Assembly: GCA_016800925.1 (NCBI GenBank)
Contig: JABCPU010000290.1
Coordinates: forward strand, 21,963 to 85,962
DNA length: 64,000 nucleotides
Source: Suillus spraguei
Taxonomy: Eukaryota; Basidiomycota; Agaricomycetes; Boletales; Suillaceae
Direction of reading: 5' to 3'
Positions 1 through 64,000 of the stretch are shown one piece after another. The notes under the pieces were generated by a model. It made no database searches. It was not told where the DNA came from and was given only the letters and a program-made list of their open reading frames with translations. How positions within the stretch are numbered: position 1 is the stretch's first letter; every line of letters begins with the position of its first letter. Position numbers and translations under genes: made by a program.

Positions 1-665
1 CGTATCACATTCTGCACATCAAACTTACATATGCACCGCATAGACGATGAAAACCTGTAGAGTGCATGACTGAGGTACACCGCCGGAGCTTAGCAAATAC
101 AACTCACCTCGATAACTAGTGAAAGCTGCATGAGCCCATCAACATCATAGTACGAGGCTGCACGGAGGACTGAAGTTAAAACTCACTTTAAAACTCCATA
201 CAATTTCCGTGAGCGCATTGACGTTCGCATAGTTAATCACTAGATAGTAATACATGCAGTGAATGATCAAGGCCAAGTGCAGAGCATCGAATATCCTAAG
301 GTTTTAGGGAGATCTGTAGCCTCGACGTGCTCGATGATAGAAAGAATGCCTACCAGAGATAGATGACCTGTTATGGCGTTTAGCTTAAGGGCAGAACTGA
401 CGGAAAGCGGTATAAACGTACAGCCAGCTTAAAGAACGTCATCCCTGTGTCCCTATACGTCTGAAAGTAGATGAAAGTTTGGACATTGCTTAAACCGAAT
501 AGACTATTGGCAAAATAAGTCAGGATGACAGGAAACGCATAACTTTGATCGCATAACGAGTAAATTGTTTACGAACACTGCTGCAATGATAACCCCAATA
601 AAAAGTGCCCCGAACGTATCCCCGATGTCAAGTTGTGGGATGGGGTCCTGTGCCGGGGAAGACAT
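1..665 (-). CDS. DUF6534-type multi-span membrane protein, copy A (partial)
   Basis: This is the 5' part of a multi-exon gene that runs off the left edge of the window. The ATG is at 665. The first exon encodes a short polar N-terminus and then the motif LDIGDTFGALFIG, typical of the N-terminus of Agaricomycete DUF6534 membrane proteins. Exon 1 ends at a GTTCGT donor, and the next exon resumes with LFGLSNVQT. Further exons encode FDALHLALIIHCMYYYLV-like helices, also typical of the family. Membrane location follows from the hydrophobic segments; molecular function is unknown. It is the tandem partner of the gene at 2046-3907, at an offset of about 3245 bp. Confidence 0.7.
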
Positions 666-1399
666 TGTTGATTGTAATCTGCAAGGCGTCTGGGTAGTGT
701 ACAATGAGGCATATCTGTCACATGTTCAGTAGAAGCACATACCGCATGACTCAACCACGCTTTTGATTGCCTGTGACTCCAAGTTCGAGACTAGTACTGA
801 AAAAATCAGGCTAAAATGCACATGAGATCAAATCGGGAAACAAAAAGTGGGGCAATTATGTATATCAATGACTCAACCGCGTTGCGGCAAAATGCGACGT
901 AATCACCGTCAGCCGCAATCACAAGTCGTTCAACATCCATGGTTCGTGCACACAAAGACGCATGACCTACACCATGGTAGCTGACACGGGTCACTTGAAG
1001 AATGTACACAAGTACGATGCAGAACAAACATGACAATAATTTGATTCACGAAACTTAGCTAAGTTATTTCTCACAGGGTATCAAATTTCGTATCTTTGTC
1101 CAGCTCCTATATGTAATTAGCAAGGGTGCTCTATCAACCAACTACATAAAGGCCGAGCTTCGCCGGCAGCAACCTTGTACCATTAGAATAGGTCTCAATT
1201 TTTTACTTAAGAACCTCGTTTGGGATTCCAATAGGCTCTCTTCTGGCAAGGATTTCGGACAATATTACATAGTAAACTACAGTCGCGATAGCGAAAACTT
1301 CATAGGCTCCGTAGCATCGTTGATAAAACTTTCCTTGCGTTTATCAGACAAGGCTTTGGCGCATCAAGGTTTGCATCCGCTTCACGAAAGCCAATATGT

Positions 1400-1740
1400 C
1401 GACATGTTATTTCTTTCGTGCTGGATCCACTGGTGCGGATCATTGTCTCCGTATTTGCGAGACTGGCCAATGACTTTAACTTCTTGGTATATTATGGTGG
1501 TATACTATTCAGCAGATAAGTGTGAAGAGGCATCAATCCACTCTCATTCCTTTCAGTTTTTAATTTTCATTGCAGCTTCTCGAGTTAAATACATACAACT
1601 ATCTATCAGTGCACCCATAGTCAAACATCAGGTGGGATCAACTTTATTGAGTAGGCTAGTGGCTCTATCAACATCAGGGAAACATAATTCACTACGGAGT
1701 GCTACGGAGCACTCTGTAGCACAATCTGTCAAGATATGAC
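1400..1740. repeat. Degenerate sequence shared with 5190-5450
   Basis: About 250 bp around 1425-1640 resembles 5205-5400, with the shared run tctccgtatt.gcgaga.tggccaatgact. Both lie upstream of a DUF6534 copy, outside the clearly duplicated block. Open frames crossing them are not conserved between the two copies, so I treat this as a decayed repeat or pseudogene remnant of unknown origin. I recognise no protein family. Confidence 0.4.
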
Positions 1741-2045
1741 TATCGACGTCATTATCGTACGTACTCATACATTTATTTTACATACACAATCACTCCTCGT
1801 TGCACGCCTCAGACACGTTTCCCTGTGATTCTCCGTCTAAACCATCATATCAAAACCTCTCGTCGTCGAATATCGTTCTTTAGTCTTTTGAGCTAATTCC
1901 AAGTCATCGTTTCTCGTTCCGTTCCCAGTCCGAGCCTCATCAGATCTTCACACAATCCAACCCGCTGATTTGTAACAGCATCTTCCCGGTGCCTCACGCG
2001 GGCGTTACAACCTCGTTCGTCACATGGACGAGAAAGAATAAGAAT

Positions 2046-3907
2046 TCATCCCCGTTGTCGCCATGATGGGCTGCTGTGCCTAAAGCATGCTATCAAGTCC
2101 CAAATAAGACAAAAACTAGCACCGACCTTGACAGACTCAGGTCGGGACAGATCCATGACTTTGTTATCGGGATGCTTAAATACGTCCCTCTGGGATGACT
2201 TGAGCTCCTGATCTTCCGACGCCCTGATGTGTAACTCCGGGCGGTAGACCTCGTGGCGGTTGTGGAACTGGTAAGAATTGTCGGTGTCTGTGTTGGCCTG
2301 CGTGTAGTGTCGTGCATTCAGGAGTGCGAGGTACGAATTGACGTATACTTGAAACAGGACAACTGGTCAGCACAATTCTAGGGAAGGGGCTTTGGTATAC
2401 CTTTAGCCAATAAAAATTCAATAGCAAGGAAGATGAAGTTGTGCGGCATGGCTGCGCACTGTAGACCATCAGAGAAGAGATGGTCCACAAAATGTCTAGA
2501 AACTTACTGTAATCATGGCTATCATCGAACATACGCTGTATTTAAATGAGTCAAAATATGGAATAGTCTGGTAGGAAGAATACCTCGTCAGACAACCGGT
2601 ATTAATAATATAAGCCATGAGCTTTGTTATCAAGGAATCGGTGCTATGTATTTCGTGTTAGTAGTGTCTCAGAGCCAGGTAATGAATGAATCTTACCTAG
2701 AGAATCCAGTACGGGAGGTAGCCAGGAGGTAGCATAGTGACGATGCGACAACAACGTCGGCAAAAGTAATCGTGGCCAAAGCCATGTATGTCGCCCACTC
2801 GATTTTAAGCAAATCCGAAAAATCATGACATTGATATCTACTCACTATCAGCATTTCACGTAGCTAGGGAGCACACAGTTCACTCACAAAGCCCAAAGCA
2901 GGGCTGACATTGGGTTAGAATGATGAGCTAACAAGAGCGCCGTTTAAAACTTACCAATTACAACACCTGATGGGATCTTCAAAATTGAACAATAAGGATC
3001 TCCAGCTAACAAACTCACCTGAGTTTAGGATTATGACCACGCCCTAACGACGAATGAACATAATGAGATGCTTAGAACCTATATCAATTGTAAACCTACC
3101 ACTGCGATAGGGAGGGTTCTTGATCTGCCCTTGCTGACTAGGTATATCGCATCAGTCGTAGAAAATCCATCGGTAGAGAGACGCATACTTATCCATATAC
3201 GATAAACATACAGGCTATGGAACAAGAATGTATTAATGATTGATTGTGTATCACATTCTGCGCATCAAACTTACATATGCACCGCATAAACAATGAAAAC
3301 CTGTGGAATGCGTGATTGAGATGCACCTCAGAGTTTAGAAAATACTCACCTCGATAACTACCGAAAGCTGCGCAAGTCCATCAATATCATAGTACTATGG
3401 GGCCGCATGGAGGACCAAAGTAAGAACTTACTTTAAAACTCCATACAATTTCCGCGAGCGCATTGACGTTTGCATAATTGATCACTAGATAGTAATACAT
3501 GCAGTGGATGATCAAGGCCAAGTGCAGAGCATCGAATATCCTAAAATTGTAGAGCCTCAACGCGCTCGATAATAGCAACTCGAAAGAATGCCTACCAGAG
3601 CCAGATGACCTGTTATGGCGTTTAGCCTGAGGGCAGAACTGATAGAAGGTAGTTTAACGTACAGCCAGCTTATAGAATGTCATCCCTGTGTCCCTATGCG
3701 TCTGAAAGTAGACGAGAGTTTGAACATTGCTTAAACCGAATAGACTGTTCCGCAAAATAAGTTAGGACGACAGGAAACGCTTAACTTCAACTGCATAACG
3801 AGCAAATTGTTTACGAACACTGCTGCAATGGTAAGCCCAATAAAAAGTGCCCCGAACGTATCCCCAATGTCAAGTTGTGGGATGGGGTCCTGTGCCGAGG
3901 AAGTCAT
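2046..3907 (-). CDS. DUF6534-type multi-span membrane protein, copy B (complete, many exons)
   Basis: The gene starts at the ATG at 3907 (MTSSAQDPIPQLD) and can be followed through about ten short exons to a stop near 2046. Readable blocks in order are LDIGDTFGALFIG, LFGLSNVQTLVYFQTHRD, FDALHLALIIHCMYYYLV, YVYRIWIISKGR, EWATYMALATITFADVVVASSLCYLL, TDSLITKLMAYIINTG and YVNSYLALLNARHY. The last two blocks are the usual C-terminal signature of the DUF6534 family. The introns are 48-65 nt; the first uses a GTTCGT donor. Several hydrophobic helices indicate an integral membrane protein of unknown function. The precise stop is uncertain because a further intron near 2100 cannot be excluded. Confidence 0.7.
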
Positions 3908-4370
3908 TGCTGGCTGTAATCTGCAAGGTGTCTAGATATCAAGTACAATGAGGCTAATGCATTGCCGCCTGGTGCTTTTAACGGGGGCATATATATACCT
4001 GTCACGTATTTGGTACATACCGCATGACTCAAGGCCCATGAGGTCAAATCAAGCAACGAAAAGCGGCGCAGTTACATCAATGATCAAAGTATCATCATGA
4101 TTTTGCGCCACACCAGGGCGCACACAAAATCATGATGTAGCGTAATCACTGTCAGCCCGGAATTACACGTCGTTCAACATCCATGATTTGTGATGCAAAT
4201 ACATGACCTACACCATAGCAGCTGACACAGGTCACTTGAAGATTTATACAAGTAGTGATGCTACGCCAGTTCACGAAGCTTAGCTAAGTTACATAAGAAC
4301 ATATCTTTCTCGCAGGGTTATTTTTGTCCAGCCCGACAAGTATTTCTGTGCTCCATGACCATCAATCAAT

Positions 4371-6352
4371 CACTACAGAAGATGCGGCGGGAAAGTTGGA
4401 TTGATGCTTTAGAGGTACGCAGGGCATTTGCGAACTCATAATCCCCATACATGCTGATGGGCCTAGCGCTAATATGTCAAAATTCGCCATTTTATCTCCT
4501 CAGTACGTACTGGCTTCCCGAGGCAAGTTACAGTCCGTGCACCGTTAGGTCTGAAATGCTAACATAACATGGTACTTAAGACAGACCTCTTCATAATAAA
4601 TACCATGAGCTGTATCTCAATACGGGCTGCTTGATGAGGTGTTCATTCTAGCCTACCACATCCCTTGACTCTTATTCGGTTAATTTCGGTGCAGTGTGTT
4701 CAATATGACGGCTATCATTCTATTGAACTCTTACTTCTTATTCCGGCCATCTTTTCCCCTTACCATCTATAGTACGCAGTGATATCGAAGAACGGCATAC
4801 TTGAAGCTGTCAAATTTGTATTGACTAAACGTAAGGCCAAAGAATTCCTCGCACCCCCGGGCCTGAACGCGCGATACTACGCTCCCAATGCAGACACAAT
4901 GCATTCTTGGGTCTATCACCCGAGAATGTACATTAGAGCGTCGTAGGACAACGAACTCCAGGCATCCCAGAAAAGCATGTTTGAACATCCCGGTGTTGTT
5001 GTATATCATTCTATCGTCATAATGGTCAGTGGCTGCGCCACTGTCGACGGCATAGGACTGATGGCTTTTTTATAATTCGTATTCATTATCCTTTAGGGTC
5101 GGGAACCCCATGGCCGACATAGCCGGGATTTCGTATTCCTGGACTGATGACTTAGCCGCAACGGCTGGTTGAGGTGTGATGGAAGTGAATTCTTTTTCTT
5201 CAACGCGATGGATCAAGTGGTATGGACCATTGTCTCCGTATTCGCGAGACCGGCCAATGACTTCAACTTCTTGGCTGTATACTATTCAGCGGACAGGTGT
5301 AGAAAGGTATCAGTCCATTCTCATTCCGAAAGTGTCAGTTTATAATCTCGAGTCACTGAGTATGCACAACTATCTATCGGTGTACCCATAGTCGGGTATC
5401 AGTCGGATCAACTTTAAGGATCAAGTAGGCTAGTTCCATCCATCTTCGCGCCGCGCGCGGGCGTTGCAGCCTTGTTATGTAAATGAGCAATTGCGATGAG
5501 GGTAATTGATTGACGAGACCGAACCTCGAGCACATCCATTGAAATTTGAAGGTTTGAAACCCATGATTTTGAAGTTTGTCTGCAGTAAGTAGGTTTCGGT
5601 ACCAGTACTTGTACAGTGTAAGAAACTCAAATAAGGCGCTAGTAATCACTGATCGGGAACGCAGATATTTTACGATCAGAGATACTCAGGAAGTCCGACA
5701 TCGACCGTATTCTATGAATACATCTATCTCAAGTAAGTATACAAGATGCGTCGACGGCTTATCTCGAATCTACGCGATGCAGTACAAATGCACCGCCCGT
5801 ATATAGCCTCCCGGATCCGAATTTACTGCATTATGATTATGGGAAAGATTCAGCTAAATACGAAACTGAGGTCCCACCAGCCAGCGGTCCTATTAACCAT
5901 AGTTGTCCGACGACCGGATATGGATGCTACGTGTCCTTTCATTGATCAATAATCAGCCGTTGTCTCGGTCAAGTTTCAAGTTTCAGCGCATCTCTCCGTT
6001 CCGAATCGAGGGCATTTTATTTGTATATGAGCCAAGGAGCACATGCGATCATCAGGATCGGATGATTGCGGCTGGAAAACAAATAACCGAGCGCTAGTTT
6101 TAATTTTCGTTCAAATAGTACAACTCGTATGGTATACAATATATCCATGGAATTCTTGGCATCAGCAGGGTACGTAGGGGATACTGTGAGTAAACAAGCG
6201 GTATAAATACGAACAGACACGAGAAAAAAAATATACAAGTGCGCAAGATAACATGTCAACGTCATAGACAAGGGGCCCACAAGTCCCGAAAGATATCGCA
6301 TCACTCCACATGTATTGACAGCAAGCCCTGCCTGCGCCTTTAATTCCGAAGC
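4371..6352. other. No convincing gene
   Basis: Open frames in this stretch are short, lack family motifs and conflict with each other. Apart from the degenerate repeat at 5190-5450 I see nothing I can name. Confidence 0.5.
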
Positions 6353-7573
6353 CTACTTCCTTGTGGGAAATCCATCATCATACTCGACTTGTTGATCGAC
6401 CGTGATTTGCACACCCAACCCAGTGCGCGCACGGGGAATACCGTTATCAACGTCCTCCCCAATAATTGGAAGCACTGCCTTAGTTTCCTCGCCAGGAGTG
6501 ACACTGTTTTTGTCAGCGTCCCACTCTCCTCCCTCTTTACGACCAGCCACTGCCACGGTGGCATCACGCATATCACCGAGGGTGAATGTGTGGTTAACGC
6601 CTCTTGGTCTGTTCCCTGAGCCAGAGAGCGAGTGGGTATTGGCTCCCGATGAAGAAGCAGCATGGGAAGAGATGGAGAATGTGCCACCGTTGGCAAGGTC
6701 CCCTCTAACAGAGAGGATGATGCGCATAGACATTGTTGTAGTAAGAACAGCTGCCATGCTGGTGACAATTGTCTTGATAGGGTCGTTTGTACCCGTCGGT
6801 GTCATAATGAAGTAGAAGAGGACATTGATGAGGTTTACGAGGAGAATGGCACCGTACAGGTTCAAGCCATCACGAAGCATGAGACGCCAGTAAGACACCT
6901 GCCTAGTTTCGAGTGTTTTGATACTGCGCAGAGCAGCAAAGACGAAACTAGTGCCGTAGAGCAAGGTTGGAGCTAGCCAGTAAATTCCGACCCAGCTTGC
7001 GTTATTCAAGGGACCGGCAATGCACCCTTGGCCATCTAGAAGATGGACAGAGCGGTAGAAGCCGCAACAAATGGCAGTAACGACGATCTGCAAAGCGTAC
7101 AATCCCCACATAGTCATGCGAACATGCTGAACGTGGTCGTAGATGGCCGATATGCGCATGACATGTACAGCGGATGCAACAGCAAGGAGAATTGCTGTGC
7201 AGATTGGCTCGTAAGGCCAGAAGGCAACGCAGTCTGTGTCTTGTAAAACTGTCGTACTAAAGAACATGACGCCTGTGATCGCGGTTTCAGGTTAACGCCC
7301 GAGGTTTCGCGCGATAAGACAGGCTTGGAAAGAAAACGCACCGGTTACAATAAAATCTGCTAGGACCCAAAATTGCATGAAGTAATACATGAATTTCAGA
7401 GCTGGCCATTTTGGCAAACGTCCCAGCCTGTACGACCTGGGAGTGAGAACGAGAGCATCCCAGGCTAAGACAGTGAGTGTGCAGACGAAGAAATACTTTT
7501 GAGCAGACAGATGAGGTGGAAGATCCAAGGAAGGAGGGAGGGTGGGGGTGGAGCTGGTTGTATTCGACGACAT
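6353..7573 (-). CDS. DUF6533-type seven-helix membrane protein
   Basis: A two-exon gene. Exon 1 is 7573-7342 and exon 2 is 7272-6353, joined across a 69-nt intron (GTGCGT donor, CACAG acceptor); together 1152 nt give 383 aa. The N-terminal part, with YFFVCTLTVLAWDALVLTPR, is the DUF6533 signature seen in many Agaricomycete proteins of seven-transmembrane (GPCR-like) architecture. About six further hydrophobic segments follow, ending in a Ser/Gly-rich cytoplasmic-looking tail of about 100 residues. It probably sits in the plasma membrane or an endomembrane. Ligand and pathway are unknown. The frame is intact and the start is the only ATG ahead of the conserved block. Confidence 0.8.
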
Positions 7574-8101
7574 GGACGGAGGGAAAGAGGGAAGGTAATG
7601 AGCGCTGTATCTACATGGCTCAATAGCAGCTATTTTATTCGTAAGGGAGGCGGTTCACATCAGTTACTCATTATGTCAGCAGAATCTGATCCTAAGATTC
7701 TGTTGCACAGGGTCCATCCTTGGTCCATCCCACGGTAATTTATAAAGTGGCCGTAACAGCAATGAATCTTACCAATGTTCCATCCGACGAGCTCGCATAA
7801 TATCAATGTCTTCACTGTCGCCGTCGTCAACGCCTACTCTTACTACCTCAAGTGATCACCGAGTCAGTCTTCCGGTGGGGGAGATGACCAACCGTCATCT
7901 ACATCAACCACGCTATATCTGTATGTGTTACCTGATCCCACATATCCGTCATAGGTTAACACAGGCTCCATCATCCCATGCACCGCTTCCTGAACGTTTC
8001 AATCTGCAATCACAACACGTTTCTTTTCCCTTCATCGTCATCTTATTTTGAATTGATCTTTTAATTCCTTGATACCTTGTGTTCGGCTCCTTGCAACAAC
8101 A

Positions 8102-8812
8102 ATGAACGCTACGACCAGTTTCACGTTCCTCGCTACCCTTTTTGTTCTCCTTCTCATCTCCGCTTCTATCATATTCCGTTCCTTCCTCGTTCGGCGTCGT
8201 TTTCGTCAGCGTGTGGAAGACGCTTTGGCACAAGGAGTTGTTCTTGACCTGCAACCATCGGTACTCGGTCTTACTTCACGGTTTATTGGAGAGAAACCCA
8301 GCGTGCATGAAGCCCGGGTTGAACTAGATGTCTTACGAGAGAAATCTCAGTGGCAGGTCATCATGGTGTGTTTTGAGCTATTAAGTCATCTACATGCGGG
8401 CTTGACTGATATTTTCTCTCAACAGCCTGTCACTGCTCTTCTAACACACAGGGTCGAGCTTGCTGCGGAGTCGCGATTACCTCACGAGTCTCCACAACAA
8501 CAACGGCCCTCATTCCTTGCGCGCTTCAGGCGACATTCTGCATCTCCTGTTCCACGTCCAGCCACGATTATTCGAGACTGTACCTCACCAGAAGACAGTG
8601 TTTCCGTCTGTGTCCTAATCTCGATGCCTCACCCAGATTCCCCAATTCGCTTTAAGCGTTCACAGGAAGATTTGGTCAAATCACAACTAATTGATGCGAA
8701 CCTGGGCGTTAACACAGGGAGGGCCAGTGATGAGGAAGGCGTCCCAAACGTGGTTTTTGGTGTCGCCGAACTTCCTGTGCTTGGCGGCTGGACGGAAGCA
8801 ACGATGGCGTAA
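8102..8812 (+). CDS. Small single-pass membrane protein, unknown function
   Basis: From the ATG at 8102 the protein opens with one strong hydrophobic segment (residues about 5-25, FTFLATLFVLLLISASIIF) followed by an Arg-rich stretch, as in a type III or N-tail-anchored protein. A 60-nt intron (8366-8425, GTGTGT...CAACAG) is a multiple of three, so the frame stays open whether or not it is removed; spliced length is 216 aa. The rest is hydrophilic and Ser/Pro-rich. I do not recognise the family. The neighbours are unrelated. Confidence 0.55.
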   Translation: MNATTSFTFLATLFVLLLISASIIFRSFLVRRRFRQRVEDALAQGVVLDLQPSVLGLTSRFIGEKPSVHEARVELDVLREKSQWQVIMVCFELLSHLHAGLTDIFSQQPVTALLTHRVELAAESRLPHESPQQQRPSFLARFRRHSASPVPRPATIIRDCTSPEDSVSVCVLISMPHPDSPIRFKRSQEDLVKSQLIDANLGVNTGRASDEEGVPNVVFGVAELPVLGGWTEATMA

Positions 8813-9139
8813 TATTTTCGGTTTTACACTTCCCTGGTATGACAGACACGAATAGTGTGGTAATACAATACTTACCCTTTAACTGATCTTGGTTTTGCAT
8901 TATACTGTATTCTTGTTTTGTAACACTTACTACTACTTACTCACACCATGATACTCACCATACTATCTATTATGTATAGATAGGACTCAAGGAATTACCC
9001 GATTATTCTGTGTGGTTCCGCTAAGACACTGGGGTTAACGTCATGAAGGTATCTGTACCTGTTGTAACCTCATCTGTCGCATAACCCTGATACTCGAGTA
9101 CTGTGCCTTTGTACATAGAACGTACCGATGCCATGATCA

Positions 9140-9337
9140 CTACACGGCGTCACACGGTATTAAATAATTCAACATATCATGATCTACTAAGTGATTGTCT
9201 CCAAAATGCAGGTAGGCGTCGAGAAACCAGATATCTATCTTAACCATCAAGTCGTGATGATCGCCATCATACCAGCCAAATCGCACAGCGCCTGGGTATC
9301 TGCCATGAAGCTGTGGCAACAGCGCTCGAGACCCCAT
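9140..9337 (-). CDS. Possible exon, unknown protein
   Basis: A minus-strand frame with a compositionally protein-like stretch (GWYDGDHHDLMVKIDIWFLD). No start context, partner exons or family could be established. It may be the last exon of a gene whose upstream exons lie in 9340-9860. Confidence 0.2.
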   Translation of the reverse strand: MGSRALLPQLHGRYPGAVRFGWYDGDHHDLMVKIDIWFLDAYLHFGDNHLVDHDMLNYLIPCDAV

Positions 9338-9944
9338 CTGTTGATCTTTTAATTAAAGAAGGTGGCAAATTATTCACGCGCTGATCTCGAGTTCTCTCGG
9401 GTTGGTTATCATTCATGCTAATTGCATAGTGAAAACAGGACTTTGGAGAGCAACTATTTACATAACAAGGAATGCCATAATCCTGGATTTGGTAGACCTT
9501 GGTCGTGCTGGGTGAGACCAGGTCTCGCCGGAACTTCCGAAAGTCGCACAAGCCTGATGGGATGCTTAAATGATCAACGGTGTAGATATTTGCAATTTCA
9601 ACGTGGCAGAGATTGCCTTTGCTAGGGTTGAAATTCCTTCCTTGAAGTCTTGGGAGATCTCGCGTGCTGCGGGCTAGACCGCCGCCGGGTGTGTTTGACA
9701 CTAATCAGCAGACAGCGCGCGCCACGCTCGAGCCTAGCCATTAGGCCTTGCGGTGTTGTCGGATTGACTAACTGTGAAAGGTGCCGGTTCCTGAATGTTT
9801 GAACGACCGGAAGGAAACGACAGTATCCACACGTCCAGCTGAACTGTTTCGTCATCTTTCTCTCTAAGGTCTTCCTAACGACAACATCACATGATGCACA
9901 CGTAATCTACCTTTAAAAGTAATAATTAAACTTCATCTATGAAA

Positions 9945-10253
9945 TTATTTATTCATTATCCGACTAAAAGTATCGTCGAAACTTTCATTCTCCTCGATCC
10001 TTTTCAACTCCTCGACGGTCGCAAATACAGTAGCGACATCGTCAGGCGAGATACTCTCTGGACCAGCAAGAAGGTTATCTGCATCACAAGGCTCAGTCGA
10101 AAGCGGCGGTACTTGCGCGAAGGATGCTTCGAGATCCTGTGCAATTTCAGCAGCCATGTTGAAATTGTCGTTGATGTGATGCAAGAGGACGTCCTCTATT
10201 ATACATTGTGCATCGTGCATCATGCACCCATCTTTGGGGACGTCAAATTTCAT
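9945..10253 (-). CDS. Hypothetical 102-residue acidic protein
   Basis: An uninterrupted ATG-to-stop frame, acidic and probably helical (IIEDVLLHHINDN, ATVEELKRIEENE). It has no signal peptide or membrane segment and no recognised family. It lies between the ADE4 promoter side and unassigned sequence, and could be a real small gene or the final exon of a longer one. Confidence 0.3.
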   Translation of the reverse strand: MKFDVPKDGCMMHDAQCIIEDVLLHHINDNFNMAAEIAQDLEASFAQVPPLSTEPCDADNLLAGPESISPDDVATVFATVEELKRIEENESFDDTFSRIMNK

Positions 10254-10887
10254 GTTCTATTGAATTCAAATTTGAACTGTCCTATCAGATCTAAATTGCA
10301 TCTGGGTCCACGAGTCTTGGATCCTGCCAGGTTCTGCCACCCTCCCGTTGCATAAGTTCCGCCGCTGGCGCTAGGCACAATCGCTTTTGCCAACAACATC
10401 AGGGCTCCGGACCCTCAGGCCTCGACGTCAGCCTCGAACCTCAGTCGAACCTGCAGCCTCCTCGCTCGGTTCATATTTTCGCCCGCACTCCACTCCCCTG
10501 TAACATTATCATTACAGAGAATATATGTTTGCATCGTAATCGATCTTATCTCGATCATCCGACTTCGATACCTACATACCCATAGTCGTACTATTTAGCT
10601 TCATCACGATAGCTCAATACTTATCATGGTCATTCAATGCGAGAACCGCCTGTCGGATTTGTTTCCTGCCCACCTGGTGGTAGTCTCGTCGCATCTCTCC
10701 CTTGTGAAGCTGGACGACATTGCAGTGACCAGGTTGCACGTGCACCGGGCCGTCGCGTGGTGAACAGTCACTTTCCTTTTTTTTTGCTTTTTTTGCTTTT
10801 TGATGCATTTTATCGCGTCGTCCCTCTAAACCAAGAATCTAGGCTTGCTGCCTTCCAACCTTCCACCCTCCCTCGCGTCCGCAACTG

Positions 10888-12920
10888 AGTTCGTTTCTCG
10901 ATCGTGCTAAATGACCCTCTGACAGGTCTCCGATCTAGTGTGCGGTATTCTAGGGTTATTGCTCCATGATGCATCGGTTCATGCAGCATCAGAGATTTCT
11001 GAAGGCCTTTCCTTGCTGCAACATAGAGGACAAGATGCATGTGGCGTTGTTACATGTGGTCATGAGGGTCGATTCTTTCAATGCAAAGCCAATGGTATGG
11101 TTCGTGATGTTTTAGATGAGAAGGCCATTTCAAGATTGATCGGAGGTATGGGTATTGGCCATGGTAAGCCTTTGCAGTACTTAATGCGATCCTGCTGATG
11201 ATTATCACACCACACTGTAGTTCGCTATCCAACTGCTGGCAGCTCGGACCACGCCGAAGCACAACCGTTCTACGTCAATTCACCGTATGGCATTGTACTC
11301 GCGCACGTAAGTCTGTCTTTCAGACTTTCCCCTTCCACTCGATTGAAGATGGTGCTTAGAATGGGAATCTCATAGACAGTCATTCGCTCTTGCAATATAT
11401 GGACGCCACCGCGCATAGACACATAAACACGTCCTCTGATTCTGAGCTCTTACTCAACCTTTTCGCCGATAATCTCCAGAAGACAGGCAAATTCCGTATC
11501 AACGAAGACGACGTTTTCACTGCCATAGGAGGTCTTATGACGCAGTGCACAGGAGCATATGCGTGTGTTGCAATGCTTGCTGGCTTCGGGATTATTGCGT
11601 TCAGAGATCCAAATGGCATAAGACCGGTTGGGATGGCTTCCAGAAGGACTAACACCGGAAGAGACTATCTCTTTGCGAGCGAGAGCATCGTCGCTGATGC
11701 TTTGGGTTTTAGTGAATGGGAAGATGTGAAGCCCGGTCAGTCATTGTCCACGCCGTCAGGTGTAGCTATTGATGAGCCGCATTGGAGGTATTAGGCGAAG
11801 CAGTGATCATCACTCGCTCAGGGGTTTCCAGGAAACGAGTCGCGGCTCATGCGACCTTTGCACCAGACATTTTTGAATTTGTCTACTTCGCCCGCCCTGA
11901 TTCTGTACTTGACGGTATCAGCGTTTATCGCAGTCGGATGGCTATGGGCGACGCGCTTGCTGTCGAAGTTGAAAAGGTTTTGAAGGAGCGTGGCATCACA
12001 GTGGATGTCGTCATCCCAGTTAGTGCTTTCTGCCGTTCTGCGATTGTTTGGCCAAAGATATTTTGCAGGTTCCTGATACGTCTCGCGTTGCAGCTTTGAA
12101 TCTAGCTCAGAAACTCAACTTGCCTTACCGGGAGGGTTTTGTCAAGAATCGCTATGTTGGCAGGACATTCATTATGCCAGGTCAACAAATGAGGTATACG
12201 CATGAGTTACCATATACACGAATGAGTGATGCCAAGACTTTTTACAGGCGTAAGAATGTGAGGAGGAAATTGAACGCAATGGCCTTGGAATTTTCTGGGA
12301 AGAATGTCCTCCTTGTTGATGGTAAGATTTGGAATAGCCGGATCTTATCGCCTCGTAAGACACATCCCAGATTCCATCGTTCGCGGCACCACCTCAGGAG
12401 AGATCATCCAGATGGCAAAGGACGTCGGCGCAAAAAAGGTGATCGTCGCGAGTTGCGCCCCACCTATACGGTAACTCCTACCAATACATAGACTTGAACA
12501 GATGACTGACGAAACTTCAGGCACTCGAACGTCTATGGTATCGATATGCCTTCGAGGACAGAGCTCGTTGCATATGGGCGCAACACCGAAGAGATAGCTG
12601 AGGCTATTGGAGCAGATCTCGTCGTGTTCCAGACTCTTCCAGACCTCATCGCGTCCGTGCGACAGTTCAACCCATCTATTTCGACATTCGATTGTTCCGT
12701 ATTCACGGGAGAGTACGTCACTGGTGGTGTTAGCGAGGAGTATCTGCACCGATTGGAATCGCTCCGTGCGGACAACGTCAAGAACAAGGTGGCCGTGAAC
12801 TTGCGGGAAGGTCAGAGTGAGGGCGGTAGGGTCGATGGATTCCACACTCGGATGGACATGGTGCCATCTGGCGGCGCGGACGACACAGTTGGATTGCACA
12901 ACACCTGGAATATTAGTTGA
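10888..12920 (+). CDS. ADE4: Amidophosphoribosyltransferase (glutamine PRPP amidotransferase)
   Basis: Catalyses the first committed step of purine synthesis, PRPP plus glutamine to 5-phosphoribosylamine, in the cytosol. Exons as read: 10888 (A only), 10939-11163, 11221-11306, 11360-11735, 11795-12018, 12069-12193, 12248-12321, 12371-12470 and 12521-12920. They total 1611 nt, or 536 aa, in frame; yeast Ade4 is about 510. The N-terminus CGILGLLL places the catalytic Cys directly after Met (Ntn glutaminase domain, with [18 protein letters not shown] and FRDPNGIRP). The PRTase domain has FVYFARPDS and the PRPP loop [10 protein letters not shown]. No ATG precedes the Cys codon in the genome, only GTG. 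An A|TG start split by a 50-nt intron (10889-10938, GTTCGT...CTAG) restores ATG and keeps the phase. All other splice sites are GT-AG and the gene looks functional. Confidence 0.93.
10889..10938 (+). other. Putative intron splitting the ADE4 start codon
   Basis: The sequence before the invariant Cys codon reads ctag-TG-TGC. Removing 10889-10938 joins A at 10888 to TG at 10939-10940 and creates the only possible Met-Cys start. The donor GTTCGT is unusual, but the same hexamer is needed at exon 1 of both DUF6534 genes in this window. Confidence 0.6.
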
Positions 12921-12970
12921 TAGTTGAACTCGCGGGAAGGTCAGAGTGAGAGCGGTAGGGTCGATGGATC
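12921..12970 (+). repeat. Tandem copy of the ADE4 3' coding end
   Basis: 12925-12970 repeats, with a few changes, the ADE4 coding stretch at about 12795-12850 (gcgggaaggtcagagtgag.gcggtagggtcgatggat). The duplicated piece lies directly behind the ADE4 stop. On the other strand it supplies the last codons of the deaminase-like gene. Confidence 0.7.
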
Positions 12971-14509
12971 CATACTCTCATTATGTACCAAGTACAATAG
13001 AGGGGGTAGGTCGCGTGCTAGAGCTCTACGAATGTCCGCCCTCAGTGCGCTTATGTCTTCCACTTCCAGTTCCACTTCCTCTGTTTCGCCAGTACTGTCA
13101 GATTTACATCGACTATTTCGCTGTAGCCAGCGCCACTCCGTCAGAGCCTCTCCAAAATGCTCCTTCACTAAACACTTCTGATAGAAGAGTCTAGTGAGGG
13201 AAGGATCCAGTTTGGATAAAGTTTACGATGACAACCCTTCACAAAGTACTTGTGTCCCCGACCAACTGATTTGTTAAAAGCACGGAAGAGGGCGCAGCAG
13301 GCATAGCATGACAATTTCGAGACCGCAATGTAGTTGAAAGGGGGGAAGGTGGGATTGAGGAAGTGATGCCTGAGGAGCAGGGCTTCACGATGAATGTCAT
13401 TTGTGACACTTTGAATCAAGGGTTGTGCGCCGACGAAAGAAAGTGGCAGACTGACGATACTTGAGGTGCCCTTTTCCATGTAATTATTGTATCTGAGACC
13501 AAAGTCCATAACAATAATGTCCTTTGAGAGCGTGAAGGTATTGCTTTCAGACACCGGGTCAATTCGCTCTATGATGAGGGTATCAAGAACATGTCCCATG
13601 CGGTGCGGGTAGGCAAGGTTAGTCAGGAGCGACTGGTAGTGACACCTTTTGAAAGGTATCTCCGAAGTGGAAACACCACATTGTTACTTTCCTTCACTAG
13701 GTTGTATGTCAACTCCGGTGAGTACAGCGAGGGCATGATAACTTACTCATTCTCATTTCCCTCTCCCATGAGGAGATTCTCGAGGCATAGCTTTTATCCT
13801 CTAGCATCCTCCGCATCTGCAGGGCCGTCGTAGTCACAAGGACTGCAAGCTTCTTGACAGTAGGAAGGATTTCCTCATGCTGAGAGTCCGACTCTGTCCA
13901 TTCGAAACAAGCCCCAAGAATGGCTGCAGCTTCCTGAAACTTCTCATAGTCACTGACCTGCTCGCTAGTCCACGAGTCTCGCTTTTCATCTGCACTTCTC
14001 TTCATGCAAGGAATGACTTCGGTTTTAAACTGAGTCTGTCTCTTCATGACACGCTGCCTGAACTTGCGCCAGAAAAATGCGTAGATACTTTGGAGAAGGT
14101 TTCTCTTCAGAAAGCACGTTTCTTCATTTTTTTTGGGATGTGGAAGTGTCTAACTTCTCTGTCCCTACTGCCAAAGGTTGGGCAAGGGAGGAGCGTATGA
14201 GTTTGAGATGTGGCAGAGGTGCGAAAGCGTTTCTTCGCCGACACCGCGATTACCAGTGATGTGAATGACACATTTATTGTGTTTCAATGTAATAGAGACA
14301 GCGATAACTTGATGCCTAGCATCCTGGATAGAGATTGCTGCAACTGTATCCAATAGAGCTACTATGGTTCGTTTTGATTTCGAATGCTCATGGAATATGG
14401 GTAGTAGATCCCGTCCGCTATCGGGTGAATCTAAAACTATGGCTCCCTTTGGGTATAACTTTTGTAAGATTGCAAGCAGGGCCTCTGGCGATTCTTGAAC
14501 GTCAACCAT
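12941..14509 (-). CDS. OTT_1508-like deaminase family protein
   Basis: A multi-exon gene convergent with ADE4. The first ATG in frame is at 14509 (MVDVQESPEALL). The middle exon (about 14108-13755) is joined by an intron to a short exon ending RRYLSK, then by an intron with a CTGACTAAC branch site to the exon starting ERIDPVSE. The C-terminal half has an H-x-E (DIHREALLL) and then the SKLSCYAC C-x2-C followed by a GCHRKLYPNW block. This is the zinc-binding core expected of the OTT_1508-like nucleic-acid deaminase family found in many Agaricomycetes. The substrate is unknown. After KLYPNW the frame changes near 13180 without a good intron, so the tail is frameshifted or mis-modelled, and its last about 12 codons come from the duplicated ADE4 end. 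Confidence 0.6.
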
Positions 14510-14627
14510 GACAGTGGCAGCTGAGAGGGAAAATAGGAGCAAACGCAAACAATCGCTCAATTAGGACATGGAGTAATTTGTGTATGAGGCTCGGTCCGTC
14601 GGATGGGACGCACTGGTGTAGGAGGTA

Positions 14628-14667
14628 GGTAGGTCTTCATAAACCGCGGAGGTTTATGAAGATCTAG
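14628..14667. repeat. Short inverted repeat (hairpin)
   Basis: The arms ggtcttcataaacc and ggtttatgaagatc flank a 5-nt loop (gcgga). It sits in a gene-free gap and is too short to name; it may be a fold-back remnant. Confidence 0.5.
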
Positions 14668-14689
14668 GACTCGACCTACCCCCTACACG

Positions 14690-14730
14690 ACTAGTGTTGT
14701 GGGCAGAAGTCTGCCATTCTGCCAGTGATA
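14690..14730. mobile_element. Truncated end of the hAT-like MITE found at 42315
   Basis: The sequence tagtgttgtgggcagaagt.tgccattctgccag matches the terminal about 33 bp of the element at 42315-42760. No second end is found nearby, so this is a fragment. Confidence 0.5.
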
Positions 14731-15002
14731 TTCCAACGAAATGGGTCTAAACCTTCCCATGCTTTCTCCACAGCCTCGATACCATCATCGGAGGAATGTG
14801 TACACCCATTTATGAAGTGGCATGTGACAAAAGCCACTCGGGTGGTGATATTCTTCCATGGGTCGCACTACTGGGGTGGTCAGTTGAAAGAACAAGCCAG
14901 AAAGGATGGTGTCAACCGAGTATTGAAGAAAAACTGCGAGTCTCGTGGGTATGCACTCAAGATCATTATGTGCCAAGTACAATCGAGCTACTGTACTTGA
15001 CA

Positions 15003-15305
15003 GCGAGCTGCGCCCCACCTATACGGTAACTCATACCAATACACTTTACCAGATGCGGCTAACAAAATTTTAGTCACTCGAATGTCTATGGTATCGATAT
15101 ACCTTCAAGGACAGAGCTCATTGCATATGATGGCAACACTGAAGAGATAACTGAGGCTATTTGAGCAGATCCTGTCGTGTTCCAGATTCTTCCAGACCTC
15201 ATCGCGTCCGTGCGACAGTTCAACCCATCTATTTCGACATTCCATTGTTCCATATTCATGGGAGAGCATGTCACTGGTGGTGTTAGTGAGGAGTACTATT
15301 TGCAC
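15003..15305 (+). pseudogene. ADE4 fragment (end of exon 8 to middle of exon 9)
   Basis: Closely resembles 12451-12750 of ADE4, including the degenerate 50-nt intron between. It carries an in-frame stop where ADE4 has GAG GCT ATT GGA GCA, a one-base gain after the YGR codons, and other substitutions, and it ends abruptly after the EEYLHR-coding stretch. It is not expressible as an enzyme. The stretch just before it (about 14955-15000) also resembles 12975-13010, so the duplicated block included the ADE4/deaminase junction. Confidence 0.8.
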
Positions 15306-15529
15306 CGACAAGGAAGCCGACGTTTTCACTGTTCAATTGTATTTGTAATCATCGATGCGGCGAGATGTTTGGCATGTGTCATAAGTAGTATGTAGACAGG
15401 GTAATGGATGACTTTCCGTAGGCTGAAATATTCTGATTAGAATATACCGGAGTCTCAAAAATTTACCAAACATCGCTGATATGTTAATCTATACTGGAAT
15501 AATCCCCCTACGCTCATTCAATTAAATTT

Positions 15530-16300
15530 AGTCTGGTCCTTGATGGACGAAACCTTGCAATCCAGCAGCTGCTTCTCAACGAAGACGAGGCTAAACTCTT
15601 CGATGACGATGAAAGACTTAAGGTGCTCGCTGCTGCTATCATTGCTGGGAGTGAGGTATCACGACAAGAGCGCATTGACACTCGGCACCCACATCGTTTG
15701 TACCTTTGCCGACCCCAACTACTTCCAAATCCTCGCATCAATACCCCATGGAAGGTGCTATACGACAGTCAACATGATAGAGCCTTCATCACTACAATGG
15801 GTGCATCAGGAAATTCACACATTCCTTGACGTCCTTATGCGGATTATTTACACTTAACTGCTTGGTGAAATTGAATCTACTTGTCCAAATTTCAATGTGA
15901 ATGAATTCAGAAAAAAAAAGTTGAGATATATTAATATAATGTTTTATTGTATTTGCACTCAAAAAATATAAATATGCAGGTGAATGATGTGAGAGAGAGC
16001 AAACAAGTTTTGAGATAATGAGTTAAGCTGATTAAGCATGTTAAGGAATGTGTGATTCCTGATGTGTTGATGTGTCCACCTTCTCCTTGCTACTTACTGC
16101 AGGCTTTGCGCAGGCATGGTATGAGACACCAATTCCTCGTGAGGATGTCTCTGCGCATGGAACTTCAAGGATAGATAAACGCTCCCTTGATGCTGCAGGG
16201 GCACTTGGGCTTGTGCTACACTATCTTAACTCTACTATCCAAAGTCATCGCACGCATATGCGTTTCCTGCGCCATCATAGCGCAACTGAGGAATCGCCTG
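15530..16300 (+). pseudogene. HARBI1-like (PIF/Harbinger, DDE) nuclease, broken
   Basis: Two pieces in one order. The first (15540-15803) encodes LAIQQLLLNEDEAKLFDDD, RLYLCRPQLLPNPR and HDRAFITTMG; the second (16065-16290) encodes FSLLLTAGFAQAWYETPIPR and SLDAAGALGLVLHYLNST. These are consecutive N-terminal blocks of the Harbinger-type nucleases common in Agaricomycetes. The MITE at 15804-16064 sits exactly between them, and the downstream catalytic part is missing. Not functional. Confidence 0.65.
15804..16064. mobile_element. MITE family A, copy 1
   Basis: A 261-bp non-coding element beginning CATCAGGAAATTCACACATTC and ending with the inverse. Flanking dinucleotides are TG on both sides, and removing the element plus one TG rejoins the nuclease frame. 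It lacks any ORF and would need a transposase supplied elsewhere. Confidence 0.75.
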
Positions 16301-16437
16301 GCTATGAGGGACAATCATGGATTGGGAGGGGGCAATGTCAGACATTTGAGCGACTAAATATGTTTAGGTACTTACCTTGTGGCTACTGGTACATGACCTT
16401 TATATGATAGAAGTGTTTGTTGAGCCGTCGGATGCAA

Positions 16438-16710
16438 CATCAGGAAATTCACACATTCCTTGACGTGCTTAATCAGCTTAACTCACTTATCTCAAAACTT
16501 GTTTGCTCTCTCTCACATCATTCACCTGGCATATCTTATATTTTTTGAGTGTGAAATATAATAAAACATGTATATTAATATATCTCAACATTTTTTTTCT
16601 GAATTCACTCACATTGAAATTTTGGACAAGTAGATTCAATTTCACCAAGGCAGTTAAGTGTAAATAAGTCTGCATAAGGGCACGTCAAGGAATGTGTGAA
16701 TTTCCTGATG
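16438..16710. mobile_element. MITE family A, copy 2 (opposite orientation)
   Basis: A 273-bp element with the same terminal inverted repeats as copy 1, in reverse orientation, flanked by AA on both sides. It lies between the nuclease pseudogene and the LINE. Confidence 0.75.
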
Positions 16711-18615
16711 AAGGGGTGGGCATATTCATAGTAATCGCTTCTTGGACACAAACCAGGTGGCACCCCGACTAGGACCCTGGAACTCGACCACCAAAACAGC
16801 GCGCAACCGCGCACAGGACGCCAAAAGGTGGCCCCAAGAGCCCCAAACAACACAAGCACCCATCAACGAGAACCCAAGCATCAAAAAAAACACCAACCAC
16901 CCAAGAAACATGGCCCCGACGAACACACCAAACCCACCAACTGCATCCCAGTCGACAAGAATGAACAATCGCAAAACAACAGCAAACAAACCTCTACTGT
17001 CCATCAGTAAATCTAACGAAGACCACGCGCTAGGAACAGGCATAAGAACGGATGTAAACTCGATCAACTCAGCAAGAAAGATTCTTGCTACTCATGGGCT
17101 GACACTACCGACGGCAGGCAACATGCTACAGCCCATAGCAACAGCCCTATTCAAGTTCAGCATATCAGCCAATCTAGGAGCGACTCACATCGATATACTC
17201 CGCACAATGGCCTTCGTTCTGCTCGAGATTGACAGGGAGATAGATGTACAAGGTATTGTTCAGAAGATCCAAGCCCTAATGGGAGGACCAGTCACCACAC
17301 TGGATGAGAAGGTAGAGGAATTAAAGAAAACAATAGAAAAGCACAAGTCAGCATTGGAATACACAGCAACAGAGGTAAGCAAACAACTCAACTCAGCCGT
17401 ACTAAACATTGCACAGGCATCCGAGAATGCTACCGCGGTCAGAAACAACACCCCAACCTCGCGCAGAGACGTCGCCGAACAGAAAGGCCAGAGATCATAT
17501 GCAGCTGCAACCAAGGATGGAATTCCGACTCCCTTAGTCAAGGTCCTCGCCAGAAGCAAAGCTCAAGCATGTCAGATACTTATAGAAAGACGCTCACCGA
17601 ACTTCACTAACATGCTAATCAACCTCACAGAAATTCAGCTAGTTACGAAAGCCAATCTAGCAGTGGAGGCCATGACTAAGGAGGACGCCGACATCCCACA
17701 GAACATCAAATTCTTATCAGCAAGACATCTCCCCCAAGGAGGCGTACTGTACAAATTCAACTCAACTGAATCGGCCGCATGGTTCGGTACACCGTCAAAC
17801 CGCAGCAAGTTTCTTGACGGCTTCAGAATCAAGGTAGCAATCAGAGACAGGGCATTCCACGTCATAGTGGAGAACGTACCGATAAGCTTCGTACCAGAGA
17901 ACCAAGCGGCACTTTCCGACATCGAACAGAAAGCAGGGATGAGACCCCAGACAATAACGAAGGCAAGATACATCAAACCAGTCAACAGACGCAGCCCAGG
18001 CCAACGTACTGCCTACATCATCCTCACGTTAAATACGAAAGAAAGCGCCAACCAGGCAATCAAGTTTGGACTTACCGTAGCAGGTAAGAAAGTTTATGCA
18101 AGGAAACTAATCGCTGAACCTTCTAGATGTCTCAAATGCCACTCGTTCGATGGATCACACAAGGCAGCAGAGTGTCAGCAAGAATCCGACATGTGCGGCA
18201 CATGCACTGGAATACACAGGACCTCGGCATGCACAATAACTGACCAGAACTTCTTCTTCTGCGCGAACTGCAATGCCCAAGGCCACGCAGCCTGGGACAG
18301 GAACTGCCCCACGTTCATCCAGAAATGGGACAACCACAAGAACCGTCATGCAGAAACGAAGTACCGCTTCTACCCAACCGAGGATCCCCTCATGTGGGAG
18401 AGGATCACGGATGCGAACTTCGAACGACACGAGCACGAAAACTGGCAAGCAAGTTCACAGCAGCCCAACCAAGAACAGCAACCCCCAAGATACCCCCTGC
18501 CAAGGAACAGGGAGAACGAATGGCAAACGGTCCCAAAGGAACAGACAACCAAGAACCGCGAACCAAACGAACCCCAACTGCACACCCTTGGGGGGACAGA
18601 CACGTATCACAGATA

Positions 18616-20233
18616 CAGTGGCTCAAAAAACTGTCCGCATGTTTTGACATTTTTCACTATCTATGATATTGTGTGAGAATGAACAAATTCCTCAAGGACA
18701 TACTTATACCACATTGTAGTATGGCTTCAGGGCTTTTATTTGAGCCCTACACCGTGGGAATCGGCGGAGATATGGTGGAGATATAAGGCTTATAAAATGA
18801 TGACTCATGTGGACAGTTTTTTGAGTGTATATTAAAACTATATAAATCATTATTTATGACACCATAAGAATCATGCCACTATTATATAAATTATAAAGTG
18901 GTGTCATTATGTTATTTTATGACTATATCTAACTATATAAACCAGAATATCTCATGTATCATAGTCATGATCACCATGAAAGCCATCTCCTCTGCTCAAA
19001 GAGATAATATCCTCTCTCTGTCTTATGCTGGCCTCTCTGCTCGCCAAATTTCCTCTAGAACTGGAGTATGCAAGTCCACTGTGGCCAAGTTCATCAAAGA
19101 AAGCCACCCAGACAAGGAAAACTCTTGTGGAGGACGTCCATCCAAGCTTACCTCTACTGACAAAAGGGCTATTATCCAACATATCACTACAGGAAAGGCT
19201 GATAATGCTGTCCAAGCCACCCATTATATCAATTCCACCATCACTACCCCTGTCTCTTCACAAACTGTGAGGAATGTTCTCAAGGCAGCTCATCTCAAGG
19301 CAGTAACAAAGAAGAAAAAGCCTCTTCTCTCCATCAAACATAGGCAGAGAAGACTAGCCTTTGCCTTAGCTCATCAACACTGGACTGTAGAGGACTGGAA
19401 GCGTGTTATATGGTCAGATGAGACCAAAATCAATAGGATTGGGTCAGATGGGAAGGTGTATGTATGGAAAAAGAAGGGAGATGGCCTAACAGACAGAGAG
19501 GTTAATGGGACTGTCAAGTTTGGAGGAGGTTCTTTAATGGTATGGGGCTGTATGGGATGGAATGGTGTGGGAATGCTTGCTGAGGTTGAGGGGAAGATGA
19601 ATGCTGAGCAGTATGTGGACATTTTAAATGACCACTTGCTGCCTAGCTTGGCAGAATCAGGGATTGATGAAGAAGATATCATTTTCCAACAGGATAATGA
19701 TCCCAAGCACACATCCAGAAGAGCTAGGGAATGGTTTGAAGAACATAACATCAATGTTCTTGACTGGCCAGCACAGTCTCCTGATGTCAATGTCATTGAA
19801 CATCTCTGGGGAACACTCAAGAAAAAGCTTCAAGCCTATGAAAACCCCCCTAAAGGAGTATGGGAGCTTTGGGAGAGAGTAGCAGTGGAATGGGGGAAGA
19901 TCACAGCTGAGGATTGCCAGAAATTAATTGAGAGTATGCCTAGAAGGATAGAGGCAGTAATTAAAGCCAAGGGAGGTCATACAAAATACTAGAATACCTG
20001 GTTATTACTGTAAAATACTTGAGTCAAAAAAACTGTCCGCATGAGTCACCATTTTGTGAGCCTTGTATCTCCACCATATCTCCACCGATTCCCACGGTGT
20101 AGGGCTCAAATGAAAGCCCTGAAGCCATACTACAATGTGGTATAAGCATGCTTTTGAGGCATTTGTTTGTTCTCACACAATATTATAGATAGTGAAAAAT
20201 GCCAAAACATGCGGACAGTTTTTTGAGCCACTG
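18616..20233 (+). mobile_element. Tc1/mariner element, complete, TA target duplication
   Basis: A 1618-bp element flanked by TA (18614-18615 and 20234-20235). The ends read CAGTGGCTCAAAAAACTGTC. The inverted repeats are long, about 210 bp, and each contains a second copy of the end motif at its inner edge (near 18810 and 20020). This gives an IR/DR layout like that of some Tc1-family elements. The transposase is intact and the repeats are nearly identical, which suggests recent insertion. Confidence 0.93.
18976..19992 (+). CDS. Tc1-family transposase (DD34E), intact
   Basis: 338 aa from the ATG at 18976 (MKAISSAQRDNILSLSY); an upstream in-frame ATG at 18919 would add a poorly conserved leader. 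The N-terminal helix-turn-helix region (YAGLSARQISSRTGVCKSTV) binds the element ends. The catalytic triad is visible: Asp in VIWSDETK (codon 19417), Asp in QQDNDPKHTS (codon 19693) and Glu in VNVIEHLW (codon 19798), with 34 residues between the last two. It excises and integrates the element at TA sites in the nucleus. No stop or frameshift is seen. It lies inside LINE ORF1 in the same orientation. Confidence 0.95.
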   Translation: MKAISSAQRDNILSLSYAGLSARQISSRTGVCKSTVAKFIKESHPDKENSCGGRPSKLTSTDKRAIIQHITTGKADNAVQATHYINSTITTPVSSQTVRNVLKAAHLKAVTKKKKPLLSIKHRQRRLAFALAHQHWTVEDWKRVIWSDETKINRIGSDGKVYVWKKKGDGLTDREVNGTVKFGGGSLMVWGCMGWNGVGMLAEVEGKMNAEQYVDILNDHLLPSLAESGIDEEDIIFQQDNDPKHTSRRAREWFEEHNINVLDWPAQSPDVNVIEHLWGTLKKKLQAYENPPKGVWELWERVAVEWGKITAEDCQKLIESMPRRIEAVIKAKGGHTKY

Positions 20234-20414
20234 TATGTGGGGCCAGCCATCGAAAAGCCAGATGACACCGAAGCCATCACAGTCTCTGCAGAACCGACAT
20301 GAGACTTCACCTCCCAGCATGCTTGACCCTCACTTGTCATCACCCCGAGGATCCCCAACGCCACTCGGTGAATACAACCCAGGCAGATGGAGCGATGACC
20401 AAGACCTAGATTAA

Positions 20415-23400
20415 ATGCCAGAACAACCCAACGACCAATTAGCAGGGGGCGACAACTTACAAATCTGGCAACAAAATCTAAGGAAATCGCTCCCAGCCTG
20501 GGAGCACATGCTCAAGGACCTGGACCCGAATGTATATGACATCGCCTGTATACAAGAACCATATCTAAACCCAGTAAAATTAGCTAACGCCTCCAACCTA
20601 AGACAGTACTGGGATGTAATATACCCGACAGACCATCATACCAGCCCAGAAAGATCGCAAGTAATAATGCTAGTTAACACAAAACTCTCGAAGAACGACT
20701 GGCACACCGTCACGATCAAATCATCGAACGTAATGGCAATCGAACTGACGGGCAACTTCGGGAAGGTACGCATGTACAACATATATAATGCCTGTGATCA
20801 CAATAACACACTAATATTTCTCGAACGGCACATGGCCACGGAGCGCAACACAAGGCAGGCGCAGCGCACCGCTAAAGGCGAACAAGGCGCAAACCAGAGT
20901 ACATAATGTGGATGGGCGATTTCAACCGCCATCACCCTTTGTGGGAACCACAGCATAACACACACTTATTTACAGCAGCAAATCTAAACGCTGCAGCAGT
21001 ACTAATAAACATATTGTCTATGTATAACCTTGTACAGATACTCCCACCGGGTCTAACTACCCTAGAAGCCTCTAATACAAGAAACCTAACACACCCGGAT
21101 AATACATTCTGCTCCATGCAAATGGAGCAATGGATCAGCAAATGCAGCGTCGAACAACACCTCCGCCCAGTTGTCACAGACCACTTCCCAATCATAACGG
21201 TCATAGACATAGAACCAGAACGCGTGACGCACGCCCCCAAGCACAACTATCACGCAACGGATTGAGAAGAGTTCAGAGAGTACCTAGCCAGCAAGCTAAG
21301 CAATATCCCACCACCAAATGAACTAACTACCCACGTACAGTTCCAGGAAGCATTGACAGCGCTGACGAGGTGCATTTTGGAAACAGTAGAAGCCAAGGTC
21401 CCTAAATCCAACCCCTCCCCATACGCGAAGCGCTGGTGGTCAAAAGAACTAGAGGCAGAGCGAAAAGGGGTAAGGAAACTAGCTAGAGACTCAAGAAAAC
21501 ACCTAGCAAGACGGAACGACCCGGTACACGAGGAATACAGAGTGGCGCGAAACAAACTCGTGGAGAACATCAAACGAGCAAAGACAGACCACTGGAACGA
21601 ATGGATGGAATCGCTAACACCAAAGGGGATCTGGACCTTTCATAAGTACGCAGCTAGTACACCAACTGACCAAATCCACACCAGAATAAAAACGTTACAA
21701 GACCAACAGGCTGACGGCCAAAATGGTGTAACACAGGATAACGCTCGAAAAAGCGAACTGTTATATAACGTCTTTTTCAGATCACTGGTGGAAAACGACT
21801 CAGTAGACCCAGACTTCAACTATGACCCCCCAATATGCGATTTCGAGCCCATAATGGACCAGCAAATCTACCGCGCAATAGCCAAACTAGCTCCTCATAA
21901 AGCCCCAGGCTGAACGGAATTCGCAACATAGTCTTTACCAAGTGCGCGGATCTAATAGTACCTCACATGGCACCAATCTTCCGAGCTACATTCACACTGA
22001 AAATCTACCCGAACGAATGGAAGTGCTCATCAACGATAGTGTTAAGAAAACCCAGAAGGCCAGACTACAGTGTGCCAAAAGCGTATAGACCAATAACGCT
22101 CCTGGATACCATGGCTAAGCTTCTATCCTCCTGCGTAGCAGACAATCTCACGTACATTGCAGAACAACACGGCCTATTTCAGCAACGCACTTCGGTGGAC
22201 GGCCAGGCAGATCGACGGTAGACTCACTCCACATGTTAACGAAATTCATAACAGACACTTGGGCATCGAAAGACGATCACGTCTCACTACTATTCCTCGA
22301 TGTAAAAGTGGCATTCCCAAGCGTAGTTACGAACAGACTCCTGCACATTCTGAAAAGAAAAGGGATACCAACGCAGTACGTCGAATGGTACAGAAGAAGA
22401 CTCGAAAATAGAACCACCCATCTCTTCTTTGAGGACTACCAATCGAAACTCTTCAAGGTCCCAGACGGACTCGATCAAGGATGTCCATTGTCCCCAATAG
22501 CGTTCATTTTCTACAACTCAGATGTACTGGAAGTCGCTAACCCCAACCCACGCAAAGGAGAACTGAGCCTGGGCTTCCTCGATGATGTCGCGTTAGCAGC
22601 CAGAGCGAAATCATATGAGGAATCGAATGAAAAGCTCAGACACATGATGGAGAAAAGGGGAGGAGCGTTAGAATGGAGTGAACGGCACCACGCTGAGTTC
22701 GAACTTGAGAAAACAGCACTAATATGTCTATCAAGGAAGCGCATACCGGATGAACAGAACCCACGCAAGACCACACCAGAACGCCGCCCAGCTATCACCA
22801 TCCGCAATTGCACCATTCAACCATCGAAATCACACAAGTTCCTGGGCATGATTGTAGACGAGAACCTCAACTTCAACGAACACGCGGCCTACGCACTTGC
22901 AAAAGGAACAAAGTACGCACTAGCATGTATGAGGGTGATCCGACTGACAAAAGGAATGCATGGAAGGGCGATGAAACGGCTGTACGAAGGAGTCATACTG
23001 CCAAAAATGCTCTACGCAGCGGATGTCTGGTGCTCAGGCCTCGTTGCAAAAAGGAGAGGGAAACAGAGAGGGGGCAGGGGACCGAAAGGCTTCGCCACAC
23101 AGATGTCGAGAGTTCAGCGCATGGCCACGACCCTAATAACAGGAGGACTAAGATCAACTTCCAATGATATGTTAGACGCGCACGCTAACGTCTTACCGTT
23201 TCAACAGACACTCCGCATGGCAACACTCCCAGACACTCACCCACTAGCAAAGGACATCAGGTCAGCATACATGTTCGGCGCAAAAAGGGAATTCAAGGGG
23301 AGAAAACGACACCCGTCTCCACTGCACAAACTGACGTACGAGTACCAGATAGACCCCGACACCACAGAGAAGATTAGGCTGGTCAGACACTATCCAAAGT

Positions 23401-24452
23401 GGACCCCAGACACCAAAACGCACATCGCAGACAAACCAGAGAGAGCAGCGGATGAAGACCTATCAGCGGAAGAAGACATAAGAGCATACTCAGACGGATC
23501 TTCGATCGAAGGAGGAGTGGGGGCAGCAGCAGTGATCATGCGAGGCGAACAAGTGATTAAGAGTCGGAGATTCTACCTGGGCAAGGACACGGAGCACATG
23601 GTGTATGAAGGAGAGCTTGTGGGAATGATTCTGGCAGTTCAGCTTCTAAAAGAAGAGGGAGGAGAAAGGGGGGGTACCATGTCACTGGGGGTAGACAATC
23701 AGGCAGCCATCCGCGCAACATCAGCATTCCGTTCACAACCAGGACACTACCTGATGGACATGTTCCACGACGACCTATGCAGGGTCATCCCAGCCAACGA
23801 TGGAAGGAAACTCATCATCAGGTGGACGCCAGGGCATAAGGGCATCCCGGGCAATGAAGCAGCGGACGAGCAGGCGAAAGAGGCAGCGAGAGGGAAATCA
23901 TCGGGAACGAACGAACTCCCGAAATCCTTGCTAACAAAACACGGTGAAACCAAGGAACTGCCACGTAGTAAGTCAGCGATCAAACAGACATACCACCGCA
24001 GAATAAAGGACGAGGCGACGGAAATAGCAAACAACTCACCAAGGTTCACCGCCCTGTGCACCATAGACCAGTCAGCTCCTTCCAACAAATTCGCTGCAAA
24101 AACTGCATCGTTACCAAGGAAGCACAGCTCGCTCCTCTTTCAGCTCAGAACGGGTCATATAGCGCTCAACAAACACCTACACCGGATATCGAAGAGCCAA
24201 TCAGCCAAGTGCAAAAACTGCAACGCGCACGAGGAAACAGTACATCATTTCCTACTAGTATGCCCCACCTTCACCAGACAGAGAGACGCCGTGCGTCTCG
24301 AAGTAGGCCCGCGCAAATACAATATCAAGCACTTGCTCAATGATACTCAAGGAATGAGAGCAACCCTGAAATACATCGCACGTACAAGACGCTTCGAGCA
24401 GACTTTCAGAGATGTTACCCCCCCCAAGGAAAAAGAGGAAAGGAGAGAATAA
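20415..24452 (+). pseudogene. LINE ORF2 (endonuclease-reverse transcriptase-RNase H), several frameshifts and stops
   Basis: The endonuclease part reads NLQIWQQNLRKS, CIQEPYLNP, then WMGDFNRHHPLWE and VTDHFPII. The reverse transcriptase contains QGCPLSP and the catalytic GFLDDVAL. The RNase H domain has AYSDGSS, VYEGELVG and WTPGHKGIPGNEAAD. A C-terminal CKNCNAHEETVHHFLLVC motif follows. The frame breaks near 20900 (about one base), at 21263 (TGA where Trp is expected), near 21910, and again between 22100 and 22233. From 22233 to 24452 it is open for 739 codons. The element can no longer move by itself. Confidence 0.88.
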
Positions 24453-24663
24453 TAGAATGAAACCAAACCCAAACATAACTGCTTGCCTCCTCACAGGCAT
24501 CACAGTTCCTGCCCACGCCGGAACCATTGTCAAGACGCTACCAAGACAAGATATATAGAGTAAATACCAAGGTACATACATGTAGGAGATGTCCAACATA
24601 GGGCTTAGCCCCAACGGACAATAAACAAGGATTCAAAAAAAAAAAAAAAAATATTCATAGTAA

Positions 24664-25162
24664 AAAAATAGTGAAGGACCCTGCACTGGTAACAGTGCAA
24701 CGCGAGCGCGCAAAGCCAAAATGGAGGAGATACAAGGGTGCCGACTTTCGTTTGAGAGATAACGAAGAAAATTTCACATATAGAGCAGGAGGATTTAGTC
24801 ACTAAGTTGCATTGGGGAAGATTGTAGGTACTGGTGGCAGACAGGTCAAGTAGTAGCTCCATTACAGGGTGTAAATAACTGAGCATGTTGTACTGGGCAC
24901 CTAGATAGTGGTGGGAGAGACAGAGAGATCAGCATACGTGGAAAAAGGTTGAAACGTACCTTGGTATTGCTGCGCAAGGTGCCGCATTGCTAGAGCAAGG
25001 CTGATTATGTCAGCGTATATCGCTGGCGTTAGTGGCCTAAAACGGATGGAAGTCATCTGTAAAGTCTATTGGGGGGGGTAGATGACACACGATTACAAAC
25101 TGACTGAAAATGAACAGCGGCATCGCGGCACACCTGCCTAATAAGGGTAAATATATGATATG
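24664..25162. other. No gene; remnant between LINE and right inverted end
   Basis: AT-poor, non-repetitive sequence with only short frames. It presumably belongs to the deleted Harbinger-like host element. I see no motif in it. Confidence 0.4.
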
Positions 25163-25550
25163 ATATTCTAATCAGAATATTTCAGCCTACGGAAAGTCAT
25201 CCTGTAGCAAATGTTTCTCCAACTCACTCCTGTAGCTGCATTTAGTGCCTCTTTCCAAATTGGAAGGAGCAGGCTCAGCACTCCACTTCGGGTCACTTTG
25301 CTGATGTGTTCCGTGTGCACTCTCCCTCATTCCAAGTCATGCCATACAAGTGGGGCTCATGGCGTCGTGGCTACACATTGGTGCTACAGCAGGTCTGACT
25401 CATCTAGCCAGAATTAGTCCATCAAGATCGCTTCCATACTGCTGTAAAGAGATTTGAAAGAATCCCTCACTCTTTGTATCTCATGACGCTGGCGGAGTTC
25501 AAATATTTGAATCCAATCATCGCTTGTGAGCATCAAGCATTATGGTGCAG

Positions 25551-26320
25551 TGTCATATACCATACTTCTAATCTCAGATCCGACCATATCCGATCAGATC
25601 TGATCGATTCCATATCCGTCTGGTCCACAGATCCTGCCCGGACCACCCATCCAAATGTGCTCACTTCTCGCACCTTAACTCCCTTGTGTATATCTGCGTC
25701 TATCTCCTTTCGTCATTCCTCCTGTTTCCGGTATTCCGGCTGTTTATATTTCCGTCCTGTGTTACTGATCCATTTCCTGTGTTCATTTCCGATTCATGCT
25801 TACTGATCTGCTGTGCATTAACTAATAGACTTCCGTTACACTTCGTACATAGCCCTCGGTCCCGGACTTGCTGATTATCCATCTTAGATACTTACAGTAT
25901 ATAAACCACTTGTAGATCTCCGTAGAACCTTAGTTCGAATATCATCTTAGATTCTACTCATTCTGTTCCCTCCGGACTTAAGCCACTTTCCGCTTTAAGT
26001 CACCTTCCGAGACTTAGGATTGATTCCTATAGTCTATATCTCCAACTCTATCTTCGGATAGTCTACCTCCGTTAGTTTCTAGTTAGGAACTCGTTCCGAG
26101 ACTAGCCTTAATCTCTGTCCTCTCCTTATGTTCCGAATAACCTTCGGACATACCATATCCGATACCTTCGGGCACCCGGATCCGTCACGCAACTCCTTCT
26201 GGGTCTTCGGACGAATAACTCCTCCCTGAAATAAAGGGGCATTACTCGAGAAAGGGGCACAGTGCACGAACTGAGGCCAAAGCCCTTCGTATCTCTCTAC
26301 CCTTGAGTACAGTCTTAACA
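25551..26320 (+). mobile_element. Solo LTR of the chromovirus family
   Basis: A 770-bp sequence TGTCATATACC...AGTCTTAACA, nearly colinear with the LTRs at 54800 and 61960, flanked by the 5-bp duplication TGCAG (25546-25550 and 26321-26325). No internal element sequence remains, as expected after recombination between two LTRs. It differs from the other two LTRs at more sites than they differ from each other, so it is the older insertion. Confidence 0.93.
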
Positions 26321-26910
26321 TGCAGTTTGAGCACCTGGACCTTGCTAGTGCAAGTAGAAAGTATGATTGGCGCATCTCGCTGACTGAAATATATGCTGAC
26401 CAGATCAAGGAGTAAACTTTTTACAGCTACTTTCATATTGATAGGCCAGATTTCATTTTGTTCCCCTCACCGCTTTTGTTTAGTTGTGGAGCTGTACAAA
26501 CAAAAGGCTCCTGCCTCTTACGATATTTGGGCGCGCAAAGTATCCTAGAATGGCAAGCTTCGAGTCTTGCTCGCTTCATGTTCTTATCAGTCACTGAGCT
26601 GCGATGATGAGCATCTGTCAGCTCTCGCAGCGTACGACTATTGATTGATGATGATGTTGTGCTACCAGGTATACCACTATACTATTATATTCACAATTGA
26701 GCATGCTGATCCTTATAGTGATGCAGGTTCAATGGTGCTCGGCCCCATGCTCTGCTCAGGGCTAACAACCTAGTCATTAGCATGACGGCTTTCTCATCTT
26801 GTTGAATAACTGTCTCAGTGAGTTCAGGATGATCCGACCGAGTCCACCTCCAACTGATGAACAAATGTATATAATACTTGTTGGTCAAGTGCAGGATCCC
26901 CACCAATCTC

Positions 26911-28053
26911 ATGTCCGATTCAAGTTATTCTCAAAGTTCTACTCTTAATGAAGAGGAGCAGCGAGAGATACTTCAACAGCGCTTTCCTCTTGCTGGATAC
27001 TGGTTTAACATGCTTCCCACCCACCCCTTCATCCATGGTGTTGAAAACATGCTGTCTCGTGTTCCGGCTCTAAGTCAGCCATCTCAGCAGTCCGTCAGTG
27101 AGTAAAGAATTTAGAATTTTTATCATTATGGTCATCTGAAACTTAAGAATCTGATCCTTCAGCTGTTTCAAATATTACTATCTCAATTCCGTTGAATACT
27201 GGAGTTATTGGGGGATGTGTCAGTCGAGTTCAACTTCAGCTTCCCCTCGACATTTCTTTCATCAATTTCTTCTTGCACATCTGTGCAAAGATGGATCTAG
27301 ACCCAGCTAATGCTGAACTGGGGTATAAGTTCCAGACTGACCGACCGTGCCCATGATGATCCTCATCAGCTCTCAAATGAGCAGCAGCTTCGTGAAGCCC
27401 TAGAATGAGGCAAACAGCTGATCCAGCGTTCTCGCACTTGGCAAACCATTCTTGAGGTACACAATCTGGTAGGTGGAGACTGAGCTTTTAAATAACATGT
27501 TGCTAATTACAATCAGAAGAGACCTCATCAAGCTGTGTCAGTCACTCGTAATCGGGAAGAGATCGGAACCAGTGATCAAGACCCAACTACTCTCAGTTTT
27601 GCAGCCGAGTTCTGTGAGCTCAAGAGTAAGCTGGACTGCACAAAGCACCCTGGAAAATACTGCTATGTCAGCCCTATCAGTGGTGGCCACAAGGCACAGG
27701 ACATATATAGCCTAACACTGTGGGCGAAAAAAATTGTAAGTGAGCCTGTCTTGAAATACCAGTCACCATGACTCATCCTTTTTTCAAAGTTCTTGAGCAA
27801 GGCTACTTATGAGAAACCTCCTGAGACAGCTGTGTTTGACCATGTCTCAAAGAAACACTGGGTATCTTCGACAACTAGTGCTTCGCAGCCTGAGATTCAT
27901 GTCCATCTCCCCCAAACCATTACACAGCCACTCAGCGATATTAGTGGGGAACGCCATATCAATACATCTCATACTTGGATATTCTCAACTCCAGTATTTT
28001 GTGGTGATGATGATGATGAGTTCAGTAATGCATTACACTGCCGGTTTGGGTGA
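26911..28053 (+). pseudogene. Transposon-associated accessory protein, broken
   Basis: Begins at ATG 26911 (MSDSSYSQSS). It continues over an intron into ITISIPLNTGVIGG, LPLDISFINFFLHICAKMDLD, a frameshift near 27345, QLSNEQQLREALE followed by an in-frame stop, LIQRSRTWQTILEVHNL, and then CTKHPGKYCYV and LTLWAKKI. The block order resembles multi-copy proteins that travel with DNA transposons in Agaricomycetes, but I cannot give a family name. Not expressible as one protein. Confidence 0.45.
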
Positions 28054-28264
28054 GAAGGTAATGCAATCTACACTTAGCATTCCTCCTGCATCACCACTTA
28101 TTGATACTTACCCTGTTTTAATGCAATAGAATGACACTATAGCCTGGTTTTCAGCAATGACTTGATACCCATGAAGTCAGGCTTGTTATAGAGCATTCAT
28201 CGACAGCGAGAATGGTGGATTTGTTGGATAGCTTCCAGGGAAGGGTATTATCTGTAGTACAGTG

Positions 28265-28497
28265 CATCAGAATTCACATTCTTGACATGCTTAATCAGCT
28301 TACTCACTTATTCAAACTTGTTTTCTTCTCACATCATTCACCTGCATATCTTATTTTTTGAGTGCGAATACATAAACATGTTATTATATTTCATTTTTTT
28401 TTTGAATTCATTCACGTTGAATTTTGGACAAGTAATCAATTCACAAGAGTAAGGTAATAATCCGCATAAGGCACGTTAAGAATGTGCATTCCTGATG
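28265..28497. mobile_element. MITE family A, copy 3 (shortened by many tiny deletions)
   Basis: Same family and orientation as copy 2, but only 233 bp. Compared with copies 2 and 4 nearly all differences are losses of 1-4 bases, often in short runs (for example caggaaattcacacattcc against cagaattcacattc). The flanking dinucleotides do not match. Confidence 0.75.
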
Positions 28498-28756
28498 GAT
28501 GTTAATACATCACTAACCGAAGATTGAATTAAATTTCCCTCACATTTTCTTTACTTGCACTAGTCAGCTTTTTCTATTCTGGCTGCTATGATTACAGCCA
28601 ACCAAATTTGCAATTTGCGAGAGTCTTTTGCGAGGCATAACAGTGACAAATTGTGAACTTCACTACTAAGTACAATGAATGCGGCAGTACATACTATTAG
28701 TACTCACTTTGCCATTGTCACGCTGCACAGCCACAACATAAGCCTGAAAGTTCAGT

Positions 28757-28891
28757 AAAAAGCTTACTACTCATTCAGAATTGCGAATCAAGAAAATCTG
28801 TTCCAGTCAATTGTCCGCACACTTGGTACGAATAATCGACTGGAACAGATTTTCTTGATTCGCTTTTCTGAATGAGTAATAGGCTTTTTAA
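28757..28891. repeat. Fold-back (palindromic) element
   Basis: Two arms of about 50 bp around actcattcagaat..gaatcaagaaaatctgttccagtc are inverted about a 25-nt loop centred near 28822. It has no ORF and lies just outside the left arm of the large inverted duplication. Confidence 0.7.
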
Positions 28892-29770
28892 CACAAATGT
28901 CACGAAAAGTCATGTGATCTAGATGTATTTGCATGAGGTCTATCTTATGTAGATATATAAATTTTAAATAAGAGAAATACAGTTGAATCCACAGTGCAGA
29001 ATCCGATCCATAATCGCATTCTCGAGGCGCTTCGACGATTAAGCTCATAATCCGATTCTCACGTCCAAAATTGTTTTTTGAATCGTATTCTAAATCGCTC
29101 CATAATCGTTTACTCTGACTACCACTATTAATGACTATGGAAATGACATCAAAGTCAAAACTCAGAAGGGTTTGGAATGGTTCGGGAAGGCCGAACCAGA
29201 ACCGAACCGTTTGGGATGGCCTAGAACCGAGAACCAAGGACCGGACCGCGGACTAGTCAGACAACTGGTGCGGATCCTGTTGCTCTCAAACGCATGGCTG
29301 CTGTGATGCCACAAGGGATCTCAAATTCATCAATGACACTGGCATGTCGCAATATGAGGTGTCTTGCTCGCAATCTGAGGTGCCTTGCTCGCAATATGTC
29401 TACCAGTAGCACTCTGGCAAGGTGCGGAGATTAAAATAACCATCGGTTCTTCCATTAATATTGTAGGTTGGTGAAATGAAATTGCACTTAATGGCTCGCA
29501 AAGAATTATAACAGCATATTTGGATTTTTATGCACGTTTAGCTCCGGTTAAGACGTGAGAGCTCCTCACACTACCACTGGCTAAAGTCAGCCAACTGTGA
29601 ATGTATTATGATGATGAAGCTTTCGCAGCGGACTCATTTGTATCAGTCACCAGACACCTGCCACGCAATTCATCCGAGTCAGATATTGTGTGTTGTATCG
29701 TGGCGGCACCCATCTTGAAATTTTTGACCACTGCTGGCTGTTGTCTGCTGACCATGATCTGCGCATATAT

Positions 29771-29822
29771 CCAATTATTGTTTGTAGAAGAGGCGAAGAT
29801 CGGACCTGCGAGAATGTATAAA
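29771..29822 (+). promoter_or_regulatory. CCAAT and TATA elements of the repeat-peptide gene
   Basis: CCAAT lies at 29771-29775 and TATAAA at 29817-29822, 61 bp before the ATG. The spacing is suitable for a strongly transcribed RNA polymerase II gene. Confidence 0.5.
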
Positions 29823-29882
29823 GGTCTTCTCGGTTTTTCAGTAGAGTGCATTGACGAATAGTCACTCCTCTTATCCATAAAC

Positions 29883-31520
29883 ATGCAGATTTCTTTGCTC
29901 TTGAGCGCACTTGTATCTCTTGTCATTCTTGGTGCAGCGTCACCCATGCCAGGAGCCATCTTGGAACATTCTTGTGAGTATTCATGATCATCAGTAGTAT
30001 TATATTCACTCAGATGGACTGCAATGCACCACTCAGACAAGCGAGAGGAGCTTTCTCCAGAATACTTGAAGTATGGTTCAACCGGAGGTGAGATATAATA
30101 TATCCATCATTTATATTCATTTACCAATCGTAAATTTTACACCAGGCGAGAAGCGAAAGGAGCTTTCCCCAGAATACTTGAAGTATGGTTCAACTGGAGG
30201 TGAGATATAATATATCCATCACTTATATTCATTTACCAATCGTACATTTTACACCAGGCGAGAAGCGAAAGGAACTTTCCCCAGAATACTTGAAGTATGG
30301 TTCAACTGGAGGTGAGATATAATATATCCATCATTTATATTCATTTACCAATCGTACATTTTACACCAGGTGAGAAGCGAGAGGAGCTTTCCCCAGAATA
30401 CTTGAAGTATGGTTCAACTGGAGGTGAGATATAATATATCCATCATTTATATTCATTTACCAATCGTAAATTTTACACCAGGCGAGAAGCGAAAGGAACT
30501 TTCCCCAGAATACTTGAAGTATGGTTCAACTGGAGGTGAGATATAATATATCCATCATTTATATTCATTTACCAATCGTACATTTTACACCAGGTGAGAA
30601 GCGAAAGGAGCTTTCTCCAGAATACTTGAAGTATGGTTCAACCGGAGGTGAGATATAATATATCAATCATTCATATTCAATGGCCAATCGTACATTTTAC
30701 ACCAGGCGAGAAACGAGAGGAGCTTTCTCCAGAATACTTGAAGTATGGTTCAACTGGAGGTGAGATATAATATATTCATCATTTATATTCATTTACCAAT
30801 CGTACATTTTACACCAGGCGAGAAGCGAAAGGAACTTTCCCCAGAATACTTGAAGTATGGTTCAACTGGAGGTGAGATATAATATATCCATCATTTATAT
30901 TCATTTACCAATCGGACATTTTACACCAGGCGAGAAGCGAAAGGAGCTTTCTCCAGAATACTTGAAGTATGGTTCAACTGGAGGTGAGATAATATATCCA
31001 TCATTTCTATTCATTTACTAATCGTACATTTTACACCAGACGAGAAGCGAAAGGAGCTTGCTCCAGAATACTTGAAGTATGGTTCAACTGGAGGTGAGAT
31101 AAAATATATCCGTCATTTATATTCATTTACCAATCGAACATCTTACACCAGGCGAGAAGCGAAAGGAGCTTTCTCCAGAATACTTGAAGTATGGTTCAAC
31201 TGGAGGTGAGATATAATATATCCATCATTTATATTATATTCATTTACCAATCGCACATTTTACACCAGACGAGAAGCGAAAGGAGCTTGCCCCAGAATAC
31301 TTGAAGTATGGTTCAACTGGAGGTGAGATATAATATATCCATCATTTATATTCATTTACCAATCGTACATTTTACACCAGACGGGAAGCGAGAGGAGCTT
31401 TCTCCAGACTACTTGAAGTATGGTTCAACTGGAGGTAAGATATAATATATCCATCATTTATATTCATTTACCAATGTACATACGTATCCTGCTCCAGAGA
31501 AGCGCAAGGACCTGGAGTGA
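29883..31520 (+). CDS. Secreted precursor with 13 Kex2-bounded peptide repeats, one repeat per exon
   Basis: Exon 1 (29883-29973) encodes a signal peptide (MQISLLLSALVSLVILGAAS) and a short pro-region. Exon 2 (30037-30087) and twelve 54-nt exons (starting 30146, 30258, 30370, 30482, 30594, 30706, 30818, 30930, 31040, 31152, 31269, 31381) each encode KR(K/E)EL(S/A)P(E/D)YLKYGSTG. Exon 15 (31498-31520) ends KRKDLE and stop. All exons join in phase 1, 813 nt in total, 270 aa. Lys-Arg before every unit is a Kex2 cleavage site, so the Golgi protease would release about 13 near-identical peptides with two tyrosines each. Most exon differences are synonymous. This matches the layout of fungal Kex2-processed repetitive proteins and dikaritin-type RiPP precursors, but no tailoring enzyme (UstY/DUF3328) is in the window. 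Function unknown. Confidence 0.88.
30037..31497 (+). repeat. Tandem array of 112-bp exon-plus-intron units
   Basis: Each unit is a 54-nt exon followed by an intron of about 58 nt (gtgagatataatatatccatc...ttttacaccag). Thirteen exon copies are present. The introns are as alike as the exons, which shows that whole units were copied by unequal exchange or conversion. Confidence 0.95.
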
Positions 31521-31948
31521 GGTCACATTTAGTGATCTCACCGACACCTACTAGGACAGCAAACAAGCTGTGTAGCATAAACATCGGTGTTTTTCGTAGC
31601 AATGTGTCTCACTTCCCCGTATCGTGTCAGGTCCATAGTTATGTCAAATCAATAGGGGAGAAATGTATTCAGTTGATCTGGTCTCCTACTTGATGATAAA
31701 CAGTCATTCGTTCTTTCTTACGGAGTTGATCATATCAGACGCTCAACAGAGAATAAAACACGTGGAGGAAAAGCTAGTAGGTGCGGGCAGGACTGTTTCC
31801 CGGTATTAAGATTCGAAGGTCAAGGAGAGATGCCCTCTTATGTAGTAGAGAGACCGACAAATCGCATCCTAGATCATACAACATGTATTGGTACCAAAAT
31901 GATCATTTAACACCCATAAATCCACTTAGGCAGCTGCAAAATATTTCT
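31521..31948. other. Non-coding spacer in left arm
   Basis: Shared with the right arm (about 45019-45403). I see no conserved frame in it. Confidence 0.4.
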
Positions 31949-31959
31949 CTAACACGCTC

Positions 31960-32345
31960 TTCGACACGACATGGGGCATTGTCCTCGTTTCAAATTGTAC
32001 GTAACCCCGCTCTGCGGAAGAAGTACGTCTCCCGGGCTAGTGCTGTCAGTAGTTGTTGTCACACTCGCTGGAACGGTGGGTACGATGACAGATGATGCAG
32101 TCCACTCAGCATCAAGTGTCTCGATCAGCTTTACGGGGGGATTGGGGAAGGCTTCGACGAGCGCCTGCGCCTTGCTTGCAGTCCGATTGAACAAGTAGAT
32201 GCGCTGGGCCCTCAAGGACTGAAGCACAAATATGGCGGCAGCAGGCGCACCGATGGATGGCGCACGAGAGCAGGTGGGTTCACGAATGCCGAACTACTCG
32301 GTATTGTCTCCGAGGACATGGTTTCCTCTGTTCGGGCCAATCACA
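31960..32345 (-). pseudogene. AROM shikimate-dehydrogenase fragment (left arm)
   Basis: The minus strand reads a degraded GDNTE, then RIYLFNRTASKAQALVEAFP, LIETLDAEWTASSVIVPTVPASVTT and a proline-poor end. This corresponds to part of the shikimate 5-dehydrogenase domain at the C-terminus of the fungal pentafunctional AROM protein. The remaining AROM domains are absent, the ends are abrupt and an in-frame stop lies upstream, so this is a captured gene fragment. Confidence 0.65.
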
Positions 32346-32725
32346 GGAGAGTAGTCATAACGGCTCTAGTCCAACGAGTCCAATAAGCTCTGCAGAAGGC
32401 ATTATCTGAAGTATAACACTCGCCTTTTAACTGTTGTGGAAAAAACTAGCGGATTGTTGGTCGAGTCTGAGTCCGACTCGAACAGCCCTTGATAGAGATG
32501 TACGAGCTGGACTCAAGTTGACATGCATTACAGCAAAATATGTCTTTCAGTTGCAGTGACAAAAATAAAAGTGCCAAACACAAATCACTCGTCCAAGATA
32601 TTCTCCGGAAGTATTCAGGAGTAGCCAATGATACGTTTGTCAACGCCACATCGGTTACAGTTCTTCAAACCCATCTGTAAGCAACATTCAATGCGAGAGA
32701 ATGACAGCACATACATGTAACCTGA

Positions 32726-34072
32726 TTACTTAACGCGTTGACCGTCGATGCAACGCCGCTGCCTGCCTGAACTCCTGTAATGGTAATGTTCCATAATTTT
32801 CATGTCTAACTTTTCCCACTTTCCCAAGCGATTCATGCTCTTGACATCGTGTCGATGATTGTCGCGTCAAACGAACCTACCTGCGAAGATTTAGGCCGGA
32901 TAATGATAGAGCAATCCTTGAACGTCGCTGAAAGAAGGTATGCTATTAAATAATGCCGGAGGTGTTCAGGGTTCAGGACTGTGTGGTCCCAGGAATGATA
33001 ATCAGACTGGTAAACTTTGACGAAGTCTTCCCATTCCTCCACGGCAGGATCAGGAACTGAAGACCCAATACCGTCATATGGGCAATCTGGTGATGTCTGT
33101 GTGTACAACTTGGATAAGCCCTCTATATCAAGGATATCCAGTGTTCGTTGTAAAGTCGAAAGAAGGGGAAGGACGGGACTGTCAAGAAGTGGCTGCGAAA
33201 GAACGGATATGAACGATTCCCGGAGGTCCTGGACGTCAGTCAATTCGTTCGCAGTGAAGAAGAGTGCCAGCAATTGCATCGAGTGGTCCTATGCAAACCT
33301 ATCAGGAATATGTGAGCGTGATATACTGAAGACGTACATCATCTGGGTTTGCCATTCTGCCCTCGACGAAGAATCGCAAGTCATTGAGAGACCCATGCTC
33401 TCATACCACCCGGCCCACAAAGCACCTAGGCCCTTCTAACACCGTCTGATTGCGGGAAAAAAAAGGTCCAACGGATAATATGTCGTACCGAAACCCCCTT
33501 GTTCCATTTTGAAGCTGGTGTGCATACAAAATCTGCATGTTGCTGTCTTCAGAGCAGCAGTCGCAGGCGAGAGATGACATTCTGTAGGTAAAAATCCCCA
33601 TGTCGGCTAAACAACCAATCAGATACAGATATTCTGCCAATAAACTGGCGACAACCTGGATTTCAATCGCGATGGACGTGCCTCCAATGAGATCCGTGGC
33701 TAACACACCCTTACTCCTGCAAACATCAATCTGATCCTTCTCTCTGCTGGGCGATCGCCGTTGCGTAGGACAACAAACGACCTAAGCCAATCTTCGTCGA
33801 GCACCACCACCGCAAGACTCGGCAAGAACTCAGAGGGAACAAGTTTTGAGATGATGTTTTCCTGGAAGGCGATCATAGGATAATCTAACTGTTCAGTATT
33901 TTTTTCGAGTAGCATGTTGTCTGACGACCCGTGAGCGACTTTACGGAGACGTAGACATGATCAGAGAATTTGACATTGTGAGGTCCTTGATACCAGAATA
34001 CGATAGTCGCCGCTCCCTCAGAGACGTGTATCCAATCCTGAGGTTTTGTTTCAGTAATCAACGAATATTGAT
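32726..34072 (-). pseudogene. IPK1: Inositol-pentakisphosphate 2-kinase-like pseudogene (left arm)
   Basis: Recognisable IPK1 blocks in order are KGVLATDLIGGTSIAIEI, PTWGFLP, CRFCMHTSFK, YCPLDLFS (after an intron) and LIAYLLSATFKDCSIIIR. The family makes phytate (InsP6) from InsP5. Lesions: homology to the other copy stops just inside the start, so no ATG. One base is lost in the VLRLRK-coding stretch (near 33950), seven bases are lost after the ERR codons (near 33740), and one more is lost near 32850. Several of these positions are intact in the right-arm copy. Confidence 0.8.
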
Positions 34073-34479
34073 ATTGGGTATCTTTGGTTATGCGTTAACA
34101 GTGACATATGGACCACATTGATCCCTGTAAACGGATAGCTTTGTGCATCTTGAAAAAATTAAATCCTGATTTGTTATAAATTATTATGCGTTATGCGTTA
34201 TGAGAAAGTCTACTGTAGGTTTGTGCTTTTCGACTTATGTAAAACATGAGTAGTAAGTGGCGCATGCATATTACATAACGAGCGTCGAAGACTAAACACT
34301 AATAGGTGCAAATAGGACCTTTTCAGACCCTTTTTGAACGAATTTTTCCAGATCTTCATTTGCCGGTGAAATACATACTGTCCCAACACAAATCAGCCCG
34401 TGGATATGGCGTTCTCGACCGTCTGAATACGCTCTACTTATTTGAAGATGAGATTGTCTAAATATTTCGCCAAGTTCAT

Positions 34480-34580
34480 CTTCCACTCTCAGACGAGAGC
34501 AGCTTCGCCATCAACCTAGAGTTGCCTTCACTTTCGAGGCATTTAGTTTCACCTTCGGAACGATGAAATCAGGTCCTGTA
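34480..34580 (+). repeat. Remnant related to the first ORF of the CACTA element
   Basis: The stretch gagttgccttcactttcga...ttcaccttcggaacgat.aaatcaggtcctgtagtaag resembles 48195-48265 of the CACTA element, including the exon-intron junction. It is a short, old fragment. Confidence 0.4.
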
Positions 34581-34584
34581 GTAA

Positions 34585-35050
34585 GCTGTTCTTGTCTTTT
34601 GGATCGCCTACCCGACGTTGATGATGCTCTGACCGCGTGCGTTTCTCGTCTGTTGGCTTGCTTACCCAAAACTGATGATATTTTGGCCGTGTCCCGCTCT
34701 CAGCCAGTCTGTTTCTCATTTGCTGGCTCACTTACTCAACCCTGATGATGCACTGGCCACATCCCACTCCCAGCCAGTGCGTGTTCTCATCTTTTGGTTC
34801 GCTTAATACCCAACCCTGACGGCGCTCTTATTGCGTCCCGCTCTCAGAGTATGTGTTATCTTCTTTTGGTTTGCTTACCTGACGCTGACGATGCTCTGGC
34901 CGTGTCCTGCTCTCCGAGAGTGCCGTGTTCTAGTCTTTTGGCTCGATGCTGAATGATGCTCTTGCTGTGTCCCGCTCTCAGTTGGTGGAGGTTCTCGTGT
35001 TCTCGTGTTTTGGGTCGCTTGCCTGATGCTGACGACTTGTCACAATCTCT
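34585..35050 (+). repeat. Degenerate minisatellite, unit about 75-80 bp
   Basis: Roughly six imperfect units share gttctcgtcttttggctcgcttaccc, then ctgatgatgctctggccgtgtcccgctctcag. Units vary by indels, so any reading frame is broken. Its origin may lie in the preceding transposon remnant. Confidence 0.7.
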
Positions 35051-36012
35051 TGCTGTCCAACAAAAAGGAAGTGCGTGATTTCAAGGTGGTGCTTTGGCGA
35101 CGGCCCATTCTCATACGGTGTGTGATGTCATCTGTTGCAATGTCTACTGTTTTTTGACCTTGACACCGCTGGAATGAGTTTCTCTGCGATGGCCCAGTCA
35201 CGTTTCGCCCTCACGGTATATGATGTTATCTTCCCAGGTGAACAGCTAAATCCCATTGCCCTGTCAGATGGTGCGTGTTTCTATATCATGCATGTGTTAT
35301 GTGGCACGTACTTCCTGTCTTCTAGAAAGTCGAGATGGGAGCAACGACTGGAAGCATCCGGGAGCGGGGCAGATCTACAGGAGAGCATATAGTCATATGA
35401 TAGCTTCATATTCAGATGCTAATCCGACATGATTATGATGGTATTCAGACTAAAATCAGACATGCGGACCCTACAAACCAACCAGATATAATTCAGTTGT
35501 CGGAATAGTACTAGAATTACACATTCAAACTCTGCAAGAGCCAGTGATCCTACGTCGGATTAGAACCAAAAACGGGTACTTCCCACTACTCTGTCACCTC
35601 GGAATTTGCATGATTTTCCACCTCTGATTACATACTGGTTATGTCGTCTTTTCGCACCCTGTCCAGACCTGATCAAATTCTCGTTTCCGTAGTGAGTGCG
35701 GAATGCGCAAATAACAAATGTGCAGATATAACGCTCACTCGCTTAGTAAGCACTAGTTGCTTTATGCCACGGATGTGTTGTCATTTTGGCATTAGATTGC
35801 AACACATTAAAATCAAACCTCGAAATTTCCGACATTCGATGCCGCTCCTGTGACACTCTCTTCACTCGTTTCACATATATGTAAATTTCGGTTGCTGCTG
35901 AACGGGTTCTTTCGAGGGGGACTGACGTGGCTAAGGTGCCCAAACATTACCATCGCGCTCGCTAGCACATATATAATGGGCCACCGAGTATGATATGACT
36001 TTCCAGTAAAGC
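35051..36012. other. Intergenic, upstream of aspartic protease
   Basis: No supported gene. A TATA-like atatataatg is at about 35969, 44 bp before the protease start. Confidence 0.4.
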
Positions 36013-37480
36013 ATGTTCTCTGTTGTATCCTTGTTGATGACCCTCACACTCCTGGTCTTGTCAACCACGGGATCGCTCGTTGAAGTCCGCAATTTTACCC
36101 TCCCCATGACCAGGAGACTAAAATTCTCCAATGTCACTGAGCTCTTGCAGCATGATGAAGCTCGCGTGGCTGCCTTTATGGACCGCAGCACGCATGGCCG
36201 ACCTGCTCATGTTCCTTTGACAAACGTATGTTGGGGCTACAGCGTGTCAGTTGGAATTGGCGTTCCCCCCACAATCTGTAAGTTCAACACTGAGAAAACA
36301 CGTGGCTGCTAATGTATTATTGAAGACAACTTGCTTGTCGACACCGGTAGCTCGGTTACATGGGTTGGCGCCACCACTACGTACGTGAGAACCGGCACCA
36401 GCATCGAGACTAAAGAGCATGTGGTGGTCAAATACGATTCTGCTTCCTTCGAAGGTATGACATACAACAATATCATAAGTTGAAGATACCTACAATTAAT
36501 ATCTATAGGAACTTTATTCAAAGATACAGTCATGTTCACTGAAGGGCTCACCATTACCAATGTGCCAATCGGTGTTTCTACCACTACTTGGGAGGGCGCC
36601 ACTTGGGACGGTATCCTTGGCATAGGGCCTAAAGACTTGAAACTCCACACCCTAGATGATACACCTGAAGAGACGATCCCGACTGTCACCAACTTCCTGT
36701 TTGAGCGAGACATCATTGTTGAGCCCGTTGTTGGTATCTTTTTCCAGCCGCTCGCTGCAAATGTAGTCAACTATGGAGAGCTTACCTTTGGTGGAGCTGA
36801 CCCTGTCCTGTACACCAGCAGCATTGAATACACGTAGGCCACGTTAGCTCCTGGATCAATCCAGACTGATGGTAATCGTTTTGTCTCAGTGATATCACCG
36901 ACTCCCACCCCTCATCGGAGCATTGGGGTATCGATCAGGCGATCACCTACGGCGAGACGGTGATCTTAAGACACACCGCTGGTATCGTCGACAGTGGCAT
37001 GACCTTTATTTTTATCGCCTCCGGTGTGTATTTAGAGTGCAGCGAGTAATAATGGTCTCATCAGTGCTCGATAGATGCCTATAAGAGGTACAAGGCTGCA
37101 ACCGGCGGTACAGTGAATCGGGCGAATAATCTTCTCCAGATTTCCCGTGACAAGTACAATTCCTTATATAGTTTAAACTTTCATATTGGCGAGGTATGTC
37201 AATTCTGTCAGCCCCCACACACCTTGTTCACCATTTTGCACAGCAAACCTATAGTCTCACCCGTAACGCCCAAATATGGCCTCGTTCTCTCAACAGCAAG
37301 GTTGATGGTGCTGACAATGATATATATCTCATCGTTAAAAGACTCCCCACACGCACTGGCGCAGGGCTGGACTTTATCAATGGCTACGTATTCCTCCAGC
37401 GCTTCTACACTGTGTTCGATACCAAAAACTCCCGTATCGGTTTTGCCGAGACCCGGTCCACTTATGCCACTACCAACTAA
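36013..37480 (+). CDS. Secreted pepsin-type aspartic protease (family A1)
   Basis: Six exons: 36013-36277, 36326-36454, 36509-36833, 36890-37023, 37075-37193 and 37244-37480. The 1209 nt encode 402 aa. A signal peptide (MFSVVSLLMTLTLLVLSTTG) precedes a short pro-part, and then the two catalytic motifs LLVDTGSSVTWVG and GIVDSGMTFIF. GYVFLQRFYTVFD and IGFAE near the C-terminus are the usual end of fungal A1 proteases. All introns are GT-AG, 48-56 nt. The second motif has DSGM where DTGT or DSGT is usual, which may change activity. It lies in the spacer between the two peptide-precursor copies. Acting on those peptides is possible but not shown; Kex2, a different enzyme class, would make the primary cuts. 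Confidence 0.9.
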
Positions 37481-38150
37481 TGTGGAATTGCCAAAGTATA
37501 CGAAGCATCGTTCTTCAGACGTAAAGCAGCATACGGATCTGAAGGTTATACGGACTCTTCTCGAATAAGCTATTGAAGTCTTATTCTTTATTTCGGTTTC
37601 TGTATGATTAGATTATAATAATACAAGTGAGCGCGGCTCGTCTTTTAGAAGGGAATTCTGTGCGAGTTTGCGCCTGGTACTATAGGATATTTCCTTTGTG
37701 TATCAATACGGAGTATAATTATTATTGCCCTCTATCTTGTCCTGCAAAAATAGCATCCCAGTCTGCGTGCGTGGTACGTTGCAAATGTCAAAGAGTTGAG
37801 TTGAAACAAAGGATAGAGTAGGTCAAGACATCAGCGTCAACATGCAATTGCTCTCCAACAAAGTAGCAAATGACCTATATTGATGAAAGGCCACCAAACG
37901 GGATTATGGTCATATTGGTCGAGAATGGGGATGCAGGTGAGGAGAACGTGGACGAATGACAACAGCGTTCGTGCTAGAGATGCCACACTCGTGTGCTAGG
38001 ATCACATAAATGGGGTCGAGGAATGATGTCCGTTACTGCATCGATTGCCACTGCCCAAAGAAAGTATTTTCACATGAAGAAAGATGAACTCCATCTAGTC
38101 ACGGCGCTCAACATAGGTGCTGGTCATCAAGGCTGAAATAGTCATCAGAG
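37481..38150. other. Intergenic
   Basis: No supported gene or repeat seen; only short frames without motifs. Confidence 0.4.
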
Positions 38151-38635
38151 AACTGGTGGACAAATATATTATAATGATATAGATAGCAGTATATAGTACA
38201 CAATCACGAGCATCAGCAAAATTTTGTTATCGATCATCACATGGCCATGTTTGACCTTACATAGGGATGAACAGTTACTGATTTTACTACGCAGTTGTGT
38301 GATCGGTGAAAGACACTCACATTGCTCCACCTCAGACTTGGTGACAAAGTGGAGCAACAGCTAACATCAGCAAACTACTGGGAACCTGTACAGAATTGTA
38401 CAAACTTGTACAGGCTCGACAAACTCACAGCTAAGTCCCTGCTGTGCAAGCCTGTACAAGCAGCCACAAACTGTACAAGCTTCTGGGGTTTCGGAGGAGA
38501 AATGGCAAAACAGTATTATCACACTGCATGTCACATCACATGATTACTTTCACACATTATAATTTGCAGGAATTGAACCTACAGCAGTTACAACAGTGTT
38601 CTTACCACTAAGCCACAAGACCATTGTATACCAAA
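38150..38635 (-). mobile_element. Putative tRNA-derived SINE (minus strand)
   Basis: Read on the minus strand from about 38623, an A-box-like GTGGCTTAGTGG is followed 26 nt later by a perfect B box GGTTCAATTCC, with a 5-bp T-stem around it. The anticodon arm is about 8 nt short and the acceptor stem does not pair, so it is not a working tRNA. The body downstream contains many tgtaca-type short repeats. Extent and 3' end are uncertain. Confidence 0.4.
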
Positions 38636-38746
38636 GCAATGTCCCATGTTCAAAAATGCGAAAATTCCACCAATTCAATACAACATTACATATTCTATTT
38701 ACTACTACACAAATTCTAGTTACAGCAGCTTAATAAAACCCACATA

Positions 38747-39044
38747 TATATGTCAGTTTGTATTATCTGTAGACATCAGTAATATTGGTGGTATGATATC
38801 TAATTATATGTCTGTTGAGTTTGTAAGACCTGTGATGTCTTGTGACACCTTGTGATAGTTGTGACACTCACCTGTGATGAAATTAGTAGTTTGCTGATGC
38901 ATATATGTCAGTTTGTATTATCTGTAGACATCAGTAATATTGGTGGTGTAATATTTAATTATATGTCTGTTGAGTTTGTAAGACCTGTGATGTCTTGTGA
39001 CACCTTATGGCACTTGTGATGAAATTGGTAGTTTGCTGATGAAT
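38747..39044. repeat. Tandem pair of about 154-bp units
   Basis: Two copies of atatgtcagtttgtattatctgtagacatcagtaatattggtgg...gtttgctgatg start at about 38747 and 38901, with few differences. Confidence 0.8.
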
Positions 39045-39159
39045 GATCCATCTAGATAGTACTTGGATACCACAAGAGATTAAAGAACTTTGACATGTGT
39101 GCGCACCTTCTTGTTTTCTGCCTTACTGGTCATCGAACTTTCATATCATAAGGATGCCA

Positions 39160-39433
39160 CATCAGGAAATTCACACATTCCTTGACGTGCCCTTATGCGG
39201 ACTTATTTACACTTAACTGCCTTGGTGAAATTGAATCTACTTGTCCAAAATTTCAATGTGAATGAATTCAGAAAAAAAAAAGTTGAGATATATTAATATA
39301 CATGTTTTATTGTATTTCGCACTCAAAAAATATAAGATATGCCAGGTGAATGATGTGAGAGAGAGCAAACAAGTTTTGAGATAAGTGAGTTAAGCTGATT
39401 AAGCATGTTAAGGAATGTGTGAATTTCCTGATG
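39160..39433. mobile_element. MITE family A, copy 4
   Basis: A 274-bp copy with intact inverted ends and CA on both sides. It is the best preserved copy and useful as the family reference. Confidence 0.8.
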
Positions 39434-40039
39434 CAATAATGGTGAGTAAACAATATTGAAAGTGCATTGTGGTGTTGGTACAGTGGTGATACTTATTACA
39501 TGATTTACCTTGTAAAGTGATCACAGGAATCCGCACATTGATCATTGATATGATCAAATTTCCACATAGCATCAGGAAAACTACTGGTCGCTTTTTTTAC
39601 TTAATCCAGCACTTAATCACATGAAAAGGGACACATAAGTCGATTGAGTGAAAAAGTGCCAGCCACTTAATTAAGCCCACTCGTTGTCTGGAATTTTGCT
39701 TATTTGCCACTTATCTCACTTAAATAAGCAGAAAAAGCAGCAAAAGCATTTGATAGTGGGATGACAGCAATACATAGAAAGCATCATAAGCACGAAATCA
39801 AGGAGAATCCAAGTAACATAAAGAACAGCAGGGGAATGGGGAAAAGGCAGGCATACAGACAAAAAGCAGTCAATGACAGGAAACATGATAGTGGCACTGG
39901 CGGAAAACATGTGCTGCAATGAAACGAAATCCTGCAACAATGGATGTCAGTAATAGGACACCTGAGTGATGAATACTTACAAATCATAGCACACTGGTCA
40001 TCCTCAGACTCATCCTCATCAAGTGATCCTAAAGGTGTT

Positions 40040-40740
40040 TCAGTGACGTTGTTCAAGGTGGCACACACCATCTGTATTGTGGCCGCTAGCAACTTGAGGG
40101 GCCAAAGCTGCTATAGTGTGGTCGACGAGACGGGTGGAGAGAGATTTGGTCAGAGTCGCGGTAAGTGATGTAGAGAGGGAGGTGGCAAGGTTCTTAGCCG
40201 CAGCCTCGGCTATTTCACAGACGACGTGTTTCCTGAGGATGAACGCTACTGCCCTGACTGCTGCAGTTACTGGGACCGGGGTGGTGGTGGTGGACATTTG
40301 GGTGATATGGAACAGTATGGACGACAGGTGGGTCAACGTGAAGGGTTGGCCCTCGAGGCAGAGGAGTTTGGAAGTCAGGAATTTCTCCGCGCTGGTAGTA
40401 TCCATAACGTCGTTAGGTAGAGCCATGATGTCCTCGGCCGAAGTTGGGTTGCGCGTAGTTTTCCTGGTATTTGGAGCATTGGGTGGGGTTGTAGTCAGAG
40501 TCGGAGGGTGTGTTTTGGGAGGGCCAGTGCCCGCTCCGGCAGTGGTCTTTCCTGGAGGCATGTTAGTATTATAAACGTGTAAAGACTTATCTAGAGGGTG
40601 TTTTTTGATGGTTTTAGACTTTTTCCGGGGTAACAGAAGTCTAAAGGGGTCGCCGTTGGGCGCGTTGAGCTCGATGGGTGTTCGGGGGTCTTTTTCGGGG
40701 TGCCACTTAGTAAGTGACTAAGCCGTTTTTTGAATGCAAT
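40040..40740 (-). mobile_element. 5' fragment of a second LINE (ORF1 N-terminus)
   Basis: A minus-strand frame of 173 codons starts at the ATG at 40561 (MPPGKTTAGAGTGPP). Its block FTLTHLSSILFHITQMS...AAVRAVAFILRKH is the same kind of N-terminal region as ORF1 of the LINE at 16735 (there FKFSISANLGATHIDILRTMAFVL). A leader of about 170 bp precedes it. The rest of the LINE is missing. Confidence 0.5.
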
Positions 40741-40902
40741 GTTGTGGTGGAAGGCCCTTGTTTAACCACGTCTGAGTGGGCGCAGGCGCTTTAGGGATCC
40801 AAGGGGCCTACATCATCTATCCATCAGACGTAACGTGTGTTTGCTTACACAAGGGGACATACCATGTAGTTCCCAGCATCCAATTTATCGAAATCGACGT
40901 TA

Positions 40903-42191
<1,289 letters not shown>

Positions 42192-42314
42192 TCTGATTAG
42201 CTTAGTACGAACGAGATTGTTGTACTGGGATGAAACACTCAAGGTTGTAGAACCAGACTTCAGAAATGGTCAATAAATACAGTGATCGGGACAGCAGCAA
42301 TTCCACATCATCAT

Positions 42315-42760
42315 TAGTGTTGTGGGCAGAAGTCCGCCATTCTGCCAGCCGGTTTGGCAGAACCGGTTCTGCCTGGCAGATGGCAGAAGTCCGCTGGCAG
42401 AATCCGGCAGAATGTCAATTACACAATGCCTCCAGCCGGGAATGAATGCTGGTTGATGGATTGGATGAAGTATTGGAAGGTTAAGTTTATGATTTTGCGG
42501 AGTTGGAGCATGTTGACCGAGGTCTTCTGTTGATGACAAGATTATGGTAGTTGATCACAGCTCACAAGACAACAAATAGTGGATTGTGGATGCGCTGATG
42601 CTGTTCTGACAGTATTTCTTAGCGATGATCACCATACATTGTCATATACATAGCATTGTAGCGCTTTGAGAATTAAGCCAGGTGGCAGAAGTGGCGATTC
42701 TGCCACTTCTGCCGGTTGTGCCGGCACAATTAGGCGCAAACAATTCTGCCCCCAGCACTA
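42315..42760. mobile_element. hAT-like MITE with 8-bp target duplication
   Basis: A 446-bp element with ends TAGTGTTGTGGGCAGAA and TTCTGCCCCCAGCACTA, rich in internal tctgcca/tggcaga palindromes and without an ORF. The flanks ATCATCAT and ATCATCGT match at 7 of 8 positions, as for the hAT superfamily. Confidence 0.65.
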
Positions 42761-42926
42761 ATCATCGTCCATTGTTTCCACAAAAAGGTGTGGTGGCAGG
42801 TCAGAGCATGATCGTGCTTCGAATAGTGTTTAGTCTAGGCTTCTTTGATGTAATATACATGCGCTTGCGATGTTTTTTTACTACTACTCATCAGTCGAAA
42901 AGCACACCTAACTTTGTCCAATATCC

Positions 42927-44197
42927 AATGACTCCAGCGTTGATTACTGAAACAAAACCTCGGGATTGGATACACGTCTCTGAGGGAACGGCGACTATCG
43001 TATTCTCGTATCAAGGGCCTCACAATGTCAAATTCTCTGATCATGTCCTACGTCTCCGTAAAGTCGCTCACGGGTCGTCACACAACATGCTACTCGAAAC
43101 AAATACTAAACAGTGAGATTATCATATGATTGCCTTAGGTCGTTTGTTCTCCTACGCAACGGCGATCGCCCAGCAGAGAGAAGGCGGGCGGATCAGATTG
43201 ATGTTCGCAGGAGTAAGGGTGTTTTAGCCACGGATCTCATTGGAGGCACGTCCATCGCGATGGAAATCAAGGTTGTCGCCAGTTTATTGGCAGAATATCT
43301 GTGTCTGATTGGTTGTTTAACCGAAACGGGGATTTTTACCTACAGAATGTCATCTCTCGCCTGTGACTGTCGCTCTGAAGACAGCAACATGCAGATTTCG
43401 TATGCACACCAGCTTCAAAATGGAACAAGGGGGTTTCGGTACGACATATTGTCCGTTGGACCTTTTTTCCCGCAATCAGACGGGTGTTAGAAGGGCCCTA
43501 GGTGCTTTGCGGGCCGGGTGGTATGAGAGCCATGGGTCTCTCAATAACTTGCGATTCTTCGTCGAGGGCAGAATGACAAAACCAGATGATGTACGTCTTC
43601 AGTATATCACGCTCACATATTCCTGATAGGTTTGCATAGGACCACTCGATGCAATTGCTGGCACTCTTCTTCACTGCGAACGAATTGACTGACGTCCAGG
43701 ACCTCCGGGAATCGTTCATATCCGTTCTTTCGCAGCCACTTCTTGACAGTCCCGTCCTTCCCCTTCTTTCGACTTTACAACGAACACTGGATATCCTTGA
43801 TATAGAGGGCTTATCCAAGTTGTACACACAGACATCACCAGATTGCCCATATGACGGTATTGGGTCTTCAGTTCCTGATCCTGCCGTGGAGGAATGGGAA
43901 GACTTCGTTAAAGTTTACCAGTCTGATTATCATTCCTGGGACCACACAGTCCTGAACCCTGGACACCTCCGGCTTTATGTAATAGCATACCTTCTTTCAG
44001 CGACGTTCAAGGATTGCTCTATCATTATCCGGCCTAAATCTTCGCAGGTAGGTTCGTTTGACGCGACAATCATCGACACGGATGTCAAGAGCATGAATCG
44101 CTTGGGAAAGTGGGAAAAGTTAGACATGAAAATTATGGAACATTACAGGAGTTCAGGCAGGCAGCGGCGTTGCATCGACGGTCAACGCGTTAAGTAA
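42927..44197 (+). pseudogene. IPK1: Inositol-pentakisphosphate 2-kinase-like pseudogene (right arm)
   Basis: Starts at ATG 42927 and shows WIHVSEGTATIVFSYQGP, VLRLRKVAHGSS, RPAERR, KGVLATDLIGGTSIAMEIK, CHLSP, CRFCMHTSFK, YCPLDLFS, AYLLSATFKDCSIIIR and DVKSMNRLGKWEKLD, ending at TAA 44195. These are the family's motifs from end to end. Lesions: TGA at 43114 where the left copy has TTA, loss of about 90 bp between the LLETNTKQ and LRSF codons, and the acceptor before WGFLP changed from tag to aac with Trp to Arg beside it. It retains bases that the left copy has lost. Confidence 0.82.
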
Positions 44198-44599
44198 TCA
44201 GGTTACATGTATGTGCTGTCATTTTCTCGCATTGAATGTTGCTTACAGATGGGTTTGAAGAACTGTAACCGATGTGGCGTTGACAAGACGTATCATTGGC
44301 TACTCCTGAATACTTCCGGAGAATATCTTGGACGAGTGATTTGTGTTTGGCACTTTTATTTTTTGTCACTGCAACTGAAAGACATATTTTGCTGTAATGC
44401 ATGTCAACTTGAGTCCAGCTCGTACATCTCTATCAAGGGCTGTTCGAGTCGGACTCAGACTCGACCAACAATCCGCTAGCTTTTTCCACAAAAGTTAAAA
44501 GGCGAGTGTTATACTTCAGATAATGCCTTCTGCAGAGCTTATTGGACTCGTTGGACTAGAGCCGTTATGACTACTCTCCTGTGATTGGCCCGAACAGAG

Positions 44600-45018
44600 G
44601 AAACCATGTCCTCGGAGACAATACCGAGTAGTTCGGCATTCGTGAACCCACCTGCTCTCGTGCGCCATCCATCGGTGCGCCTGCTGCCGCCATCTTTGGG
44701 CTTCAGTCCTTGAGGGCCCAGCGCATCTACTTGTTCAATCGGACTGCAAGCAAGGCGCAGGCGCTCGTCAAAGCCTTCCCCAATCCCCCCGTAAAGCTGA
44801 TCGAGACACTTGATGCTGAGTGGACTGCATCATCTGTCATCGTACCCACCGTTCCAGCGAGTGTGACAACAACTACTGACAGCACTAGCCCGAGAGACGT
44901 ACTTCTTCCGCAGAGCGGGGTTACGTACAATTTGAAACGAGGACAATGCCCCATGTCGTGTCGAAGAGCGTGTTGGAGTGATATTTTGCAGCTGCCTAGG
45001 TGGATTTATGGATGTTAA
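44600..45018 (+). pseudogene. AROM shikimate-dehydrogenase fragment (right arm)
   Basis: Counterpart of 31960-32345, with RIYLFNRTASKAQALVKAFP and SSVIVPTVPASVTT. It differs by a few bases and is likewise truncated at both ends. Confidence 0.65.
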
Positions 45019-45403
45019 ATGATCATTTTGGTATCAATACATGTTGTATGATCTAGGATGCGATTTGTCGGTCTCTCTACTACATAAGAGGGCATCTCTC
45101 CTTGACCTTCGAATCTTAATCCCGGGAACAGTCCTGCCCGCACCTACTAGCTTTTCCTTCACGTGTTTTATTCTCTGTTGAGCGTCTGATATGATCAACT
45201 CCGTAAGAAAGAACAAATGGCTGTTTATCATCAAGTAGGAGACCAGATCAACTGAATACATTTCTCCCCTATTTATTTGACATAACTATGGACCTGACAC
45301 GATACGGGGAAGTGAGACAAATTGCTACGAAAAACACCGATGTTTATGCTACACAGCTTGTTTGCTGTCCTAGTAGGTGTCGGTGAGATCACTAAATGTG
45401 ACC

Positions 45404-46994
45404 TCACTCCTTGCGCTTCTCTGGAGCAGGATACGTATGTACGATTTGTAAATGAATATAAATGATGGATAAATTATATTTTACCTCCAGTTGAAGCATA
45501 CTTCAAGTATGGAATAAGCTCCTCTCGCTTCCCGTCTGGTTTAAAATGTACGATTGGTAAATGAATATAAATGATGGATATATTATATCTCACCTCCAGT
45601 TGAACCATACTTCAAGTATTCTGGAGAAAGCTCCTTTCGCTTCTCGCCTGGTGTAAAATGTACGATTGGTAAATGAATATAATATAAATGATGGATATAT
45701 TATATCTCACCTCCAGTTGAATCATACTTCAAGTATGGAATAAGCTCCTCTCGCTTCCCGTCTGGTTTAAAATGTACGATTGGTAAATGAATATAAATGA
45801 TGGATTATTATATCTCGCCTCCGTTGAACCATACTTCAAGTATGGAATAAGCTCTCTCGCTTCCCGTCTGGTTTAAAATGTACGATTGGTAAATGAATAT
45901 AAATGATGGATATATTATATCTCACCTCCAGTTGAACCATACTTCAAGTTTCTGGAGAAAGCTCCTTTCGCTTCTCGCCTGGTGTAAATGTCGATTGGTA
46001 AATGAATATAAATGATGGATATATTATATCTCACCTCCAGTTGAACCATACTTCAAGTATTCTGGAAAAGTCCTCTCGCTTCCGTCTGGTGTAAAATGTA
46101 CGATTGGTAAATGAATATAAATGATGAATATATTATATCTCACCTCCAGTTGAACCATACTTCAAGTATGGAAAAGCTCCTCTCGTTTCCGCTGGTTAAA
46201 ATGTACGATTGGTATGAATATAATGATTGGATATATTATATCTCACCTCCGGTTGAACCATACTTCAAGTATTCTGGAAAAGCTCCTTCGCTTCTCCCTG
46301 GTTAAAATGTACGATTGGTAAATGAATATAAATGATGGATATATATCTCACCTCCAGTTGAACCATACTTCAAGTATTCTGGGGAAAGCTCCTTTCGCTT
46401 CTCGCCTGGTGTAAAATTTACGATTGGTAAATGAATATAAATGATGGATATATTATATCTCACCTCCAGTTGAACCATACTTCAAGTATGGAAAGCTCCT
46501 CTCGCTTCCGTCTGGTTAAAATGTACGATTGGTAAATGAATATAAATGATGGATATATTATATCTCACCTCCAGTTGAACCATACTTCAAGTATTCTGGG
46601 AAAGTTCTTTCGCTTCTCGCCTGGTGTAAAATGTACGATTGGTAAATGAATATAAATGATGGAATATTATATCTCACCTCCAGTTGAACCATACTTCAAG
46701 TATTCTGGGGAAAGCTCCTTTCGCTTCTCGCCTGGTGTAAAATTTACGATTGGTAAATGAATATAAATGATGGATATATTATATCTCACCTCCGGTTGAA
46801 CCATACTTCAAGTATTCTGGAGAAAGCTCCTCTCGCTTGTCTGAGTGGTGCATTGCAGTCCATCTGAGTGAATATGATACTACTGATGATCATGAATACT
46901 CACAAGAATGTTCCAAGATGGCTCCTGGCATGGGTGACGCTGCACCAAGAATGACAAGAGATACAAGTGCGCTCAAGAGCAAAGAAATCTGCAT
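45404..46994 (-). pseudogene. Decayed inverted copy of the repeat-peptide precursor
   Basis: The ATG at 46994, the signal-peptide exon and intron 1 are intact and identical in sense to the left copy. Thirteen repeat exons are still countable (for example at 46803, 46690, 46365, 45605). Many have lost 1-6 bases: several read EELIPYLKYG or similar (a net in-frame loss), and others shift frame (near 45840, 45950, 46075, 46190, 46280). The last exon has lost six bases but still ends KRKE. Differences from the left copy are almost all deletions. Either true decay or consensus errors in a repeat could produce this. Confidence 0.8.
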
Positions 46995-47299
46995 GTTTAC
47001 GGATAAGAGGAGTGACTATTCGTCAATGCACTCTACTGAAAAACCGAGAAGACCTTTATACATTCTCGCAGGTCCGATCTTCGCCTCTTCTACAAACAAT
47101 AATTGGATATATGCGCAGATCATGGTCAGCAGACAACAGCCAGCAGTGGTCAAAAATTTCAAGGTGGGTGCCGCCACGATACAACACACAATATCTGACT
47201 CGGATGAATTGCGTGGCAGGTGTCTGGTGACTGATACAAATGAGTCCGCTGCGAAAGCTTCATCATCATAATACATTCACAGTTGGCTGACTTTAGCCA

Positions 47300-47863
47300 G
47301 TGGTAGTGTGAGGAGCTCTCACGTCTTAACCGGAGCTAAACGTGCATAAAAATCCAAATATGCTGTTATAATTCTCTGCGAGCCATTAAGTGCAATTTCA
47401 TTTCACCAACCTACAATATTAATGGAAGAACCGATGGTTATTTTAATCTCCGCACCTTGCCAGAGTGCTACTGGTAGACATATTGCGAGCAAGACACCTC
47501 AGATTGCGACATGCCAGTGTCATTGATGAATTTGAGATTCCTTTGTGGCATCACAGCAGCCATGCGTTTGAGAGCAACAGGATCCGCACCAGTTGTCTGA
47601 CTAGTCCGCGGTCCGGTCCTTGGTTCTCGGTTCTAGGCCATCCCAAACGGTTCGGTTCTGGTTCGGCCTTCCCGAACCATTCCAAACCCTTGTGAGTTCT
47701 GACTTCGATGTAATTTCATAGTCATTATAGTGGTAGTCAGAGTGAACGATTATGGAGCGATTCAGAATACGATTCAAAAAAACAATTTTGGACGTGAGAA
47801 TCGGATTATGAGCTTAATCGTCGAAGCGCCTCGAGAATGCGATTATGAATCGGATTCTGCACT
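47300..47863. other. Upstream part of right arm
   Basis: Counterpart of 28990-29580. No gene. It contains the short imperfect inverted run around 47830-47857. Confidence 0.4.
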
Positions 47864-48169
47864 CACTGCGGAAACGAGATTTTAACCCCAACGTAACCAG
47901 AGGGTGTTTAGGTGCATAACCCGACGTGGTACAGACGTAAGACCTTTTCCAGACTCAAACTCGACGTGGACGGATGCAATCCAAACCTAAACAGCCCTAA
48001 CTGGACCAAATACAGACCTGAATTTTCACCATAATCTCCACCATGTTAATGCTCATAACTCAACGATATCCACCCTCTGGAAAGAGCATTTTTCCAAAAC
48101 CCGACCTCTGAGTTTGTGTGAGGTGAGCTCATTCATTTTTTTCGCTAAGTCTCTTCAGCCAGAACTGAC

Positions 48170-48649
48170 ATGCAAGGTCAAAACGTGGTTCAGCTGCAGC
48201 TGCCTTCGGGCACTTGGAGATTTACCTTCACCTTTGAGAGCGACGAACCTGGGCCTGTAGTAAGTCGACTAAAATTTGTATATTCAACTAACATGTAGGT
48301 CTGCAGACACTCGAGGTATCCATCAGGCCTTCGATCAAACGGCCAGCCGCTAGCACCGCTACCTGCACCTGACGACAGCGAGACGGAGTTTGAGTCTGAA
48401 CCTGAAGATACTACCAAAGTGCAACCGGTCTTTAATGTATGCTTGCCTCATTTTCTATTATAACTAACACGTATTTTACCCAACTAGACTTGCATCAAGC
48501 CTGTGGGCACGACAGGAGTCAGTTTGAAGGATTTGAAGGATGTAAAGAGAGCTGAAAACTACCTCAAAGCATCACAAGACTGCTGTGTAGTAGAGCGTTT
48601 ACCGGAATCAAATTATTATTGTGAACTACTACATGTTCTCGAGTTGTAA
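48170..48649 (+). CDS. Small CACTA-element ORF, 129 aa, unknown
   Basis: Three exons (48170-48259, 48299-48436, 48488-48649), each a multiple of three, joined by a short 39-nt and a 51-nt intron. The protein opens VVQLQLPSGTWRFTFTFES, has an acidic middle (DDSETEFESEPED) and ends LLHVLEL. I know no function. A diverged trace of the same sequence at 34480-34580 shows it belongs to a repeated family. It could instead be the 5' part of a longer transcript with the transposase. Confidence 0.5.
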
Positions 48650-48715
48650 GTATAACAACACGTGATGCTTACTTTGACGTGTCGAAAGCATGCGTCAACA
48701 AGCTTTGACTTCACC

Positions 48716-51700
48716 ATGTCGTCTGCAGGCCTCAAGAAAGTGCGTTATCGAAGATGCCATTGCCAGAAGCACAAGTGCAACGGAGCACTTGTTCAAGAAC
48801 ATATAGCTCGCACTCACGAACAAAGCGAACTCCATTTGAAAACCAATGTGTCACAAGCCCACTACAAACGCGTTGGAGAACGCATCGTTCCTACCACTAT
48901 TCGAGATGCAGGCCCTGTTCCTCGTGGATTCGCTGTTCCTCTCCATGAACTACAGCCCCCATTATCACCAGATGTCACATTCAAGGATCCTCGTCGCATT
49001 TCTGAATCTCCTGTTGAACAGGAGATGCTAGACTATGGTTTTCTTACCGGAGAAGACCTGGATCTCACTATCTATGCGGTTGTCTCCTGGCTGCACCTCC
49101 AATTCCACCTCCCTCGTGTGGCTTGCAATGCATTATTGACGATATTTGCTTGCATCCTCGTTGCTCTTGCACCAGCTATCAATGTCCCTTTCGTAACACT
49201 GCAGTCCAGTAATCGTGTCCTTGGTGTTGACACTACCGTTTTCACACTCCCTGTTTGCCCTACATGCCGTGATGTATTTCCTCCTGCAATGTCGACAAAA
49301 TCGCACGATACCTGCAAAAATTGTGGGGTCGACATCTTTCTTCCTGGTACAACACAACGGGGGAACTTACGCGCTGTCAAAACGCCCATCATCAAGTATC
49401 CTTACCTTCCTCTATCCGAACAGATCAAATCTCTTCTCAAAATTCCTGGTCTTGAGGCTGTGCTTGATGGTTGGCGCAGTAAACCTCGCACAATCGGTAA
49501 ATATACTGATATCTTTGATGGTGACACATGTCGCACAAAACTCAAGGGTCCTGATGGTAAACTCTTCTTTTCAAATCTCCCTCATGAGCAACATGGCCCA
49601 GATGGTGAACTACGCATCGGAGTGAACCTTGGAGCTGATTGGTATGTTGTTTATCCCCTTGTTGATATTTCGCTGCTCATGTGAATTTCCATTGCCAGGT
49701 TCTCGTATATCAGAAGTAATATTGCACTGTCACACTCATTAGCTCCCACATCGTTCTCAATATGTAATCTACCACCTGAATATCAGTAAGCCGTATTCAC
49801 ACCCGATAGGTTGATATCTTTTGATGTTATTCATTTTCAAGCTATCGCACATCTAATCTGATGTGTACAAGTATCCTGCCTGGACCGAAGGAGCAGAATC
49901 CTGACCAAATCCAACGGTTCTTACGGCCCATCATATCAGATTTACTACGTCTATGGAGAGTTGGAATCAACATTCCAACTGAATCTTGTCCACAAGGTAA
50001 GTCTGGTTACTCATCATCTGTCAGTGTCGACTCATTTTGCTAGGACGCCTTGTTCGTGTAATTTTGGTTGCAGTCGTTTGTGATAAACCAGCTGCGTACA
50101 AGCTGGGTGGATTTGCATCTCACTCCCATACTAATTTTTGTACCGTATGTTGGATAATGATTGCACACAAAGATAAACCACAGGCATTTCAACAAGGAGG
50201 TGTGTTTGCGTTATCATACATGACTATCGTCCATTAATGATGTTCAGCTTTTCGGCCACGAACAAATGAAGAACAACGGGAACTTGGCGAGCGCTACCAC
50301 AGGCTGACTACTGCATCTGCTCGCAAGAACTTCGTGAAGGAACATGCTACTCGATACACACAACTATCACGTCTACCATACTTCAACCTTGTCGAACAGA
50401 TTGTCATCGACCCAATGCACAATCTTTACCTTGGTGAGTATCTTAGCTTCCTACAGTTAATCTGGCGCTAATTATGATTGATTCAGGCCTTGTTAAGACC
50501 CATTTTTACAACATATGGGTCCAGGGAAAGATTATTCGTGCTAATCATGAGCTCGATGTCTTCCATGACATGCTTGCCGATGTGAGGCTAGATCTCGTGT
50601 GTACGTCCAACACTAACAGTCAATCACATTCAGTTTATTGTCCCGGGATCATGTGGTAAATTACCAACTGACATCGGTATGCCATCAGGTGGTTCACTAA
50701 CAGCGGATCAATGGCTTCTTCTCGCCACCGTCTATGGTCCAATCATAGTGATAGTTTGATTGGTTCTTGACTCACTGAACTATTTATGTTTTAATTAGAT
50801 CCCGCAGTTATGGAGCTCTTGTCTTCCAACAGACAGCAGATGCGAAGTCCAAGGCTGACCAGAAAGCCACCCTTGCTGTAGCCAAAAAGCAAGGAAAGAA
50901 AGCACTCGACGCTGAAAAGGCCCGGATTGCCCACGAGAAGCTTGTGCTGTCGGAGGTGAAGAAACAGGAAAGGCTCCGACTTGCAGCTGCCAAACAGGCT
51001 GAAAAGGTTCGAATTGCAGCTGAAAAGAAAGCGAAGGCTGCAGCCAAGAAGGTAATACCATGTTCGCTGTTATCAACCCGCTTACAACAATGATTAGGCC
51101 TTGAAAAAAATGCAAGGCAACCTCACAGATTGTCGAAGATCTTCCTGAAGGACAAGTACGGCCACCACCACCACCACCACCGTGTCTCCTTACTACATCT
51201 GAGCTGCTAACAGAACCAGCTGCAGATGCAGCTGGTGAAGAAGAAGCAAAATTCTTACTTCACCCTAACGATCCAGCTAATTTTTTAAAGCTATGTGCAG
51301 CACTGCGCATTCTGAGCAAGCGTTCACTATGTGATCAGGATGTAAGCCGAGCTGAGCAACTTATCTTTGATTACACCACCGAGCTAATACACGTAAGTCT
51401 TCCTCACTTAACTGACATTCACTGACATGCTTTTACTGCAAGCTGTATGGTTCTGGCTCGATCAAACCTAACCATCACTTTGCGACCCATATTGGTGCTT
51501 GTGTGCGCAATTTCGGTCCTCTCCATGATTTCTGGACTTTCCTGTTTGAGCGTCTCAACAAGTTGTTAAAATCATACAAGACCAACAACCATTCGAACGG
51601 TGCACTCGAAACAACCTTTTTCATGGAGTTTCACAGGACTTGTGAGCTTGGACGACTGGTAAGTTGTTTGATTTCTAATGTGCGTCTCAACTAATAACAA

Positions 51701-52603
51701 TATCTGTAGACGTACACATTACAGCATTATCCTAAGGATTCCCTTCCAAGTCAGACAGCGTCAATCATGCTGAAGGCCTCCAACGACGAGAGGGGAACTG
51801 TGGCTGGACTTGCAGCATTATCAAAAGACCTTGATGATGCTGGTTCAGATGGTATGTTGAGTTCTCTTACATTTTGTTATGACAACGATCTCAGAAAACA
51901 TATTTAGCCGGTCTGGCTTATTCATTTAGTCCTCGACACCGAAAGCAAGGAATGCCCACTGAGACATATCGACTACTTGCATCCACCCTCTGCTAGCATT
52001 TTCCTTTGACTCCAGTTCATTGTCGTTTTGACCATGCTGTCGTACCTCATAGCCTCCTACTGATCGTGATGCAGTCTTTTTTGACTATGTTGTGATTGAT
52101 AGTAAGCGCTACTATACTTCTAGAGCTGTTGGGACAAACCGTTCTTCTCTTGTTCATGTCATCATCCCTGGGATAACTGTGATTCATGCTTATGGCGAGG
52201 TTCTCGTAATCTTTCAGTTTAATCAAAGGTTTCGTAATGTGGATGACTCACTCTGGTTTGCCCGCATGCGCTGGTTCGTACCTTGGAGGGGAGAGCGTGA
52301 AAAAGTTTGGGATTTGTGAGTTGGATGCCGTATCTCACAGGATAGATATTAATCTTCTTCTACCCAGCTATTCTGCTGATGTGCGCCTATGGCAACTGGG
52401 AGAGTATAAGAGCAGAAAGACATAACTTCCATCCCCTATCAACCCTGACTGGATCGTTGGTCACCTGGGGATGACCACAGTATCAAATGGAAAGGACAGA
52501 ACAAAAGTTTGGGCGACAATTGATCTCAAAGGTATGTGCTCTGTTCATCACAACTTACTTGACAACTGTTCATTGAATCACAGTCATCGACACTGATACA
52601 TGA
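48716..52603 (+). CDS. CACTA/Tnp2-type transposase, multi-exon
   Basis: From ATG 48716 (MSSAGLKKVRYR) the N-terminus has a Cys/His cluster (RRCHCQKHKCNGALVQEHI), followed by a second CPTCRDVF...CKNCGVDIF pair. Later exons give LLRLWRVGINIP, AAYKLGGFASHSHTNFC, YFNLVEQIVIDPMHNLYLGL, VKTHFYNIWVQGKI and GSLTADQWLLLATVYGP. After a Lys/Ala-rich coiled segment (50860-51050) come HFATHIGACVRNFGPLHDFW and LLKSYKTNNHSNGALE. The last exons are near 52090-52520, ending VIDTDT at 52601. The DPMHNLYLG and ADQW blocks are typical of Tnp2-like transposases in Agaricomycetes. Some joints (near 50660, 50790, 51110, 51900-52090) are not cleanly resolved, so activity is uncertain. Confidence 0.65.
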
Positions 52604-54799
52604 CAGGCTTATGGTACAAGTGACAAGCTGGCACTGTGATTCAAGTTGCACTGACCAACTCACAGTACTGTTCAAGATAATTCACTGGTCGCTGCTCTCG
52701 TCATCACCTTCATCACCCTTTTGTTTGTGCCACTCCCCCAGCTCTTCCAAGTACTCATAGTCCTCCTTTATCAGATCGTCTCTGTCAATGAAGCCCAGAA
52801 TCCCTTGAGCCACGGAACTCCCTCAAGCATCTCCATGTCCGGATGGCCATTCCTCCAGCTGTCAGCAACCATGTTTTCAAACGGCAAGTTCTTTTTGGCA
52901 GATGATGGTGCGTCATCATTGATTTGCTCTGGCTGATGTCAAACGTCTTTTTCACGATTCTCTTTGACCTAGTGCCCCCTTCTGCAGTTTTGCGACGCTT
53001 TTTTGGAGGCTGGATGGTGCCTGTTTCGTCAATGTTTGCAGTGGTAGCTCTGTTGTTCCCTTCATTTGTCGCAAAGTGAGGAAGCGCAAAAATGCAACAT
53101 ACTGATTTATATTAGTGAGCTATAACCATGCCTAGATGCGAAGGACTTACATTGATGGATCGCCACTCCAATCCTACAACCATATTTGCTGAATTCCCTG
53201 CTCCTGACTTTGCCCGCCTGGTTAATGTGTCTTCACTCAAGTCGTCTTCTGAGTAAGACAATATGTCTGATGCAAAATCAGTATCAATCATCGCAACTGC
53301 ACCCTCCCTCCCTGTCTCTTTCTTGTAGATAACTGCAGTTGCACGACGGCTCTTTGTAACCTGGTGATTGGGGTATATCATATGTTTCACACACAAAGCA
53401 CAATACTTACTGCTGTACAACATGCCCTTTGACGTCCATGTTCCTTCTTCCGTTCAGCCTTTTGGGCTTTTGATGCATCGCTACGGCACATTGCCTGCTT
53501 ATGTATGTTGCGAAAATAATCCTTTGTGCACTGGATAATGACTTGCATATTGAAGTCTTCGTCAGGTACCTCAGCCTTTAGGTTCAGGCTTTCACGGCGG
53601 CACTGAGAAAATATGTGAGCAGGAACTTTACATACTTTCGGAGCTCACCTTCTCACTGTTACAGACACGGTCAATTATTTCTTTGATGAACATAGCATTC
53701 ACAACTTTGTCGACATGGCCTAACCAATTTGGGTGCCAGGTTTTACCACCTCCTTCCTCGCCCTGCTTATCTCCTTCCTCGCCCTGGTGCATCTCATAAG
53801 CATGACCATTTCCTAATGGTTTTACCTTCATTAATGCTTCTGTACATTTGTTTCTCCCCATGGATGATTCAATCCCACAGAGATCACAAAACTAAACGCT
53901 GCGCAGTATGAGTTTCATTCACACAGATAGTACTATTGCTTACTTTTAGGGCAGGGTGGTCATTTGAGATATGCTTACCCGTCACCTTCCTCTGTGGCTT
54001 CTCGGATTCAGCTTGCAAAGTCTTGACAATTTCTTCAAGTCCATTGACTTGTGCTGTGAGTGCATCATTTGTAGCTGATGTTACGAACTGGGATGGCATC
54101 ACCAGTGACAGTGAAAAGACACAGACGGTCTGCTGGGAAGTTCTACAATGTCCAGAAGAGGACAAGGTGAAAGTACAAGGAACATGTTCTAAGTACTATC
54201 AAGGGTTCGGCCTCAAAGATAAGTCTAAGAGGTTCTGTGAGAATAGAGACTAAGGCTAAGGAGTGCTTAGACTTAGAGACAATTCAAGATGACTTAGGTT
54301 GGAGACCTAAGCGAAGGATATTCCAGGTAAAACCCAGTAAGATTAAAGTAAAGTATACAAGCATAATACAACATGCTTAAATAGGTCAATATGTGCACAC
54401 GGATCAAGAGAGTCGTGAGAATGTAAGTGTGTATCCAAAGAAGGAAGGCAACTATAGTACAGATGCATTGAGCATATGAGTCAGAGTCACGTTATGTAAT
54501 ATACAAGTAAAGGAGACAAAGAGAGAATGAATAGGGGCACGTACGACTGTAACAGCTGACATCTGCACATTAATGAGACATGTTCTTTGAATGGACTCCG
54601 ATAGGTGTTGATTCGATTCATTCAATCTCACTACATCTGCAATGAGGTGTGCAACAGTTGAGTTCAAATCCTGGATTTGACCTTCGAGTGTATTGTGAGT
54701 ATGATGATAAGGATCCATGTGTGGTGTTGCTGGTTTCTGACGATATGCTGAGTAGATCTGCTGAAACCCCTCATGAGAACTACCTCCACTTGGCACCTG

Positions 54800-55567
54800 T
54801 GTCATATACCATACTTCTAATCTCAGATCCGATCATATCCGTCCAGATCCGATCGTTTCCATATCCGTCCGGTCCACAGATCCTGTCCGGACCACCCTCC
54901 CGAATGTACTCACTTCTCGCACCTTAACTCCCTGGTGAACATCTGCGTCTATCTCCTTTCGTCATTCCTCCTACTACCGGTACTCCGGCTGTTTATATTT
55001 CCGTCCTGTGTTACTGATCCGTTTCCTGTGTTCATTTCCGATTCATGCTTACTGATCCGCTGTGCAATAACTAATAGACTTCCGTTACACTTCGTACATA
55101 GCCCTCGGTCCCGGACTTGCTAATTATCCGTCTTAGAAACTTACTGTATATAAACCACTTGTAGATCTCAGTAGAACCTTAGTTCGAATATCATCTTAGA
55201 TTCTACTCATTCTGCCTCCTCCGGACTTAAGCCACTCTCCGCTTTAAGTCACCTTCCGAGACTTAGGATTGACTCCTATAGTCTATACCTCCGACTCTAT
55301 CTTCGGATAGTCCATCTCCGTTAGTTTCTAGTTAGGAACTCGTTCCGAAACTAGCCTTAATCCTGTCCTCTCCTTACGTTCCGAATTACCTTCGGACGTG
55401 TTATATCCGACACCTTCGGACACCCGGATCCGTCGCGCAACCCCTTCCGGGTCTTCGGACGAATAACTCCTCCCTGAAATAAGGGGCATTACTCGAGAAA
55501 GGGGCACAGTGTACGAACTGAGGCCAAAGCCCTTCGGATCTCTCTACCCTTGAGTACAGTCTTAACA
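54800..55567 (+). repeat. 5' LTR of the chromovirus
   Basis: 768 bp. It differs from the 3' LTR by a few single bases and a 2-bp indel near 55363 (taatcctg against taaatccctg). Confidence 0.95.
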
Positions 55568-55617
55568 GTATATTCGAACTCAAACCTTTCCGAGTAACTT
55601 AGCAACCATCCCATATC

Positions 55618-56904
55618 ATGCCTCCCCGTAAAGCTCAAAACACACTCCGAGGAGCCGGACTTGGTCCGATCCAACGAGACCCACACCCATGTCCAAACAT
55701 TTACCAGTTTCTCTCAACGCCGCGCAAGCATGAGCGACATAGGTCAGAGTATCTCCGCCCGTCAAGTCAGACCGGATCCGATAACACCAACTCGGAACCC
55801 GGATAACCCAGACCCCAATTCGCACCCGACCATTCGCTTTGATGATGAGCTGGCAGTAATCTACCAGATGATGAAGTTGATGATCCGGACAACGAGGACC
55901 TGGATGACGAAGAAGATAAAATCCACCTAAACCCTCAGGACCGGGTCCTAGCCCAACTATCCGTAGCCATTAACCACCTGCTCGCAGTAGCCGTCGCACC
56001 CCCACCTCGGATGATAGCAAAGTCAAAGTCCGTGAGCCAGATACCTTCGATGGGTCCGAACCTCGCAAGCTCCGGGCATTCTTCGTCCAATGTGAGCTCA
56101 ACTTCCAGAGCAAACCTAGCGCTTTCCGTTCCGGACGCGCTAAAGTAAATTTCGCCCAATCCTACCTTAAGGGTATGGCTCTCGAGTGGTTTGAGCCGGA
56201 CCTCCTTTCGGACGGATATAGCAACCGTCCGGATTGGATGGATGACTACTCCGAGTTCATGCTGAGCTCCAAACCAATTTCGGACCACACATCCCTCCGG
56301 AGACGCAGAGATGCAGTTAGAACAACTCCACATGCGTGACGGACAACGCATCAACAAGTACGTTGTAGAATTCCAGCGACTTGCCTCCCAAGTACGCGAA
56401 TGGGGAGACGGAGCCCTACGACGCCAATTCTACAATGGACTTCCGGCCCGAATCAAAGATGAGATTAGTCGCATGGGTAAGCCCACTACCCTTTCGGAGT
56501 TCAAGACTCTCGCCCAGACCATCGATGCCCGTTACTGGGAACGGAGGGGCGAAGTCACCCGAGAGAGTAGAACCACCTCTTCCAATCCTCCCAGGCAGTC
56601 AACATCCGACCGGACGAACTCCAACACATCCGGATCCGATACGCCCAAATTCAATAAACCCACATACTCCACAGCATCCTCTACCCCGAAAGTTTCGGAT
56701 CTTCCTAGTGTTGTTGGTACAGACGGAAAGCTAACCACCCAGGAGCGTCAGAGACGTTTTGACAAAAAGCTCTGTATGTTCTGCGGCGGACCTGGTCACA
56801 CTGCCCGGGAATGCACCAAATCCACTTCGCGCGCTGCCAAAGGCCGCGCCGCTGTGCTCACTCCGGAAACGGAACCGGAAGCCTCGGATGAGGCAAAAAA
56901 TTAG
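55618..56904 (+). pseudogene. Chromovirus gag, frameshifted
   Basis: ATG 55618 (MPPRKAQNT) opens a frame that is lost after about 40 codons and continues in other frames. The frames include VREPDTFDGSEPRKL, AFFVQCELNFQSKP and LKGMALEWFEPDL (the capsid signature). A final frame from 56311 includes EFQRLASQVREWGDG, FYNGLPARIKDEI and the zinc knuckle CMFCGGPGHTAREC. Gag forms the particle and binds element RNA. At least three shifts before 56311 would prevent a full-length product. Confidence 0.8.
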
Positions 56905-56960
56905 TCCGCGACCCTCCTGACTCCGTACGGGATGAGGGTCGCGTTGGCCCAACCCGTGCA

Positions 56961-59900
56961 ATGGAACTACGACTCAATGCTGTAACTCTTCCTGATCCGA
57001 ACTCTCTGTGTCCATATGTCTCTCTTCCATCTTTCTCCAATATATCTGACTTTCCGGCCCTCATAGACTGTGGTTCCTCCCACTGCTTCATAGACACTGA
57101 TTTCGTCCGAGAACATAAAATTCCTACCTATCAGATTCCTCCGCTTCCACTCCGTTTATTTGATGGTACATGCAATAACAATATTGTCGAAGCCATAAAC
57201 TTATCCGTCCGATTCTCCTCCGGTGTAATCACTTCCGACACGTTCTACGTCACCCCTTTGGATTCCTCATGTTATATCGTTCTCGGATATAGCTGGCTCA
57301 CCCGACACAATCCGTTGATTGACTGGGTATTGGGCAGCATCGAGTTCCGAACTACTGAACAAGGAGTGCCATTAACCCCATCCGCATCATCGCTGCCTCC
57401 GGACACACCGACCATGGCAGGAAAATCCAATCCGACACCTCTGTTACCTTCGGGTATTCCACCCAAGGAAAATTCCTCCCCTCCAAAATCTCCGTCGCAT
57501 CAGAGCATCCCATCTGTGGCGGAGGCTCCGCCTCTGACCAAATCCGAACCCTCCGCTGGTACCCCAGTCCCTAACATATCGTTGATAAACGCAGTGGCCT
57601 TTTGCCGTGCCTGCAAGTTAGAAGGATCCACTCAGTTCAGCATCTACCTCCGTCCCTCCGAAGTAAACCTTCGATCCGCATCCGTATCATCCGATCCTCC
57701 AGACCTCTCCAGAATCCCTTCCGACTACCACGAATTTGCGGATGTCTTCGACAAAGGCAAAGCCGGACAACTTCCCCCACATCGACCCTACGACCTCAAG
57801 ATTGAGTTGGAAGAAGGGGCTAGTCCGCCTCTCGGAACCATATACTCTCTTTCTCCGGTAGAGCTTGAGGCCCTTCGGAAGTTCCTTGACGAAAACATCT
57901 CGTCCGGACTTCTCCGCTCCTCATCTTCTCCCCACGGAGCCCCCGTCCTATTTGTCAAAAAGAAGGATGGATCCCTCCGCCTTTGTGTGGATTTCCGCGG
58001 CCTTAACCACATCACCAAGAAAGACCGATATCCGTTACCCCTCATTGCCGACCTTCTTGACTCCCCGAGCCGCGCTAAGGTATATACCAAAATTGATCTC
58101 CGATCTGCATATCACCTCGTCCGGATAACAGAAGGAGACGAGTGGAAGACTTCCTTCCGTACGCGCTATGGCTCCTATGAATGGTTGGTGATGCCGGAAG
58201 GCCTCACGAATGCTCCGGCAGCTTTCCAGCGCTTTGTCAATAGCGTGTTTGCCGATATGCTGGACGTATGTGTTGTTGTATATCTGGATGACATCCTTAT
58301 CTATTCCCAAGACCTTGCAAGTCATAAGGAACATGTCCGAGAAGTTTTACGACGTCTCCGTAAACACCGACTATATGCCAAACCCGAGAAATGCGAATTC
58401 CACTCCTCCTCCGTCGAGTATCTTGGTTACCTCCTATCTCCGGATGGCTTGACGATGTCGTCCGAGAAAATCCAGTCCATCATAGACTGGCCAGAGCCTC
58501 GGAAAGTCAAGGACATCCAATCTTTCCTCGGATTCGCTAATTTCTATCGTCGCTTCATCTTCAACTACTCGGATATCGTGGTTCCCCTTACTCGACTCAC
58601 TCGCAAGGGCGTCACTTGGGACTTTTCCGAGGAATGCCGGAAGTCATTTAACGCACTCAAGAAAGCCTTCACGTCCGCTCCGGTGCTTACGCATTGGATT
58701 CCGAATGTTCCTATAGTTGTGGAAACTGATGCCTCGGATTATGCTATCGCTGGAATACTATCCATTGTGTGCCCAGACTCGGAACTTCGTCCGGTGGCTT
58801 TTTACTCCCGGACACTGTCCGGTGCAGAACTCAACTATGACGTCCATGATAAGGAACTACTAGCCATCTATGCTGCGTTCCGAACCTGGCGCCATTACCT
58901 AGAAGGCTCGTCCGAGCCTATAGATGTTGTCACGGACCACAAGAACCTTGAGTATTTCTCTACCACCAAACTGCTATCCCGTCGTCAGGCCCGCTGGTCC
59001 GAGTTCCTTCATCAGTTCAACCTCGTTATCCGTTACCGTCCTGGAAGACTCGGAGTCAAGCCAGATTCCCTCACTAGACGATGGGACGTCTACCCTAAAG
59101 AGGGGGATAAGGACTACGCTCAGATTAACCCTCACAACCTCCGCCCAATATTTGCTTCGGAACAATTAGCTTCGTCCCTACGAGCTTCCATTTTAGCAAC
59201 TCCGGTCCTAAGAGCAGCTGTTCTTATGGACACCGAACACCTCCGGAAAGACATTCTGATAGCACTCCCTAATGACCCCATTGCACAAACACATTTTCCG
59301 GTTCCCTCAGATCCGAGATGGGCAATAGACGATGGTGGATTCCTTTGTTGTGACAACCGCATCTACGTTCCGGATACCAATGATCTACGACTTCGCATCC
59401 TCCGGAATTGCCATGACCACCCCCTATCCGGACATTTCGGACAGAATCGCACTCTCGAGCTCATCCGACGCAACTATACCTGGCCCGGAGTACGGGCCTT
59501 TGTCAAAGAGTATGTCAGATCCTGCACATCCTGCGCCCGAGCCAAAGTTCCGAGACATAAGCCCTACGGTTTACTCAAGCAACTTCCCGTCCCAGAAAAA
59601 CCATGGAATTCCATCTCTATGGATTTCATTGAACAACTTCCGGACTCATCCGGCTTTACAGCCATCCTCGTCATCATAGATCGTTTATCCAAGCAAGCCA
59701 TATTCGTCCCGACCCACGACACCATCACTTCTCCTGATCTCGCCCGCCTATTTCTCCTCCATGTCTTCTCTAAGCATGGAGTCCCGTCCCATGTAACCTC
59801 GGATCGAGGAACAGAGTTCGTATCCCACTTCTTCCGTTCCCTAGGAAAGGCATTGGACATGGTCCTACACTTCACATCCGGATATCATCCCGAAGGGGAC

Positions 59901-60695
59901 GGACAAACAGAACGTGCCAACCAAACGCTGGAACAGTACCTCCGGATCTACTGCAACTATCAGCAGGACAACTGGTCCGAGCTGCTGCCCCTCGCAGAGT
60001 TTGCATACAATAACGCTCCGAGTGCCACTACCGGAGTTTCACCTTTCTTCGCCAATAAAGGTTATCATCCGAACATTTCCATCCATCCGGAACGCGACCT
60101 ATCCTCCATCCGTGCCCAGGAATATGCCCTAGACCTTAACAAACTTCACCAGTTCCTCCGAGATGAGATGTCCGAAGCTCAGAAACGCTATCAAGGACCC
60201 GCGGACGCTAAAAGACAGCCTGCTCCAGACTTCCGGATTGGAGAACAAGTCTTCGTCAAAGCCAAGTACTTCCGCTCCACCCGTCCGTCGAAGAAACTTT
60301 CGGAAAAGAATTTGGGACCATTTGAAATTATATCCCGCCCAGGTACTCATTCTTTCGCCATCCGACTTCCGGATTCTATGCGTTCCGTACATCCTGTTTT
60401 CCATGTCTCGCAGTTAGAGCCAGCAGTTCCGAACACCATTCCCAATCGCATCCAGCCTCCTCCGCCACCAGTCGAAGTCGACGGAGAACCAGAGTACGAG
60501 ATATCCGAAATCCTGGACTCTAAACTGGACCGTCGTAGGCACCACTGTCAACTTCTATACCTCGTCCGTTGGTCCGGATACGAGGGAACGGACGAAGAAA
60601 CTTCCTGGCTGCTGGCCACAGAACTCGGAAACGCATCAGATCTCGTAGCGGATTTCCACGCAGCATATCCGGACAAGCCTGGTCCCATTGCTTGA
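56961..60695 (+). CDS. Chromovirus pol polyprotein with chromodomain (1244 aa, open)
   Basis: Domains in order: aspartic protease (ALIDCGSSHCFID, residues about 30-45) and reverse transcriptase (PYDLKIELEEG, LCVDFRGLN and the catalytic YLDDILIYS). Next are RNase H (VVETDASDYAIAG, VTDHKNLEYF) and integrase with an HHCC zinc site (HPLSGHFGQNRT, CTSCARAK) and the D,D,E residues in SMDFIEQLP, VTSDRGTEF and GQTERANQ. A C-terminal chromodomain follows (YEISEILDSKL, LVRWSGYEGTDEETSW). The chromodomain would steer integration to marked chromatin. The frame is uninterrupted, unlike gag. Confidence 0.95.
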   Translation: MELRLNAVTLPDPNSLCPYVSLPSFSNISDFPALIDCGSSHCFIDTDFVREHKIPTYQIPPLPLRLFDGTCNNNIVEAINLSVRFSSGVITSDTFYVTPLDSSCYIVLGYSWLTRHNPLIDWVLGSIEFRTTEQGVPLTPSASSLPPDTPTMAGKSNPTPLLPSGIPPKENSSPPKSPSHQSIPSVAEAPPLTKSEPSAGTPVPNISLINAVAFCRACKLEGSTQFSIYLRPSEVNLRSASVSSDPPDLSRIPSDYHEFADVFDKGKAGQLPPHRPYDLKIELEEGASPPLGTIYSLSPVELEALRKFLDENISSGLLRSSSSPHGAPVLFVKKKDGSLRLCVDFRGLNHITKKDRYPLPLIADLLDSPSRAKVYTKIDLRSAYHLVRITEGDEWKTSFRTRYGSYEWLVMPEGLTNAPAAFQRFVNSVFADMLDVCVVVYLDDILIYSQDLASHKEHVREVLRRLRKHRLYAKPEKCEFHSSSVEYLGYLLSPDGLTMSSEKIQSIIDWPEPRKVKDIQSFLGFANFYRRFIFNYSDIVVPLTRLTRKGVTWDFSEECRKSFNALKKAFTSAPVLTHWIPNVPIVVETDASDYAIAGILSIVCPDSELRPVAFYSRTLSGAELNYDVHDKELLAIYAAFRTWRHYLEGSSEPIDVVTDHKNLEYFSTTKLLSRRQARWSEFLHQFNLVIRYRPGRLGVKPDSLTRRWDVYPKEGDKDYAQINPHNLRPIFASEQLASSLRASILATPVLRAAVLMDTEHLRKDILIALPNDPIAQTHFPVPSDPRWAIDDGGFLCCDNRIYVPDTNDLRLRILRNCHDHPLSGHFGQNRTLELIRRNYTWPGVRAFVKEYVRSCTSCARAKVPRHKPYGLLKQLPVPEKPWNSISMDFIEQLPDSSGFTAILVIIDRLSKQAIFVPTHDTITSPDLARLFLLHVFSKHGVPSHVTSDRGTEFVSHFFRSLGKALDMVLHFTSGYHPEGDGQTERANQTLEQYLRIYCNYQQDNWSELLPLAEFAYNNAPSATTGVSPFFANKGYHPNISIHPERDLSSIRAQEYALDLNKLHQFLRDEMSEAQKRYQGPADAKRQPAPDFRIGEQVFVKAKYFRSTRPSKKLSEKNLGPFEIISRPGTHSFAIRLPDSMRSVHPVFHVSQLEPAVPNTIPNRIQPPPPPVEVDGEPEYEISEILDSKLDRRRHHCQLLYLVRWSGYEGTDEETSWLLATELGNASDLVADFHAAYPDKPGPIA

Positions 60696-60752
60696 AAAGT
60701 ACATAACGAAATATAAGTACAGTGAGGGCAGTAGCGGAAATCCGGATCCGGA

Positions 60753-61766
60753 CTAAGCACCAGTCTCCATTTCACCTCGGCACCCCCAGTCTCCTCCCCA
60801 GTCCCATCCGCCATCTCTTCCCCAGCTCCATCCGCCATCTCCCCTCCATTCTCATCCGCCACCTCTTCCCCAATCTCCTCACCAGCGCCATCCTTGTCGG
60901 ATCCGGCAGAAACGGAAAGCCTAAATCCGGTCCGGATTTCCTCGATGAGCAGGGCCTGGAATTCCCTCTGTTGCTGGAGGAAGGCCTCCATGGTGGAGCT
61001 CATCCGCTCCATGGCAATCCGACTCCCTTCCGCCGCCGCAATACCATCTTGGAGAAGTCCGTTGGTCCGCGCCAACTCAGCAATGATGCCATTAGCAGCG
61101 GCCACCCAAGCCTGATCATCGTACTCCACAAAATCCTCATCCGTACCTTCGATAGTGACTGGATTAGAGAAGACATCCGCGTCCGCCACATCCGGAGTAG
61201 GACTCCTCTGACGGCGCTTGCCTTTGCCCTTCGGAGACGGAGTACCAGCAGGACGCTGCCTCTTCCGGCCCTTAGGCCCCTTAACGAATCCGGGCCTTCC
61301 AGGACAAGTGGCCTTGTCCTTCCGGCAGACGTCACAGGACTTAATCTACGAAACGTCGAAATCAGCGGATCCGAAGTGTTTCGGACGACTCACCATGGCA
61401 TTCTTCTCAGCATCATCCCACTGACACATCCGGCCCTTAGTGACGCAACGAGAGCAGTACCCATCCTTTGCCCCAGAAGCAGGAGCAGCCTTGGCCTTTA
61501 CCAACCCATTAATATCCGGATCCGGAAGAGTCCACAGCACTCACCCGAGCCTCAATCAGTGCTCTCCGCCTCTTCTCCTCCATCTCCCTCCGGATCTCCG
61601 CCAACTCAATCTGCTTCAACTCCTCCTGCCTTTTCCGCTCCTCCGCCTCTTTCCGCTTCCGTTCCGCCTCGGCTTCCGCTGCAGCCTTAGCAGCCGCCAG
61701 TTGCTGCTCCAGTTCCGCCACAAGGTCAGCAGCAGATTTAGGGGCATCGGATTTCTTTCCAGACAT
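60753..61766 (-). CDS. Antisense gene inside the chromovirus: coiled coil plus Zn-cluster-like Cys motifs
   Basis: Three exons on the strand opposite to pol: 61766-61545, 61495-61394, and from 61345 downward; introns are 49 and 48 nt, both GTGAGT...AG. Exon 1 (MSGKKSDAPKSAADLVAELE) is an Ala/Glu/Lys/Arg coiled coil. Exon 2 has YCSRCVTKGRMCQWDD, and exon 3 begins KSCDVCRKDKATCPG then a basic KGPKGRKRQR patch. It continues to VEYDDQAWVAAANGI and a Glu/Gly-rich tail. The Cys spacing resembles half-sites of fungal Zn2Cys6 domains, so DNA or RNA binding is likely. The end is uncertain: a one-base slip in the G run near 60780 would give the stop at 60753, otherwise the frame runs to 60548 over the end of pol. 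Confidence 0.65.
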
Positions 61767-61959
61767 GTTAGGAGACAAGCTTTGTTAACAAGGATATGAA
61801 GTGGGGTAGGAATCATTTCGGACGTCTGACGTCCGTATATCTGTTGGATTACAGACTCAGCACTACAACCATCAAACTTCCCCATCGTCTCGCATTAATC
61901 TTGTCCGATCCGGATCGACGCTTCTTGTGCCTCAGGGGTTCGGCCCTAAGGGGGGATAC

Positions 61960-62729
61960 TGTCATATACCATACTTCTAATCTCAGATCCGATCATATCC
62001 GTCCAGATCCGATCGTTTCCATATCCGTCCGGTCCACAGATCCTGTCCGGACCACCCTCCCGAATGTACTCACTTCTCGCACCTTAACTCCCTGGTGAAC
62101 ATCTGCGTCTATCTCCTTTCGTCATTTCTCCTACTACCGGTACTCCGGCTGTTTATATTTCCGTCCTGTGTTACTGATCCGTTTCCTGTGTTCATTTCCG
62201 ATTCATGCTTACTGATCCGCTGTGCAATAACTAATAGACTTCCGTTACACTTCGTACATAGCCCTCGGTCCCGGACTTGCTAATTATCCGTCTTAGAAAC
62301 TTACTGTATATAAACCACTTGTAGATCTCAGTAGAACCTTAGTTCGAATATCATCTTAGATTCTACTCATTCTGCCTCCTCCGGACTTAAGCCACTCTCC
62401 GCTTTAAGTCACCTTCCGAGACTTAGGATTGACTCCTATAGTCTATACCTCCGACTCTATCTTCGGATAGTCCATCTCCGTTAGTTTCTAGTTAGGAACT
62501 CGTTCCGAAACTAGCCTTAAATCCCTGTCCTCTCCTTACGTTCCGAATTACCTTCGGACGTGTTATATCCGACACCTTCGGACACCCGGATCCGTCGCAC
62601 AACCCCTTCCGGGTCTTCGGACGAATAACTCCTCCCTGAAATAAGGGGCATTACTCGAGAAAGGGGCACAGTGTACGAACTGAGGCCAAAGCCCTTCGGA
62701 TCTCTCTACCCTTGAGTACAGTCTTAACA
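61960..62729 (+). repeat. 3' LTR of the chromovirus
   Basis: 770 bp, ending CTTAACA before the ACCTG duplication. Confidence 0.95.
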
Positions 62730-63671
62730 ACCTGTGACTGTGATCGTGATGACGGCTCACTGCCTGTGAATGGTGTGTGCGAATTATGGCCATAGTAAGG
62801 TGTTTCACCTCACTGGGAACCTGAGTTTGATGAGTAGCTGGGTACAGCAGGTCTTATCAGCAGCGCTGGTGTTTGTTGCCCACTTCCATGCATATGACTC
62901 AGATACTGCCCATGATGGTCACAACCTATGTCTGGTGACTGGTGTGGGCTCAGAAGATGCGCACGTCCATCATGAAGTTCCGGAAATGATCCTGGTGTAT
63001 ACTGTTCGATAGGCTATGTGAAGTAAGATATCTATGTAAATAATATCTAATGATCTGCTCACTCTCTTTGTTGTATCTAGACCACAAGAAAAATGTCATC
63101 AGGCTGCGGCAGCACATGGTTTCCGACAAATAATGGTGATGCATGAAGCACTGCATTAATATTCATCTGGCCCGGGGTGTGATATGCGTCCGTCATCTGG
63201 TGAAGGTCCTCTCGGTCAATTCCTCCAGCACTTTGGCTTGGATTGGTCACAGCACCACTGGGACAGCGTTGACTCGGAGGGGCTTGAGAAAACATTGAGG
63301 GCTAGAAGGAGCGGGGAAGGAAGGAACTAATTGTTTCAGGAAGGCCTGCCATGGGGAACGCGAATCCCTAGAAGCCATGGGGAACGTGAATCCCTGGAAG
63401 CACTGTATAGAAGATGCGATGTTTATCTCTACCTTAATTTGAGCTCTATTTGTTATATCCAGACGTGATTCAGACATCAGGTTAAGAGTAAAAATGGCTA
63501 TCCAACCCCAGCACACATGGTATAACCCACCTCGGGATTTGATCTCGAACGGTCACTTTTCTCTACTTCAAGCGGTAGTGATTCGCACATTAGCTATTGT
63601 CTAGTTATGCTATGTTTATCATTGCTACTTCTACCTCAACCCTATCAGGTTAATTTCTCATTTCCGCAGTG

Positions 63672-63722
63672 ACTGTGGATTCAACTGTATTTCTCTTATT
63701 TAAAATTTATATATCTACATAT
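63672..63722 (-). repeat. Outer tip of the right inverted arm, beyond the CACTA element
   Basis: actgtggattcaactgtatttc...atctacata is the reverse complement of 28946-28994. It proves that the CACTA element split a pre-existing arm. Confidence 0.9.
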
Positions 63723-64000
63723 AGAGTTACCGCCGGCCTCGGTGCAATTGTGTCCATGTTTTTGCAGCTCTTCCCATGCACAGCATTCGTCGACCACATT
63801 GCATACTTTGAGGACGCCATTAACTTACTCTTCCATTCATCGCCCTTTTCCCTCTCAATATCTACGTTGACGAATTCAATGACAGAATTCTAGACAAATT
63901 ACTATGTGATTCTTGTAAGTTTCACAAACAGACATGAAGCACACACGCCACTCACAATTCGAACGATCTGAAGGAAGCTGAACACGCTCCATTGAATGCG
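63723..64000. other. Flank after the inverted duplication
   Basis: A plus-strand frame here (GLGAIVSMFLQLFPCTAF) could be an exon of a gene continuing past the window, but no family is recognisable. Confidence 0.25.

Follow-up and report, generated by a model that had tools for sequence, protein, structure and literature searches.

A gene with one putative Kex2-bounded peptide per exon in Suillus spraguei, and its relatives

The genome of the bolete Suillus spraguei carries a gene of 15 exons in which 13 short and nearly identical peptide repeats, each preceded by Lys-Arg, are encoded on one exon apiece. The explanation that we consider best, with a probability of about 0.6, is that of a Kex2-processed repeat gene whose array grew by duplication of an exon together with its intron and whose tyrosines would, less certainly, be modified in trans by a UstYa enzyme. 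Relatives that share its leader occur elsewhere in the same genome and in other Suillus species, and many of those in this genome lie close to UstYa genes.

Structure and surroundings of the gene

The window, that is the whole stretch of 64,000 nucleotides that was analysed, contains the gene (copy A) at 29883-31520. As the earlier note had claimed, it consists of a leader exon, 13 repeat exons that span 30037-31434 and a closing exon; the spliced frame is open and gives a product of 270 aa. The features are as follows.

29817..29822 (+): TATA-like box TATAAA, read in the sequence 66 bases 5' of the ATG
29883..29973 (+): exon 1, leader MQISLLLSALVSLVILGAASPMPGAILEHS, 91 nt, ends in phase 1; signal peptide by eye
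30037..30087 (+): repeat exon 1, YKREELSPEYLKYGSTG, 51 nt
30146-30199, 30258-30311, 30370-30423, 30482-30535 (+): repeat exons 2-5, 54 nt each
30594-30647, 30706-30759, 30818-30871, 30930-30983 (+): repeat exons 6-9, 54 nt each
31040-31093, 31152-31205, 31269-31322, 31381-31434 (+): repeat exons 10-13, 54 nt each
31498..31520 (+): closing exon, EKRKDLE and stop, 23 nt

The hydrophobic stretch of the leader, MQISLLLSALVSLVILGAASPMPGA, looks secretory when judged by eye, and a TATAAA-like box also stands upstream of most family leaders inspected (the paralogs by eye). A length of 54 nt had been claimed for the repeat exons; this is true of twelve of them, while the first has 51 nt. The 14 introns measure 56-63 nt (in order 63, eight times 58, then 56, 58, 63, 58 and 63). 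All 14 run from GT to AG, which leaves 28/28 splice dinucleotides intact, and all interrupt the frame in phase 1, again as claimed. Since each exon was duplicated with its intron, the common phase is mostly one event counted repeatedly. The motif proposed for the repeats, KR(K/E)EL(S/A)P(E/D)YLKYGSTG, was recovered in 13/13. Lys-Arg stands before each of the 13 and once more in the closing exon, and every core has two tyrosines three residues apart (YLKY). At the DNA level the array is a nearly perfect 112-bp tandem repeat with a TRF score of 2519; when an array intron is translated, readthrough meets a stop at codon four. A protein search with the 270-aa precursor gave no match at E <= 10 among the 7,999 candidates scored, so copy A appears to be un-annotated.

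According to this model, the transcript would be spliced to a single 270-aa precursor, kexin would cut after each Lys-Arg, and carboxypeptidase trimming would take off the basic residues. The released peptides would have about 16 residues and be mostly KELSPEYLKYGSTGGE, for which the computed monoisotopic M is 1756.852; that of EELSPEYLKYGSTGGE is 1757.800, and forms lighter by 2.016 Da were also considered. The genome has a kexin P-domain gene on C925 and a second copy of it on C1201.

Copy A lies in a segment of 4.8 kb that is duplicated in inverted orientation within the window. The duplication holds both copies of the gene, the second of which the earlier note leaves unmentioned, fragments of ARO1 and a fragment like inositol-pentakisphosphate 2-kinase:

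28993..33792 (+): 4.8-kb segment with copy A, 96 % identical to, and inverted relative to, 43128-47863
31929..32326 (-): degraded ARO1 fragment (shikimate dehydrogenase end), convergent to copy A; twin at 44599-44996 (+)
32836-33288 (-): fragment like inositol-pentakisphosphate 2-kinase (Pfam match), whose protein start recurs at 43640-44194 (+)
45404..46994 (-): copy B with its leader and some 13 units; small deletions break the frame of the array

When 12 units of copy B were set against the best unit of copy A or of the paralog C382, 32 bases were deleted, 6 inserted and 9 mismatched; in the control comparison, of 12 copy A units with C382, the figures were 2, 5 and 38. Over 3,055 bases of flank, copy B and C382 differ by 34 mismatches and 9 gaps. 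Small deletions thus abound in the array of copy B while mismatches are few, unlike in its flanks; this pattern looks like residual consensus error, although decay is possible. Copy B was accordingly set aside as evidence on function, either way. Its deletion pattern is a caution when such arrays are read in this assembly.

C382 is collinear, in pieces, with window 32239-54554 at 97-99 % identity, and looks like the other haplotype, allelic to copy B. The genome has a single SDH_C match, at the end of an ARO1-like frame of 738 aa (C536:47937-50150) that adjoins a family gene at 51k, and degraded ARO1 ends are found beside the copies in the window, C382, C481, C924 and C536:31k. From these positions we infer that the window-type segment may have spread from the neighbourhood of ARO1, carrying an ARO1 fragment along.

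The surroundings are rich in transposons. A DDE transposase frame with Tc-type domains lies at 18868-19989 and a LINE-like reverse transcriptase frame at 22119-24449. Direct repeats of 770 bp that are 99.5 % identical (54800-55567 and 61960-62729) flank a Ty3-type element with reverse transcriptase and integrase (56892-60692), and a single 93 % copy of the repeat stands at 25550-26320; the identity of the flanking repeats makes the Ty3-type element probably a recent insertion.

A family of leader-sharing genes

DNA and protein searches, merged by hand, gave about 41 loci on 19 contigs that share the leader, a number that includes alleles and weak matches and leaves out C481 and C536:175k. A tree built on promoter plus leader for 24/41 loci has two sides, split at 100/100. 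On one side are 13 genes with the repeats packed into one exon behind a phase-1 intron (10/13 usably modelled; C536:108k, C536:130k and C536:185k by eye). The other side has 11 rows with a leader, one or more core exons and a closing exon. Arrays with one repeat per exon fall into two groups of the tree, the window type (A, B, C382, C924a and C924b) and C318 with C36 and C967. The tree therefore calls for two changes, whether both are gains or one is a gain and the other a loss; since exon lengths and cores differ between the groups, two separate expansions are favoured. Leader-less or truncated relatives are found on C536 and C481.

Gene models for C382, C924a, C924b and C318 were made by hand, and the counts of exons, introns and tyrosines given here leave out C36, whose model has a wrong or doubtful tail, and C269 and C536b. 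In the six modelled genes every internal exon is a multiple of 3, while the intron lengths (51, 52, 56, 58, 59, 63 and 64) as a rule are not. Their 50 introns start with GT in 47 cases and GC in 3, and all end with AG. The NCBI protein P0021 of S. spraguei equals, letter for letter, the five-exon, one-repeat-per-exon model of C924b; a separate annotation pipeline has predicted the splicing of a window-type gene at exactly these joints. A further S. spraguei protein, P0004, is identical to the model of C536:127k.

The array of C382 has 10 repeat exons, of which four are 51-nt variants (GKREELIPYLKY), and the gene is intact save for three GC donors and an altered last donor. These GC donors could weaken their exons, whose skipping would preserve the frame. 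In C924a and C924b the closing exon continues further, with KRKDLESGHIYSDLTD(V/T)Y, and that of copy A is shorter. A second array gene, C318 (from 129138, minus strand), likewise gives each repeat its own exon. Twelve of its 13 repeat exons have 78 nt and one has 75 nt; the units are of the type AIKERDELETNLVGYVDYGGGSGTSR, the basic site is weaker (KER) and the donors read GTTAG or GTCAG. Its closing exon, placed by eye, contains a third core, EELDAGQNDYAVAA, three times.

How such arrays arose is suggested by C320, which has only a leader, a single core exon and a closing exon. Its second intron agrees with the array introns of copy A in 44/62 columns (0/2,000 shuffles as good) and with those of C318 in 39/57 (1/2,000); the agreement between copy A and C318 array introns is weaker (40/59 columns, 6/2,000). 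The simplest history would be that the array grew from a three-exon, C320-like gene whose symmetrical exon was duplicated in tandem together with its intron. Such an expansion probably occurred twice in the family, and the sister clade would have multiplied its repeats inside one exon. At C536:51k (about 50.7-51.2 kb, minus strand, by eye) two more copies follow a core exon, set apart by spacers of 15 nt that leave no room for introns; perhaps an exon duplication is seen here that is just beginning or that failed.

The search for relatives among database proteins, of the kind that the earlier note had suggested, found 52 proteins, Suillus throughout apart from four. Alignment A1, from three relatives in the S. 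spraguei genome, yielded 20 proteins, all Suillus; alignment A2, from three window-clade precursors, yielded 32, of which 28 are Suillus and 4 come from a source labelled ‘lgn’. Together they cover 20 Suillus species by count of names. As many as 16/52 share the core (I/V)IY(A/S)WYDG, so the C320-like peptide is widely kept. P0048 of Suillus decipiens has the same kinds of unit as C318, and S. lakei proteins have repeated units like DKKREELETDFIDYKVGSIG. In one of the latter, P0030, two units are separated by what seems to be an intron read as protein, a lead that introns may stand between repeats there too. The four ‘lgn’ proteins join leader to core without an intron and would be transcripts if their source assembles RNA reads.

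Divergence of the cores, UstYa linkage and competing explanations

The twelve 54-nt exons of copy A vary in 10 columns, 5 synonymous and 5 non-synonymous, so the earlier description of the differences as mainly synonymous was half right. Across the array piN is 0.035, piS 0.127 (piN/piS 0.28) and intron diversity 0.049 per site; in C318 the corresponding values are 0.018, 0.086 and 0.078. Selection on the peptide, as had been proposed, finds modest support within the array, whose copies are not independent, and between paralogs the picture is reversed, with cores far outpacing introns. An argument for selection from the copy A array alone is weakened, as the copies are recent duplicates and intron diversity (0.049) is close to that at non-synonymous sites (0.035).

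For the paralogs, ten matched unit pairs were taken from A, C382, C924a and C924b, one of them within C924a. Introns of matched pairs are 95-98 % identical; the averages over all between-gene unit pairs are lower (0.88-0.92) because the last introns, which diverge, are counted in. Among A, C924a and C924b, exon 1 has 92-95 % identity. The cores of copy A and C924a have an average identity of 0.81, and those of C924b are only 0.38-0.44 identical to the other window-type genes in single pairs (0.40-0.42 on average). With introns and exon 1 near-constant and cores diverged, it follows that a 34-nt core would have been replaced or rewritten by a 43-nt core. What is kept between window-type genes is the KREEL start and the tyrosines.

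A pair of conserved tyrosines per core, as noted earlier for this gene, is indeed frequent in the family: 46/59 distinct cores from 16 genes, related cores among them not being independent, have two or more (exactly two in 43), compared with an average of 29.3 and a maximum of 38 in 5,000 residue shuffles. Neighbouring tyrosines are three residues apart in 29 pairs. If the cores are also split after ER, 53/65 have two or more. Tyrosine is lacking in 11/59, mostly the di-histidine cores of C291 (140-145 kb), where relatives have many cores of the type DELDDDHHKKHPKR, almost no tyrosine and a UstYa match 8-12 kb off. Among the database proteins the pair is weaker (71/132 distinct cores).

UstYa (DUF3328, PF11807) gave 45 exon matches in the genome, which manual merging reduced to 26 genes spread over 13 contigs, and six contigs carry UstYa and leader loci together. 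Relatives on C536, C291 and C969 have UstYa in the same cluster, with weaker matches on C569, C635 and C707. Within 2, 5, 10 and 20 kb of a UstYa gene lie 6, 9, 13 and 17 of the 41 leader loci, where 0.05, 0.10, 0.18 and 0.32 are expected if loci are independent; in fact they are related (7/13 on C536, some alleles), and 3/13 rest on weak leader matches (C569:184k, C635:8.7k and C969:31k). The excess is large despite this non-independence. The UstYa genes of C536 flanking 33-35 kb carry HQMHC and HQLHC, HxxHC being a hallmark of UstYa, and enzymes of this kind are known to cross-link such peptides. A leader-less remnant of the window type (C536 31172-31493) is 597 bp from a UstYa exon match. 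None of the 45 matches is on the window’s own contig, which has only 85,962 bases, and no UstYa gene was found within 20 kb of the intact window-type genes A, C382, C924a and C924b. The proposed UstY link consequently applies to the family, with 13/41 leader loci within 10 kb, but not to this contig, and any UstYa modification at copy A would have to act in trans. A tyrosinase was rejected as partner enzyme, its one weak match in the genome being on a contig without a leader locus.

The explanation that we prefer, with oxidative modification of the tyrosines in trans to give a dikaritin-like RiPP as its less certain part, draws on the open model, the identity of P0021, the exon lengths, the UstYa linkage, the tyrosine-rich cores, the C320 intron and the kexin gene. 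Modification of the copy A peptide is suggested because same-leader relatives adjoin UstYa and cores keep a tyrosine pair, often three residues apart. Counted against it were the contig without UstYa, the lack of UstYa within 20 kb of intact window-type genes, the weak tyrosinase match, the 71/132 database cores, the C291 cores without the pair, the three weak linked loci and the un-annotated state of copy A. It is possible, if unlikely, that the same gene and Kex2 processing yield linear, unmodified peptides for signalling or defence and that UstYa serves other members only. The absence of UstYa from the contig fits this, as do the linear, minimally modified KEP peptides reported from agaricomycetes (PMC9769878) and the DUF3328 neighbours at 22 % of the KEP genes in the survey of PMC7329392; the UstYa linkage across the family, the retained tyrosine pairs and the remnant next to the UstYa match on C536 argue against it. 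A more far-reaching proposal, which we hold to be rather doubtful, is of a UstYa-linked, genus-wide system in one branch of which the core is an exon cassette, a phase-1 exon that is gained, lost or swapped together with its intron; the arrangement would have arisen twice in one genome, and splicing would pick the peptides, for example through the GC donors of C382. If it were true, peptide dose and sequence could change while leader, cut sites and introns stayed as they are.

That copy A is instead a silent relic in a duplicated, transposon-rich segment, its array expanded by unequal crossing-over and its frame open merely through recent duplication, appears quite unlikely. The segment was duplicated along with degraded ARO1 fragments, transposon genes lie within the window, copy B has frame-breaking deletions, the closing exon is short relative to C924a and C924b, and C536 and C481 carry relatives that are truncated or lack the leader. 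Nevertheless, all 13 repeat exons are open and in frame with every splice dinucleotide intact, piN/piS in the array is 0.28, and C382, the apparent allele of copy B, is intact save for its GC donors and changed last donor. Least credible by far is a product of chance or assembly, i.e., a 112-bp tandem repeat without coding meaning. The near-perfection of that repeat and the hint from copy B that arrays are badly assembled here would suit it, yet P0021 matches the same exon pattern exactly in C924b, exon lengths are multiples of three and relatives exist in other Suillus species; taken over the whole family, these findings tell strongly against it.

Comparison with known systems

By its structure, with the leader judged by eye, copy A may be classed as a KEP, and its secretory-looking leader, 13 repeats and Lys-Arg before each support the earlier claim of a KEP-type precursor. 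The KEPs described in PMC6339444, PMC7329392 and PMC9769878 have a secretory leader, which that of copy A resembles by eye, and, like copy A, near-identical short repeats with Lys-Arg between them; Table 2 of PMC7329392 gives lineage-specific expansions in Basidiomycota, and di-histidine types with DUF3328 neighbours are noted there as well. Copy A is unlike them in having one repeat per symmetrical exon, and the words intron and exon are absent from the main texts of PMC6339444 and PMC7329392. Judged by its sequence, copy A would also work like a dikaritin precursor (ustiloxin, phomopsin or asperipin-2a type): these are KEP-like with tyrosine in the core, and relatives of copy A adjoin UstYa. 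It differs in its contig without UstYa, the single weak tyrosinase match in the genome and larger cores of about 16 aa; lacking a UstYa gene on the contig and a known product, it is not filed as a dikaritin.

For Suillus bovinus, S. brevipes and S. luteus, an antiSMASH comparison lists no fungal-RiPP cluster at all (PMC10971629, Table 5). Relatives of the copy A family were found by protein search in S. bovinus and S. brevipes, so the family points to peptides that mining can miss, the RiPP status of these relatives being putative. Since Suillus bovinus forms ectomycorrhiza with pines (PMC10971629), the family peptides are candidates for root signalling or defence.

Two systems of Rhizophagus offer partial likenesses. 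In the AGL proteins of PMC8786786 introns are conserved more than mature coding sequence (63.2-71.4 % against 41.5-60.8 % identity), as here, but species rather than paralogs are compared, and these GPI-anchored proteins have one intron per gene and no Kex2 repeat cassette. The SP7-like effectors of PMC11333574, which are secreted too, form a family of tandem-repeat proteins in which a conserved intron precedes the first repeat; they differ in that only this conserved intron is named, in their nuclear localisation signal and in altering plant splicing.

With repeats amplified both inside one exon and exon by exon, and with core exons that changed beside nearly constant introns, this one genome constitutes a natural experiment, in which it becomes testable whether symmetrical exons speed the evolution of secreted peptides or permit dosing by splicing. 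No precursor of fungal peptides in which every repeat has its own exon was met in the literature searched (titles and abstract openings, with subscription papers mostly outside). In the animals, PMC3731216 describes tandem-repeated peptide-encoding exons in the magainin and caerulein genes of Xenopus laevis; the gene-building is similar, since in copy A and its paralogs each peptide has its own exon in tandem (P0021 agrees for C924b), although these are unrelated skin peptides and no homology is claimed. The layout that the earlier note had called unusual is so for fungi within the searches made: the exon-per-core build appears to be new for fungal peptide precursors in that literature and has, in the account of PMC3731216, a clear animal parallel.
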